A program made the position numbers and the translations under genes. From a virus: a DNA stretch of 45,505 nt. Shown piece after piece: positions 1 through 45,505 of the stretch. Within the stretch, counting starts at the first letter, position 1. Each line of letters opens with the position of its first letter. Below the pieces are notes generated by a model, which was not told where the DNA came from, searched no databases, and saw nothing but the letters and a program-made list of their open reading frames with translations. The stretch is taken from IMG/VR virus record IMGVR_UViG_3300025127_007848, positions 1-45,505 of that record, one strand, 5' to 3'.

Positions 1-1482
1 GAACTTCTTGTTAGAAGGATGCTGGGTGATAAAACTGCTCCAACTACTTCACAGATAACAAAGGGTATGGATAGAGAAACCAGAGCAAAAGTATCTGCCT
101 TCAATAAGAACTCCAAAATTTTATCAAAAAAATTAATTGAACCAATTGAAATGGCGATACATGACTTTGCCGTAGAACTTCTTCGTGGTCTTAAGAGTTC
201 GTACATCTTGGATAATCAAGCAGAGGTCGAAAGACTAAAAAAAGAAACAGAGACTGCTATTCGTGCTATTCAAGATTATGAGGGACCAGAACAAGAAGGA
301 GCCCAAGACATATTAGTAAGACAACTTACCAAACTAAAGCACCATGACAACATTGATACAGTTGTAGAAGGTTTTGTTTTCCAATACGATGGTCAGATGT
401 ATAAATTTACAGGAAACTTTGCTCCAATGAACCAACTTTTGGGGTTATTTAAGTACGGAAGGGGCAAGATACCACAAATGGTAAAGGAAATGCTTATGGA
501 GCGAAATGAAGGCGAAACTGTTGCTATTTTACCAGGAAAGTTTAAGCCGCCCCACAGGGGTCATTTAGATATGATTGAACATTATGCTAGACTGGCTGAT
601 AAAGTTATTATTTTAATAAGTCCAAAAGAAAAAGACGGTATTACAGCAGAGGTATCTGAGAGAATACTAAACATGTATTTAGATGATGCGAATATTCGTA
701 ATGCGGACGCTGAAATTGCTGAATTTGAATCACCACTAAAATCAATTGTTAAAGTTTCTGAATTTGCTTCACCAGTAAGAGCGGCAATGGAATATGGAAA
801 CAGACCAGAAATGAAAGGTGCAAAGATTATTTTAGGTGCCTCAACAAAAGGCGGCGATGTTGCTGAACGTTTTGCTGGTAATGTTCAAAAGTATGTTGAA
901 GATGCAGAAGTTTTAAACCCTCTTGATTATGCCTTTGATCCCATTGGTGAAGTTATAAGTGCCACTGATTTTAGAAATGCTTTAAGAGTTGGCGAGGATA
1001 TCAAACGTTTCCTACCAGACACATCAAAAGATAGAGAGCAAAACATTATTGATATGGTTAAAGTAGAACTCAAGGAGGATAATGAACCCTTTTTGGGTAT
1101 CTTTCGTGGGTTAGTTGAAGAGGTGCTAGAAGAAAAGCGTAAAAAGAAAAAAAAGAAAAAACGCAAACTTACTAAAAGTCAAATTCGAAAAAGAGATGAA
1201 AATGCTAAAGAGATAATGAAAAGCACAAAAAAACAATATGGTGAAGAAGAAGGTGAAGATATAGCATATGCCATAGCTACAAATCAAGTAAAAGAGTCTG
1301 AAGAGATAGAAGAAGTTTCATCAATGGCAGGGGGCTCAGTCGCTGGTTATTCTTTACCTTTGGGAGCAAAACCAAAAAAATTAAAAGTAAAAAAGCAAAA
1401 GAAACGTAAGAAACGTAAAAAAGTTACTGAAAATGAAGTTAATGAGGCGTTAAACTATTTATTACAGAAACTTGGAGTCTAA
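1..1482 (+). CDS. Ligase-like/HxGH nucleotidyltransferase fusion, 5' end missing
   Basis: The frame is open from base 1, so the gene starts upstream. The first in-frame ATG is at 19, and residue numbers count from it. Residues 1-165 contain VEGFVFQYDG (116-125) and YKFTG, which resemble motifs IV and V of the covalent nucleotidyltransferase (DNA/RNA ligase) fold; this part is inference. Residues 167-340 form a clear HIGH-superfamily nucleotidyltransferase domain with GKFKPPHRGH (H179, H182) and ISATDFR (from 313), as in NMN adenylyltransferases and cytidylyltransferases. The substrate cannot be told. After residue 370 comes a run rich in Lys/Arg, then a low-complexity charged tail with a second Lys/Arg-rich block. 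The ATG of the next gene follows 4 bases after the stop. A role in NAD metabolism or nucleic-acid repair is possible but not shown. Confidence 0.75.
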   Translation, partial: ELLVRRMLGDKTAPTTSQITKGMDRETRAKVSAFNKNSKILSKKLIEPIEMAIHDFAVELLRGLKSSYILDNQAEVERLKKETETAIRAIQDYEGPEQEGAQDILVRQLTKLKHHDNIDTVVEGFVFQYDGQMYKFTGNFAPMNQLLGLFKYGRGKIPQMVKEMLMERNEGETVAILPGKFKPPHRGHLDMIEHYARLADKVIILISPKEKDGITAEVSERILNMYLDDANIRNADAEIAEFESPLKSIVKVSEFASPVRAAMEYGNRPEMKGAKIILGASTKGGDVAERFAGNVQKYVEDAEVLNPLDYAFDPIGEVISATDFRNALRVGEDIKRFLPDTSKDREQNIIDMVKVELKEDNEPFLGIFRGLVEEVLEEKRKKKKKKKRKLTKSQIRKRDENAKEIMKSTKKQYGEEEGEDIAYAIATNQVKESEEIEEVSSMAGGSVAGYSLPLGAKPKKLKVKKQKKRKKRKKVTENEVNEALNYLLQKLGV

Positions 1483-1486
1483 ATTA

Positions 1487-2209
1487 ATGATTGACCGCGA
1501 TAAATTTTTAAAAGAACTAAAACAAGAAAAGCGTCTCCGTAAAGTTGTTCGCTCACTTCTAGAAAACTACCTTGCTGAAAAAGAAGAGAAAGTAGTGCTT
1601 GAGGAGAATAGACTCCGTGGTGTGATTCGTTCTCTAATAAAAGAAGTAAGTGCCGATGTTCCAGATGAGCAGCCTCAAAGAGCAACGGGGATAAACGTTC
1701 TTGAGGATACTTTAAAAGTCATTATTCCAATTGTTGAAGATGCATATAAAGGACTTACAACTTCGAAATCTCAGAGAGATTCTTTTAGAGCACATATTCT
1801 TAATGCTGTTGAAAACTCACTAGCACCGGTTGATCTTACAGCAGACGCAGAAGAAAGTCAAGAGGAAAATGAACTTGAAGAAGAGGTAACGCTAGATATT
1901 GATGTAGAAGATGATAGATTTATACCAGTCCGCGATCGAGATATGGCGTTAGAACCTGAAGAGCCTGAAGAACCACAGTCATTCCAGGATTTAGAAGGTA
2001 TGAATATTACTGGTCGTAATTTTGCTTCTACTACTTTTAATAAAGTTGAAAATCAAATTCTAGACGCATATGAATCTTTAGCTGATGATAAAGATAGAAG
2101 GCTTTATAAAGAATATATGTTGACCAATCTTAAGCTTTACTTTGATAGATTTGAGGACGAACTTCAACCCACCCTACCAGAACCAGAATCACCAGATTAT
2201 AATAAATGA
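1487..2209 (+). CDS. Acidic protein of unknown function
   Basis: This is a 240-residue protein. I chose the ATG at 1487 over an in-frame TTG at 1472 because GGAG at 1474-1477 sits about nine bases upstream. The N-terminus is basic and helical and carries two similar segments, RLRKVVRSLLENYL and RLRGVIRSLIKEV, suggesting a short internal duplication. The middle (about 125-170) is very acidic, with runs of Glu and EPEEPEEP. The C-terminal part is predicted helical. No enzymatic motif is visible. Charged, helical phage proteins of this type are often scaffold or core components, but nothing here proves that. Confidence 0.75.
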   Translation: MIDRDKFLKELKQEKRLRKVVRSLLENYLAEKEEKVVLEENRLRGVIRSLIKEVSADVPDEQPQRATGINVLEDTLKVIIPIVEDAYKGLTTSKSQRDSFRAHILNAVENSLAPVDLTADAEESQEENELEEEVTLDIDVEDDRFIPVRDRDMALEPEEPEEPQSFQDLEGMNITGRNFASTTFNKVENQILDAYESLADDKDRRLYKEYMLTNLKLYFDRFEDELQPTLPEPESPDYNK

Positions 2210-2228
2210 TATAGATTAAATTATATCA
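2207..2228 (+). terminator. AT-rich hairpin over the stop of the acidic-protein gene
   Basis: TGATATA (2207-2213) and TATATCA (2222-2228) are perfect 7-base arms around an 8-base loop. The left arm begins with the TGA stop codon. A T-rich stretch follows, but the stem has only one G-C pair. It may be a weak terminator or RNA-processing site, or it may be chance in AT-rich DNA. Confidence 0.3.
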
Positions 2229-2251
2229 CTGTTTGTATTATTATTTAATAT

Positions 2252-2629
2252 ATGTCATGGAAAAACAAAAAAAAGAAAAATACTGTTACAAAATATTCAA
2301 ATTATAGTATAATAAAGAAACTAAAATCTGAAAAAAAGATTACTGATAACACTTTAAATAATATTAATAATATTTCTTTAGAAGATTTAATAGCAATTAA
2401 ACTAGAACTATCAACTAGATTTTTGTGTGGTAAATTTTATGGTCTTCCAATATGGAGACTTACTAGACATGCAGTTACCGATGCTCTTTTAAAAACAGCC
2501 CTAAGTATTGCTAGAACAAAAAAAGAAGCAGCTAGATTTTTAGGGGTTGACTACATGGAGTTTAATCGCTATATTAAAAAATATAATACAATTTCATTTT
2601 TTGAAGAAAAAGAAAAAGAGGGTTTATGA
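2252..2629 (+). CDS. Fis-like helix-turn-helix protein
   Basis: This is a 125-residue protein with a Lys-rich N-terminus. Its C-terminal half (about 75-112) reads as a helix-turn-helix of the Fis/NtrC C-terminal type. A helix ALLKTALSIART is followed by KKEAARFLGVDYMEFNRYIKKY, the usual pattern of a positioning helix, a Gly turn and a recognition helix. It probably binds DNA and may regulate phage transcription. No good Shine-Dalgarno is visible upstream. Its stop overlaps the start of the next gene (ATGA), so the two are probably translated together. Confidence 0.7.
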   Translation: MSWKNKKKKNTVTKYSNYSIIKKLKSEKKITDNTLNNINNISLEDLIAIKLELSTRFLCGKFYGLPIWRLTRHAVTDALLKTALSIARTKKEAARFLGVDYMEFNRYIKKYNTISFFEEKEKEGL

Positions 2630-2856
2630 ATAATAATTTATATATTACAGCAAAATTGAAATATGAAGCTGCAGCTTATGAAGCTAAAACGATGTTAGAT
2701 ATGCTATTCAATAAAACTGTAATGGTTGGGGAACATACTGATATATTAAAAGAAGTTGATAAATGGGCTAAGATATTAGCAGAAGCATTGGATGCATCTA
2801 ACGCTTTAGATGAATATCTTGAGTTTAGAGAAAAGGAGGGGCAAGAAACCCCTTAA
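2626..2856 (+). CDS. Small helical protein, unknown
   Basis: This 76-residue protein starts at an ATG overlapping the previous stop, with GAGGG just upstream. It is almost entirely predicted helix, rich in Ala, Leu and Glu (for example YEAAAYEAKTMLDMLF), with an acidic C-terminus. There are no cysteines, membrane segment or catalytic motif. The function is unknown. Tight packing with its neighbours suggests an early or middle accessory operon. Confidence 0.6.
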   Translation: MNNNLYITAKLKYEAAAYEAKTMLDMLFNKTVMVGEHTDILKEVDKWAKILAEALDASNALDEYLEFREKEGQETP

Positions 2857-2870
2857 AAGGAGGGTTGAAA

Positions 2871-3077
2871 ATGCCAACAACAAGATTTACTTTAGATGGG
2901 AACGGAAGAAGAGCTTATATTGGATCTCCAGTTTACTATAAAAATAAAGTTTGGTTGCTAGAAGATATTCAATACCTCCAGTGGAATTCAGAGCAATATT
3001 TAACTTTACAAGATCCAAAAAATAAAAATAAAAAAGTTGAATTTGTAAAAGCAAGTTTAATATCGGCAGTAGATTAA
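2871..3077 (+). CDS. Small beta-rich protein, unknown
   Basis: This is a 68-residue protein. I prefer the ATG at 2871 because AAGGAGGG (2857-2864) lies six bases upstream; the TTG at 2865 is too close to it. The sequence alternates hydrophobic and polar residues (GSPVYYKNKVWLLEDIQYLQW), consistent with a small beta-barrel such as an SH3-like fold. That is a guess from pattern only. Its TAA overlaps the next start (TAATG). Confidence 0.6.
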   Translation: MPTTRFTLDGNGRRAYIGSPVYYKNKVWLLEDIQYLQWNSEQYLTLQDPKNKNKKVEFVKASLISAVD

Positions 3078-3460
3078 TGGCGAGTAGGTATGGAAAAAAA
3101 GTAAAAAAACGCTCTTTTGAAAAAGAGTATTGGTATGTAACTAATGTAGATCATATTAGTTTAAAAGTTGAAATAAATATTGGTAGATTATTAATAACTG
3201 TCGTACATGATAAAACAGGTTACTCCTTCACTCTACCAGATACAACATGTTCTATAGCTAAAAATAGAAAAGAAATTGATAACAAGGTGGCACTTTATTT
3301 TCAGACATTTTTTCAAGTAGATGAGTTTAGTTTTATGCAGATTCATACAGATGAAGAAAATTACACCGATTATATGAATTTATATACAGACCTAATCTGG
3401 ATTAAAAACAAACTAGGTCTGACCATATGGAATAGAAAGAAAATGTCGTATTTTCTTTAA
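3077..3460 (+). CDS. Hypothetical protein, 127 residues
   Basis: The start overlaps the previous stop. The protein has a strongly basic N-terminus (RYGKKVKKRSFEKE) followed by a predicted mixed beta/alpha body with many aromatic residues. No family is recognised. It ends tail-to-tail with the minus-strand protease gene. The two stop codons share the palindrome TTAA (3457-3460), leaving no room for a separate terminator between the converging genes. Confidence 0.6.
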   Translation: MASRYGKKVKKRSFEKEYWYVTNVDHISLKVEINIGRLLITVVHDKTGYSFTLPDTTCSIAKNRKEIDNKVALYFQTFFQVDEFSFMQIHTDEENYTDYMNLYTDLIWIKNKLGLTIWNRKKMSYFL

Positions 3461-4212
3461 TTTTTGTTACATTCATCCGGAATGCAGACCCATTCAGCTA
3501 ACTCAGCTTTTGAAAGTCCGCTTCGAATAAACTCCATAAGCTCTTCATAAGGTGAAGAAATAGCAATATTTCTAAACTTTACTAAAACAGAGTGAACCAT
3601 TCCTACTAACTCACCTTTAGAATTTAGAATCATAGATCCAGAAGATCCAAACGTGGCTGATAATGCGTATACATCTTGACCATCTTCTTCGCCGGCATAC
3701 CTACCTTCAAAGACTGGTACCATGTCATAATCAAACATGCCCAAAGGAGCAGCTATATTGTAAACTTTTTCACCTCTTTTCGGAGGTTCCATTGCTAGAG
3801 GTATAACCTCAACTCCTTCAGTTAAACCTTCTGCAAAAAGTAAACAAGCATCAATTGACGGATCTTTTTTTAGAACAATCGCATCATATTTTTTTAATGA
3901 TAATGTTGAAACTCTCATGTGAATAGTTTGCTCGACTGATTCCAATAAGCCTTTTTCGCCATCACAAACGTGAGCGGCAGTGACAATGTATGCACCTTCG
4001 TTGGAAAGTCTAACAACATAACCAGAACCTGACGATCGTAAATCCATAGTTGCACATTTACCCTCACCAAAGCATCTTTTTAATTGAACTGTTTTGCTAA
4101 TAAATGCAAATCCTTCTCTTGGAAAATCATTTTTTATACTTGAATTCATTGTGCCGCAAGAGAAAGTAAACAGCATAACGAACGCGAGGGTACTAACCAT
4201 AACCCTACTCAT
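3457..4212 (-). CDS. Exported trypsin-like serine protease
   Basis: This 251-residue protein is encoded by the only minus-strand gene here. An N-terminal hydrophobic segment (about 3-18) ends at Cys19, giving a signal peptide. The lipobox (TFSC) is poor, so a lipoprotein is possible but not certain. The chymotrypsin-fold triad is legible: H81 in TAAHVC, D121 in IDACLL and S191 in GSSGSM, followed by NSKGELVGMVHS. Seven cysteines, including a C-terminal WVCIPDEC, suggest disulfides and a periplasmic or outer location. GGAGG lies upstream of the start on the minus strand. There is no PDZ domain, unlike HtrA/DegP. Likely roles are processing of host envelope proteins or exclusion of other phages; both are inference. 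The opposite orientation suggests an independently expressed acquired gene. Confidence 0.85.
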   Translation of the reverse strand: MSRVMVSTLAFVMLFTFSCGTMNSSIKNDFPREGFAFISKTVQLKRCFGEGKCATMDLRSSGSGYVVRLSNEGAYIVTAAHVCDGEKGLLESVEQTIHMRVSTLSLKKYDAIVLKKDPSIDACLLFAEGLTEGVEVIPLAMEPPKRGEKVYNIAAPLGMFDYDMVPVFEGRYAGEEDGQDVYALSATFGSSGSMILNSKGELVGMVHSVLVKFRNIAISSPYEELMEFIRSGLSKAELAEWVCIPDECNKN

Positions 4213-4232
4213 TTTTTTATCCTCCTATCTAC

Positions 4233-4251
4233 AAGGGATTATTACTCCCTT
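4233..4251 (-). other. Short inverted repeat in the protease/phoH divergent region
   Basis: AAGGGA (4233-4238) and TCCCTT (4246-4251) form 6-base arms around a 7-base loop. The repeat lies just upstream of the protease Shine-Dalgarno. It could be an operator or a hairpin in the protease 5' leader. Nothing else supports a specific role. Confidence 0.35.
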
Positions 4252-4258
4252 ATAAATA
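4251..4258 (+). promoter_or_regulatory. Candidate T4-type late promoter, TATAAATA
   Basis: This is an exact match to the T4 late promoter -10 element recognised by gp55-type sigma factors, one of which is encoded at 20482-21180. It points toward phoH, 135 bases upstream of its start. The octamer also occurs by chance inside genes of this AT-rich sequence (about 6090 and 28379), so only its intergenic position makes it credible. Confidence 0.35.
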
Positions 4259-4271
4259 AATAAGTTAGCCG

Positions 4272-4301
4272 TTGTGCTTTTTTACTTTTTCTTTTTATAC
4301 A
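4272..4301 (+). promoter_or_regulatory. Candidate sigma-70-like promoter for phoH
   Basis: TTGTGC (4272-4277) and TATACA (4296-4301) are separated by 18 bases, a plausible -35/-10 pair. A 13-base palindrome, ACTATT-T-AATAGT (4304-4316), follows at once, where an operator would overlap the start site. Support is by pattern only. Confidence 0.35.
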
Positions 4302-4322
4302 ATACTATTTAATAGTAAGCAT

Positions 4323-4365
4323 ATCAAAGTGACTTACTTACCATAAGTATCCGTAATGCTTTGAT
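4323..4365 (+). promoter_or_regulatory. Structured leader upstream of phoH
   Basis: An outer stem pairs ATCAAAG (4323-4329) with CTTTGAT (4359-4365). A second pairing is possible between TTAC (4334-4337) and GTAA (4353-4356). An alternative inner hairpin pairs ACTTA (4336-4340) with TAAGT (4344-4348). The TTAC and ACTTA pairings overlap, so they are mutually exclusive. The element ends 28 bases before the phoH start. No known riboswitch class is recognised. Confidence 0.45.
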
Positions 4366-4393
4366 TTGTGCTGGATCTAAAAAGTGAGATCAA

Positions 4394-5707
4394 ATGGCTA
4401 AAAAAATTTATATTCTTGATACCAGCGTCTGCTTAACAGACGCAAATTGTATTCGTTCTTATGGTAATAATGATATTGTCCTTCCCCTTAAAGTTCTTGA
4501 AGAAATAGATAATAACAAAAAAAGGCAAGACGGTTGTGGCACAAATGCTAGAACTATTATTCGTAATTTAGATGCTCTCCGCGAGAAGGGTAGCTTATCA
4601 AAAGGAGTGAGAATAGATAAAGGTAAAGGTCTTATATGCGTGAGGATGGTTAAAAGAGAGGGATTACCAGATGACTTAGACTTGATGGTACCTGACAATG
4701 AGATCATTAGCGTTGCGTTAAACCAGAAAAATGAAAACCCAAGAAGAAAAGTAATCGTGGTCACACGAGACATTAACATGCGTGTTAAATGCGATTCTTT
4801 GGGTTTAACGACAGAGGATTTTCAATCAGATCAAGTTGTAAAAGATACAGATAATATATATACCGGATTTGTAACTCACTTGGTTGACGAACCAATACTA
4901 GATCAATTCTATGCAGGAGAAGATGTTTTTATAGATAAAGAGGAATTAAAATTAAATCCAAATCAATTTTTAATGTTAGTGTCGAATCAAAATGAAAAGA
5001 AAACTGCTTTAGGAAGGTTTACTTGTTACAGTGAACCAATAAAATTATTAAACTCCAACAGTAAAAGAAGCATCTGGGGGTTAAAACCAAGAAATAAAGA
5101 GCAGATTTTTGCCATGGATTTATTAGAAGACGAAAAAATAAATGTTATAACTTTAGTGGGTAAGGCTGGTTGCGGCAAAACTTTGTTAGCCATCGCAGCC
5201 GGTCTTAGCCAAGTTGTAGAAAAAGGTAGTTACAGTCGATTAGTTGTTTCTCGACCAATACAACCTATGGGTCGCGACATTGGCTATCTCCCAGGCTCTA
5301 TGGAAGAAAAAATGTCTCCTTGGGTTGCACCAATAAAAGACAACTTAGAGTTTTTGATGGCTAATGATAAATCCGCACTAGAGACATATATGAAACAAGG
5401 AAGAATTGAAGTTGAGGCTCTAACTTATATTCGAGGTCGTTCAATAGCAAACGCATTTATCATTATTGATGAAGCTCAAAACTTAACCGCTCATGAACTT
5501 AAAACTATTTTAACAAGAGTTGGAGAAAATACCAAAATTGTTTTAACTGGAGATATTGAACAAATCGATAACGTATATTTGGATGAAACCTCTAATGGTC
5601 TTACACATGCAGTTGAAAAATTTAAAAGTTTTGAAGTTTCAGGGCATGTTACGCTTCTAAGAGGAGAAAGATCAAAGGTAGCCACAATAGCGTCTAAAAT
5701 TCTTTAA
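4394..5707 (+). CDS. phoH: PhoH-family ATPase with N-terminal PIN domain
   Basis: This 437-residue protein has two domains. Residues 1-150 form a PIN nuclease domain, with ILDTSV at the start, PLKVLEEID, and VVTRDINMRVKC near its end carrying the expected acidic residues. Residues 235-437 form the PhoH ATPase core, with Walker A GKAGCGKT (256-263), IRGRSI, Walker B FIIIDEAQNL and the sensor-like LTGDIEQID. This is the full-length PIN-PhoH (YlaK-like) arrangement, not the short ATPase-only PhoH of many phages. PIN-PhoH proteins are linked to RNA unwinding and cleavage, so it may act on host or phage RNA. It has its own leader, and no strong Shine-Dalgarno is seen. Confidence 0.93.
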   Translation: MAKKIYILDTSVCLTDANCIRSYGNNDIVLPLKVLEEIDNNKKRQDGCGTNARTIIRNLDALREKGSLSKGVRIDKGKGLICVRMVKREGLPDDLDLMVPDNEIISVALNQKNENPRRKVIVVTRDINMRVKCDSLGLTTEDFQSDQVVKDTDNIYTGFVTHLVDEPILDQFYAGEDVFIDKEELKLNPNQFLMLVSNQNEKKTALGRFTCYSEPIKLLNSNSKRSIWGLKPRNKEQIFAMDLLEDEKINVITLVGKAGCGKTLLAIAAGLSQVVEKGSYSRLVVSRPIQPMGRDIGYLPGSMEEKMSPWVAPIKDNLEFLMANDKSALETYMKQGRIEVEALTYIRGRSIANAFIIIDEAQNLTAHELKTILTRVGENTKIVLTGDIEQIDNVYLDETSNGLTHAVEKFKSFEVSGHVTLLRGERSKVATIASKIL

Positions 5708-5749
5708 ACTATTGACAATATCTGGTATATTTATCAAAAGGAGAATATT

Positions 5750-5998
5750 ATGCCCATAGAAGATGAAAACCCAGATTTACTTAAAAAAGTAGAACCAGAA
5801 AATGAAATGAAAAAATGGTTAGTAAATTATGTCGGAGATAAATTAAATCCTGAGAATGATGAAGTTAATGTTGAAATGATAATTCAAGTGATGGCATCAG
5901 AATTCCCTGAATTCATAATATCTCTAGCAGAGGAAAATTTTATCAGAGGTTATCGTCAAGCTCTCGCAGATGTTGATTCACATGAGGCAGCAAATTGA
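5750..5998 (+). CDS. Small acidic protein, unknown
   Basis: This 82-residue protein is preceded by AAAAGGAG at good spacing. It is acidic and mostly helical, ending with FIRGYRQALADVD. From memory this resembles a small protein often seen in marine T4-like phages, but I cannot confirm it. No catalytic motif is present. Its TGA overlaps the TTG start of the next gene. Confidence 0.65.
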   Translation: MPIEDENPDLLKKVEPENEMKKWLVNYVGDKLNPENDEVNVEMIIQVMASEFPEFIISLAEENFIRGYRQALADVDSHEAAN

Positions 5999-6663
5999 GA
6001 CAATACATAACGGAAATGTCAAAAAAATCAAAAAAAAAATTTAATCAACATAAAATTCATGGTAAATCTTTTATTTTTACGCAACCATTTATAAATAACA
6101 TAAATTTAGATTATGTAAAAACAAAAATAGAAACGTTGGTGCCTGAATATTTTTTTGACAACGTTGATGGTTTTTTTGTAGGATATGTTGATGAATTTTT
6201 TAAAGACGATAGAGAATACAATGCAATGTTTAAAGATAATGCCATTTATCTCTCACCAGATCAAGACAATGAAAGAGATTTATTAGACGATATACTACAT
6301 GAATTAGCCCACGCAGTCGAAGAAAAAAATAAAGATTTCATATATGGCGACGGAAGGCTTGAAAGAGAATTTTTAGTAAAGAGAAAATACCTATATTATC
6401 TTTTAAGTGATAAAGAATATGGTATGTCAGCGTATGAAAATCCAGAATATGATTATGATTTCGATCAGCATCTGTATAAAGATATCGGATATGATTATTT
6501 GAGAGGTGTATCTGCAGAACTATTTTATTCTCCTTATGCTATTACAGCCTTAAGAGAGTATTGGGCAAACGGATTCGAAAACTATTTATTAGGAAGTAGA
6601 GGGAAATTAAAAGAAATTAGCCCTGTTCTTTATCAAAAAGTAGATTCTTTTTTTGACATTTAG
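5995..6663 (+). CDS. Putative HExxH zinc metallopeptidase
   Basis: This is a 222-residue protein. The TTG at 5995 overlaps the previous stop and has GAGG seven bases upstream; an ATG at 6016 is the alternative start. The sequence DILHELAHAVEE places a zincin HExxH motif at residues 102-106. A downstream REYWANGFENYLLG offers Glu residues that could be the third zinc ligand, as in the anthrax-lethal-factor-like (ATLF) group of peptidases. The body is rich in Tyr, Phe and Asp. There is no signal peptide, so it acts in the cell or in the virion. Targets are unknown; head maturation or host takeover are possible. Confidence 0.7.
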   Translation: MRQYITEMSKKSKKKFNQHKIHGKSFIFTQPFINNINLDYVKTKIETLVPEYFFDNVDGFFVGYVDEFFKDDREYNAMFKDNAIYLSPDQDNERDLLDDILHELAHAVEEKNKDFIYGDGRLEREFLVKRKYLYYLLSDKEYGMSAYENPEYDYDFDQHLYKDIGYDYLRGVSAELFYSPYAITALREYWANGFENYLLGSRGKLKEISPVLYQKVDSFFDI

Positions 6664-6671
6664 GAGACACA

Positions 6672-7055
6672 ATGAATATTATTTTAGAACAAGAAAAAAA
6701 TAAAATTATTTTAAAAGCAACTTTAACGTTCAGGGGAAAAAGAGGTGAAACAGTTTTTTTCACAGATCTAGACGCAATTAACTGGATTAATAAAAACTAT
6801 CCAGATATTAAATTAGGTGACTGCATCGATGCACCTACAAAACCTATTGATAATATTAGTAAGTTTAATGGCACTTGGGTATTTAATGTCGCTGAAGAAA
6901 AACACGTTGACAATAATGTTGATTATGTTACAATAGACAATATTAAAAAATCTAAATCCTCAAATAAAGACATAAAACAACGAACCGTGCCCTCAACAGC
7001 TAAAAAAACAACAAAAAAGAAAAGGGCGGCAAAAAACAAAACAACAGAGGAATAA
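6672..7055 (+). CDS. Protein with lysine-rich histone-like tail
   Basis: This 127-residue protein has AGGAGA upstream of its ATG. Residues 1-95 look like a small folded domain with beta strands (IILKATLTFRGKRG, NGTWVFNVAEE). The last 30 residues are Lys/Thr/Ala rich (TAKKTTKKKRAAKNKTTEE), like the tails of histone-H1-like proteins, so it may bind nucleic acid. It directly precedes the PD-(D/E)XK nuclease gene; ATG follows the stop without a gap. The function is otherwise unknown. Confidence 0.65.
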   Translation: MNIILEQEKNKIILKATLTFRGKRGETVFFTDLDAINWINKNYPDIKLGDCIDAPTKPIDNISKFNGTWVFNVAEEKHVDNNVDYVTIDNIKKSKSSNKDIKQRTVPSTAKKTTKKKRAAKNKTTEE

Positions 7056-7862
7056 ATGTCTCACATATCTTACTCAGAGCTTAAAGAGTGGAATACTTGT
7101 GCTTGGAAACATAAGCTAAACTATATTGACAAAATAAAACAGTTTAAAGGGAATGAACACACTGCTTTTGGTTCTGCACTACATACTGTTTGTGAAGTTA
7201 TAGTTGAAGACTATGATAAAAATAAAAAATCCATAGATCTTGAGCAGCTTTTTGAAAGAGAGTTTTTACAAAATCTACAGAAAATAAAAAATTCTAGTGA
7301 CAATATTGAGTTTTCCGCAGAACTTTTAAACTCTATGCGTGCTCAAGGAAAGCACATAATTCAGTTTATTCTACCTGCTTTAAAAAAATACTTTGGTAAA
7401 TTTGAGCTGGTTTCCGTAGAAGAACAACTTTACGAAAATATTGAAAATAAAAAAGTAGAAAAGAATTTTAAAGGCTTCATCGATCTGGTGATATATACAC
7501 CAGATACCAAAAAATATCACATTATAGATTGGAAAACTTGTTCTTGGGGCTGGGACAGCCGAAAAAAAACTGATAAGATGATCACATATCAACTAAGTCT
7601 ATACAAACACTTTTGGTCTAGAAAACATAATAAAAATTATAAAGATATAACTACTCATTTTGCTTTATTAAAAAGAACAGCGAATAAAAATAACGTAGAA
7701 TTATTTAAAGTTACAAACGGTGAAAAGAAAATTGGTAATGCCCTTAAATTACTAAACAAAGCCGTATATAATATTGATAAATGCAACCACGTCAAAAACA
7801 GACTTTCCTGCTACGGCAAATACGGCGTGTGCGAATATTATAAAACAAAATACTGTTCATGA
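7056..7862 (+). CDS. Cas4/RecB-like PD-(D/E)XK nuclease with putative Fe-S site
   Basis: This 268-residue protein shows the RecB-family nuclease pattern: SYSELKEWNTCAWKHKL at the start, GSALHTVCE with the motif-I His, FKGFIDLVIY with the GxxD Asp, IIDWKT giving the DxK catalytic pair, and ITYQLSLY as the QxxxY-type motif. Cys15 plus Cys252, Cys259 and Cys267 match the one-plus-three cysteine layout of AddB/Cas4-type [4Fe-4S] nucleases; Cys243 is extra. It probably degrades or trims single-stranded DNA ends in phage recombination or host DNA breakdown. No Cas1 or CRISPR array lies nearby, so this is a phage nuclease and not an adaptation module. Confidence 0.85.
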   Translation: MSHISYSELKEWNTCAWKHKLNYIDKIKQFKGNEHTAFGSALHTVCEVIVEDYDKNKKSIDLEQLFEREFLQNLQKIKNSSDNIEFSAELLNSMRAQGKHIIQFILPALKKYFGKFELVSVEEQLYENIENKKVEKNFKGFIDLVIYTPDTKKYHIIDWKTCSWGWDSRKKTDKMITYQLSLYKHFWSRKHNKNYKDITTHFALLKRTANKNNVELFKVTNGEKKIGNALKLLNKAVYNIDKCNHVKNRLSCYGKYGVCEYYKTKYCS

Positions 7863-7869
7863 GGTACAA

Positions 7870-9138
7870 ATGGATAAAAAAATTAAAGTACTCACTCTTA
7901 GTGACATGCCACTAAGCCCTAGCGGAGTTGGAACTCAAACTAGGTATATATGTGAAGCACTATTAGATAGTGGAAAATTTAAAATTATTTCTTTTGGTGG
8001 AGCGATTAAACACCCAAAATATGATCCTATCAAAACTGATAAATATGGAGATGATTGGGTTATGTTCCCTGTTGATGGTTATGGCAATCAAGAGATGCTT
8101 CGCTCTGTAATTCGTCAAGAGAAGCCAGATATTCTTTGGTTTATGACTGACCCACGTTTTTGGGATTGGTTGTGGTCAATGGAAAATGAAATTAGACCTC
8201 TTATGCCTATGGTTTACTATCATGTTTGGGATAATTATCCTTATCCAACCTTTAATAAACCACTATACGAATCAAACGATTTTATCGCAACGATATCAAA
8301 AGTAACAGATGACGTTGTTAAAACTGTTGCTCCCACCGTAGAATCAAAATACATACCTCATGCTGTTAACAGTAAAGCTTTTAGACCAATAAAAAATAAA
8401 GAGCAATTGGAGCATGTCAAACAAAGTATACTTAAAGAACATTATGATCCAGATAAATTTATATTCTTTTGGAATAATCGTAACGCAAGAAGAAAACAGT
8501 CCGGATCTTTAATTTTTTGGTTTAAAGAATTTTTAGATAAAGTTGGTAACGATAAAGCATCTCTAATAATGCACACTGAAATTAAAGATCAAAATGGTCA
8601 AGATTTGGAAGCTATTATTCAGCATCTTGGTTTAACAAATGGTGAAGTGCTTTTTAGTCAGCAAAAAATTGATTTAGATAAATTGGCAATGATGTATAAT
8701 GTCGCAGACTGCACGATTAATATATCTGATGCTGAAGGTTTTGGATTGGCAACGTTAGAATCTTTGTCTTGTGAAACTCCAATTATTGTTAATATGACCG
8801 GAGGGTTACAAGAACAAATAACAGATGGCGAAAATGAATTTGGTATACCTGTTTATCCCGTATCAAAATCAATTATTGGCTCTCAAAGAATTCCATGGAT
8901 ATATGAAGATAGATTAAACAAAGACGATGTTGTAAATGCAATGGTAAAAATGTTAAATCTGTCCAAAGAGGAAAGATCAAAAATGGGAAAATTAGGTCGT
9001 GAGCATGTTATGAAAAATTATAATTTTGAAAATTTTAAAAAAACTTGGGTTGAAACAATGACAAAAATTCATGAAGAGGAAGGCTCTTGGGAAAGCCGCA
9101 AGTACACAAATCGTTGGGTTATTAAGGAGGTTTTCTAA
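7870..9138 (+). CDS. Glycosyltransferase, GT4-like (GT-B fold)
   Basis: This is a 422-residue protein. The ATG at 7870 has GAGG six bases upstream, which rules out the in-frame TTG at 7774 inside the nuclease gene. The N-terminus KIKVLTLSDMPLSPSGVGTQTRYICEAL is the typical acceptor-side Rossmann start with a Gly-rich loop. The C-terminal donor domain has FFWNNRNARRKQ and DAEGFGLATLESLSCETPIIV, matching the conserved E-x7-E donor-binding motif of GT4 enzymes. It opens the glycan island. Donor and acceptor are unknown. It is coupled to the next gene by TAATG. Confidence 0.9.
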   Translation: MDKKIKVLTLSDMPLSPSGVGTQTRYICEALLDSGKFKIISFGGAIKHPKYDPIKTDKYGDDWVMFPVDGYGNQEMLRSVIRQEKPDILWFMTDPRFWDWLWSMENEIRPLMPMVYYHVWDNYPYPTFNKPLYESNDFIATISKVTDDVVKTVAPTVESKYIPHAVNSKAFRPIKNKEQLEHVKQSILKEHYDPDKFIFFWNNRNARRKQSGSLIFWFKEFLDKVGNDKASLIMHTEIKDQNGQDLEAIIQHLGLTNGEVLFSQQKIDLDKLAMMYNVADCTINISDAEGFGLATLESLSCETPIIVNMTGGLQEQITDGENEFGIPVYPVSKSIIGSQRIPWIYEDRLNKDDVVNAMVKMLNLSKEERSKMGKLGREHVMKNYNFENFKKTWVETMTKIHEEEGSWESRKYTNRWVIKEVF

Positions 9139-10403
9139 TGAAAGTTTTAGTACGAGGACCTGCATTAACCAGGACGGGTTATGGTGAACATTGTAGATTT
9201 GTTTTGCGAGCTTTGCGACAAAATAAAAATATTGACATATATCTAATTCCTTTAAATTGGGGTCAATCTACGTGGGTGTGGGAAGATACAGAAGAAAGAC
9301 AGTGGATTGATGATTTAGTAAGAAAAACAGCAAATTATGGTCGCAGTGGTGCAACATACGATGCGTCTGTTCAAGTTACTGTACCTAATGAATGGGAATT
9401 ATTAGCTCCGGTAAACATAGGAATTACAGCTGGAATTGAAACCAATAAGGTGTCTCCTGTGTGGTTGGAGAAGTGCAACCAAATGGATAAAATTATAACT
9501 ATCTCAAATCATTCAAAAAACAGTTTTACGCAAGTATTTTATGATGGGATTGATAAAGTTAGCGGAAAAAAAACTAGATTATCTTGTATAAAAAGCGTTG
9601 AGGTTGTGCATTATCCTGTTAAAAAATTTAAAGAATTACCAGAACTGGATTTAAATATTTCTAGTAAATTTAATTTTTTAACAGTCGCCCAGTGGGGACC
9701 GCGAAAAAATTTAGAAAACACAATACGTTGGTTTGTTGAGGAATTTATTGATAATCCAGATATTGGTTTGATCGTAAAAACACATATCAGAGGTGGATCC
9801 ATTTTGGACAGATATGGAATGGTTGCAAATGTTTCATCTTTATTAAAAAAATATCAAAATAGAAAGTGTAAAGTATATTTAATGCACGGCGATTTAAGCG
9901 ATGAGGAAATGCACTCTCTTTACAAAAATAAAGATGTACATTCTTTAATTAGTTTGACACATGGTGAGGGATTTGGACTTCCTCTCTTCGAAGCAGCGTA
10001 CTCTGGGCTACCGGTTTTAGCCACAGATTGGTCAGGTCATTTAGACTTTTTATACAAACCAACTGAAAATAAAAAAGGAAAAGTAAAAAGAAAAGCTTTC
10101 TTTGCAAAAGTTGATTATGACTTACAACCAGTGCAGCAAGGTGCAGTGTGGGATGGGGTAATTCAAAAAGATTCTATGTGGGCATTCCCCCAACAAGGAT
10201 CCTATAAAATGAAACTAAGAGAAATATATAAAGATTATGATCGATACAAGTCTCAAGCTAAAAAACTTCAAGACTGGGTTGTTGAAGAGTTTAATGAAGA
10301 AAAACAATTAAATATTCTTAATAATAGTATTTTTCCAAGTGTCACTGCGGAAAATGAAGAAAATTTTGACGAAGATTTCATTTTTGAGCAAGTAGAATTA
10401 TGA
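9138..10403 (+). CDS. Glycosyltransferase, GT4-like (GT-B fold)
   Basis: This 421-residue protein starts within the previous stop, with GGAGG upstream. It begins MKVLVRGPALTRTGYGEHCRFVLRAL, a GT-B N-terminal loop. The C-terminal domain has FLTVAQWGPRKNLENTIRWF and GEGFGLPLFEAAYSGLPVLATDWSGHLDF, the E-x7-E nucleotide-sugar site. It is related in fold to its upstream neighbour but diverged in sequence, so the two probably add different sugars. There is no membrane segment. The acidic tail ends in the ATGA overlap with the next gene. Confidence 0.9.
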   Translation: MKVLVRGPALTRTGYGEHCRFVLRALRQNKNIDIYLIPLNWGQSTWVWEDTEERQWIDDLVRKTANYGRSGATYDASVQVTVPNEWELLAPVNIGITAGIETNKVSPVWLEKCNQMDKIITISNHSKNSFTQVFYDGIDKVSGKKTRLSCIKSVEVVHYPVKKFKELPELDLNISSKFNFLTVAQWGPRKNLENTIRWFVEEFIDNPDIGLIVKTHIRGGSILDRYGMVANVSSLLKKYQNRKCKVYLMHGDLSDEEMHSLYKNKDVHSLISLTHGEGFGLPLFEAAYSGLPVLATDWSGHLDFLYKPTENKKGKVKRKAFFAKVDYDLQPVQQGAVWDGVIQKDSMWAFPQQGSYKMKLREIYKDYDRYKSQAKKLQDWVVEEFNEEKQLNILNNSIFPSVTAENEENFDEDFIFEQVEL

Positions 10404-12052
10404 AATTTGTTAAAGATTTAATATCTGTTGTAATGCCAACGTACAACGATCAGCAATATTTAGAAAGTGCCATAGATGATATATTAAATCAAACTTATAA
10501 AAAGTTTGAGTTAATTATAGTAAACGATGGTAGCACAGATAATACTAAAGAAATTTTAGAAAAATATCAAAAGAAAGATCCTAGAATAAAAATTTTTAAT
10601 AAAAAAAATGGAGGAACCGGTTCTGCTTTAAATTTAGGGTTTAAACACGCTACTGGACAATATGGAACTTGGGTTTCTTCTGATGATCAAAAAAACAAAG
10701 ATTATCTAGAAATATTACACAATTTTTTAAAAAACAATCCGGATGTTGAATATGTAAACTCAGCTTTCATGAGTACATTTATGGGAGGTCCTTTTAAACC
10801 ATATAAATGGGTCGACATGGGACAAGGAGAAATATTAAAGTACATAATCCCCGATGGAATGGATCATGGAAATAATTTTACAAATAAATCATATATTGTT
10901 GATGACTGGGCACAAGTAAATTCAATTCAATGTTATTTAGGTGTTTGTTTTATGTTTACGATGCGTTTAAAAAAACAAGTTGGAGAGTATTTAGAAATTC
11001 CTGGTGAAGATTATGAAATGTGTATGAGAATGGCATTAAATTCCAGGACTGGCTATGTTGACAGTGTTCTTGGAACTCATTACAACCCCGAAGATTCTCT
11101 CTCTATGCAAAATAGACATTGCGTAGATGATGCAAATACTATTACAATGGATTTATTTGGTTCTGTTAAAAAATGGAATAATGAAAAAATTCCAAAAGTC
11201 GCCAGCTTTTATTGGGGCTCTGATAAGATGTCGTTTTTAAGATATCTTACGATTAAATCTTTTAAAGTTTTTAATCCAAGTTGGTCTATCCACCTGTATG
11301 TTCCTAAAAATATTTCAAATAATGTAACATGGAGAGATATCGGGACTGATGAATTACATCGCTGCGATCAAAGAGATTATCAAAGTAGTGAAGATTACTA
11401 TGATAAACTGCTAAATGAAGTTCCTTTGAAGCTAATAAAAGTTGATTTTTCAAAAACATTTATAACCGAAAACGCATCAGAACCTCACAAATCTGATTTG
11501 CTTGGTTGGAAAGTTTTGTCTTCTACTGGTGGCTTATGGGTAGATATGGACATAATATTTTTTAAGCCAATAACAGAGCTTAATGTAGACTTAGATGCTG
11601 ATACTATGGTGTGTTATGATGATCGACATTATGATTTGGATGGTGAGCCCATAGCTCCAATTGGATTTATGGGAGCTTCAAAAAGAAATAGATTTTATAA
11701 ACAAGTGCTTATTGAGAGTAAAAAATTATTTCAATCAACTGAATATCAATCGATTGGGTGTTTTGCAAAAAAATCTGCAGCATCAAGCGTTAAAAAAGCA
11801 AAAGTGTTATTTCCTACAAATAATTTTTATAATATTTCTGGTAACGCTGTTTACGCTCTAAATCACACTATGATACCATCTATTTGGGATAAAAACAATT
11901 TTGATTCTATAAAAGATAAGAGCATAGGTATTCATTGGTATGGCGGTCATCCTCTTTCTCAAAAATATAATAATCTATTAACACACAAAAACTGGAAAGA
12001 TTTTGATTGCACTGTTATTGAAGCAATTAAAAAGGTATATAATGAAGAATAA
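10400..12052 (+). CDS. Two-domain glycosyltransferase, GT2 fused to GT32-like
   Basis: This 550-residue protein has two transferase domains. Residues 1-235 are GT2: ISVVMPTYNDQQYLESAI, LIIVNDGSTDNT and SSDDQKNKDY with the metal-binding acidic residues. From about residue 266 a second GT-A domain starts with VASFYWGSDKMSFLRYL and carries SDLLGWKVLSSTGGLWVDMD. That is the DxD (D382, D384) context of GT32/OCH1-like and capsular transferases. It ends with an IHWYGGH segment typical of that family. The fusion could add two sugars in sequence. Its 3' end overlaps the epimerase gene by 11 bases. Confidence 0.9.
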   Translation: MKFVKDLISVVMPTYNDQQYLESAIDDILNQTYKKFELIIVNDGSTDNTKEILEKYQKKDPRIKIFNKKNGGTGSALNLGFKHATGQYGTWVSSDDQKNKDYLEILHNFLKNNPDVEYVNSAFMSTFMGGPFKPYKWVDMGQGEILKYIIPDGMDHGNNFTNKSYIVDDWAQVNSIQCYLGVCFMFTMRLKKQVGEYLEIPGEDYEMCMRMALNSRTGYVDSVLGTHYNPEDSLSMQNRHCVDDANTITMDLFGSVKKWNNEKIPKVASFYWGSDKMSFLRYLTIKSFKVFNPSWSIHLYVPKNISNNVTWRDIGTDELHRCDQRDYQSSEDYYDKLLNEVPLKLIKVDFSKTFITENASEPHKSDLLGWKVLSSTGGLWVDMDIIFFKPITELNVDLDADTMVCYDDRHYDLDGEPIAPIGFMGASKRNRFYKQVLIESKKLFQSTEYQSIGCFAKKSAASSVKKAKVLFPTNNFYNISGNAVYALNHTMIPSIWDKNNFDSIKDKSIGIHWYGGHPLSQKYNNLLTHKNWKDFDCTVIEAIKKVYNEE

Positions 12053-13115
12053 AACAATTGTGACGGTTACTGGTATTCGACCAGATTTTATTAGAATGTC
12101 AAAAGTTTTTAAAGCACTTGATCAAGCAGATTGGTGTAAACACATTCTCGTACACACAGGTCAACATTATGATGATCTATTATCTGGAATATTTTTTAGA
12201 GATCTAGATATTCGCAAACCAGATTACAATTTATCTATTGGCAAAGATGGAAAAAGTCATTATCAACAACAAGCTGATCTTGGACCAGCAATAATAGATT
12301 TATTAAAACAAAATAATATTCAACCTGATGTAATTTTGTTTTTAGGAGATAGCAATTCTGTTCTGGCTTCGGTGCCACTTCGTAAAGAGGGATATAAGAT
12401 TGGACATATTGAAGCCGGGATGAGAAGTTATGACGAACGCATGTTAGAAGAGATAAATCGAAAAGTTTGTGATCATGTTAGCAATTTCTTGTTTGTATAT
12501 CATAATAATTATAAACAAAAGGCATTAAGAGAGGGAATCCCAGAAGACAGAATACATGTGGTTGGAAATACAATCGTTGAGCCCCTTAAAGATATCGCAA
12601 GTAAAAAATATCTGGGCAAAGAAAAGCATATTTTACTAGACATTCATCGACCAGAAAATTTTAAATACCCAAAGCGTCTTAAAAAAATCATTCAATACGC
12701 AAATGAATGCTCTAAACTATATGATATGCCGGTTAAAATGCTTAAATTTGGGAGAACCATGAAGGCTGTACAGGATTATAATTTATTTCTTGAAAACATC
12801 GAAACAGTTCCTTTAATGGGATACAAAGATTTTGTAAAATTTCAACAAGATAGTAAGTTTATTATAAGTGACAGTGGCACTGCTCAAGAAGAGCCAGCGT
12901 TGTTAAATATACCAGTAATAGTACCTAGAGACTTTACAGAAAGACCAGAATCTATTGAAAATAATTGTAGTTTCATGTTAGTATTGGATAATAAACAATC
13001 TTGGTATGAATCGCACATTTGGCTATCTGATATATCAAATTTATCATCGACTGAGTGGCTTGGACCCGGAGATACGAGCAAGAGAATTGTAAGCATTTTG
13101 GAGAAAGAACTGTGA
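12042..13115 (+). CDS. wecB: UDP-N-acetylglucosamine 2-epimerase family enzyme
   Basis: This is a 357-residue protein from the ATG at 12042; the longer frame starting at 12003 lies within the previous gene. Hallmarks of the WecB/NeuC family are TVTGIRPDFIRMSKVFKAL, LVHTGQHYDD, LFLGDSNSVLA, HIEAGMRSYDERMLEEINRK and ISDSGTAQEEPALLNIPVIV. The family normally interconverts UDP-GlcNAc and UDP-ManNAc by C2 epimerisation in the cytoplasm. GIRPD in place of the usual GTRPE is a small deviation. In this island it supplies or edits an N-acetylamino sugar nucleotide. It is coupled to the next gene by a GTG that overlaps its stop. Confidence 0.9.
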   Translation: MKNKTIVTVTGIRPDFIRMSKVFKALDQADWCKHILVHTGQHYDDLLSGIFFRDLDIRKPDYNLSIGKDGKSHYQQQADLGPAIIDLLKQNNIQPDVILFLGDSNSVLASVPLRKEGYKIGHIEAGMRSYDERMLEEINRKVCDHVSNFLFVYHNNYKQKALREGIPEDRIHVVGNTIVEPLKDIASKKYLGKEKHILLDIHRPENFKYPKRLKKIIQYANECSKLYDMPVKMLKFGRTMKAVQDYNLFLENIETVPLMGYKDFVKFQQDSKFIISDSGTAQEEPALLNIPVIVPRDFTERPESIENNCSFMLVLDNKQSWYESHIWLSDISNLSSTEWLGPGDTSKRIVSILEKEL

Positions 13116-13831
13116 GTAATAAAAAAACAAGCGTGAATCTAATCACATGCGACAGACCTCACTTGGCGATGCAAGCGGTTACAACCCTTTACGAGACAAC
13201 CAAACATTTAAATGTTGAACTTGTTATGGTTGTTGACGGCGATGATAAAACAGTTCATGATGTAAACAAATTTTTAGAAGACAAACTGAGCGACACATGG
13301 AGTTGTATTATAGACTACTCCCCCCAAAGACGAGGAGCCTTGTGGTCGTGGAACCATGGATTGTCGTTAACAACGGGGGATATTCTTTTTCCATCGGGCG
13401 ACGACCAACTTTTTCATCCGAACTGGCTAGATCTAGCACTAGAGTGCCACGAAAAACATTTAGATGGATATGGGATGGTCGCTGTAAATGATTTGTTTTG
13501 GGATGGGAATGTCTTAGGAACAACCATGCTTGTTGATAGAGAATTTTGTATTGATCATCTGGGAGGGACATGGGCTTACCCTGAATATAATTATTTTTAT
13601 ATCGATAACGAGTTAAACGAACGTGCGAAATTGGCGGGACGATATGTGTGGTGTCCAGAATCAATAGTTGAACACTTTCACCCGTGTCGAGGAAAAAGAC
13701 CTCGTGATATGCATGATGAAGAAAGAGATGCACAAGATTTTGGGAGAATTGATAAACAGATTTTTGAAAGAAGAAAGGCTGCTGGCTTTCCAAACAACTT
13801 TGAACCCGCAATCAAGCGAGAGACAAAATGA
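13112..13831 (+). CDS. Glycosyltransferase, GT-A fold (GT2-like)
   Basis: This is a 239-residue protein. I chose the GTG at 13112, which overlaps the previous TGA and has GGAG about eight bases upstream, over an in-frame ATG at 13055 inside the epimerase gene. It reads SVNLITCDRPHLAMQAVTTL, then VMVVDGDDKT, then GDILFPSGDDQLFHPNW, which holds the acidic metal/nucleotide-sugar site of GT-A enzymes. VEHFHPCRGKRPRD near the end resembles the C-terminal His region of such folds. There is no membrane segment. From here to about 18.2 kb the DNA looks richer in G+C than its flanks. Confidence 0.8.
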   Translation: MSNKKTSVNLITCDRPHLAMQAVTTLYETTKHLNVELVMVVDGDDKTVHDVNKFLEDKLSDTWSCIIDYSPQRRGALWSWNHGLSLTTGDILFPSGDDQLFHPNWLDLALECHEKHLDGYGMVAVNDLFWDGNVLGTTMLVDREFCIDHLGGTWAYPEYNYFYIDNELNERAKLAGRYVWCPESIVEHFHPCRGKRPRDMHDEERDAQDFGRIDKQIFERRKAAGFPNNFEPAIKRETK

Positions 13832-14544
13832 GCAAATATAATCCATGGCCGCTAGGAAGCCTACCAGAAAATTTTAGACGTCCGGAAATTGACCTGTTGA
13901 AAGAAGCGGGATATGAGATTAATGACCCACGCGATGCCGTTACTTTGTTTGAAAATAAGATTGCAGCATATGCTGGTAGTAATTTCGCAGTCGCCGTGTC
14001 TAGTTGTACAGAGGCAATTTTTCTCTCTTTAAAATACTTAAAGGCAACAGAGCAAATCACTTTTCCGTCCCGAACATATGTTTCGGCACCGATGTCCGCC
14101 GTCAACGCCGGATGTGACATCAAATTTAAAGACTATGAATGGAGCGGCTTGTATTATTTAGAGCCGTACCCCGTCATTGATAGTGCCGTAAGGTTCACCA
14201 AAGATATGTATGAAAAAGGCTCTCTTCAGTGTCTATCATTTCAGATTAAAAAACGCTTGCCAATCGGCAAGGGCGGCATGATTTTGACAGATGATCCTGA
14301 AGCCAACCGCTGGCTAAGAGTTGCATCTTTTGAGGGTCGCCACCTTGAAGATCCATATGATAAAGATGAATTTGAACTTATAGGCTGGAATATGTATATG
14401 ACCCCGGAAGACGCTGCTCGTGGTATATTACTTTTTGATCAGCTTCCAGATGTAAATCCAGATGTATGTACTCATTTAGATTATCATGATTTAACTACAA
14501 AAAAACTTTTTAAATCTGGTGAGTATAAAGCCGAGCGATCTTAA
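13828..14544 (+). CDS. Short DegT/DnrJ/EryC1-type sugar aminotransferase
   Basis: This 238-residue protein matches the PLP domain of DegT-family sugar aminotransferases: VSSCTEAIFLSL (phosphate-binding turn), FPSRTYVSAPMSAVNAG, VIDSA with D118 facing the pyridine nitrogen, and SFQIKKRLPIGKGGMILTDD with K142 as the expected Schiff-base lysine. WNMYMTPEDAARGILLFDQL matches the helix after the large domain. Family members are usually about 370 residues; this one stops before the C-terminal small domain. It may be a natural short form, may need a partner, or may have lost activity. It would transfer an amino group to a keto-deoxysugar nucleotide, making the substrate for the formyltransferase downstream. 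Confidence 0.82.
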   Translation: MSKYNPWPLGSLPENFRRPEIDLLKEAGYEINDPRDAVTLFENKIAAYAGSNFAVAVSSCTEAIFLSLKYLKATEQITFPSRTYVSAPMSAVNAGCDIKFKDYEWSGLYYLEPYPVIDSAVRFTKDMYEKGSLQCLSFQIKKRLPIGKGGMILTDDPEANRWLRVASFEGRHLEDPYDKDEFELIGWNMYMTPEDAARGILLFDQLPDVNPDVCTHLDYHDLTTKKLFKSGEYKAERS

Positions 14545-14546
14545 AA

Positions 14547-15257
14547 ATGAGCAAAGATAGTAAAAAGACTTTATTCATAGGCTTCGAAGACTGTAATTAT
14601 TGCAAGTTAGCTTATGAATTTTTGATTGTGTGCGGCTTTGATGTTACGTGTTTGTGGGCATCAAAGAAAAGAAGAGACAAGCTACCGAAAGAACTAAAGA
14701 ATTGGTCGGGTGATTATCTTTTTCATATGAAATCATACTATATCCTTCCTAAATCGCTTTTGGATGGCGTAAAAATTGCGGCATTAAACTTTCACCCCTC
14801 TTCGCCAAATTATCCCGGTTCTGGCTGTTTAAATTGGGCATTATACAATAACGAAGATAAGACAGGTATCACTGTTCATCGTTTAAATGAGAAAATAGAT
14901 AATGGACAAATAATAAAAACATATGATGTGCCTATTTTTGAAAACGACAATATAGAGACATTAATACCCAGAGTACATACGAAGCAGCTAGAGGCTTTTT
15001 ACGATATTGTAACGACTATAAGTCAAAACGACCCCGTAGTTTTAGATATTGCAGCAACCACCACCGCAAATAAAAATATAAAATGGGGTTCAAAAACTGG
15101 TAAAATAAAAGAGATCGATAAACTTCAATTGGTTGATACCGCCGTGAAGAAAGAAGAATTAGAAAAAATAATACGAGCAACATCCATCGGAAAGTTTGGA
15201 CCTAAATTAATGTTGCATGGTCATGAATTTAAATATGTAAAGGGAAAAATAGAATAA
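14547..15257 (+). CDS. Sugar N-formyltransferase (Fmt/ArnA-like)
   Basis: This 236-residue protein carries the formyltransferase active site: ALNFHPSSPNYPG with N81 and H83, and GITVHRLNEKIDNGQII with D118. These are the Asn-His-Asp set that uses N10-formyl-tetrahydrofolate. Its length fits the core of sugar N-formyltransferases (WlaRD/FdtC/QdtF type) and is shorter than tRNA-Met formyltransferase (about 310). Placement right after an aminotransferase points to N-formylation of an amino deoxysugar nucleotide. The C-terminus (from about 190) may form a small beta subdomain. No clear Shine-Dalgarno is seen; the start is 2 bases after the previous stop. Confidence 0.88.
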   Translation: MSKDSKKTLFIGFEDCNYCKLAYEFLIVCGFDVTCLWASKKRRDKLPKELKNWSGDYLFHMKSYYILPKSLLDGVKIAALNFHPSSPNYPGSGCLNWALYNNEDKTGITVHRLNEKIDNGQIIKTYDVPIFENDNIETLIPRVHTKQLEAFYDIVTTISQNDPVVLDIAATTTANKNIKWGSKTGKIKEIDKLQLVDTAVKKEELEKIIRATSIGKFGPKLMLHGHEFKYVKGKIE

Positions 15258-16195
15258 TGAAAAGAGTATTGATTTTAGGGGGAACAGGTTTTATTGGAAA
15301 AAATCTTTTTAACCGACTTAGAAAAGACGCCCAATATGATGTAGTGGCAGTATCGAAATCAACAGGTGTCGATATATTAGATTTCGACCAGATAGCAAAT
15401 TGTATTAAAGAGACTAAGCCAGATGTAGTGTTTAATGTGGCATCGCACGGCGGCGGGATTCATTATGTGAAAAAGTTTGCCGCTAGCGTACTCTCAGACA
15501 ATATACGAATGGCATTGAATCTTTATCAGGCGATCAGTTGTTGGGCACCAGAATGTAAAGTAATTCAGCCTTTTTCAAATTGCTCTTATCCCGGCGATAG
15601 TTCGGTACAAAACGAAGAAAACTGGCTTAATGGTGATGTGCACAATTCTATTTTTTCTTTTGGTAATTCAAAAAGGGCTATTTATTATATTTCAAAATGT
15701 TATCACGAACAATATGGAATAAAAACAGTTAACCTTTTACTTCCAAATACTTACGGACCCGGCGACTCTTGTGATCCCAATAAAACACATGCTTTAAATG
15801 GGATGGCAATTCGAATGCTTAAGGCTAAGAAAGTTGGTGATAAAGAATTTGTCGTTTGGGGTACTGGGTCGCCCATTCGTGAATGGGCTTATGTTGATGA
15901 TTTTATTGAAGCTATGGTATTAGCCATGGATATTGATCATATGGCGTATCCCCTGAATATTGCCCAAGAAAAGGGTTATTCAATTGCAGAATCAGCCGCG
16001 ATAATTAAGAAAGCGTGTGGCTTTGAGGGTACCATCGTTTTTGATACTCAATACGCAGATGGAGATCCGGTAAAAATCTTAGGGAAAAACAAGTTTAAAG
16101 AAATGTTTCCCAATTTTGAATTTTGTGATCACGAAGAGGGCGTCAAAAACACTATAAAATATTATGAAGATATTTTTGAAAAGGAAGAAAAATGA
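15257..16195 (+). CDS. GDP-fucose-synthase-like SDR with altered active site
   Basis: This 312-residue protein is an extended short-chain dehydrogenase: GGTGFIG binds NAD(P), and GGIHYVKKFAASVLSDN, SNCSYPGD and VVWGTGSPIREWAYVDD closely follow GDP-L-fucose synthase (WcaG). S107, C109, K139 and H178 sit where E. coli WcaG has S107, C109, K140 and H179. The catalytic Tyr of YxxxK (Tyr136 there) is Phe135 here (FGNSK). A second YxxxK-like string (YYISK) lies in the following helix and is not aligned. The enzyme may have lost the reductase step and kept epimerisation, or may use another acid. It overlaps both neighbours by a few bases. Confidence 0.88.
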   Translation: MKRVLILGGTGFIGKNLFNRLRKDAQYDVVAVSKSTGVDILDFDQIANCIKETKPDVVFNVASHGGGIHYVKKFAASVLSDNIRMALNLYQAISCWAPECKVIQPFSNCSYPGDSSVQNEENWLNGDVHNSIFSFGNSKRAIYYISKCYHEQYGIKTVNLLLPNTYGPGDSCDPNKTHALNGMAIRMLKAKKVGDKEFVVWGTGSPIREWAYVDDFIEAMVLAMDIDHMAYPLNIAQEKGYSIAESAAIIKKACGFEGTIVFDTQYADGDPVKILGKNKFKEMFPNFEFCDHEEGVKNTIKYYEDIFEKEEK

Positions 16196-17130
16196 AACGT
16201 ATATTGATCACCGGAGGTGCCGGTTATATTGGGACAACCTTGATTCCTATGTTATTAGAGAGAGATTGTGAGATCACAGTCTTGGATAATCTTATGTTTG
16301 ATAATGGGGATAAATTGTTACCATTTATTGTAAAAGAGAATTTTACTTTTATTAAGGGAGACATCAGAGATGCGAATCTTTTAGAGGAAGTCACAAAAGA
16401 CAAAGATATAATTATTCACCTTGCAGCTTACGTTGGTTTTCCGTTGTGCCGACTAAAAGGCGAAAAGGAATCGCACGATGTCAACACAAAAGCGACACAG
16501 GGGCTTGTAGACTGTTTGTCAGATGAACAATATTTATTGTTTGGTTCAACAGGATCAAACTATGGAGAGGTTGTCGGTCTTTGCACCGAAGAAACGCCGC
16601 TTAATCCTCTGTCAATCTACGGGAGAACAAAGACAGAAGCGGAGAGGGCGGTGATGAGCCGAGTTAATTCTACTGCTTTTAGATTCGCGACCGCCTTCGG
16701 CTCCTCCCCTCGAATGCGTTTAGATTTACTTGTAAACGATTTAACACACAAAGCAATGACGGAAGGTTATGCAGTTATCTACGAATCTCATTTCTTGAGG
16801 ACTTTTATTCATGTCAGAGATATCGCAAGATCTTTTATTTTTGCGATAGACAATCAAGAAAAAATGGCGTCGAACGTTTATAATGTTGGCTCCAACACAA
16901 TGAATTACACCAAGAAGCGTGTCTGCGAGATAATCAAAGAGAAGGTGTCCGATGCCTACTTTCACTATGCAGATATTAAAGAGGATGTGGACAAGAGAAA
17001 CTATCAAGTCTGTTATAAAAAAATTAATTCGCTTGGATACGAAGTTACGAACACTTTAGAAGAGGGTGTGGAAGAATTGAAATTGTCAATCCCTCTTATC
17101 AAGGAAGCTACAAAATATGGCAATGTTTAA
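16192..17130 (+). CDS. NAD-dependent sugar epimerase/dehydratase (SDR)
   Basis: This 312-residue protein starts with ILITGGAGYIG (NAD-binding Rossmann loop) and has LDNL, GDIRD, HLAAYVGFPLC, FGSTGSNYGE and an intact YGRTK (Y143, K147). FRFATAFG and RTFIHVRDIARSF complete the extended-SDR pattern. The C-terminal DKRNYQVCYKKINSLGYE is typical of sugar-nucleotide epimerases and dehydratases. The exact reaction cannot be told. It shares overall plan and several local motifs with the SDR at 17270-18217, so the pair probably arose by duplication or by recruitment of related genes. Confidence 0.88.
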   Translation: MKRILITGGAGYIGTTLIPMLLERDCEITVLDNLMFDNGDKLLPFIVKENFTFIKGDIRDANLLEEVTKDKDIIIHLAAYVGFPLCRLKGEKESHDVNTKATQGLVDCLSDEQYLLFGSTGSNYGEVVGLCTEETPLNPLSIYGRTKTEAERAVMSRVNSTAFRFATAFGSSPRMRLDLLVNDLTHKAMTEGYAVIYESHFLRTFIHVRDIARSFIFAIDNQEKMASNVYNVGSNTMNYTKKRVCEIIKEKVSDAYFHYADIKEDVDKRNYQVCYKKINSLGYEVTNTLEEGVEELKLSIPLIKEATKYGNV

Positions 17131-17266
17131 AATGAATAGACATATATACAAATGGGATGAACAGGAAACTATTGACGCGATCAATAAAGAGATGTTATCT
17201 CCCAAGCCAACGTGGATTGGTCGAGTAGGTGGTTCAGATACAGATTTTGTAAAAAGGAGGTATTAA
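17117..17266 (+). CDS. 49-residue ORF, possible truncated gene remnant
   Basis: This frame lies between the two SDR genes and is too short for usual gene callers. It starts MAMFKMNRHIYKWDEQ and ends WIGRVGGSDTDFVKRRY. AAGGA lies about ten bases before the ATG, and the start overlaps the upstream gene. Its last codons contain the AGGAGG that serves the next gene (ATG at 17270), so translation may be coupled. IGRVGGSD recalls the N-terminal motif of some sugar-transferase-like proteins, so this may be the stump of a longer gene removed by recombination. That is inference. Confidence 0.45.
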   Translation: MAMFKMNRHIYKWDEQETIDAINKEMLSPKPTWIGRVGGSDTDFVKRRY

Positions 17267-17269
17267 AAA

Positions 17270-18217
17270 ATGACAAGAGAGCGAGTTTTAATTGTAGGTG
17301 GTGCAGGATATATCGGTGGTCATATGACGGATTGCCTTCACCACGCCGGATTCAGCGTTACAATATATGATAATCTTCTTTTCGAAAATCGATATATGAA
17401 GGAGGTTGATTTCGTTTATGGTGATATTCGCGACAAACGAAAGCTTTCAACCTTGCTTAAGAATCAAGATGTTGTGATATGGCTCGCTGGACTCGTGGGC
17501 GACGGTGCTTGTGCAGTGAATGCACCGCTCACTAGAGAATTAAATGTCGATTGCCCAAAGTGGCTGGTCGATAATTTTAATGGTAAAATTGTTTTTCCAT
17601 CAACGTGCTCAGTATATGGAATTAATAATGATTTAATTACAGAAGATGCAGAGCCGAACCCACTGTCTTTATACGCGGCAACAAAATTGGAAGCTGAACA
17701 ATATATTTTAAATAACGCCAAAGACCCTATGGTATTCCGTCTTGGAACACTCTATGGGCTTGGCGACCTGCATTCGCGAATTCGACTGGATCTGGTGGTC
17801 AATATCTTGTCCATGAGAGCAGCTAGGGGCGAACCTCTCACAGTCTTTGGTGGTGAGCAGTGGCGACCACTATTACATGTCCGTGACGCTGCAGAGGCTT
17901 TTGTTTTTAGTATTGAAAAAAACTTGTCCGGGCTTTACAACTTATCCCGAGAAAATTACCAAATTAAAGACTTGGCTCACGAGATTGCAAAGATCGTTCC
18001 CAACACCAACATTCAATATGTGGATATGAAGTTTGAAGATTTGAGAAACTATAAAGTGAATAATTCTCGCATCTTGAACACAGGTTGGGAATCAAAATAT
18101 TCTCTTGAATGCGGCATCAGCCAGATATATCAAATTATTGATACTAAAAGACTTAAAAATATTAACGATATAGTGTATTCTAATGCTAAGTATATGAGTT
18201 GGTTAGAGGAAACTTAA
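17270..18217 (+). CDS. NAD-dependent sugar epimerase/dehydratase (SDR)
   Basis: This 315-residue protein is preceded by AGGAGG. It contains VLIVGGAGYIGG (cofactor loop), YDNL, GDIRD, WLAGLVGDGAC, FPSTCSVYG, YAATK (Y135, K139), FRLGTLYG and RPLLHVRDAAEAF, then DLRNYKVNNSRILNTGW. All catalytic positions of an extended SDR are present. It is a paralogue in layout of the enzyme at 16192. Typical products would be a C4- or C2-epimerised sugar or a 4-keto sugar, but the substrate cannot be read from the sequence. Its stop overlaps the cupin start. Confidence 0.88.
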   Translation: MTRERVLIVGGAGYIGGHMTDCLHHAGFSVTIYDNLLFENRYMKEVDFVYGDIRDKRKLSTLLKNQDVVIWLAGLVGDGACAVNAPLTRELNVDCPKWLVDNFNGKIVFPSTCSVYGINNDLITEDAEPNPLSLYAATKLEAEQYILNNAKDPMVFRLGTLYGLGDLHSRIRLDLVVNILSMRAARGEPLTVFGGEQWRPLLHVRDAAEAFVFSIEKNLSGLYNLSRENYQIKDLAHEIAKIVPNTNIQYVDMKFEDLRNYKVNNSRILNTGWESKYSLECGISQIYQIIDTKRLKNINDIVYSNAKYMSWLEET

Positions 18218-18633
18218 TGAAAATTATGAATGGCGGCGTATTTGCCGATGATCGTGGAAAGCTGCGGTTTGTAAATGATTTTGACTTTTCAAAAGTCAAG
18301 AGATTTTATCAAGTTGAAAACCATAGACAGGGATTTATTCGTGCGTGGCACGGACATGTTCATGAGGGCAAATACGTTTATGTTGCTAGCGGCACAGCTT
18401 TAGTTGGTGCTGTACCTTTAGATGATAATAATGCAGAGCCAAAAAAGTTTATCATGACATCGGAAAAGCCTCAAGTTTTGTGGATTCCTCCAAACTATGC
18501 TAACGGATTTATGAATCTTGAAAAAGACACTATTATCTTATTTTTCTCAACTTCTACTTTAGAAGAGAGTAAAGGTGACGACATTAGATTTGCTTATGAT
18601 AAATGGAACATATGGGAAGAGGATTATCGGTAA
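18217..18633 (+). CDS. RmlC/FdtA-like cupin sugar epimerase/isomerase
   Basis: This is a 138-residue protein from the ATG at 18217, with AGAGGA seven bases upstream. The sequence VFADDRGKLRFVNDF, IRAWHGHVHEGKYVYVASGTALVGAV and VLWIPPNYANGFMNLEKDT follows the cupin core of dTDP-4-keto-sugar 3,5-epimerases. His residues are in the HGHVHEGK segment. RmlC is usually about 180 residues, so this is a compact member, closer in length to the FdtA/QdtA 3,4-ketoisomerases. Such an isomerase would make the 3-keto sugar that a DegT aminotransferase aminates, which fits the neighbourhood. Epimerase and isomerase cannot be separated by eye. Confidence 0.8.
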   Translation: MKIMNGGVFADDRGKLRFVNDFDFSKVKRFYQVENHRQGFIRAWHGHVHEGKYVYVASGTALVGAVPLDDNNAEPKKFIMTSEKPQVLWIPPNYANGFMNLEKDTIILFFSTSTLEESKGDDIRFAYDKWNIWEEDYR

Positions 18634-18923
18634 TGACGTTTAAAGAATATTATAATTATTATCTTACTTTACATCAAAATAAATGGACCCGAAGGTTACA
18701 CGTTTTAGGGCAAGTAGCAACTATTATTTTTGTTATAGCTTGTATTAAAAATAGTTTTTGGTTAGCACTCCCGCTCACTCCCTTTATCGTGTATCCATTT
18801 GCGTGGTCAGGACACTACTTTTTTGAAAAAAACAAACCGGCGGCTTTTAAAAATCCACTGTGGGCAAAAGCGTGTGATTGGGTTATGTTAAAAGATATAC
18901 TAATTGGAAGGATAAAATGGTAA
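18633..18923 (+). CDS. Mpo1/DUF962-like membrane protein
   Basis: This is a 96-residue protein from the ATG at 18633, which overlaps the previous stop (TAATG). The pattern YYLTLHQNKWTRRLHVLGQ, then two hydrophobic segments (about 24-38 and 42-57), then WSGHYFFEKNKPAAFKNPLW matches DUF962, the family of yeast Mpo1. His14, His23 and His61 are the likely conserved histidines. Mpo1 is an Fe(II)-dependent dioxygenase of 2-hydroxy fatty acid alpha-oxidation; bacterial members are common but little studied. In a phage it could alter host membrane lipids or a lipid-linked glycan carrier. The function here is inference; the family call is fairly strong. Confidence 0.82.
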   Translation: MTFKEYYNYYLTLHQNKWTRRLHVLGQVATIIFVIACIKNSFWLALPLTPFIVYPFAWSGHYFFEKNKPAAFKNPLWAKACDWVMLKDILIGRIKW

Positions 18924-19729
18924 AAGTTGTTATTTTAGGAAGTACAGGAATGCTTGGCAACGCAGTTACAAAAGAATTTTTAAGTGATGATTCTTATGAA
19001 GCATTTACATCTTATAGAAAAGAAAATCTTAAGTGGGATGAGAAGTCTTTTTATTTCAATGCAGGCGAAACATCATTTGATAAAATACCACGATGCGATT
19101 ATCTTATAAATTGTATTGGTATTATAAAACCATATATGAAAAAAGATTTAGAAAAAAACATCTATGTTAATTCTATTTTTCCTCATGCTCTTTCAAAGTA
19201 TTGTAAAGATAACAACATCAAGATGCTGCACATTACAACTGATTGTGTGTTTTCTGGAAAAGATGGCAAGTACACAGAAGAAAATTTTCACGACTGTTTA
19301 GACGCTTATGGGAAATCAAAATCACTAGGCGAAGTTGATTCTTCGATGACAATCCGCACTAGTATAATTGGGGAAGAAATCCACAGTAACGCTAGTTTAG
19401 TTGAGTGGGTTAAATCAATGAAGGGTAAAGAAATAAATGGTTTTACAAATCATTTATGGAATGGAGTCACTACAAAACAATATGGAATAATTTGTAAAAC
19501 AATTATAAAAAATGATCTATACGAGTCTGGGCTATTTCATGTCCATTCAGACGATGTAACAAAAATGGAGCTTGTATCGATTATTAATGATGTTTATAAT
19601 TTAAATATAAAAATTAGTCCTATGAAAACTAACATTTCATGTGATAGAAGATTGAGAACTGTAAAAAAATTAAATGAAAAACTTAATATTCCAAATTTAG
19701 AATACCAAATAAAACAAATGAGAGGTTAA
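18917..19729 (+). CDS. RmlD-like sugar-nucleotide reductase (SDR)
   Basis: This is a 270-residue protein from the ATG at 18917, with GGAAGGA upstream; a longer frame from 18878 lies inside the previous gene. It has VVILGSTGMLG (cofactor loop), CDYLINCIGIIKPY, NSIFPHALSKYC, LHITTDCVFSGKDGKY and YGKSK (Y131, K135). These are the signature of dTDP-4-dehydrorhamnose reductase relatives. NGFTNHLWNGVTTKQYG matches the substrate-side region of RmlD-type proteins. It probably reduces a 4-keto sugar nucleotide in the last step before transfer. It closes the glycan island. Confidence 0.87.
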   Translation: MVKVVILGSTGMLGNAVTKEFLSDDSYEAFTSYRKENLKWDEKSFYFNAGETSFDKIPRCDYLINCIGIIKPYMKKDLEKNIYVNSIFPHALSKYCKDNNIKMLHITTDCVFSGKDGKYTEENFHDCLDAYGKSKSLGEVDSSMTIRTSIIGEEIHSNASLVEWVKSMKGKEINGFTNHLWNGVTTKQYGIICKTIIKNDLYESGLFHVHSDDVTKMELVSIINDVYNLNIKISPMKTNISCDRRLRTVKKLNEKLNIPNLEYQIKQMRG

Positions 19730-19732
19730 AAT

Positions 19733-19954
19733 ATGACTGAAGTACAACACACAAATTTATCAAAACAAGCTATCGGTGCTTTGATGATGGCATTACAAAA
19801 GTCTTTGATGGAACAATCTGATATTGTCCCAGTTTTAGAGGGTTTCAAAATGACAAGTTCGCCTGAAGGACTCGTTGTTTTAAATCCGCCAATAGTTAGG
19901 GTAAATGAGGAAACTACACGAGATTGGGATGTAATTTCTGATCAACCGGAGTAA
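19733..19954 (+). CDS. Small conserved-looking phage protein, unknown
   Basis: This 73-residue protein has AGAGG upstream of its ATG. An N-terminal helix (QAIGALMMALQKSLMEQSDIVPVLEGF) precedes a short beta-rich half ending in acidic residues. From memory this layout recurs in cyanophage-like myoviruses, but no function is known to me. It begins the cassette leading to the gp55-type sigma gene, so it may serve late gene expression. Confidence 0.65.
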   Translation: MTEVQHTNLSKQAIGALMMALQKSLMEQSDIVPVLEGFKMTSSPEGLVVLNPPIVRVNEETTRDWDVISDQPE

Positions 19955-19965
19955 GGAGAAATTAG

Positions 19966-20214
19966 TTGCCAATTTATGTTTATCAATGTGGAGACTGTTT
20001 AGGCGAATGGAAAGAAAACCATTTAATGTCTGAGTCAATTGAAGATTGTCCATGGTGCGGATCTAAAAACGTAGGGCGTAAACCCAGCAGCTTTTCTTAT
20101 AATGGAAATAAACAGCAAAAAAAGAAAAAAACCGGTGATTTAACTAAAGAGTTTATTGAAAACTCAAAAGAGGATCTTAAAAACCAGAAGAAGGAACTAG
20201 ATAATAGCAGATGA
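19966..20214 (+). CDS. FmdB-type zinc-ribbon protein
   Basis: This is an 82-residue protein. The start is TTG at 19966, supported by AAGGAG about seven bases upstream and by the family's usual MPIYVYQC beginning. Two pairs, Cys8/Cys11 and Cys28/Cys31, make a zinc ribbon of the FmdB regulatory type. The C-terminal 45 residues are Lys-rich and likely disordered. Such ribbons contact nucleic acid or RNA polymerase, and the location two genes before the late sigma factor suggests a transcription role. It overlaps the next gene by four bases (ATGA). Confidence 0.8.
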   Translation: MPIYVYQCGDCLGEWKENHLMSESIEDCPWCGSKNVGRKPSSFSYNGNKQQKKKKTGDLTKEFIENSKEDLKNQKKELDNSR

Positions 20215-20501
20215 CACACCTTTTCTTAGCCATCTCAGTTGTTCTTAATATTGTTTTTATCTGGTATATTATTCAACTTTTAAAAAGATTTTTAACTTTT
20301 CAAGAGGAGTTGGATGTTTTTAGTGAAACGCTAGAAGAATATAAAAATCATATTGATATCGTTAATAATCTTGAGCGATTTTATGGTGATGAGACTCTTG
20401 CTAATTTACTTCGCCACTCAAAAGCATTAGTTGGGGAGTGTCAAAACTTTCAACGTGTTTTAAGACAAGAGGAAGAAGAATATGCCGAGGAAGAGAACTA
20501 A
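20211..20501 (+). CDS. Membrane-anchored helical protein
   Basis: This 96-residue protein has one N-terminal membrane segment (about 3-24, LFLAISVVLNIVFIWYIIQLL). A long charged helix, probably coiled coil, follows, and the tail is very acidic (QEEEEYAEEEN). With no cleavage site apparent, it is likely an inner-membrane protein with its bulk in the cytoplasm. Its 3' end overlaps the sigma gene by 20 bases in another frame, so their translation is linked. The function is unknown. Confidence 0.7.
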   Translation: MTHLFLAISVVLNIVFIWYIIQLLKRFLTFQEELDVFSETLEEYKNHIDIVNNLERFYGDETLANLLRHSKALVGECQNFQRVLRQEEEEYAEEEN

Positions 20502-21180
20502 AAACCACTATTTCAGAAGAGAACATCAAGATGCGATTGTAGAATACTGCCAAACACAAGATTCTAAACGCCGCAATGAACTTTACAAAGATTTCATTGG
20601 ACCGGTTTTTGATGAAATGGTGGATAAAATTGTTTATACTTACAAATTTACTTCTCTTCCCAATATTGATTCTCTTAAAGATGATTGTAAAAACTGGCTT
20701 ATTACAGTCCTTAACAACTTTGATCCAGAAAAAGGTTCTAAAGCATTTACCTACTTCAGCGTTGTTTCTAAAAACTGGTTTATAGCAGAAGTAAAAAAGA
20801 CATCCAAAAAAGCAAAAAGAGAAACCCACCTAGAAGAATACTTTTTAACACATTCAGATAAATCAAATACCACTTCCATTCAGCAATTAGTTGTGCACAA
20901 TACATATCTAGAAGATCGTAACAAATATGAATTTTTTTCGCATTTAAATAAAGAAATACAATCTTGGAAAAAAATGCCCCTCCGTGAGAATGAAGTTAAA
21001 ACAATTCAAGCTATTGAAATTCTTTTTAACGATGCTAACAATATAGAAATTTTTAACAAAAAAGCTATTTACTTGTATATTAGAGAAATAACTGGGTTAA
21101 ATACAAAGCAAGTTGTAAGCTCTTTAAACAAAGTGCGTAAAAGATACGCGGAGTTTAAAAAAGAATGGGACGATCAATAA
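20482..21180 (+). CDS. 55: Late-gene sigma factor, T4 gp55-like
   Basis: This 232-residue protein contains YFRREHQDAIVEY, LYKDFIGPVFDEMVDKIVYTYKF, LPNIDSLKDDC and FDPEKGSKAFTYFSVVSKNWFI. These are the signature blocks of T4-type gp55, a reduced sigma factor corresponding to region 2. The C-terminal part (about 165-225) is helical and could be the clamp-contacting portion. It directs host RNA polymerase to phage late promoters (TATAAATA-like in T4). GAGGAAG lies upstream. The gene sits directly before the tail genes it would activate. Confidence 0.92.
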   Translation: MPRKRTKNHYFRREHQDAIVEYCQTQDSKRRNELYKDFIGPVFDEMVDKIVYTYKFTSLPNIDSLKDDCKNWLITVLNNFDPEKGSKAFTYFSVVSKNWFIAEVKKTSKKAKRETHLEEYFLTHSDKSNTTSIQQLVVHNTYLEDRNKYEFFSHLNKEIQSWKKMPLRENEVKTIQAIEILFNDANNIEIFNKKAIYLYIREITGLNTKQVVSSLNKVRKRYAEFKKEWDDQ

Positions 21181-21461
21181 AAGATTTAGAAAATTATATT
21201 CAAGAAGCAATAGATAATATCCGTGATGATCGTGATATCACTTCCACACTACTCACACAAGTTTTTGCAGAAATCACCAATGGGCAGGACACTCACAAAG
21301 ATTTGGGTCTAATCGCAGCAAAGTATGTTGAAACCTTACAACGGTCTAATGAACAATTGGTAAAACTTACGTCCATTATGGCAAAGAAAGCCGATACTAG
21401 TGTACAACTAACAGAAGATGATAAAAAGTCTCTTTTTGATGTAATCCAAGGGGAAAAATAA
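21165..21461 (+). CDS. Small helical protein coupled to gp55, unknown
   Basis: This 98-residue protein starts 16 bases inside the end of the gp55 gene. It is nearly all helix: an acidic N-terminus, LTQVFAEITNGQDTHKDLGLIAAKYVETLQRSNEQLVKLTSIMAKK, then an acidic tail. Its position and size would suit a co-activator such as gp33, but I see no convincing gp33 signature, and a packaging or structural accessory role is equally possible. No cysteines or membrane segment are seen. Confidence 0.65.
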   Translation: MGRSIKDLENYIQEAIDNIRDDRDITSTLLTQVFAEITNGQDTHKDLGLIAAKYVETLQRSNEQLVKLTSIMAKKADTSVQLTEDDKKSLFDVIQGEK

Positions 21462-21467
21462 AAAGTT

Positions 21468-22946
21468 ATGACTATTGATTGGGACAACTGCCCTGCAAAT
21501 ACTAGTTTTTTAGAGCAGGATACAGATCCAGAAAATTACGGATTGTCAGAAACGCAAAGTGCGACCGATCAATTAAGAAATGCTTTAGAAAAGGCATATA
21601 CAAAAGACAAACTTTCAAAACAAGTTAAATTTAATGCAGTTTGTTTAAGAAAATTAAAAAATTTAAAAAATGAAAACAAAGGTATTGTAAGGGTTAAAGC
21701 TAGAATACCTGAGCTGCATAGTTTAATACCTAAACCAAAAAGTGAAAGTGATTTTGATACTATGTCATTATATCCAACTTTTATTGGGTTAAAAAATAGT
21801 TTTAAAAACAACATTGGAGATAGTGAGGAGGATATACCCCCAGGCACTATTTTATTAGTAACTTTTGGCAACATGAGTAATTTTGGTCAGCCAAGAATAT
21901 TAGAGATAGGAAACATAATTGATTCAAATGCAAGGAGTAGAAATTCTGGTGATGATGAAGATGGTCCATTCACCAGAAGAGGTGCATCAACACAAAGATA
22001 TACCGGCATAGATTTAACCAAATTGTCAGAAAAGTTTAAAGGTGATAAAGAAATTAATTTTAAAATTCCAATGCATTCATATGGCACCCCAGAAATGGAA
22101 AAATTATTAAGACAGTTAACTAACTTCGCTCGCGAACTCAATAAGGGGCGCGTATCATACTATGGTACCGTATTTGTTGAAGATATATCTAGAAATTACG
22201 GAGAGACAATAGTTAAGAAGCTTAACGATACCGAATATAAGCCGGTCCACCGTAGCCATCAAAGCGGCGTTGACGTCGATATAAGTATACCAATTTTAGC
22301 CGAAATACTGGTCAGTGGTGTGATAGAAAGAGAAATTGTATATCAAAAGGAAAAAGCAGCTAAAAAAGGAAAACCCGCTATCCCGGAGTTGGAGATAATG
22401 CAATCTATTGATGTATATGATTTTGACAAAAGCGATCCCAAAAACGAAAAAAAATGGTTGTGGAGATTTAAAGATGCTGATGCTAAATACTACCTTCCAA
22501 AAACAAAAAAAATGGTTAACGCTACACCCGACACTGCTCAGGTTCTCTGTATATTTTACATTTGTGCGTTGCTAGACGTTAGATCTGTTTTTTATGATCG
22601 AAAATTTATAAAAATAGCAAAAGATAAAGCTGATACCGACAGTATGAAAACCCTTGTAAAAAAGCTATTGGTGGATGGTAAAGTAGATGTTAGTAATTTT
22701 GAAAAAGTTTATAAAAAAGTAAAAGATGGATTAGGTAAAAAAGTAATAACCGTGGATCCCATTTCAGGGGAAAAGACAGAAACTGGAGGTTGGATTTCTC
22801 ATGTAAGTGGTCACAAAAACCACTTTCACATTAGAGTTAAAGGTCTCGGCTTTAATGACGCCAGAAGCCCATGGGGTAAACAAGATAAGGGTCCAAATGA
22901 ACCAACATCTATTAATGGAAACGAAATAACAGTTGTACGACCTTAG
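21468..22946 (+). CDS. Baseplate hub protein with M74 (MepA-like) murein endopeptidase domain
   Basis: This is a 492-residue protein. Residues 60-150 (KGIVRVKARIPELHSLIP ... PPGTILLVTFGN) look like an OB-fold hub domain, as at the N-terminus of T4 gp5. The catalytic part has RSHQSGVDVDI (H264, D271) and SGHKNHFHIRVKG (H449, H452, H454). Spacing H264-D271 and H449/H452/H454 equals that of E. coli MepA zinc and active-site residues (113/120 and 206/209/211). About 90 extra residues separate the two motifs. It should cut peptide cross-links in peptidoglycan during DNA entry, replacing the lysozyme of T4 gp5. Confidence 0.85.
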   Translation: MTIDWDNCPANTSFLEQDTDPENYGLSETQSATDQLRNALEKAYTKDKLSKQVKFNAVCLRKLKNLKNENKGIVRVKARIPELHSLIPKPKSESDFDTMSLYPTFIGLKNSFKNNIGDSEEDIPPGTILLVTFGNMSNFGQPRILEIGNIIDSNARSRNSGDDEDGPFTRRGASTQRYTGIDLTKLSEKFKGDKEINFKIPMHSYGTPEMEKLLRQLTNFARELNKGRVSYYGTVFVEDISRNYGETIVKKLNDTEYKPVHRSHQSGVDVDISIPILAEILVSGVIEREIVYQKEKAAKKGKPAIPELEIMQSIDVYDFDKSDPKNEKKWLWRFKDADAKYYLPKTKKMVNATPDTAQVLCIFYICALLDVRSVFYDRKFIKIAKDKADTDSMKTLVKKLLVDGKVDVSNFEKVYKKVKDGLGKKVITVDPISGEKTETGGWISHVSGHKNHFHIRVKGLGFNDARSPWGKQDKGPNEPTSINGNEITVVRP

Positions 22947-22986
22947 AAAAGTGATTGTATTAAAATTAGTAAAAAGGAAATGTTAA

Positions 22987-24672
22987 TTGACAAAAAAATT
23001 TAAACATATACATGCCCTGGCAGAACAAATTGATCCTGATTATGATTCAAAAAAAACAAATTTGACTCTGATCACTCTAACATATGAAACAGATGGGTTT
23101 TCTGTGGCTGAAGAGTATAAAACATTTACCTTACCAGATGAACAAAGTAGAATAGAAAGATTTATGAATGATTTATTTGGTGGTGACAATCCACCATCTA
23201 ATATCACAAAACTAGACTTTAGAAAAAAAGTCATTGACTATACAATCAATGTTTCATTAAAAACAATTAATTATGATTCACTAAATGATTACTACGATAG
23301 TTTACTAAAATCTGAGACTGCAACAAATCAAGTTAAAGATTTCATTTATGAACAGGGTACTTCTTCAAAAAATGTTTTTTCCTCGATTAAACAAGAAAAT
23401 AAAAAAGTAAAAGAAAAAGAACAAGAAAACCTAGAAGTGTTTAATGCTAACGTATCTAATGACAATTTAGTTCCTGGGATTGGTGAACCAACAGAAGACG
23501 TATCTTTGTATGGCGGCGAAGGCTGCATTGGAGAATCAGAAAATCGAAATGAACCTTTTGAAGACCTAACACCAGAACAATCATTATTAAGGGAACAAAA
23601 AAAGCTTTTTGGAGATAAACCAAGTGAAGGTGGTCAAAGACCTGTTGTAGATTTAATCGGGCTATCGCCTGAAAAGACAAAAATTTTTGCTAATTTACCA
23701 AATAGTGCAACAAGTAAATTTAAAGGTGTCGCAGGAGCTAGATTAATAGAACCAGTAGAGGATCCAATATATTACCCCGGAGACGCATATTTAAAAAGTG
23801 AAAATAATTCGGGAATAATTTGTGGTAGAGATGAGCTATATAGACTTAGAGGTCACACAAAATCTGGAGCGATATATATTTACGCGGGGCGATCCGCAGG
23901 TTCAAAAGAGGACTATGAAGAATATACAAACCCAGAATTACAAACAAAAGAACAACCGAATAATTTAATTTCAGATTCTGCGTATGTTTATCTTTCGCAA
24001 AAATCAGATGTTGATAGTTTGTATAAATATAAACTCGCAAGAGGTACCTATTCTCAGGTCATAGGTCCGCTTTTACCAGATGGAGAGAGAGAAACTAGAA
24101 AGGGTATATCATTAGCAGCAATAAAAGCTGATGATGTAGTTATTATGTCTAGAACATCTGGAATTAGATTAGTAACTGGTACAGATGTTAAAAATTCCAA
24201 GGGTGGCAAACAAAATGCAAAATATGGTATTGATTTAATTGCTGGAAATGATGATTCTGATTTACAACCTTTAGTTAAAGGAGACAATTTAGTTAAATAT
24301 CTAACTTTTCTTTCTAAAAGTATTAATGAATTGAGATCTATAATGTATGATTTTATAAACTCTCAATCAAAGTTTAATAAATCTGTTTCCAATCACACTC
24401 ATCTTGATGCATTTTTATTATTTTTAGGTGCTGCGGGATCTCAAAATCCACTTGGAGTAGACATATCCAGTGTTTTTGGTGCCACATCAGGCGGCGGCAA
24501 GTGTCCACCATCTTTTGAGCTTCAAAGTGCCGGTGTGGTATCTCTTTTGGAAACAGTAAGACAGCAAGCAAATACAGTAAACATGATTATGAATCAAATT
24601 GGTAATGATACAAATGCTATGAATGAAATTGGCTCATATCAAATTTTAAGTGATAGAAACAGAACTAATTAA
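22987..24672 (+). CDS. Probable baseplate hub/spike structural protein
   Basis: This 561-residue protein uses TTG at 22987; an upstream ATG at 22980 is out of frame. GGAAA lies upstream. Residues 1-160 are charged and partly coiled. From about 250 to 430 the sequence is beta-rich (SGIICGRDELYRLRGHTKS, KADDVVIMSRTSGIRLVTGTD), like stacked strands of a spike or OB domain. After that come helices and VSNHTHLDAFLLFLGAAGSQNP. The C-terminus is Asn/Gln-rich helix. Placement between the MepA-like hub and the giant tail protein supports a virion role. No direct T4 counterpart is evident. Confidence 0.65.
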   Translation: MTKKFKHIHALAEQIDPDYDSKKTNLTLITLTYETDGFSVAEEYKTFTLPDEQSRIERFMNDLFGGDNPPSNITKLDFRKKVIDYTINVSLKTINYDSLNDYYDSLLKSETATNQVKDFIYEQGTSSKNVFSSIKQENKKVKEKEQENLEVFNANVSNDNLVPGIGEPTEDVSLYGGEGCIGESENRNEPFEDLTPEQSLLREQKKLFGDKPSEGGQRPVVDLIGLSPEKTKIFANLPNSATSKFKGVAGARLIEPVEDPIYYPGDAYLKSENNSGIICGRDELYRLRGHTKSGAIYIYAGRSAGSKEDYEEYTNPELQTKEQPNNLISDSAYVYLSQKSDVDSLYKYKLARGTYSQVIGPLLPDGERETRKGISLAAIKADDVVIMSRTSGIRLVTGTDVKNSKGGKQNAKYGIDLIAGNDDSDLQPLVKGDNLVKYLTFLSKSINELRSIMYDFINSQSKFNKSVSNHTHLDAFLLFLGAAGSQNPLGVDISSVFGATSGGGKCPPSFELQSAGVVSLLETVRQQANTVNMIMNQIGNDTNAMNEIGSYQILSDRNRTN

Positions 24673-24683
24673 TTGGAAATATT

Positions 24684-27600
24684 ATGACTAAAAAATCTAA
24701 ATCACCTCAAATAACACCTGTTAACCAAAATATTATAAACACACTTATAGCTAAAGTTCGCTCGACTTCAGCACCAAATAGTCAACCGATTCAAAAAAAC
24801 TATTTAAAACACACAAAAAAATTTATTAAACCACAAGCCGCGGCAGGTGCTTCTTCACAAGAAGAATTTATTATGTACGTTGGAGAATTAAAAGAAAACG
24901 AATATAAATCTGCAGATTCATTGGGAGATAAAAATGATTTAGTTATAAAAAATATGTCTGAGACAATGAAATTAGATAAAGACAAAATAGAACAAATTAT
25001 TGAGTTTAATAATTCTGAGACAGGAGGCGGCACAGAAATATTTAATAATCAAATAATCCACTTTGCAAAAAAGCCTTTGGGTTTTTCAAATGAAAAAGAC
25101 AAAAGAATATATTATGTTATTATACCCATTGTTGTTTTTAGACTTGTGTTTCCTCAAAGTGTTACAGTATCACCTAGCAGTAAAAAAAATAAAAAAACAT
25201 CTACTAAGGCTGACGAGTGGTCATGGTTATCTGCTTCGATTGAAAAAGGTATGCCGGCAAAATTTAATTTTTCTTTCCCCGATAATGCAGGAGATAGAAA
25301 TGCTTTAATTAGAATAGGTGATATACCACTATATACATCGGTTGCAAATGCAATTTTAAAAGATTTAGCAAATAAAATAAAAGAAAATAATGTTGTTTTA
25401 GATAATCCAATTAATTTAGGACTTCAAGCTGTTAAAATACAGAGATTGTATACTGAAATAACATCTATTTTAAGTGAAAGTGGTAACGCTAAATATTCGT
25501 CTGAAGATTATATAAAATTTAAATTTACTTCGCTTTATGGAATAAAAGCATTGTATTTAATACCGTCTACGAAAGACAATACTGGCGGTGGACCAGCAAA
25601 AGAGGCTGCAGCCCAATTAACACCTACAAGTTTTTTTAATAACCAAACTTTAAATTCAATAATCTACAATCTAGTGGTGATGTATAATCGATTCGGTAGA
25701 AAAGTAAGACAAAATGCATTTTCTTACGAAGTGCAGAATTCTGTTTTTTATACAGAGGAATCAATTAGATACTTTATTGATTCATATATCTATCCAAAAA
25801 CTAGTCTTGTTTATAGTCCGATCACTAGAGGTATTATAGAAAAGTTTATAATTGGTGATGTTCGTCTTTTAGATGATAAAGTTTATAAACAAAGTTTTAT
25901 GGACCCCACACAAATTCCTGATGGTGTTAGAGGGAACTTACAAAAAGAAATGTCTCAGGGATATGAAAAAATTGGTGACTTGTTAGGAGAATCATGGCTT
26001 ACTGGTAAATTTGAAAGCATAGATAATGTAAGAGACTTTAGAAAACAACTTTTAAAATATATTGATATGGAAGAGTTAATTTCAATTGCTGTTACATGTT
26101 TACTTAAGATTATACCACTAGACGAGGCATTAGATTACGTTTGTGAGCCTATTTTAGAAGAATTTGATAAGCATAAAGAGTCAATCATCCAAGAATTAGA
26201 CAAAATGGATGATGGCATCGCGAAAAACCTCGCAAAAGAATTAAAAGAAATTTATTTTAATAAAGTTTTAGGAAAACAAGGAATTTTAGGGCAAATAGAA
26301 AATGAGGTTGAAGGTTACGTCCAAAACTTACCGCAAGCAATGCAAGACGCTAGTACAATTCACTCTTGGAGAGATAAGAATGCTATAAATTTACAAACTT
26401 ACATTGACATGGTTAATGCAAATTATTTTTTATTACAAAGAGCTATGACTGATGATGAGACAAATCTCCCGCTTTTAGGACCAAGCGACTGGAATGAAAA
26501 TAATTCTATAGAGAGGACCTTTGTGTATTCTGGTTTAAGTCAAAGACAACAAAGACTTAAAGAAAGACTCGATGACATAATAAAAGAGTCAGAAAAAATA
26601 AGTAAACAATTGGCAATTTTTAACGGTGTTAACGAGCCCGAAAATTTAAAGAGTTTAGAATCATATTACGCAACTGAAAGGGTAAAATTAAAACAAAAGC
26701 TTGATGCAGCAAATAATGGAATTTTTCTAGGACAAGAGCTACAAACTTTATACCAATCGGTGCTAAGAGATATAATACCAAATTTAATTATTTTAGATCC
26801 ATATATCAAAGATAAGACTAAAAAAATAGGATTAACATTATCCGGTGTGCCTTATCTTGCACAAAAAAACATATCATTGGAAAATATTAATGAAATTCAA
26901 TATCTAAAAAGTATTAAAGAATTAAATAATATTACTTTTCCAACCATTAATAACAACAATCCTATTTTTACTTTTTCTCCAAATCCAAATACACAAAACA
27001 AAGTTTTTCCAACAAAAACTGAGTATGATTTTCAACTACAAAATGGTTTTAAATCAATTATAGATCGAATACAACAATTAGAACGCTCAGAAGATTCTCC
27101 ATTTAATATTTTAAGTGATTTAGAAAATATTGGAGTTGGTGTGGTAGATAAAACTATAGAGGGGATAATTGGAGATCCATCTAAAAGAAGAGTTCTTTGT
27201 TTATCAATAATATCAGCGGTGCCTGCCGCAGCATATGGTTTGTATCTTTTGTTTAAAAACATAGATGAAACATCAGAGTTTCTTAAAAATGAAAGTTTAG
27301 CTATTACGAAGGCGATTGAAAGAAAAATAGAAATATTTTCAAGGGCAGATTATCCAATACTTGACATCTTAGAAGAATTTGTTGACTCATTAAAACAAAT
27401 TGGTCTTAATTTCGCTAGAGATCTGATTATTAATGGCATTATGTGGGTGCTAGGTGAACTTAAAAAAGCATGTTCTGATGAGGAAATTGTTAATGCTCCG
27501 TTTAGCCCGTTAGGTGCGATTGATTTATCTGATTTTATGAGCACTAGTGAAAAAGGTGCAAATGGTCTAACCATAGGAAATTTAGATAACAGCGATACGT

Positions 27601-30600
27601 TCAAAAGCCTTTCATCTATAGATTCTGAACTAACTGAAAGACAACTCAATAGTATACTTAAGGCTTTGTCTGCAGGTTTAACAATAAATGAAATAGCTGC
27701 GTTATTAGATGGAAGTGCTAGTGATAATCTTTATATGAAATCAATTTCGATAATGAACGATTTGGTTCCTGATGTAATAAAGATAAATTCTGCATTTTAC
27801 AAATATTACGTTAATGAATCGGGAATAATAGAATTTTTTAATATTTTATCACGCGATATAGAGCCAGCAAAAATAGCCCGTGCAAAAAGAGAGTATCGTT
27901 TAGGAAAGCGAAAAATATTAGAAATATGTTTGGGTAATGATTATAGTTTGTTTGGTGATTTAGATAATGAAGACCTTAGACAAGCACTAGCTAATAATTA
28001 TCCTACGGTAAATTTACCCGAGATGTTTAATGCTCTTGACGATATGATGGGTGAGAATAAGGTCCCAGAACCGTGTGAAGTTGGAATTAGCACACTTACC
28101 GACTCTCAAAAATTTACAGCTAGACAGGCATCTGAAGCAATATATGGAAATATTGAAAACAGATTTAATCAAACTGTACTATTCAGCAAAGATTTATTTA
28201 TTGATAGGTATCTATCGTTTTCGGAATTCACAAAAAATTTACCCAATGTAGAAAATTCCAATAATGCAAAATCATTTTTTGATTTTACACAAGAAAACAA
28301 AAACAGTATAAATGATTTTGTTGATTTCCACCTAGCACCGGAGTTTGTCGCAACACCACTTCGTGGCACGTTAGCAAGTATAAATAACATTACAGGACTC
28401 GGGCAACCCAACGCTACTGAATTTAAGTACGTCTCAACAAGTGACGGAGAAAGAACAATTGCTTTAGAATTTGGACCTTACCAATATAACATGTTTTTAA
28501 GCGAAAAAACCAATCCGGCAGAATTTAATATCGATACGAAACAGCTACGTTTTGATTTTAATTTTGATCAAAATAGACTCCTTCTAGAGTATGGAATAGT
28601 ACAAAATGACGAAAATCCAGATCAATCTGATGGAACTACAACAGGTATTGAAAATTCTTACGCTGTGGTTGAATATGACAAATATAATTATTTACCAACT
28701 GGTAGCGATGGGGCGATAATTGAACCATACAAAAGATTGTTTGGAAATAAAAACAATTCTAACATTCAGGGCAATGGCATAATATATCATCCAGATTATA
28801 GTCAAACTATAAAAAATAGTCTATCTGATCTTCTGATTGACAATGGTGAAGAACAATACTTATTAATGATGAATCAAATATTTAAAGATTTGGTTGATTA
28901 TTCAATAAAAAGTGGTTTATTTAAAGTTTCAAATTTTAAGTCTTTAGATCTAAATAAACACATAACCCCAGCAAAAATAAATCTTGGGGACGGCACTCCT
29001 CCAGTTGATGCTTGTTTTCTTGGATTTGCAAATAAAGAAGTTTTACATAGACAAACTGAATCAATTGCAAATATTTTAGCATGTAGAAATAACTCTGCCA
29101 CAAAAACTCCATTTAACATGGGTTATATAAAAATATTATTTGATTGTTTTGTCAGAGCGATGACAATGAAAGATATGATGAAGTCGTTTTTTGTGATGGG
29201 TATGTTTCCACAAGATTTATTGTTTGATGAGATAACACCAGATAACTTTTCTGTGTTTGAAGAACTAATCAAAGCAAATATATTTAATACAATAAAAAAT
29301 TTCTCACCAGTGAGTGCTAAGTCGATAGGAAAAGATTCAATATATTACTACGATACATTTTACAATAATATATTTAAACAATTTGTAGTTGACATGTCAA
29401 AAATTATTTTTAAAAATGATAATTTAACGGAAAAACAAGCTTTTGATTTTGCAATAAATGCACAAATTCAATTTATAAAAAATCAATTTAAAAAAGCATA
29501 CACTAATGCTTTTGGAAGCAGTGATTCAATTATTGGCTTAACTGAATATCAATTACTAACAAAAAAAATTATTGATGATGTTAGTATGTCTATTGATGAT
29601 GACGTATTGGATCTATCAGAAGAATTTACTTATAATGAAAAAATTAGAGCACTAGAAAATAGTACACTATCAAAATATTTTGATGGCACTGTTAATAGAA
29701 TCCCTCGCTACACTGCCGACTCTGATGCAGAAGATTTTAATTTTGGAACTATGAGAACATATTTTGGTGGTCAAGAAATATTACCTCGTAAAAACGAAAC
29801 GGAAGAACAGTCTGGTTTCCAAGTTGAAGAAGAGAATTATCTTATTGATATCGATAGTAGAATACCATTTTTTGATATATTGTCGACTAACACCACCCCT
29901 ACAAATGGAGGCTTCGTACTTGATAAATATATAGAGTTGAAAGGAAATTCCGATGTCTTTAGCGACAGAGAAATAATTGAAATTTCAAACGTGCTATTAC
30001 GATTTGGTAAAATTATTTACAATCAACTTAATTCTAATAATGAACAAATTAAGAATATTTTTTCTGCGACAGGTCTTTTTTTACTAATCCCACAAGCTAT
30101 TAATTTTATTGTCGGAGACGAGGCAAAAAATAATCGTGATGCTTACAGAGCAGCATTTCCTTCTGAACCTTTCAGTGGCGGTGCTGGTATGGATTATAGA
30201 TTGTTTTATTGGTTATTTAGATATAACTATGACCCGGATTTTTTTGGGCAGGCACAAATATCGCCGGAGGGGCAAGTCGAGGCATTATCCGGCTTTAATT
30301 GGTATCAAAGAATGAATAATAAAGGGTTATGGCAAAAACTTAACCATTCACTAACTGGTAAAACAAGATTAGGTACTTTATATTCCATTATAGATTTACT
30401 ACCGACCCCACCAACGGGTATTACAAATACTACAATTTTGTATAACAGTGTTTTTCAAAATATATCAAGCACCACTGAAGAAATCAATAATTCATTTTTA
30501 ACTTCTTTTATTGATAAATTATTGGCTGATAAAAATCCACGGCTAAGAGAAAATGGTGCACCGAAAGAATTCTTTAACTGGTTGTTTTCAAAAAAAGTAA

Positions 30601-32612
30601 ATGATGTGCTTGGCTTCAATACGGTTTTAAGAATTGATTTGAAAATAGAAGACTCTGATTTGGAGTTTACAAAAAATTTCATAAGTAAATTGCTTGACGA
30701 TACGGTGCGTGCGACGGATATACGCCGCCAAAAATCGCTTTTAGAAGAAAAAATAGGTCCACAGAGGCTAGGATCACTGAACTCATCGGGTGCAAATGTC
30801 TTCTTCTCACTTCCAGTGTTTGAAATAAAACAACCATTGCCTAACGATATAGATTGGTTAACCTTTTTTATGATTCCAGACAAAGATAGTTATTTTGAAG
30901 ACGGTTTTTACAATATTTTTAATATTAATGATGAGACAACATCAGCCGATGTCACGGAAAAAATCACTAGTGCATCGGACATAAATAATTTTTTATTTTC
31001 AAAAGATCATAATGATTTTGTTAGTTATTTTTATAAATTAAGAACTTTTTCTGCAACCTCTCAAAATAAAGATCAAGTATTGTCGAAAGAACAAATGTTG
31101 TCTACTTTTTGGTGGAATATTAAGGGTAGACCAGTAACATTAGCAGCTATACTAAGAGCTGTTTATTTAGATAATGCGGAAGATGATAAATATGTCTCAC
31201 CGCTTAGTGATCCAATACCATACTCTGAAATTAGAGAGGCTTTAACTCCTATTTCTTTAAAATCTTTTCTTTCACCTTTCGAAGAGGTAATAAGTGATGA
31301 TCCCTTGGATACGAGCTTTGGTAATTACACTTCACTAAAAGCTGACATAAATCAGAAGCAACGGGTGCCCGGTCGCGGTGAAGACCAGGGAGTGCTATAT
31401 TTATCTAGACCGCCCGGTAACGTGGGGAAATTCTCGCAGAAGTTGTCGTCTATAGAGAAAATAAAACTAGTTGATAATGAAATAGGAGATATTCTTGCAA
31501 ATCCATCGGGCATATCGAAGTCTCAATATAAGGTAAGCTACGATGAGGAATCAGGAATTTTTAAAGAGGGTTATAGACCTTTTATAGCTATAAGAGAGTT
31601 TGATGATTCTGTGGACGGACCAAATTGGAAAAAAAGAGTAGATTGGGGGTTTATATATTCAAGTAGAATAATTGGCGGTGAGGCAAGATATGGAGGTTTG
31701 CCTCAACAGATGATGGATCAGTATCCGGGTACCGATGTTGATGAAGCTTTTTTATATATGAAGTCAGTGGAAACAGGACATGCACCAATGGGATTAGACA
31801 GGATAGGTCAGGTTCCGTGGGACGGTCACATAATTTATGGTACAGGCAAGGGCATTGATTGGGTTGCCGAACCCTACGGAGCAAGCTTTAAAGAGATTGT
31901 TGGTCCGGTTGAAGATGATGACCCTCAAGAAATTTCTATAATGGGTACATATGTAAAAGGTGGTCTAGGATATAAAGAAAAACAATTTATAGAAAAACCA
32001 ATAACTGGTAATGTTTTAAATATATATGATTTATTTTCAAAAACGCTAAAAAAACAAAACGATAAAGAACAATTTAATGAACTATTAAATTTATTTTTCT
32101 TAAAAGAACAAACAACAATTATAGCATTAATACATAGAATAATAACGGAGAGAGAGTATCCTAGAATAAGCACAATTTATGACCAGCTGGCGACAGATTG
32201 TTTTAAAACTTTAGCAAAAGCTGTCGCGATTGCAAATGGAGATCATGAAATAACACAAGACGAAGAAAATGAAAGAAGAGACCTTGAAGATACAATAAAA
32301 GAAATAGCTAAAATTATAGGAGAATCTTTTTTGAAAGCAGTGGCTACGACGGTAGATCCTACTTGGCAGACAGATTGGTTTGCCCCTGGTCCACTTACAC
32401 CCTTTGGATTTGCTGCAAAGCTGCTTGGAGAAGACTTTAGCTCAAAAAATCAAAATGGTCGTGGAGTAGAATTCCCACCAGGTGAAGAGGTATGCGATGA
32501 TTCTTTAAGACAATCAACAAACTTTTTACAAGAATTTACTGAGACTTGGAGAGAGTCTTTAGGTGGTTCAGCTAGTGATGAACAACAGAACAATAATGAT
32601 AGTGAAGAATAA
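24684..32612 (+). CDS. Giant virion protein, 2642 residues, baseplate region
   Basis: This is a single uninterrupted frame between the hub genes and gp25. It is largely helical, acidic and Asn-rich. Residues 60-135 (FIMYVGELKENEYKSADSL ... IIEFNNSETGG) look like a small LysM-like or adaptor domain, uncertain. Residues 837-857 (VLCLSIISAVPAAAYGLYLLF) form a strong hydrophobic stretch that could span a membrane. The C-terminal third has Gly/Tyr-rich segments. Very long proteins in this position are known in cyanomyoviruses (annotated VrlC); equivalence is an inference from location. It could be a baseplate component, a tail-tip protein or an internal protein that inserts into the host envelope. 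Confidence 0.75.
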   Translation: MTKKSKSPQITPVNQNIINTLIAKVRSTSAPNSQPIQKNYLKHTKKFIKPQAAAGASSQEEFIMYVGELKENEYKSADSLGDKNDLVIKNMSETMKLDKDKIEQIIEFNNSETGGGTEIFNNQIIHFAKKPLGFSNEKDKRIYYVIIPIVVFRLVFPQSVTVSPSSKKNKKTSTKADEWSWLSASIEKGMPAKFNFSFPDNAGDRNALIRIGDIPLYTSVANAILKDLANKIKENNVVLDNPINLGLQAVKIQRLYTEITSILSESGNAKYSSEDYIKFKFTSLYGIKALYLIPSTKDNTGGGPAKEAAAQLTPTSFFNNQTLNSIIYNLVVMYNRFGRKVRQNAFSYEVQNSVFYTEESIRYFIDSYIYPKTSLVYSPITRGIIEKFIIGDVRLLDDKVYKQSFMDPTQIPDGVRGNLQKEMSQGYEKIGDLLGESWLTGKFESIDNVRDFRKQLLKYIDMEELISIAVTCLLKIIPLDEALDYVCEPILEEFDKHKESIIQELDKMDDGIAKNLAKELKEIYFNKVLGKQGILGQIENEVEGYVQNLPQAMQDASTIHSWRDKNAINLQTYIDMVNANYFLLQRAMTDDETNLPLLGPSDWNENNSIERTFVYSGLSQRQQRLKERLDDIIKESEKISKQLAIFNGVNEPENLKSLESYYATERVKLKQKLDAANNGIFLGQELQTLYQSVLRDIIPNLIILDPYIKDKTKKIGLTLSGVPYLAQKNISLENINEIQYLKSIKELNNITFPTINNNNPIFTFSPNPNTQNKVFPTKTEYDFQLQNGFKSIIDRIQQLERSEDSPFNILSDLENIGVGVVDKTIEGIIGDPSKRRVLCLSIISAVPAAAYGLYLLFKNIDETSEFLKNESLAITKAIERKIEIFSRADYPILDILEEFVDSLKQIGLNFARDLIINGIMWVLGELKKACSDEEIVNAPFSPLGAIDLSDFMSTSEKGANGLTIGNLDNSDTFKSLSSIDSELTERQLNSILKALSAGLTINEIAALLDGSASDNLYMKSISIMNDLVPDVIKINSAFYKYYVNESGIIEFFNILSRDIEPAKIARAKREYRLGKRKILEICLGNDYSLFGDLDNEDLRQALANNYPTVNLPEMFNALDDMMGENKVPEPCEVGISTLTDSQKFTARQASEAIYGNIENRFNQTVLFSKDLFIDRYLSFSEFTKNLPNVENSNNAKSFFDFTQENKNSINDFVDFHLAPEFVATPLRGTLASINNITGLGQPNATEFKYVSTSDGERTIALEFGPYQYNMFLSEKTNPAEFNIDTKQLRFDFNFDQNRLLLEYGIVQNDENPDQSDGTTTGIENSYAVVEYDKYNYLPTGSDGAIIEPYKRLFGNKNNSNIQGNGIIYHPDYSQTIKNSLSDLLIDNGEEQYLLMMNQIFKDLVDYSIKSGLFKVSNFKSLDLNKHITPAKINLGDGTPPVDACFLGFANKEVLHRQTESIANILACRNNSATKTPFNMGYIKILFDCFVRAMTMKDMMKSFFVMGMFPQDLLFDEITPDNFSVFEELIKANIFNTIKNFSPVSAKSIGKDSIYYYDTFYNNIFKQFVVDMSKIIFKNDNLTEKQAFDFAINAQIQFIKNQFKKAYTNAFGSSDSIIGLTEYQLLTKKIIDDVSMSIDDDVLDLSEEFTYNEKIRALENSTLSKYFDGTVNRIPRYTADSDAEDFNFGTMRTYFGGQEILPRKNETEEQSGFQVEEENYLIDIDSRIPFFDILSTNTTPTNGGFVLDKYIELKGNSDVFSDREIIEISNVLLRFGKIIYNQLNSNNEQIKNIFSATGLFLLIPQAINFIVGDEAKNNRDAYRAAFPSEPFSGGAGMDYRLFYWLFRYNYDPDFFGQAQISPEGQVEALSGFNWYQRMNNKGLWQKLNHSLTGKTRLGTLYSIIDLLPTPPTGITNTTILYNSVFQNISSTTEEINNSFLTSFIDKLLADKNPRLRENGAPKEFFNWLFSKKVNDVLGFNTVLRIDLKIEDSDLEFTKNFISKLLDDTVRATDIRRQKSLLEEKIGPQRLGSLNSSGANVFFSLPVFEIKQPLPNDIDWLTFFMIPDKDSYFEDGFYNIFNINDETTSADVTEKITSASDINNFLFSKDHNDFVSYFYKLRTFSATSQNKDQVLSKEQMLSTFWWNIKGRPVTLAAILRAVYLDNAEDDKYVSPLSDPIPYSEIREALTPISLKSFLSPFEEVISDDPLDTSFGNYTSLKADINQKQRVPGRGEDQGVLYLSRPPGNVGKFSQKLSSIEKIKLVDNEIGDILANPSGISKSQYKVSYDEESGIFKEGYRPFIAIREFDDSVDGPNWKKRVDWGFIYSSRIIGGEARYGGLPQQMMDQYPGTDVDEAFLYMKSVETGHAPMGLDRIGQVPWDGHIIYGTGKGIDWVAEPYGASFKEIVGPVEDDDPQEISIMGTYVKGGLGYKEKQFIEKPITGNVLNIYDLFSKTLKKQNDKEQFNELLNLFFLKEQTTIIALIHRIITEREYPRISTIYDQLATDCFKTLAKAVAIANGDHEITQDEENERRDLEDTIKEIAKIIGESFLKAVATTVDPTWQTDWFAPGPLTPFGFAAKLLGEDFSSKNQNGRGVEFPPGEEVCDDSLRQSTNFLQEFTETWRESLGGSASDEQQNNNDSEE

Positions 32613-32664
32613 AATAAATTAAATTCTATTAAGTTTTCTAATTATAAAAAGAAGAGGGAGCATA

Positions 32665-33042
32665 ATGGCTAACGGTTTTTCAGCAGTAATACCTTTACAA
32701 AAAGATAATGAAGATGGGTTTTATTCTTTAACAAAAACATTAGCCCAAAATATAAAACAAAATTTTAAAAATCTTGTTTTAACATGTCCTGGTGAAAGAA
32801 TCATGCTGTCTGATTTTGGAGTAGGGATTAGAAATTTTCTTTTTGAGAACAACTCAGCTATATTACAAAATGATATCACTATAAGATTAACAGAGCAAGT
32901 AGAAACATATATGCCATTTGTGAGAATAGACAACATTGAGTTCATTGATCAAAGTGAAAAAATTATAGGATTGAGAATATTTTATTCTGTTCCTTCCCAG
33001 AATTTTTTTGACATGTTTGAAATTATTAAACCGATATTATAA
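32665..33042 (+). CDS. 25: Baseplate wedge protein, GPW/gp25 family
   Basis: This 125-residue protein is close to T4 gp25 in length. LVLTCPGERIMLSDFGVGIRNFLFEN matches the family core, where the PGER segment leads into the DFG/GIRNFLFE sheet and helix. ITIRLTEQVETYMPFVRIDNIEF follows in the expected order. Family members join the tail sheath to the baseplate wedge and are structurally like sheath and type VI secretion TssE. GAGGGAG lies upstream, and 14 bases separate it from the gp6-like gene, as in other T4-like baseplate operons. Confidence 0.93.
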   Translation: MANGFSAVIPLQKDNEDGFYSLTKTLAQNIKQNFKNLVLTCPGERIMLSDFGVGIRNFLFENNSAILQNDITIRLTEQVETYMPFVRIDNIEFIDQSEKIIGLRIFYSVPSQNFFDMFEIIKPIL

Positions 33043-33056
33043 AGGGAATTAAAAAA

Positions 33057-34853
33057 ATGCCGAAAGTGGTAAAACCAATAATCAATTATACTGGAAAAGA
33101 CTTTGAAACAATCAAGAAAGAACTAACCAGTTATGCTCAAAAATATTATCCAGAAACATTTAGAGACTTCAACGAGGCGTCTTTTGGTTCATTAATGTTA
33201 GATATGGTTGCTTATGTTGGAGATATTATCTCATTTTATACTGATTATCAGGCAAATGAATCCTATTTAGATACTGCTTTAGAGTTTAGCAATGTTTTAA
33301 AGATGTCAAAGCAAATGGGATATAAATATCGCCCTAATGCGTCCTCTTTTGGTGAAGCTAGTTTTTTTATAACGATACCTGCGATCGGAAATACAACTTC
33401 ACCAGATTATGATTATGCACCAATATTAAGAAGAGGTTCAACTTTTTCAACAGTGTCAAATCAATTATTTACTTTGGTCGAAGATGTTGTTTTTGAAAAC
33501 ACAAATGATGTTATTCAAGTTGCTTCCACAAATCCGGATGGCACCGCCCCGACAAGATTTGCTTTAAAAGCGAAAGGTACAGTTATATCTGGTGAACTTA
33601 ATACCACCAGCTTTGACATAGATCTGTACGAAAAATTTTTAAAACTGGAAATTGATGATGAAAATATAACTGAAATTGTTTCTGTTTTTGACTCTCAAGG
33701 AAACAATTATTATGAAGTTGATTATTTATCTCAAGATGTTATTTATGTACCAGTTTTAAACACTAGCGATTCAAAACAATATGCTAAAAATATTTATAAA
33801 CCAATATCAGTTCCTAGAAGGTTTACTACTGAACACACTTTGACTGGTTTATCTATGCAATTTGGTTTTGGCACGGAAGATAATGAAGAAAAAGTATTGG
33901 ATCCTACCACCATGGCATTAGACATATTTGGCAATGAACATATTACAGAAAAATCATTTGATCCTACAATTTTAACAAAAACCACAAAACTTGGTATAGT
34001 TCCGTCAAATACGGTTTTGACAGTCGTTTACAGAAGAAACACATCACTATCAGTTAATGCACCGGTGGACTCTTTAAACAATATTGTTGACGCTAATTTT
34101 TCATTTAAACCAAACATTTCTTTGGACCAAGTTGATCTTGAGAGAACCACAGAGAGTCTTCAATTGACAAATGAAGAGGTAATATCTGGTGATAATAGTT
34201 TTATTACAGCAGAAGAACTAAAACTTAGAGCCCAAGGAGCTTACGCAACTCAGAACAGAGCGGTTACAAAAGATGACTATGTATCTCTGTGTTACAATAT
34301 GCCAGCTAATTTTGGTCAAATTAAAAAAGCCATGATAACCAGAGATCAAACCAGTTTTAACGGAAAAAATTTAAATCTTTATGTAATATCTATAGATCCA
34401 GGAGAAAAACTTACCCAAACAAATATTATTATAAAACAGAATTTAAGAAACTGGATAAATCAATATAAAATGTTGGGAGACACTATAGACATCTTAGATG
34501 CAAATATAATAAACCTACAGATAGATTTTAGCGTGGTTTCTTTTGCAAACGTTAATAAATTTGATGTTATAACTGAGTGTGTTGATACGTTGACTGATTT
34601 TTTCTCAGACAATTATTATGATATAGGAGAGCCGTTCAAAATAACAGACATATATAAATTGTTAAATAATGTTCCGTCAGTTGTGGATACAAAACTTGTA
34701 ACTGTAACTCAAAGATCAGGTGCAGGATATTCTAATTATAATATCACTTATGATGATTTAATTTCAAGTGACGGAAGATATTTAATTGCTCCGCAAGATG
34801 CTGTTTTCGAAATTAAATTTCCATCTTTAGACATTAATGGAGAGGTAATCTAA
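33057..34853 (+). CDS. 6: Baseplate wedge protein, gp6/Baseplate J-like
   Basis: This 598-residue protein starts after AAAGGGA. The N-terminus IINYTGKDFETIKKELTSYAQKYYPETFRDFNEASFGSLMLDMVAYVGDIISFYTDYQANESYL is the hallmark of the gp6 wedge family, quoted here for its invariant YTGKDF, FGSLMLDM and FYTDYQ parts. LRAQGAYATQNRAVTKDDYVSLC and the C-terminal NIINLQIDFSVVSF region match the Baseplate J fold. In T4 gp6 forms the inner ring joining wedges. The length is close to T4 gp6 (660). TAATG couples it to the next gene. Confidence 0.93.
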   Translation: MPKVVKPIINYTGKDFETIKKELTSYAQKYYPETFRDFNEASFGSLMLDMVAYVGDIISFYTDYQANESYLDTALEFSNVLKMSKQMGYKYRPNASSFGEASFFITIPAIGNTTSPDYDYAPILRRGSTFSTVSNQLFTLVEDVVFENTNDVIQVASTNPDGTAPTRFALKAKGTVISGELNTTSFDIDLYEKFLKLEIDDENITEIVSVFDSQGNNYYEVDYLSQDVIYVPVLNTSDSKQYAKNIYKPISVPRRFTTEHTLTGLSMQFGFGTEDNEEKVLDPTTMALDIFGNEHITEKSFDPTILTKTTKLGIVPSNTVLTVVYRRNTSLSVNAPVDSLNNIVDANFSFKPNISLDQVDLERTTESLQLTNEEVISGDNSFITAEELKLRAQGAYATQNRAVTKDDYVSLCYNMPANFGQIKKAMITRDQTSFNGKNLNLYVISIDPGEKLTQTNIIIKQNLRNWINQYKMLGDTIDILDANIINLQIDFSVVSFANVNKFDVITECVDTLTDFFSDNYYDIGEPFKITDIYKLLNNVPSVVDTKLVTVTQRSGAGYSNYNITYDDLISSDGRYLIAPQDAVFEIKFPSLDINGEVI

Positions 34854-36694
34854 TGGGGATTAAAAGGTATTACGCTACAAAAGATAACACAATTACAAAT
34901 GCATTTAAATCTAGTTTGCAAACTCGTGGTGTTAGCGGTAATATGGGTCAATCAGATATTCTAGAGGTTTTTAGCATATATGCTCAAGCGAATACCACAT
35001 CTTCTGAGTTGTCTAGGATATTGATTGAGTTTGACACTACAGCTGTAAGTGCTGATCGAACTGCTGGCATTATACCTGCCTCTGGAAGCGTTAATTTCTT
35101 TTTAAAAATGTATAATGCCGAACATAGTCAGACTACACCAAAAAATTATACCCTATTGGTTCAGCCAATATCTCAATCCTGGAATGAAGGTCTCGGTCTG
35201 GATATGGAAGAATATTCAGATTTAGATGCGTCAAATTATATTTCCGCCTCTAGTGGTACGCCTTGGGCAGATATTTCTGGTAGAGCCACTGCGACAATTG
35301 AAACCGTGGTAAAAGGGTTGCTAACTGCAGGAACATTTACATTGACGGACGCAGCCGGTATTTCAACATCATACAAGTTCGAGACAGGTGTAAATGTGTC
35401 AACAAATACTGCAGCATATACTCCTGGCACTACTGTCGATATTGGTATTGATGGCATGGCTACCGGTGATGCAGGAGCTACTGCAGATCAAATTATCGCA
35501 CGGATTAATGCCGGCACAAATATCGGTTTCACCGCATCAAAAACAGGTAACAATGTCCTCGTTACTCAGAATACTCCTGGCACCGTAGGTAATAAAACAA
35601 ACGCAAGCACCATCCTGGGTGATTTTGCTGTCAGCAACTTCACTGATGGCTCTAATGTTGAAGGCGGTAGCTACGTTGATATTGAGGAATACACTTTCAC
35701 CCAATCGTTTGATACAGGGTTCGAAGATTTAGAAATAGATGTAAGTCATCTTGTGGAAGACTGGATCAAAGGACCAGATAATGGTGGTTTAAGTAATTTT
35801 GGTTTTGGAGTTCGGTTAACAGGATCAGATGAAACCGAAGAACAATCATATTATACTAAAATGTTTTTTGCTCGTGGATCGCAATTTTTTCATAAAAGAC
35901 CTGTTGTGGAGGCAAGATATGACGATAGTAAAAAAGACAATAGAGGAGAGTTTTTCCTAAGTTCCTCTCTTGTTCCTGCAACAGATAATTTAATGAATTT
36001 ATATCTCTACAATGTAGTCAGAGGACAACTCACAAACATACCTGCAGTTGGTACAAATGATATATTAGTTAGTATTTACAGCGGAACCACCGAACCAACT
36101 GGAGATAAATTAAAACTTCCTCCGGGTGGCGGCGTGGTGGCTGACGGCGACGTTAACATTACAGGATCTTTTGTTGAAAGTGGTATATATTCTTGTTCAT
36201 TTGCATATAATTCATCAAGTATTACAACTATATTTGATGTTTGGCATAGTGGGGGAATAGAGTATCATACTGGATCTGGAATAGATGTGCAGACTTTTAG
36301 CAGTAAAAATTATAATTTTGATCAAAGATACGCCTCTAAAGTAACTAATTTACGAGCGACTTATGACAATAATGAAAGAGTTCGTTTTAGGCTTTATAGT
36401 CGTCAAAAAGACTGGTCTCCAACTATTTATACAGTAGCAAGTAGTGACATAGAAACAAGCATAGTGGACAATGCTTATTATAGCTTTAGCAGGGTAAGTG
36501 ATAATTTAGAAATTATTCCTTTTGGCACAGGCTCTCTAAATCATACTCGATTATCTTACGATGCTAGCGGCAGCTATTTTGATATAGAAATGAACTTGTT
36601 TGATACAGATACTGTATATGAGTTAAGTTTTGCTTATCTAATCAACGGTAGCTATGTTGAACAACCAGAAAAATTTAGGTTTAGAGTAGAATAA
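34853..36694 (+). CDS. Virion structural protein with inserted beta module
   Basis: This 613-residue protein follows GGAGAGG. It starts MGIKRYYATKDNTITNAFK, with many Ser/Thr/Gly and alternating strands, as in beta-rich tail proteins. WADISG (138-143) and YVDIEEYTFTQSFDTGFEDLEIDVSHLVEDWI (from about 274) read as one domain interrupted by residues 144-269. The insert is an Ala/Thr/Gly-rich module (DQIIARINAGTN, VTQNTPGTVGN) encoded by visibly more G+C-rich DNA. From 330 on, beta-rich segments continue to the end. It is likely part of the baseplate periphery or a fibre/collar attachment. No T4 counterpart is recognised. Confidence 0.8.
   Translation: MGIKRYYATKDNTITNAFKSSLQTRGVSGNMGQSDILEVFSIYAQANTTSSELSRILIEFDTTAVSADRTAGIIPASGSVNFFLKMYNAEHSQTTPKNYTLLVQPISQSWNEGLGLDMEEYSDLDASNYISASSGTPWADISGRATATIETVVKGLLTAGTFTLTDAAGISTSYKFETGVNVSTNTAAYTPGTTVDIGIDGMATGDAGATADQIIARINAGTNIGFTASKTGNNVLVTQNTPGTVGNKTNASTILGDFAVSNFTDGSNVEGGSYVDIEEYTFTQSFDTGFEDLEIDVSHLVEDWIKGPDNGGLSNFGFGVRLTGSDETEEQSYYTKMFFARGSQFFHKRPVVEARYDDSKKDNRGEFFLSSSLVPATDNLMNLYLYNVVRGQLTNIPAVGTNDILVSIYSGTTEPTGDKLKLPPGGGVVADGDVNITGSFVESGIYSCSFAYNSSSITTIFDVWHSGGIEYHTGSGIDVQTFSSKNYNFDQRYASKVTNLRATYDNNERVRFRLYSRQKDWSPTIYTVASSDIETSIVDNAYYSFSRVSDNLEIIPFGTGSLNHTRLSYDASGSYFDIEMNLFDTDTVYELSFAYLINGSYVEQPEKFRFRVE
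35282..35665 (+). other. Inserted module inside the structural protein (domain)
   Basis: This segment encodes residues 144-270 of the 613-residue protein. It contains TFTLTDAAGISTSYKFE, a DQIIARINAGTN helix and NNVLVTQNTPGTVGN. The pattern resembles small beta-sandwich modules that recur in many phage fibres and surface proteins. Flanking sequence joins smoothly if it is removed, and base composition changes at both edges. Confidence 0.55.
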
Positions 36695-36695
36695 T

Positions 36696-39600
36696 ATGTC
36701 GTTAAAAGATTTATTTAAAGAAGAAAAAAATTTAAAATCTGCAGAACCACTAACTAAAAATGATTTTAAAGATGAGATTGAATCTTTTGATTACGCTGTG
36801 GCAATAAATCAAAGCAACGCTAGGTTTGTAGCTACAGAGGGTTTTGACAATCCCTCTAATTTTGCTCGTTTTGGTTTAGCAGAAAAATATTACAAAGATG
36901 CACTAACAAGAATTCATGATTCTTATCCTTATGATGGCTCGTTAAAAGAAAAGGTGCTTTGGGAACTCTCTTCGTCTCTTATAGACCTACACATTTTTGA
37001 AAATGGGTATCCAAGAACAACTGGTTATGCAAATTTTCTTGTTTCAGCGGCAACATCCGGCTTCTCAGGAGACTTTTATCCACCAGTTTCTAATGAATAT
37101 ATTTTAGTTAAAGGCGGTCCCCACGCTGGCTCAGGTAATTCTTTATACTATAATCAAGTAACAGATGAAGTTGTTTATCGTAAAGATGCAAACGTTTATG
37201 ATTTAAGTAATGATCAAGAAAATAACCTTCTAATTGATGGAACAAAAGGAAACACAGTAGAGTTTTGGCTTAAAAAAGATGCTTTTGTTGAAAGTCAAGA
37301 TTATTATGAGTTTGTTTTGGACACGCACGTTACTGGTACTGAAGTTGGAGATTCAGAGTTTGGTCGCCTTGTGGTCGCTTTAGCAACAGATGGTGTCGCG
37401 ACAAATACTTCTAATCAGCCAATATATGTTAATTATGCTTCTGGTAGCGATAATATTAAAACTTATTTAGGTTCTGATTCTTTAACGGTTAGTTCAGTCG
37501 CAGATGGAAACTGGCACCATTACGCCATTAGAATGAAAACATCTGGTAGCAATACTGTTTTTGATTTGTTTGTTGATGGACAGCACGATGACAGTGCCAC
37601 TGTTGCAACTACTATAGGATATGTTAGTGGTGGAATTGTTGCAACACTTGGAGCACAAGCAGCACCATATCACGACGGCTCGGATAACCAAGGAGATAGA
37701 GGGTGGTCCCCGCTTTCTGGGGCAATTGATGAGTTTAGATATTGGAAACGCTGGAGAACGTCAAAACAAATTCAAACTCGTTGGTTTGATCAAGTTGGTG
37801 GAGGGACAAACACTGACTTATCTAATACAGACTTAGGTGTCTATTTTAAGTTCAACGAGGGTATTACTCAAACATCTTCGATTGATTCCACAGTTTTAGA
37901 TTATTCTGGACGTGTTAGTAATGGTATTTGGACAGGTTATAATGCCAACTACTCTCGTGAAACTGGATCTGCGATATTAGAATCATCAGCCAGTTTAATT
38001 GAGTTTAATGATCCGATTATATATTCTTTTCACCCTGATGTTGTAGAATATAGGAACAGAATGGTGAGTTCTGGTAGTATATATGATGATGGAAACGTAA
38101 ACTCACTAAAGTCTTATATGCCAGCGTGGATGTTGGAGGCAAACAGCACTAGTAAAGACAGAATACAAGATGACTATTTATTAAATTTACTACAAATAAT
38201 AGCTAGCTATTTTGATGAGGCTGTTGTGCTGTTGAAAAAACTACCAGAACTATCTCATGCAAAATATTACCAAGGGAAAACCACGCCGCCCCCATTTAAT
38301 AAAAAAGCATTAGAATCATCAGGCTTTATGATACCAGAAATATTTGTAGATGCAAGCTTGCTAGAAAATTTTGAAGATAGAGATGAACAATTAAAATTTG
38401 AAAAAAGCCTTCAAGAAGTTAAAAACATTATATATCAAAATATTTACAACAATTTAAATTACATATACAAATCAAAAGGCACAGAAAAGTCTATTAGGAA
38501 TCTTTTACGTTGTTTTGGTATTGGTGATAATGTTTTAAAGATAAATTTATATGCAAATGAATCAACTTATAAAATAGAAGATAATTTAAAATTAACAACT
38601 AGAAGAAAAAATTACATAAATTTCAACGAATTAAACACAGATGGTACAACAAATGATGAGGCGTCGGTATATCAATATAAAATTGATGACAACTCAACTT
38701 CATTTATATCAGGTACTGGTGAAACAGACGGTACATTTGAGGGAGCCGGTTTATCATTTACATTAGAATCAAACATTATTCTACCAAATCGAGTTTCACA
38801 AGGAGAGTATTCGACAACAATAAAGGGATATGAAAATAAAGTTGCAAATTTATACCCACTTCATGTTTCTTCTTCTCTTTTTGGTATGCACACGGCTAAT
38901 GGTACTGAAAATGATTTAACATGGGCAACAAATGATTATGCAAACCTGCAGGTTTTTACTGTAAAAGATGATCTTTTTTCATCAAATGCATATTTCAAGT
39001 TGACAGGGACGTTAGGCGGCTTTATGCCAGAGTTAACTTCGTCTGTTTTTAATGATACTTATGATGATGAGCTTTGGACTGTTTCTGTTACGATAGAGCC
39101 CTCTAAATTAGAATCGATTAATCAAGTTAGTGGCACTGAAGATTCAGATTATACAGTGCGTTTTTATGGCGTGAGTCATATAGCTGATTACAAAGCAAAT
39201 GAGTTCTTAGTAAGTGGCATAATTTCAAATGATGCTGGCAGAAAAATTCTGTCTAGTCCAAAGCGAGTGTTCGTCGGAGCACACAGAACAAATTTTACCG
39301 GTAGTGTTTTAGATCAGTCAGATGTAAAAATTAATTCTTGTAAGGCTTGGTTTTCTAGTATACCAACCGGCACTATAGATAATCATAATTTAAAACTAGG
39401 AAATTTTGGAGCAGAAAAGCCAACACAAAACGCTTTCTTATATCAAGATAGTATTAATGATCGTTTTGTCCCAGAGGCTCAAACTTTGGCTTTATTATGG
39501 AACTTTTCAACTGTAACTGGGTCAGATATTAATGGTGAATTTTCCGTTGAAGATGAAACGTCAGGATCCGCGGACGATGATCGTTATGGTTGGTTTAGTG

Positions 39601-42600
39601 GGTTAGTTTCCAGAAGACATACAGCAAGCGGTAGTTTTTTTATTAACTCATCCACATCTGTTGTAGAGTCTTTAGAGAGAAGTGTTTATCAGCCACAAGT
39701 TCCTGAAGTATTAACTGATGCAAACTTAACAAGAATATTATCTGAAGATGATGAATACTTCGACAGAAATACTAGACCTACAACGTATCATCTTTCAATA
39801 GAAAAGAATTTATTTCAAGATATATCAGAAGAGATGTTAAATATGTTTGGCTCCGTTGTCTGGTTTAATAACATGATTGGATCTCCAGTGAATGTTTACC
39901 GTGGAGAATACAAAGATCTTAAAAAAGCTGCAGATCTTTTCTTTGAAAAAGTTGGAAATGATTACGATTTTGATAAGTATGTAGAATACTTTAAATTTAT
40001 TGATTATTCTGTTTCTCGTTATTTAGTAAAACTAGTACCGGCTTCAATGCTGGCTTTTGAAGATGGTATTTCAACTATAATTGAAAATTTTGCATTAGGC
40101 GATAGAAACAAATTTAGAAATAAATTGCCGTACATAAAAGATGTCACAATTGAACCAGAAGCTAATGCTAGTGATAGTAGTGCAATGATGGTAACTCCTG
40201 CAGCACCAGGATTTAGCGATAATATCTCATATACTGATATTGATGCTTCGGTGCCTAATCCAAACTCATATAAGCACATGCAAGCTCCAATAAGCGATGA
40301 ACAAAAAACAAATGCTGCTTACTGGAACCAAAGATCAGAGAGAGCTAATCCAGTTATTTCTTCTGGTGATACAGAGGTTGATGCAAATAGACAGACGCTA
40401 TTAGATGTTATTAATAATAATACAAACACAAAACCCCCACTGCTAAGAGATAACTCAACTTCTGAAAATTATGAAGCAGATGGAAATGTATTTGTTAATA
40501 GAAGATATGGAAGAGTTTACTCTGTTAGAGGTATTAATAAGCAAGATGCTCATGGTGGTGGTAATTCTTATGAAAATAAAAAAGTTGGCTTTTTTGATTC
40601 ATTAAGAAAACGACCAACAGAGTCTACACCAGGCGAAGGAGGGTTGATATCGATTGAGCCTCCAGATTCAAAACTTGAGTCTTTTAGGGATATTGATGAC
40701 AACTTAGAATTAAACAAAGGTAAAAGAAAATATAAATTTTCTGCTGCTGTATTTGTTGACGGAACAGACAACCCTTATGAGGTTTATAAAGGTCAAATGA
40801 TATTTCCATTTAGCTTGTACAGTTCTTCGGTTAACTCAAACCCGGCATATGCAGATATATCTACCTTTCAAGAAAATTTAGCCATCACGAACTTGCATCA
40901 CGATAACTATGGTCCTTTTGGTGATGTTCCAATGCAGGGTCCGTTTACAGAAAAATATGTAGGTGGTAGAGCATATCGTCACGTAATGACCAACTTTACG
41001 ATAGACAACGAAATACCTGATGAAGAGGGTGAAAGATTAGAAGGGTGGAAAATAGAAGAATCTGCTGGGGCTTTAGACTTACTTAATGCGGGTTCGCATG
41101 TTTTACCTCATAATCCAAAGTCGGTATTCTTTCGCGAGGAGTATGCAAAACGACCAGTAAATATTAAAAACATTAGACAATTAACTGGTGCTGCTGAACC
41201 AGCAGACGGCACCGACGCAATTGGTGTTACAAAAATAGGAAACTATTCAGAAGATTATGAAATTGTCTTAACCAATGGTCGATCAATTAATAATCGCATG
41301 CGAACGGCAGAATTTGCAGAATTTGGACTTAGTAGACCTCTCGAAGACGTATCTGAATCTACTTTTATCTCTGGTGTTATTGACTTTGCTATTCCGAGAA
41401 GAGACTTAACCGGTTCAAACAAATTTATCATAGTAAATCGATTTGCTGCCCCCGGTGATCCTTCAACGATGTCAGAGGGCTTTTTAGATACAGCTGCAGC
41501 AGAGCTTAGTGTTTATAATGTTTTGCCATATAGAAATTTAAGTGTAGTTCTACCTTTACAAGAATTTTATGCAAACCATACTAATCAATTTGGATATTAT
41601 AGTGATCAATTTAATATCGCTGCTTATGAAGAATTAGATGGAGCAGGTTTTGTTTATCCTGGTGGCTCTTCTTCTGTTAATCTACATGACTATAGCGGTA
41701 CAGGATCTTTTCATAAAGTTAATAGAAATGGTAGACAAGCTATTCGACTGGTGGTGCCTGACACGGGACTTGATGATTTAGAAGAAAGAACAGTAAAATA
41801 TAATAATTGGCACCATCAACATGCAATTCCACAAACAGATGCTCAATATGCCTGGATTACAGCTAGTTTAGTGCAAAATTATAGTGGATCTGCGTTGTTT
41901 GATTATGAAAGCAAAGGATTAAACAGAGGTGATTTTGCTTCTTCTGATTTAGTTTTTGCAAGTGCTAGCGATTTTGGAAGCTTTAGACTTAGTTTTGATG
42001 GGGGTAGTCAATACGGAATTGAAGAATCTTTTTACATAGTAACCGATTTTGCTGGTATAAATTCAAATATTAATGAACCAATTTCTCCTGACACCAATAC
42101 ACTAGGCTATGAAGAGTTTGGATCGCCATCCTCCACTGGTGGTAGAACAGCATCTACTTCAAGAAGATATTTTGGTTTTGATAAATCAATAGTTGGAGTA
42201 GATGCGTTTAATCTACAAAATTCTGATGGGTCTGCTGTTTTTGGAGATAGAGCTACATTGGTTAACTACATTAACACATTCCTAGTATCAGATGCCGAAA
42301 ACGGCATTCCAGCAATTGCTGTCCCTGCCGTGTTAAATGGAATATTATTACACCGTCAGGGATTATTTGGAGGCTCAAACTGGAAGCTTTATAAAAAAGA
42401 TTATCATCCTATTGTAAGGTATCAGAAAAACCACAATCAAATTGGATACCCTCAAGGAGAAAGGTCTTCAGGTGGAACATCCTTAAAATTTATTAGCGAC
42501 GTAAGAATTAAAAACTTTACAGAGCCTCCTATTACGTCAAAATATAAGCCACTTCGTTTTTCTTTTAAAGAAGATTCGCAAGAGGAAATAACAAATGTTC

Positions 42601-45505
42601 TATTAAGCTTGGGAAATGTAAGGGCTCACTTTACTGACCACACCGCCGAATCTACTTTGAGTGATGAGTTTTCTGCTAGGCACTTAGACTCTTTACTACC
42701 AGTTGGAAGTGATAAACAAAAGATACAAAAACTTACTTATGATTCATATGGGGCGTTTAAAAATTATTTAAATTCTAAAGACTTAAAACAACAAACAGAA
42801 GTTGTTTACGCCGAAACAATTTATCCGAAAGGACTTTATACTTATTTATCTGGTACGAGAAAAAGAATTAATTTTGTAAATAATTTTTGGAGAGAAAACA
42901 GACTTGATAGAAGCAGAGGGAAGACTGTCGACTTGTCCGATAACTCGCTGCATGGCACTAGTTTAACTAATTCCATGGGTGAAGTGATAGAAAGAATCGA
43001 GGTTCTGTCCTTTGTCACATCTTCGCTTGCTTCCTCTAGTATTTGGAAATTAGATGCACACTCGGACTTTGGCGAGGGACAGCCGGCTGTTTTTGATGGA
43101 CTTACAACAGAATCAGATGGTGTTGGTGAATTACAAAATTGTTACTCACTTTTTCATTATCAAACGGCAAGCAATATTAAACCTGCCGTAAATTACAATA
43201 GAAGAATTAAATTATTAGTTGGTGACAAGTTTGATTTAAATCCGGGTCCATCTGGTAGAGTGGGAGACTCGCCGGTTTCCACGGATATATATAATACACA
43301 TTTTGACCTTGACTCAGATAATAGAAAACTACTTGTGTTAAAATTTGAGGGTTTAAATGACGCAACTACAAACACTGCAATTTTTAGTGCGGCAGTTGGA
43401 GACACGCTTTGGGAAGCACAGTCTAGTGCTAATTATAAGCCTTTTTATGATTCTTATGATGAGTATGCCGAGGAAGGCTTTAGAAATCTAAAAGATGGTA
43501 CGATTCTACCAGAATTTAGAATTAGTGAAAAAATAAATGATTACCTCGCTGCGAACGTAAATTTAAATTATAACAATTATAGCCCAAAAGACTTTTTTAC
43601 CGCTTTCTTAAGTGAAGATGGCAATAAAAATCTTAAGATAGAGACTGGGCTTTCATCACTAACCGGTGGTGTATCGTTTGATACAACAGAAGAATTTTTA
43701 AATCGTTATGCATTTAGTGATTTTTATGATTACTTTAAATTAGTTGAAGAAGACTATGAAGGTCGTGCAACTGGGACATCTTTTTCAGGGCAACCAGAGG
43801 CTTTGATGGCTACAGCTAAAATACAAAGAAGGGCTGTTGGCACCACTCATAAGCTTTCTTGCGAAGCAATACTAAAGTTTTTACCTTATGATGGATTTTA
43901 CCCATCTGAAAGAACACTACAACTAGGGACCCTGTTTTCTGAATCAATCGCTTCGACTACAACACTTACTGGCGATGACGCCAATTTTAGAACCGTAGTA
44001 CAACCTTTTTTCGCTCCTGGTATTTTATTCAATTCTATTAAGTCTGGTATCGCAGTCGATTATCCAGTTTTCAATAGTTCAAAAAATTCTACTGATAGCG
44101 TAGTTTGGGGCAATGCTTTAGATGACGATTTTGATAAAAGATTAAACTTTGATGAACTTATAGAGCCTCAATCTAACGTAATTATTGATGCTGAAGTTGA
44201 TCCCGATCTAGCTTTAAATTCTACGGCATCTTATAGATTTACATCCACACCAAAACATACTTTTGCGATGAGCAACTTTCTAGCTGAAACTATGAATCTT
44301 TTTATTGGAAAAGAATTATCCGAGCAAGCCATGATTGTATCGCGAGAAACCAGGGCGGGTGAAAAAATTAGAATCCCTGAAAACGGATCTTACTCGTTTT
44401 ATTTACAATTAATTAATTCTAAAAATATTAAAACATATTCAGAATATGTTACAGCGTTGCTTGCAATGACACGGGCACCCTTTAGTGGATCCGACAGCAC
44501 CGGCACCGCCTTCACAGGATTGTTGTCTAGTAGTCTTCAAGTTAATACTTCATCAATTACAATGTATAACAGAGCTATTAATGAAGAGGCATTTGATGTA
44601 TTTCTTTACGGCTCTTCTTTTGGACCACCGGTTTCAACAGGAGAATATGCTATATTGGATAGCGTGGACGACGCCACTCAGCTGGCGTTCGGATTCGGCG
44701 GCAGCGTAAAGTACAGCCCTTCTGGTATCACAGGTAGTGCTTTTAGTCCTTTTACTCCTCCTTATTATGATGGATATTCTCATGTCTTACTGAACGTAAC
44801 TTTAAATCCCGCAGATTATGAAGGAGGATTAATAACTCGTGAAGAATTACTTACATCGGCTAGTTATAGTTATGCTCGTTTAAACACGCAATTGCATCCG
44901 GTTGCAACAGGTAGCACCGGTGCTTCCCCTTTAACGACCGCTAATTATACAAATTCAATGCAAATCTCTTCCTCACTTTTTATGGGCGATGATGATGTAA
45001 ACAAAATTTTATACGAAAGAGTGGGCTCGACCGACGCGTCTCAAGACGGTTCACTAGCGTTTAATATTGCCCCATCAAGCGTAGAAACAAAACAAATTAT
45101 TGCATTTAGACCTAGATGGGAATGTCCAGTATTAGATTTTACAAATGCTACACCAACTAGAAGTTATGTTTCTGGAAATGTTGCTAAAGGCATGTGGCAT
45201 CAGTATGGTGAAATTCCAGCTGCAGGTGATGGTATATTTATGAAACTTGAAGACGGTTCACTATTAAGCCCAAATAGTCTCTTAAGTTTACTAAACATTG
45301 ATCCATCGCAAACTAGCAAAGTTGGTAAAATAAATGGGGGCGTCTCAGAGGGTAGCTCAGATTCTATATTTAATTTATCAGCTAAATTATCAAATAAAGA
45401 ATTTTCTGAAGCGATCATAGCAATACCTTTTAAATTTGACAAATCATTAAATGAAACAATACTTTATCCAATTGACAAAGAACAAACAAACTTAATAAAG
45501 AAAAC
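36696..45505 (+). CDS. Giant virion protein with LamG domain, 3' end missing
   Basis: The frame starting ATG at 36696 (MSLKDLFKEEKN) stays open to the last base, at least 2936 codons, and runs off the window. I translated the start, many internal segments and the end, and all are in one frame. Residues 180-385 form a LamG/concanavalin-like sandwich (NTVEFWLKKD, DGNWHHYAIRMK, GAIDEFRYWKRWRTSKQI). Around 440-620 is a helical block with YIYKSKGTEKSIRNLLRCFG. Near residues 1090-1150 is FKFIDYSVSRYLVKLVPASM. The rest is Ser/Thr/Gly/Asp-rich beta structure. Position after gp6 and the lectin-like domain suggest a large baseplate/tail-tip component, perhaps host-recognising; this is inference. Confidence 0.85.
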   Translation, partial: MSLKDLFKEEKNLKSAEPLTKNDFKDEIESFDYAVAINQSNARFVATEGFDNPSNFARFGLAEKYYKDALTRIHDSYPYDGSLKEKVLWELSSSLIDLHIFENGYPRTTGYANFLVSAATSGFSGDFYPPVSNEYILVKGGPHAGSGNSLYYNQVTDEVVYRKDANVYDLSNDQENNLLIDGTKGNTVEFWLKKDAFVESQDYYEFVLDTHVTGTEVGDSEFGRLVVALATDGVATNTSNQPIYVNYASGSDNIKTYLGSDSLTVSSVADGNWHHYAIRMKTSGSNTVFDLFVDGQHDDSATVATTIGYVSGGIVATLGAQAAPYHDGSDNQGDRGWSPLSGAIDEFRYWKRWRTSKQIQTRWFDQVGGGTNTDLSNTDLGVYFKFNEGITQTSSIDSTVLDYSGRVSNGIWTGYNANYSRETGSAILESSASLIEFNDPIIYSFHPDVVEYRNRMVSSGSIYDDGNVNSLKSYMPAWMLEANSTSKDRIQDDYLLNLLQIIASYFDEAVVLLKKLPELSHAKYYQGKTTPPPFNKKALESSGFMIPEIFVDASLLENFEDRDEQLKFEKSLQEVKNIIYQNIYNNLNYIYKSKGTEKSIRNLLRCFGIGDNVLKINLYANESTYKIEDNLKLTTRRKNYINFNELNTDGTTNDEASVYQYKIDDNSTSFISGTGETDGTFEGAGLSFTLESNIILPNRVSQGEYSTTIKGYENKVANLYPLHVSSSLFGMHTANGTENDLTWATNDYANLQVFTVKDDLFSSNAYFKLTGTLGGFMPELTSSVFNDTYDDELWTVSVTIEPSKLESINQVSGTEDSDYTVRFYGVSHIADYKANEFLVSGIISNDAGRKILSSPKRVFVGAHRTNFTGSVLDQSDVKINSCKAWFSSIPTGTIDNHNLKLGNFGAEKPTQNAFLYQDSINDRFVPEAQTLALLWNFSTVTGSDINGEFSVEDETSGSADDDRYGWFSGLVSRRHTASGSFFINSSTSVVESLERSVYQPQVPEVLTDANLTRILSEDDEYFDRNTRPTTYHLSIEKNLFQDISEEMLNMFGSVVWFNNMIGSPVNVYRGEYKDLKKAADLFFEKVGNDYDFDKYVEYFKFIDYSVSRYLVKLVPASMLAFEDGISTIIENFALGDRNKFRNKLPYIKDVTIEPEANASDSSAMMVTPAAPGFSDNISYTDIDASVPNPNSYKHMQAPISDEQKTNAAYWNQRSERANPVISSGDTEVDANRQTLLDVINNNTNTKPPLLRDNSTSENYEADGNVFVNRRYGRVYSVRGINKQDAHGGGNSYENKKVGFFDSLRKRPTESTPGEGGLISIEPPDSKLESFRDIDDNLELNKGKRKYKFSAAVFVDGTDNPYEVYKGQMIFPFSLYSSSVNSNPAYADISTFQENLAITNLHHDNYGPFGDVPMQGPFTEKYVGGRAYRHVMTNFTIDNEIPDEEGERLEGWKIEESAGALDLLNAGSHVLPHNPKSVFFREEYAKRPVNIKNIRQLTGAAEPADGTDAIGVTKIGNYSEDYEIVLTNGRSINNRMRTAEFAEFGLSRPLEDVSESTFISGVIDFAIPRRDLTGSNKFIIVNRFAAPGDPSTMSEGFLDTAAAELSVYNVLPYRNLSVVLPLQEFYANHTNQFGYYSDQFNIAAYEELDGAGFVYPGGSSSVNLHDYSGTGSFHKVNRNGRQAIRLVVPDTGLDDLEERTVKYNNWHHQHAIPQTDAQYAWITASLVQNYSGSALFDYESKGLNRGDFASSDLVFASASDFGSFRLSFDGGSQYGIEESFYIVTDFAGINSNINEPISPDTNTLGYEEFGSPSSTGGRTASTSRRYFGFDKSIVGVDAFNLQNSDGSAVFGDRATLVNYINTFLVSDAENGIPAIAVPAVLNGILLHRQGLFGGSNWKLYKKDYHPIVRYQKNHNQIGYPQGERSSGGTSLKFISDVRIKNFTEPPITSKYKPLRFSFKEDSQEEITNVLLSLGNVRAHFTDHTAESTLSDEFSARHLDSLLPVGSDKQKIQKLTYDSYGAFKNYLNSKDLKQQTEVVYAETIYPKGLYTYLSGTRKRINFVNNFWRENRLDRSRGKTVDLSDNSLHGTSLTNSMGEVIERIEVLSFVTSSLASSSIWKLDAHSDFGEGQPAVFDGLTTESDGVGELQNCYSLFHYQTASNIKPAVNYNRRIKLLVGDKFDLNPGPSGRVGDSPVSTDIYNTHFDLDSDNRKLLVLKFEGLNDATTNTAIFSAAVGDTLWEAQSSANYKPFYDSYDEYAEEGFRNLKDGTILPEFRISEKINDYLAANVNLNYNNYSPKDFFTAFLSEDGNKNLKIETGLSSLTGGVSFDTTEEFLNRYAFSDFYDYFKLVEEDYEGRATGTSFSGQPEALMATAKIQRRAVGTTHKLSCEAILKFLPYDGFYPSERTLQLGTLFSESIASTTTLTGDDANFRTVVQPFFAPGILFNSIKSGIAVDYPVFNSSKNSTDSVVWGNALDDDFDKRLNFDELIEPQSNVIIDAEVDPDLALNSTASYRFTSTPKHTFAMSNFLAETMNLFIGKELSEQAMIVSRETRAGEKIRIPENGSYSFYLQLINSKNIKTYSEYVTALLAMTRAPFSGSDSTGTAFTGLLSSSLQVNTSSITMYNRAINEEAFDVFLYGSSFGPPVSTGEYAILDSVDDATQLAFGFGGSVKYSPSGITGSAFSPFTPPYYDGYSHVLLNVTLNPADYEGGLITREELLTSASYSYARLNTQLHPVATGSTGASPLTTANYTNSMQISSSLFMGDDDVNKILYERVGSTDASQDGSLAFNIAPSSVETKQIIAFRPRWECPVLDFTNATPTRSYVSGNVAKGMWHQYGEIPAAGDGIFMKLEDGSLLSPNSLLSLLNIDPSQTSKVGKINGGVSEGSSDSIFNLSAKLSNKEFSEAIIAIPFKFDKSLNETILYPIDKEQTNLIKK
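37237..37850 (+). other. LamG/concanavalin A-like domain in the giant protein
   Basis: This segment encodes about residues 181-385. Diagnostic strands are NTVEFWLKKDAFV, VADGNWHHYAIRMKTSG, FDLFVDGQ and LSGAIDEFRYWKRWRTSKQI, in the order seen in LamG/laminin-type sandwiches. These domains usually bind glycans or proteins at surfaces. Confidence 0.75.

What the first reader, a model, noticed from the sequence alone, without database searches (positions are those of the whole stretch)
7870..19729. Phage-borne island for a probable N-formylated amino sugar glycan
Seen: four glycosyltransferase genes (one a two-domain fusion), a WecB-type epimerase, DegT aminotransferase, formyltransferase with Asn-His-Asp site, four SDR enzymes and an RmlC/FdtA-like cupin, in one contiguous + strand block between a nuclease gene and the gp55 cassette. 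Known: aminotransferase plus N-formyltransferase plus ketoisomerase builds sugars such as Qui3NFo, Fuc3NFo or Qui4NFo in bacterial O-antigens. Inferred: the phage makes and attaches such a sugar to its own virion, to host surface polymer, or to DNA. No sugar-1-phosphate nucleotidyltransferase and no certain 4,6-dehydratase is seen, so host precursors would be used. This is the best candidate here for an undescribed system.
Basis: partly seen in the sequence, partly recalled or inferred. Interest (0 to 1): 0.85.

Follow-up and report, generated by a model that had tools for sequence, protein, structure and literature searches.

The report
Phage island making formylated amino sugars
A large uncultured tailed phage, a relative of phages that infect marine Bacteroidetes and cyanobacteria, carries a 12-kb block of sugar genes that seems to build and attach an unusual N-formylated amino sugar using a half-size aminotransferase; phage sugar islands are already known, but this enzyme set and the missing export machinery are not described in the papers I could search.

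Summary
The "DegT" is a compact (~195-240 aa) aminotransferase family with an intact PLP site, found in 80 fetched viral loci; N-acyltransferases sit within two genes of it in 45 of 80 loci (10.7 expected). The formyltransferase keeps Asn-His-Asp. Gene neighbourhoods split the block into two modules. A: mini-DegT, formyltransferase, GDP-fucose-synthase-like SDR1, and SDR2, close to the Campylobacter GDP-heptose C4-dehydrogenase Cj1427. SDR2 would supply a 4-keto sugar without a 4,6-dehydratase. B: SDR3, cupin, SDR4, an inseparable trio in 36-38 of 38 loci. Flippase, polymerase and initiating-transferase families are absent from eight large related records, and no island gene has three or more predicted membrane segments, so cytoplasmic glycosylation, most simply of virion proteins, is favoured but not shown. 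Phage "LPS" islands are known; this is a new variant.

The parts
7056..7862 (+). PD-(D/E)XK (Cas4/exonuclease-like) nuclease; conserved left boundary of the island
   Evidence: Pfam PF12705 E 4.1e-18; precedes GT4a in 21 of the viral loci and in phage immuto; in Mel-JY01 one IMP-dehydrogenase gene lies between them
7870..9138 (+). GT4a glycosyltransferase
   Evidence: PF00534 E 4.6e-12; relatives in immuto, Mel-JY01, RM378
9138..10403 (+). GT4b glycosyltransferase
   Evidence: PF00534 E 1.3e-9; follows GT4a in the GT4a-bearing loci
10400..12052 (+). two-domain glycosyltransferase: GT2 plus DXD (Gly_transf_sug) domain
   Evidence: PF00535 E 1.3e-35, residues 9-119; PF04488 E 5e-4, residues 359-395
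12042..13115 (+). WecB-like non-hydrolysing UDP-HexNAc 2-epimerase homologue
   Evidence: PF02350 E 1.3e-68; nearest solved structure 4neq E 8e-58; TIGR00236 200.0 bits, cutoff 210.15
13112..13831 (+). GT2-like glycosyltransferase (start uncertain, probable GTG)
   Evidence: PF00535 E 9.2e-10
13828..14544 (+). Module A: compact DegT-type sugar aminotransferase, 238 aa; conserved Asp118, Ser137, Lys142, Asn188
   Evidence: PF01041 72.1 bits; 29 invariant columns in an alignment of 73; AlphaFold2 pLDDT 93.3, pTM 0.90; Foldseek best GDP-perosamine synthase and ArnB
14547..15257 (+). Module A: sugar N-formyltransferase, triad Asn81-His83-Asp118
   Evidence: PF00551 E 1.9e-18; best solved relative GDP-perosamine N-formyltransferase 5vyr, E 2.7e-11; alignment
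15257..16195 (+). Module A: SDR1, GDP-L-fucose-synthase-like; keeps the Cys/His epimerase dyad, Phe in place of the catalytic Tyr
   Evidence: 8du0 E 1.4e-34; active-site columns; SDR2 within 2 genes in 7/7 orthologues
16192..17130 (+). Module A: SDR2, Cj1427-like NDP-sugar C4-dehydrogenase
   Evidence: 6vo6 E 6e-84 over residues 2-304; family of 27 in related loci with a clear score gap
17270..18217 (+). Module B: SDR3, more distant Cj1427 relative, motifs STCSVYG and YAATK
   Evidence: 6vo6 E 2e-41; upstream of the cupin in 36/38 loci; conservation
18217..18633 (+). Module B: cupin, RmlC/FdtA-like epimerase or ketoisomerase (invariant Tyr31, His45, His47, Lys52)
   Evidence: PF00908 40.5 bits, PF05523 28.5 bits; AlphaFold2 pLDDT 90.4; Foldseek FdtA and RmlC about equally close
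18633..18923 (+). Mpo1-like (DUF962) membrane protein, optional passenger of module B
   Evidence: PF06127 E 9.7e-30; 16 relatives in the mini-DegT loci; between cupin and SDR4 in L119, L120, L135
18917..19729 (+). Module B: SDR4, RmlD-like C4-reductase
   Evidence: PF04321 54.4 bits; 2ggs E 1.9e-10; downstream of the cupin in 38/38 loci
20482..21180 (+). gp55-like late sigma factor gene (right-hand flank)
   Evidence: phrog_234 E 1.9e-7

Best explanation
The block is a glycosylation island of a large T4-like phage. It encodes two sugar-nucleotide modules and a set of cytoplasmic glycosyltransferases. Module A (mini-DegT, formyltransferase, SDR1, SDR2): SDR2 oxidises C4 of a host- or phage-supplied NDP-sugar (most likely GDP-manno-configured, a heptose by analogy with Cj1427); SDR1 may epimerise C3/C5 of the 4-keto sugar; the compact DegT aminates C4 using glutamate; the formyltransferase N-formylates it. 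Module B (SDR3, cupin, SDR4) oxidises, epimerises or isomerises, and re-reduces a second NDP-sugar, like Cj1427/Cj1430/Cj1428. The WecB-like enzyme supplies a ManNAc-type sugar. The four GTs then build a short glycan directly on a cytoplasmic acceptor, most likely virion proteins. Shown by sequence: gene content, intact PLP and formyltransferase sites, module linkage, Cj1427 relationship, absence of membrane export genes. Inferred: substrates, amination at C4, reaction order, product, acceptor.
For: Compact DegT keeps the PLP Lys, Asp, Ser and Asn in an alignment of 73 and models at pLDDT 93.3; nearest solved relatives are C4-aminotransferases, GDP-perosamine synthase and ArnB. N-acyltransferases lie within 2 genes of it in 45/80 loci against 10.7 expected, at most 22 in 2000 shuffles. 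Formyltransferase triad intact, best solved relative GDP-perosamine N-formyltransferase. SDR1 followed by SDR2 in 7/7 loci, mini-DegT upstream in 6/7. SDR2 to Cj1427 E 6e-84; Cj1427 is an alpha-ketoglutarate-dependent C4-dehydrogenase of GDP-glycero-manno-heptose (PMC10680097). In 12 loci Cj1427-like genes are adjacent to HldE-like nucleotidyltransferase genes, with an HldE-like kinase within three genes. SDR3-cupin-SDR4 linked in 36-38/38 loci. Export and acceptor: 0 of 1185 island genes with 3 or more predicted TM segments; flippase PF13440, initiating transferases PF02397 and PF00953, and polymerase PF04932 each 0/8 records, controls 14/14, 9/14, 12/14 and 9/14; bacterial mini-DegT loci do have such genes nearby.
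Against: No enzyme activity or glycan is shown. Substrate nucleotide and sugar are by analogy; the formyltransferase match is weak (46 bits) and close to purine formyltransferases. The window has no HldE-like kinase or nucleotidyltransferase, so a heptose substrate rests on sister islands. SDR1 could be a reductase and divert the 4-keto sugar: Campylobacter MlghC is a C4-reductase with the same Phe (PMC7949155). Absence of phage export genes does not exclude use of host export machinery. No virion protein acceptor is identified, and published readings of similar islands favour host O-antigen modification.
Confidence: 0.5

Rival explanations
1. Host-surface remodelling: the phage sugars are loaded by its GTs onto host lipid-linked intermediates and exported by the host flippase and ligase, changing O-antigen or capsule to block competing phages.
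For: The reading proposed for pelagimyophage GTs (PMC7029224) and for jumbo-phage and cyanophage clusters (PMC7824862). Gene families match O-antigen pathways, and compact DegTs also sit in bacterial loci with WecA-like transferase and ABC exporter genes.
Against: No membrane step of any kind is phage-encoded in the loci and records examined.
Confidence: 0.3
2. Classical 6-deoxy sugar pathway: host 4,6-dehydratase makes dTDP- or GDP-4-keto-6-deoxyhexose; the phage aminates and formylates it (Qui4NFo, N-formylperosamine, or, with the cupin as ketoisomerase, Qui3NFo/Fuc3NFo).
For: Nearest solved relatives of the aminotransferase and formyltransferase are perosamine enzymes. The cupin fold is as close to FdtA as to RmlC and keeps FdtA-like Tyr and His-x-His residues.
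Against: A Cj1427-like C4-dehydrogenase sits in the same module, making a 4,6-dehydratase unnecessary. The cupin goes with SDR3/SDR4 and not with the aminotransferase (13/38 loci).
Confidence: 0.25
3. The compact DegT is not an aminotransferase but a PLP-dependent 3-dehydratase, or has lost activity.
For: It lacks the C-terminal domain and about 40 residues of the core; a PLP C3-dehydratase acts after Cj1427 in vitro, and in C. jejuni HS:5 on the 6-deoxy analogue (PMC10680097).
Against: The Schiff-base Lys is invariant, one of 29 invariant columns in an alignment of 73. ColD-type dehydratases lack this Lys (own knowledge). Association with N-acyltransferases implies an amine product.
Confidence: 0.1
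4. The sugars decorate phage DNA.
For: T4-like phages can glucosylate hydroxymethylcytosine (own knowledge); GT4 genes are a conserved part of the island.
Against: Thymidylate synthase/dCMP hydroxymethylase family absent from 6/6 and 7/8 records; the island appears to make several sugars, more than known DNA glycosylation needs.
Confidence: 0.05

Closest known systems
Campylobacter jejuni GDP-heptose modification pathway (Cj1427 C4-dehydrogenase, Cj1430 epimerase, Cj1428/MlghC reductase)
   Same: SDR2 is a close relative of Cj1427 (E 6e-84); SDR1 is GDP-fucose-synthase-like with the same Phe substitution as MlghC; the cupin is RmlC-like; no 4,6-dehydratase is needed
   Different: The phage adds an aminotransferase and formyltransferase; SDR1 keeps the Cys/His dyad that MlghC lacks; substrate unproven; no capsule export
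Brucella/Caulobacter N-formylperosamine enzymes (GDP-perosamine synthase and WbkC)
   Same: Nearest solved relatives of the mini-DegT and formyltransferase; same transaminate-then-formylate logic
   Different: Aminotransferase is half-size; the 4-keto sugar probably comes from a C4-dehydrogenase rather than GDP-mannose 4,6-dehydratase
Flavobacterium phage vB_FspM_immuto (isolated, Baltic Sea)
   Same: PD-(D/E)XK nuclease followed by GT4a, GT4b, then a compact DegT and WcaG-type SDR in the same position
   Different: The compact DegT is followed by a PglD/NeuD-type acyltransferase rather than a formyltransferase; no module B seen
Glycosyltransferase/LPS islands of pelagimyophages, cyanophages and jumbo phages
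   Same: Hypervariable clusters of GTs with sugar-nucleotide enzymes: SDRs, cupins, PfkB kinases and nucleotidyltransferases (PMC7824862); rfaE and UDP-glucose dehydrogenase (PMC7029224)
   Different: Neither main text mentions sugar aminotransferases or formyltransferases (searched); C4-dehydrogenase modules and lack of membrane steps not reported in the passages read
FdtA/FdtB/QdtA/QdtB 3-amino sugar pathway
   Same: Cupin plus DegT plus N-acyltransferase in one cluster
   Different: The cupin is inherited with SDR3/SDR4, not with the aminotransferase; no dTDP-glucose 4,6-dehydratase

Membership tests
DegT/DnrJ/EryC1/StrS aminotransferases | Pfam PF01041 above gathering score | tested here: met
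   72.1 bits, cutoff 19.8
DegT/DnrJ/EryC1/StrS aminotransferases | PLP-binding Lys and surrounding Ser/Asp/Asn | tested here: met
   Asp118, Ser137, Lys142, Asn188 invariant in an alignment of 73; the distant L104-106 clade keeps Lys but has His at 188
DegT/DnrJ/EryC1/StrS aminotransferases | two-domain ~360-400 aa architecture | tested here: not met
   194-241 aa; about 40 core residues and the C-terminal domain missing; all solved relatives at E<=0.001 are 359 aa or longer
DegT/DnrJ/EryC1/StrS aminotransferases | transaminase activity on a keto-sugar nucleotide | not testable with these tools
   needs assay
Sugar N-formyltransferase | Formyl_trans_N domain with Asn-His-Asp | tested here: met
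   PF00551 67.3 bits; N81, H83, D118 aligned with WbkC and three phage relatives
Sugar N-formyltransferase | sugar-nucleotide rather than purine substrate | tested here: inconclusive
   WbkC best (E 2.7e-11) but purine formyltransferase close (2e-9); context next to the aminotransferase favours a sugar
Cj1427 C4-dehydrogenase | full-length close homology with SDR Tyr/Lys | tested here: met
   E 6e-84 over residues 2-304 of 312, YGRTK aligned with YGIDK
Cj1427 C4-dehydrogenase | acts on GDP-heptose with alpha-ketoglutarate | not testable with these tools
   needs assay
FdtA/QdtA 3,4-ketoisomerase paired with FdtB | cupin fold and His-x-His plus Tyr | tested here: inconclusive
   Fold matches FdtA and RmlC about equally; Tyr31, His45, His47 invariant but so is Lys52, the RmlC-type Lys
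FdtA/QdtA 3,4-ketoisomerase paired with FdtB | encoded with its aminotransferase | tested here: not met
   mini-DegT in 13/38 loci, SDR3 in 36/38, SDR4 in 38/38
WecB UDP-GlcNAc 2-epimerase | TIGR00236 curated cutoff | tested here: not met
   200.0 against 210.15 bits; the PF02350 superfamily match is strong
Wzx/Wzy O-antigen or capsule cassette | flippase, polymerase, initiating transferase | tested here: not met
   0/8 related records for PF13440, PF02397, PF00953, PF04932; 0/1185 genes in related islands with 3 or more TM segments
T4-type glycosylated-DNA system | hydroxymethylase of the PF00303 family | tested here: inconclusive
   0/6 and 1/8 large related records have PF00303, but the window's own phage is only a fragment

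The most novel reading that the evidence does not exclude
A minimal, half-size sugar aminotransferase family works in a relay with an alpha-ketoglutarate-recycling C4-dehydrogenase (the transaminase regenerates the alpha-ketoglutarate that the dehydrogenase consumes) to make a 4-formamido-4-deoxy sugar that keeps its 6-OH, possibly a heptose, which phages attach directly to their virions; N-acetyl and N-formyl versions are swapped between related phages as a virion serotype switch.
Probability: 0.2. Interest if true: 0.8.

Novelty: new variant of a known kind. Interest (0 to 1): 0.55.

Why it matters
Why many marine phages carry dozens of hypervariable sugar genes is an open question, usually answered with "LPS modification". 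This island gives a testable alternative: the pathway is self-contained in the cytoplasm and lacks every membrane step looked for, so the glycan may coat the phage itself. It also points to a compact PLP aminotransferase family, shared by phages and some bacteria, with no solved relative of that size and a small intact active site that should be simple to express and assay, and to a phage-borne Cj1427-type C4-dehydrogenase often encoded beside HldE-like heptose-activating genes. The isolated Flavobacterium phage immuto carries a related arrangement, so the acceptor question can be tested on cultured material.

Tried and rejected
Rejected: (1) cupin as FdtA-type partner of the aminotransferase, from neighbourhoods, although fold alone cannot exclude ketoisomerase chemistry. 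(2) My own idea that Phe for Tyr makes SDR1 an epimerase-only enzyme: MlghC has the same Phe and is a C4-reductase, so left open. (3) Phage-exclusive mini-DegT: 19 genome-collection loci, several on long bacterial contigs with polysaccharide and membrane genes; viral and cellular copies interleave in the tree. Led nowhere: nucleotide similarity to phage records (one 76-base match); late-promoter motif TATAAATA for expression timing (5 + strand hits, 4.2 expected); direct viral searches with SDR4 and the WecB-like protein (none confirmed, although other searches found relatives); BFVD structure search (six hits at E<=0.001, all longer proteins); literature searches combining phage with N-formyltransferase or compact DegT. 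The 2005 P-SSM2 genome paper is not held.


Full report
What is there. The window is a whole 45.5-kb viral record. Thirteen + strand genes from 7870 to 19729 abut or overlap, except for one 139-bp gap (17131-17269). They encode two GT4 glycosyltransferases, a GT2 plus DXD-domain fusion, a WecB-like 2-epimerase, a small GT2, a DegT homologue, a formyltransferase, four SDRs, a cupin and an Mpo1-like protein. The flanks are a PD-(D/E)XK nuclease and a gp55-like sigma gene. G+C is 37-41% over 13-18 kb, against 29-35% over most of the sequence on either side, including the first GTs, consistent with separate acquisition of the sugar-nucleotide genes.

Which phage. A 194-kb relative (G001) shares the flanks, baseplate gene, PhoH-like gene and island position. 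The nearest isolates by gp55, baseplate and GT4 proteins are Flavobacterium phage immuto and Microcystis phage Mel-JY01, with Rhodothermus phage RM378 for GT4a. Immuto has nuclease, GT4a, GT4b and a compact DegT followed by a PglD-type acyltransferase and a WcaG-type SDR; Mel-JY01 has the nuclease and GT4 genes in the same area. The host of this phage is not known.

The compact aminotransferase. The DegT protein is 238 aa. Its 80 fetched viral relatives are 194-241 aa. Compared with GDP-perosamine synthase the profile lacks about 40 residues between the two matched stretches and most of the C-terminal domain. Yet 29 columns are invariant, including Asp118, Ser137, Lys142 and Asn188, and it models with pLDDT 93.3 and pTM 0.90, closest to GDP-perosamine synthase and ArnB. 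It does not look like a broken gene. Relatives also occur in bacterial genome assemblies, where several neighbours are WecA-like, PMT-like or ABC-exporter membrane proteins; some of those contigs may themselves be phage. N-acyltransferases lie within two genes of the compact DegT in 45 of 80 loci (loci with a GNAT 40, hexapeptide 5, formyltransferase 1), against 10.7 expected and a maximum of 22 in 2000 shuffles. This is the strongest evidence for an amine product.

Module A. The formyltransferase has three close relatives (60-65% identity), all in the order mini-DegT, formyltransferase, SDR1, with a Cj1427-like SDR next or one gene on. SDR1 orthologues are followed within two genes by SDR2 in 7 of 7 loci and preceded by mini-DegT in 6 of 7; the seventh lies at the locus edge. 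In L002, whose mini-DegT is 84% identical to the window's, no formyltransferase is seen and a hexapeptide acyltransferase lies between mini-DegT and SDR1; in L104-106 the formyltransferase goes with a distant mini-DegT clade. The pairing of aminotransferase and acyl group therefore seems to be exchanged between phages. SDR2 matches Cj1427 (6vo6) at E 6e-84, next best 4e-25; 27 genes in the loci collected are 42-55% identical to Cj1427, with a gap from 218 to 97 bits below them. Cj1427 is a ping-pong C4-dehydrogenase of GDP-D-glycero-manno-heptose that uses alpha-ketoglutarate (PMC10680097). In 12 loci a Cj1427-like gene is adjacent to an HldE-like nucleotidyltransferase gene, with an HldE-like kinase within three genes; the examples scanned score below the curated HldE cutoffs. 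The window lacks such genes. SDR1 keeps the Ser, Cys and His positions of GDP-fucose synthase but has Phe for the catalytic Tyr, as does MlghC; whether it epimerises only or also reduces is open.

Module B. The cupin has 38 close viral relatives; SDR3 is upstream in 36 and SDR4 downstream in 38, usually overlapping or adjacent, while mini-DegT is in 13. The trio reads as C4-oxidation, epimerisation or isomerisation, C4-reduction, parallel to Cj1427/Cj1430/Cj1428. By sequence the cupin is nearer RmlC; by fold it is about equally near FdtA; invariant Tyr31, His45, His47 and Lys52 fit either. The gap at 17131-17269 separates modules A and B.

Acceptor. None of 1185 island genes has three or more predicted TM segments by a simple hydropathy count, whereas the same count finds proteins with 5-14 segments beside several bacterial copies. 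Flippase (PF13440), initiating transferases (PF02397, PF00953) and polymerase/ligase (PF04932) families are absent from eight records of 160-362 kb while found in most control genomes. PF00303 is absent from 6/6 records and from 7/8 in an overlapping set, which argues against hydroxymethylated-base glycosylation. Direct glycosylation of a cytoplasmic acceptor, most simply virion proteins, is the economical reading; use of host export is the main rival and is the published reading of similar islands (PMC7029224; PMC7824862).

Novelty. Phage sugar islands are known, including SDRs, cupins, kinases, nucleotidyltransferases and rfaE. What I did not find described in the papers I could search is the compact DegT family, its coupling to interchangeable N-acyltransferases including a formyltransferase, the Cj1427-type module without a 4,6-dehydratase, and the SDR3-cupin-SDR4 trio. 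Subscription papers were not searchable, so absence of description is provisional.

Noticed in passing
window 18633-18923; also L002, L039, L042, L043, L046, L104-106, L119, L120, L135: A small Mpo1-like (DUF962, 2-hydroxy fatty acid dioxygenase) membrane protein recurs inside these sugar islands, where no lipid step is otherwise seen. Its role is unexplained.
   Followed up: partly
L034, L035, L038, L039, L042, L046, L049, L052, L058, L070, L071, L079: HldE-like kinase and HldE-like nucleotidyltransferase genes lie next to Cj1427-like dehydrogenase genes, suggesting phage-made activated heptose.
   Followed up: partly
L019:5170-5907, L043:7116-7853: A second, different formyltransferase family (246 aa) sits beside an SGNH-hydrolase-like gene and the WecB-like gene in sister islands.
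   Followed up: no
L002:6172-8165: Full-length DegT plus Gfo/Idh-type oxidoreductase, like WbpE/WbpB of 2,3-diamino uronic acid synthesis, in a sister island.
   Followed up: no
window 1-1482: N-terminally cut protein with a nucleotidyltransferase-like segment (KFKPPHRGHLDMIEHY), which is not part of the sugar island.
   Followed up: no
window 3457-4212 (- strand): Lone minus-strand gene that looks like a trypsin-like protease with a signal or lipoprotein-like start; a relative exists in G001.
   Followed up: no
window 5995-6663: Conserved gene before the nuclease with a zinc-protease-like HELAH motif; no Pfam match.
   Followed up: no
window 36696-45503: Open frame of at least 2936 aa running to the end of the record, with a laminin-G/concanavalin-like lectin domain; a possible virion fibre and glycan acceptor candidate.
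   Followed up: partly
L082 (Synechococcus phage S-SCSM2R) 9013-11724: Compact DegT annotated as 3-amino-5-hydroxybenzoic acid synthase, followed by a radical SAM maturase and a 2OG oxygenase: possibly a different use of the same enzyme family.
   Followed up: no

Follow-up and report, generated by a model that had tools for sequence, protein, structure and literature searches.

Genes at the locus

The stretch of DNA analysed, hereafter the window, is an IMG/VR fragment of 45,505 bases. The record carries PhoH, exonuclease, late sigma factor and baseplate wedge genes, which identifies it as part of a T4-like phage. Judging from this gene set and from the kind of samples, the phage is presumably marine. 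The features discussed here, all on the plus strand, are as follows.

13828-14544, plus strand: short DegT-type aminotransferase-like protein of 238 amino acids; the PLP Lys and Asp positions are kept, internal and C-terminal parts are missing
14547-15257, plus strand: sugar N-formyltransferase-like protein (Formyl_trans_N)
15257-16195, plus strand: extended short-chain dehydrogenase/reductase (SDR) resembling GDP-L-fucose synthase (GFS); Cys109 and His178 retained, Phe in place of the catalytic Tyr at residue 135; a proposed epimerase acting at C3/C5 of a 4-keto nucleotide sugar
15659-15661, plus strand: codon TTT for Phe135, read from the sequence
16192-17130, plus strand: Cj1427-like C4-dehydrogenase with intact YxxxK (PDB 6vo6, E 6e-84; Foldseek); the conserved partner
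17270-18217, plus strand: second Cj1427-like SDR (6vo6, E 2e-41), 37% identical to the 16192 protein
18214-18633, plus strand: RmlC/FdtA-like cupin; the listed ORF opens at TTG 18199, and 18214 is the start used in later searches
18917-19729, plus strand: RmlD-like reductase with intact YxxxK, in a separate unit; its pairing with the Phe protein is not conserved

The ORF at 15257-16195 starts with ATG and encodes 312 amino acids. Its product scores 139.9 bits against the Pfam model of NAD-dependent epimerases (PF01370); among solved structures, GFS enzymes are the closest. The preliminary description had lined up Ser107, Cys109, Lys139 and His178 with E. coli WcaG. These positions are correct, and the WcaG numbering (Ser107, Cys109, Tyr136, Lys140, His179) agrees with PMC7949155. 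The Phe reported at the Tyr of the YxxxK motif, encoded by TTT, is confirmed as well: in alignment A1 this Tyr faces Phe135 in 10 of 10 GFS relatives, and HMMER alignments pair the human GFS Tyr with the same residue. Ser107, Lys139 and the Gly-rich cofactor motif are retained.

An AlphaFold2 model of the protein has a mean pLDDT of 90.7, with lower confidence for residues 101-140 (about 70-87 by block). The fold, judged from the folds listed by VIA-align, is that of GFS, with Z 36.3 and an rmsd of 2.1 over 306 aligned residues for human GFS 4bl5_A, and Z 36.1 over about 305 residues for E. coli GFS 1e6u. At the level of this fold alignment to E. coli and human GFS, no Tyr substituting for position 135 was found.

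The protein thus has the GFS fold (4bl5_A) and the Cys/His pair for epimerisation (Cys109, His178), while Phe135 interrupts the Ser/Thr-Tyr-Lys triad for reduction and no GDP-mannose 4,6-dehydratase gene adjoins it in the window. It scores 158 bits against the NCBIfam equivalog for GFS (NF047922), below the cut-off of 500. By the tests made (NCBIfam score, triad and partner), it is a variant of the GFS fold and not a GDP-L-fucose synthase. This corrects the automatic label, and such genes should not be named GDP-L-fucose synthase.

Distribution and history of Phe135

A single-protein search with the window protein returned no relatives in viral_contigs or genome_contigs, nor did a search with a Phe-specific pattern. 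A degenerate pattern recovered relatives on 15 viral and three bacterial contigs, and a profile search following the degenerate patterns gave 79 viral loci. Close bacterial relatives (E ≤ 1e-50) are rare: they were found in two of 392 genomes from L027's phylum (titled Spirochaetota) and in one of 400 from that of L029 (titled Chloroflexi). Contigs fetched earlier (L012-L025 and L026) recur among L030-L066 and were counted once, and L062 and L066 were dropped before site counts since they do not cover site 135. The resulting subfamily has 39 rows covering this site, including the window, of which 36 are different sequences (three pairs are identical). Identity to the window protein ranges from 39 to 70% among the other 38.

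Phe is found at site 135 in 24 of the 39 rows and Tyr in 15. Phe is thus kept in close homologues, and a sequencing or single-sequence error, or chance, is ruled out. Codon 135 is TTT in 13 members of the window clade and TAT in one; in a second Phe clade it is TTT in seven and TTC in two. Close pairs are under strong purifying selection (for L031/L032, pN 0.010 and pS 0.276).

A maximum-likelihood tree was built without site 135. The window belongs to a starred 14-row clade, with Phe in 13 rows and Tyr in one; this clade joins the second clade of nine Phe rows with support 92/91 (not starred), and the identical Phe rows L057 and L064 are placed among Tyr rows. Three changes at site 135 are required. 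Forcing all Phe rows into one clade was rejected (p-AU 1.6e-49), as was one clade of the main Phe rows without L063 (p-AU 1.7e-8), both constrained groups having been chosen after the tree was seen. Since both groupings fail, L063, which has TAT and is nested in a Phe clade, is best explained by reversion to Tyr. Together, the tree and the rejected single clades indicate that Phe is a stable clade trait, evidently gained on at least two occasions and reversed to Tyr once.

Epimerisation pair and reduction triad

Cys109, His178 and Arg208 are invariant in all 39 subfamily rows. Ser107 is present in 36, Lys139 in 37 and Tyr135 in 15, and all three residues Ser107-Tyr135-Lys139 are intact in 13 of 39. 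Ser107 is replaced by Ala in L057/L064 and L058, and Lys139 by Arg in L027 and by Gln in L058. For comparison, 52 canonical GFS relatives (42 viral contigs and 10 phage and plasmid records) all have Tyr and Lys, Ser or Thr, and Cys, so that the Ser/Thr-Tyr-Lys triad is intact in 52/52; His is kept in 51/52. In the subfamily, the epimerisation pair is held constant and the reduction triad decays in several lineages. As a separate observation, the second Phe clade (L042-L050) and L057/L064, which are separate lineages, both have Phe138 together with Gly164 in place of a conserved Asn164.

The constant Cys/His pair combined with the decaying triad favours an epimerase with a weak or unused reductase half. 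Data on human GFS (PMC12362431) point the same way. There, Cys116 and His186 perform both epimerisations, which proceed without NADPH, and Tyr143 donates the proton for reduction. In the Y143F variant kcat is about 100-fold lower and about 3% of activity is kept; hydride transfer becomes rate-limiting and epimerisation is less affected. These data support the view that a GFS-like protein lacking the Tyr would still epimerise but reduce poorly.

The partner gene and the neighbourhood

Directly downstream of the Phe protein lies the gene at 16192-17130. Its product matches 6vo6 (Cj1427) with E 6e-84, against 4e-25 for the next sequence. A Foldseek search with its model (pLDDT 81.7) also gives 6vo6 first, an entry whose title names Cj1427 (E 2e-36, 45% identity), and the next non-Cj1427 entry follows at E 5.7e-23. 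Cj1427 is therefore the closest solved structure by a wide margin. A homologue of the 16192 protein is found in 36 of 38 records, including the window (best match at least 41% identity). The two records lacking it are L060, whose contig ends right next to the gene, and L065, at 39% the most distant of the viral members.

Upstream, the 14547 protein has as its best solved relative 5vyr, a GDP-4-amino-4,6-dideoxymannose formyltransferase (E 2.7e-11). The short DegT protein before it is, from its missing parts, of doubtful activity. Short DegT proteins of about 200-240 amino acids, likewise truncated at the C-terminal end of the profile and missing an internal segment, but with the PLP Lys and Asp kept, recur in many related phage records.

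Neighbours were counted with one ORF caller and one seed set for subfamily loci and for canonical GFS loci as the control, in flanks of at most about 8 kb, some of them cut at contig ends. The C4-dehydrogenase lies within seven genes in 39/41 subfamily loci versus 0/42 canonical loci and DegT in 38/41 versus 7/42 (within two genes, 32/41 versus 4/42), counts that are tilted towards the subfamily because the seeds for C4-dehydrogenase and DegT were taken from subfamily loci. The reverse is seen for GDP-mannose dehydratase, with 1/41 versus 39/42 loci within seven genes, and, counting the window, none of the 24 Phe loci has a dehydratase homologue in this range.

Clade F2 has a full-length DegT immediately beside the GFS-like gene at nine of ten loci (L066, which does not cover the Phe site, being one of the ten). 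The order short DegT, formyltransferase, GFS-like gene is found at 10 loci of the window clade, counting the window. The formyltransferase is restricted to this clade (10/38 records) and is missing in its Phe members L033, L038 and L039. Elsewhere in the subfamily a hexapeptide transferase is seen, and a GNAT-like gene is present at two of three bacterial loci, both named by eye. In L033 and L063 the short DegT and a hexapeptide transferase flank a metallo-beta-lactamase-fold-like ORF of about 445 amino acids, also named by eye. The gene of an Mpo1-like protein (18603-18923 in the window) adjoins the module in the window clade and in the second Phe clade.

A link of Phe to one type of neighbour was sought and not found, as DegT matches 36/37 records and the formyltransferase does not occur in all Phe members of the window clade. 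DegT lies within seven genes in 13/15 Tyr-type members and in 24/24 Phe members. The neighbourhood would mark the whole subfamily as acting before amination, the Tyr then being free to be lost. Since Tyr-type members have much the same neighbours, it explains why the Tyr could be lost, not why it was lost in these particular lineages.

Proposed function

We propose, with a probability of roughly 0.55, that the 15257-16195 protein is derived from GFS and epimerises, at C3 and/or C5, a 4-keto nucleotide sugar that is later aminated and N-formylated, reduction at C4 not being needed. The 4-keto sugar would be made by the 16192 Cj1427-like C4-dehydrogenase instead of a GDP-mannose 4,6-dehydratase. 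Cys109 as the base and His178 as the acid would epimerise C3 and/or C5 of this sugar, which is probably GDP-linked. The C4 ketone would be retained for the DegT aminotransferase, and the new amine would be N-formylated by the 14547 protein, giving a 4-formamido sugar for a surface glycan. If the ketone is aminated, NADPH hydride transfer is unneeded and the Tyr hydroxyl becomes dispensable; the change to Phe would also limit wasteful ketone reduction. The aminotransferase and acyltransferase neighbours thus suggest why reduction is unnecessary. As to the substrate, several of the loci L042-L050 have split HldE-like kinase and nucleotidyltransferase ORFs and a SIS-domain-like ORF near the Phe gene, which we take as a hint of a heptose.

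The preliminary description had suggested an epimerase without reductase activity. Its first half is supported, with the Cys/His pair present here and in all 39 rows. A loss of reduction agrees with the decay of the triad and with the slowed reduction in human Y143F, but Phe alone is no proof of it. Campylobacter jejuni MlghC is a GFS-like working C4 reductase with a natural Phe136 (PMC7949155), and this enzyme and the roughly 3% activity of Y143F show that Phe is compatible with some reduction.

Consequently, a complete epimerase and reductase that tolerates Phe has to be weighed, although we consider it rather improbable. Water or another group would donate the proton, and the protein would act in the manner of GFS on a heptose or hexose 4-ketone. 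Such an enzyme would be in line with MlghC, which has the same fold and reduces C4, with human Y143F, which still yields GDP-L-fucose at about 3%, with the retained Ser107, Lys139 and cofactor motif of the window protein, and with the return to Tyr in L063. However, the window protein has Cys where MlghC has a Tyr (Tyr 109) that points into the active site (PMC7949155); in MlghC the Cys/His pair is replaced. Moreover, S107A and K139Q/R are also found in the subfamily, and most loci have a DegT near the gene, often with an acyltransferase.

Less probable still is a division of the GDP-mannose 3,5-epimerase reaction over two proteins, which would do the job of one in plants. The Cj1427-like partner would oxidise C4, the window protein would epimerise C3/C5, and NADH bound tightly to the partner would reduce C4 again. 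The nearly obligate pairing (36/38 records) fits this idea, as does the tight binding of NADH by Cj1427 described in PMC10680097. According to the same source, however, Cj1427, which oxidises C4 of GDP-manno-heptose, passes the electrons to 2-oxoglutarate and gives a 4-keto sugar, and the DegT and acyltransferase neighbours would be left unexplained.

Reduction of the epimerised product by the RmlD-like protein at 18917-19729, as first suggested, is very unlikely: both genes lie in one cluster and the RmlD-like protein keeps YxxxK, but of the 40 related loci just two, L041 and L061, have a homologue of it; both are Tyr-type, and both also encode relatives of the 17270 SDR and of the RmlC-like cupin. 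The conserved partner is the 16192 C4-dehydrogenase. A count of partners by the RmlD Pfam model was set aside; all 38 of 38 records match, which is uninformative since the model also picks up other SDRs, the three in the window included. The RmlD-like gene is better placed in the 17270/cupin unit, since the homologues co-occur and the 17270 protein is a Cj1427 relative. In C. jejuni, oxidation by Cj1427 is followed by a separate C3/C5 epimerase (Cj1430) and then the C4 reductase Cj1428 (PMC10680097). The unit of 17270 SDR, cupin and RmlD resembles this route and may be a second one of its kind, with oxidation, epimerisation by the cupin and reduction.

Significance

Epimerisation and reduction are normally coupled in GFS, with the result that one reduced product leaves the enzyme. 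If the proposed epimerase is real, a natural and repeatedly evolved form without the reduction Tyr shows how the two halves of GFS separate. It would also be a tool for making epimerised 4-keto sugars, and the locus would represent an unmapped phage route to N-acylated 4-amino sugars. A wider picture is tentative, at a little under even odds. Marine T4-like phages may have turned GFS into a stand-alone 4-ketose epimerase through repeated loss of the triad. Placed between a ping-pong C4-dehydrogenase and a small aminotransferase, it may contribute to an undescribed GDP-sugar, 4-formamido (or 4-acylamido) and perhaps an amino-heptose, with which a surface glycan is remodelled. Pelagimyophages are reported to have many LPS-related genes in a hypervariable region (PMC7029224). 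No description of such a phage module was recognised in the open-licence PubMed Central literature, judged by titles and the starts of abstracts.

Comparison with known systems

Compared with GFS (GMER, WcaG; human Tyr143/Cys116/His186), the phage protein is alike in fold (Z about 36), length, Cys/His pair, Ser and Lys positions and cofactor motif. It differs in having Phe at the Tyr, in adjoining a C4-dehydrogenase instead of a GDP-mannose 4,6-dehydratase gene, and in its score (158 of 500 bits). With the GDP-heptose C4 reductases MlghC and Cj1428 it has in common the GFS fold, the natural Phe and Ser107 and Lys139 (Phe136 and Ser107/Lys140 in MlghC). These reductases act after a Cj1427-type C4-dehydrogenase, and the phage gene adjoins a Cj1427-like gene. 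However, MlghC has Tyr/Arg for Cys/His and no epimerase activity, whereas the phage protein keeps Cys109 and His178, which sets it apart from this group. The 16192 protein is 45% identical to Cj1427 and keeps YxxxK; the use of 2-oxoglutarate is known for Cj1427, the phage protein being compared by sequence and model.

The extended SDR fold and Cys-based C3/C5 epimerisation are held in common with GDP-mannose 3,5-epimerase, which oxidises and re-reduces C4 in one protein, using its Tyr. In the PseB/PseC/PseH logic of pseudaminic acid, an epimerised 4-keto sugar passes to a DegT aminotransferase and is then N-acylated, PseB being a UDP-GlcNAc 4,6-dehydratase. The phage module would follow the same order of epimerisation, amination and acylation, but with no dehydratase homologue seen beside the phage gene.
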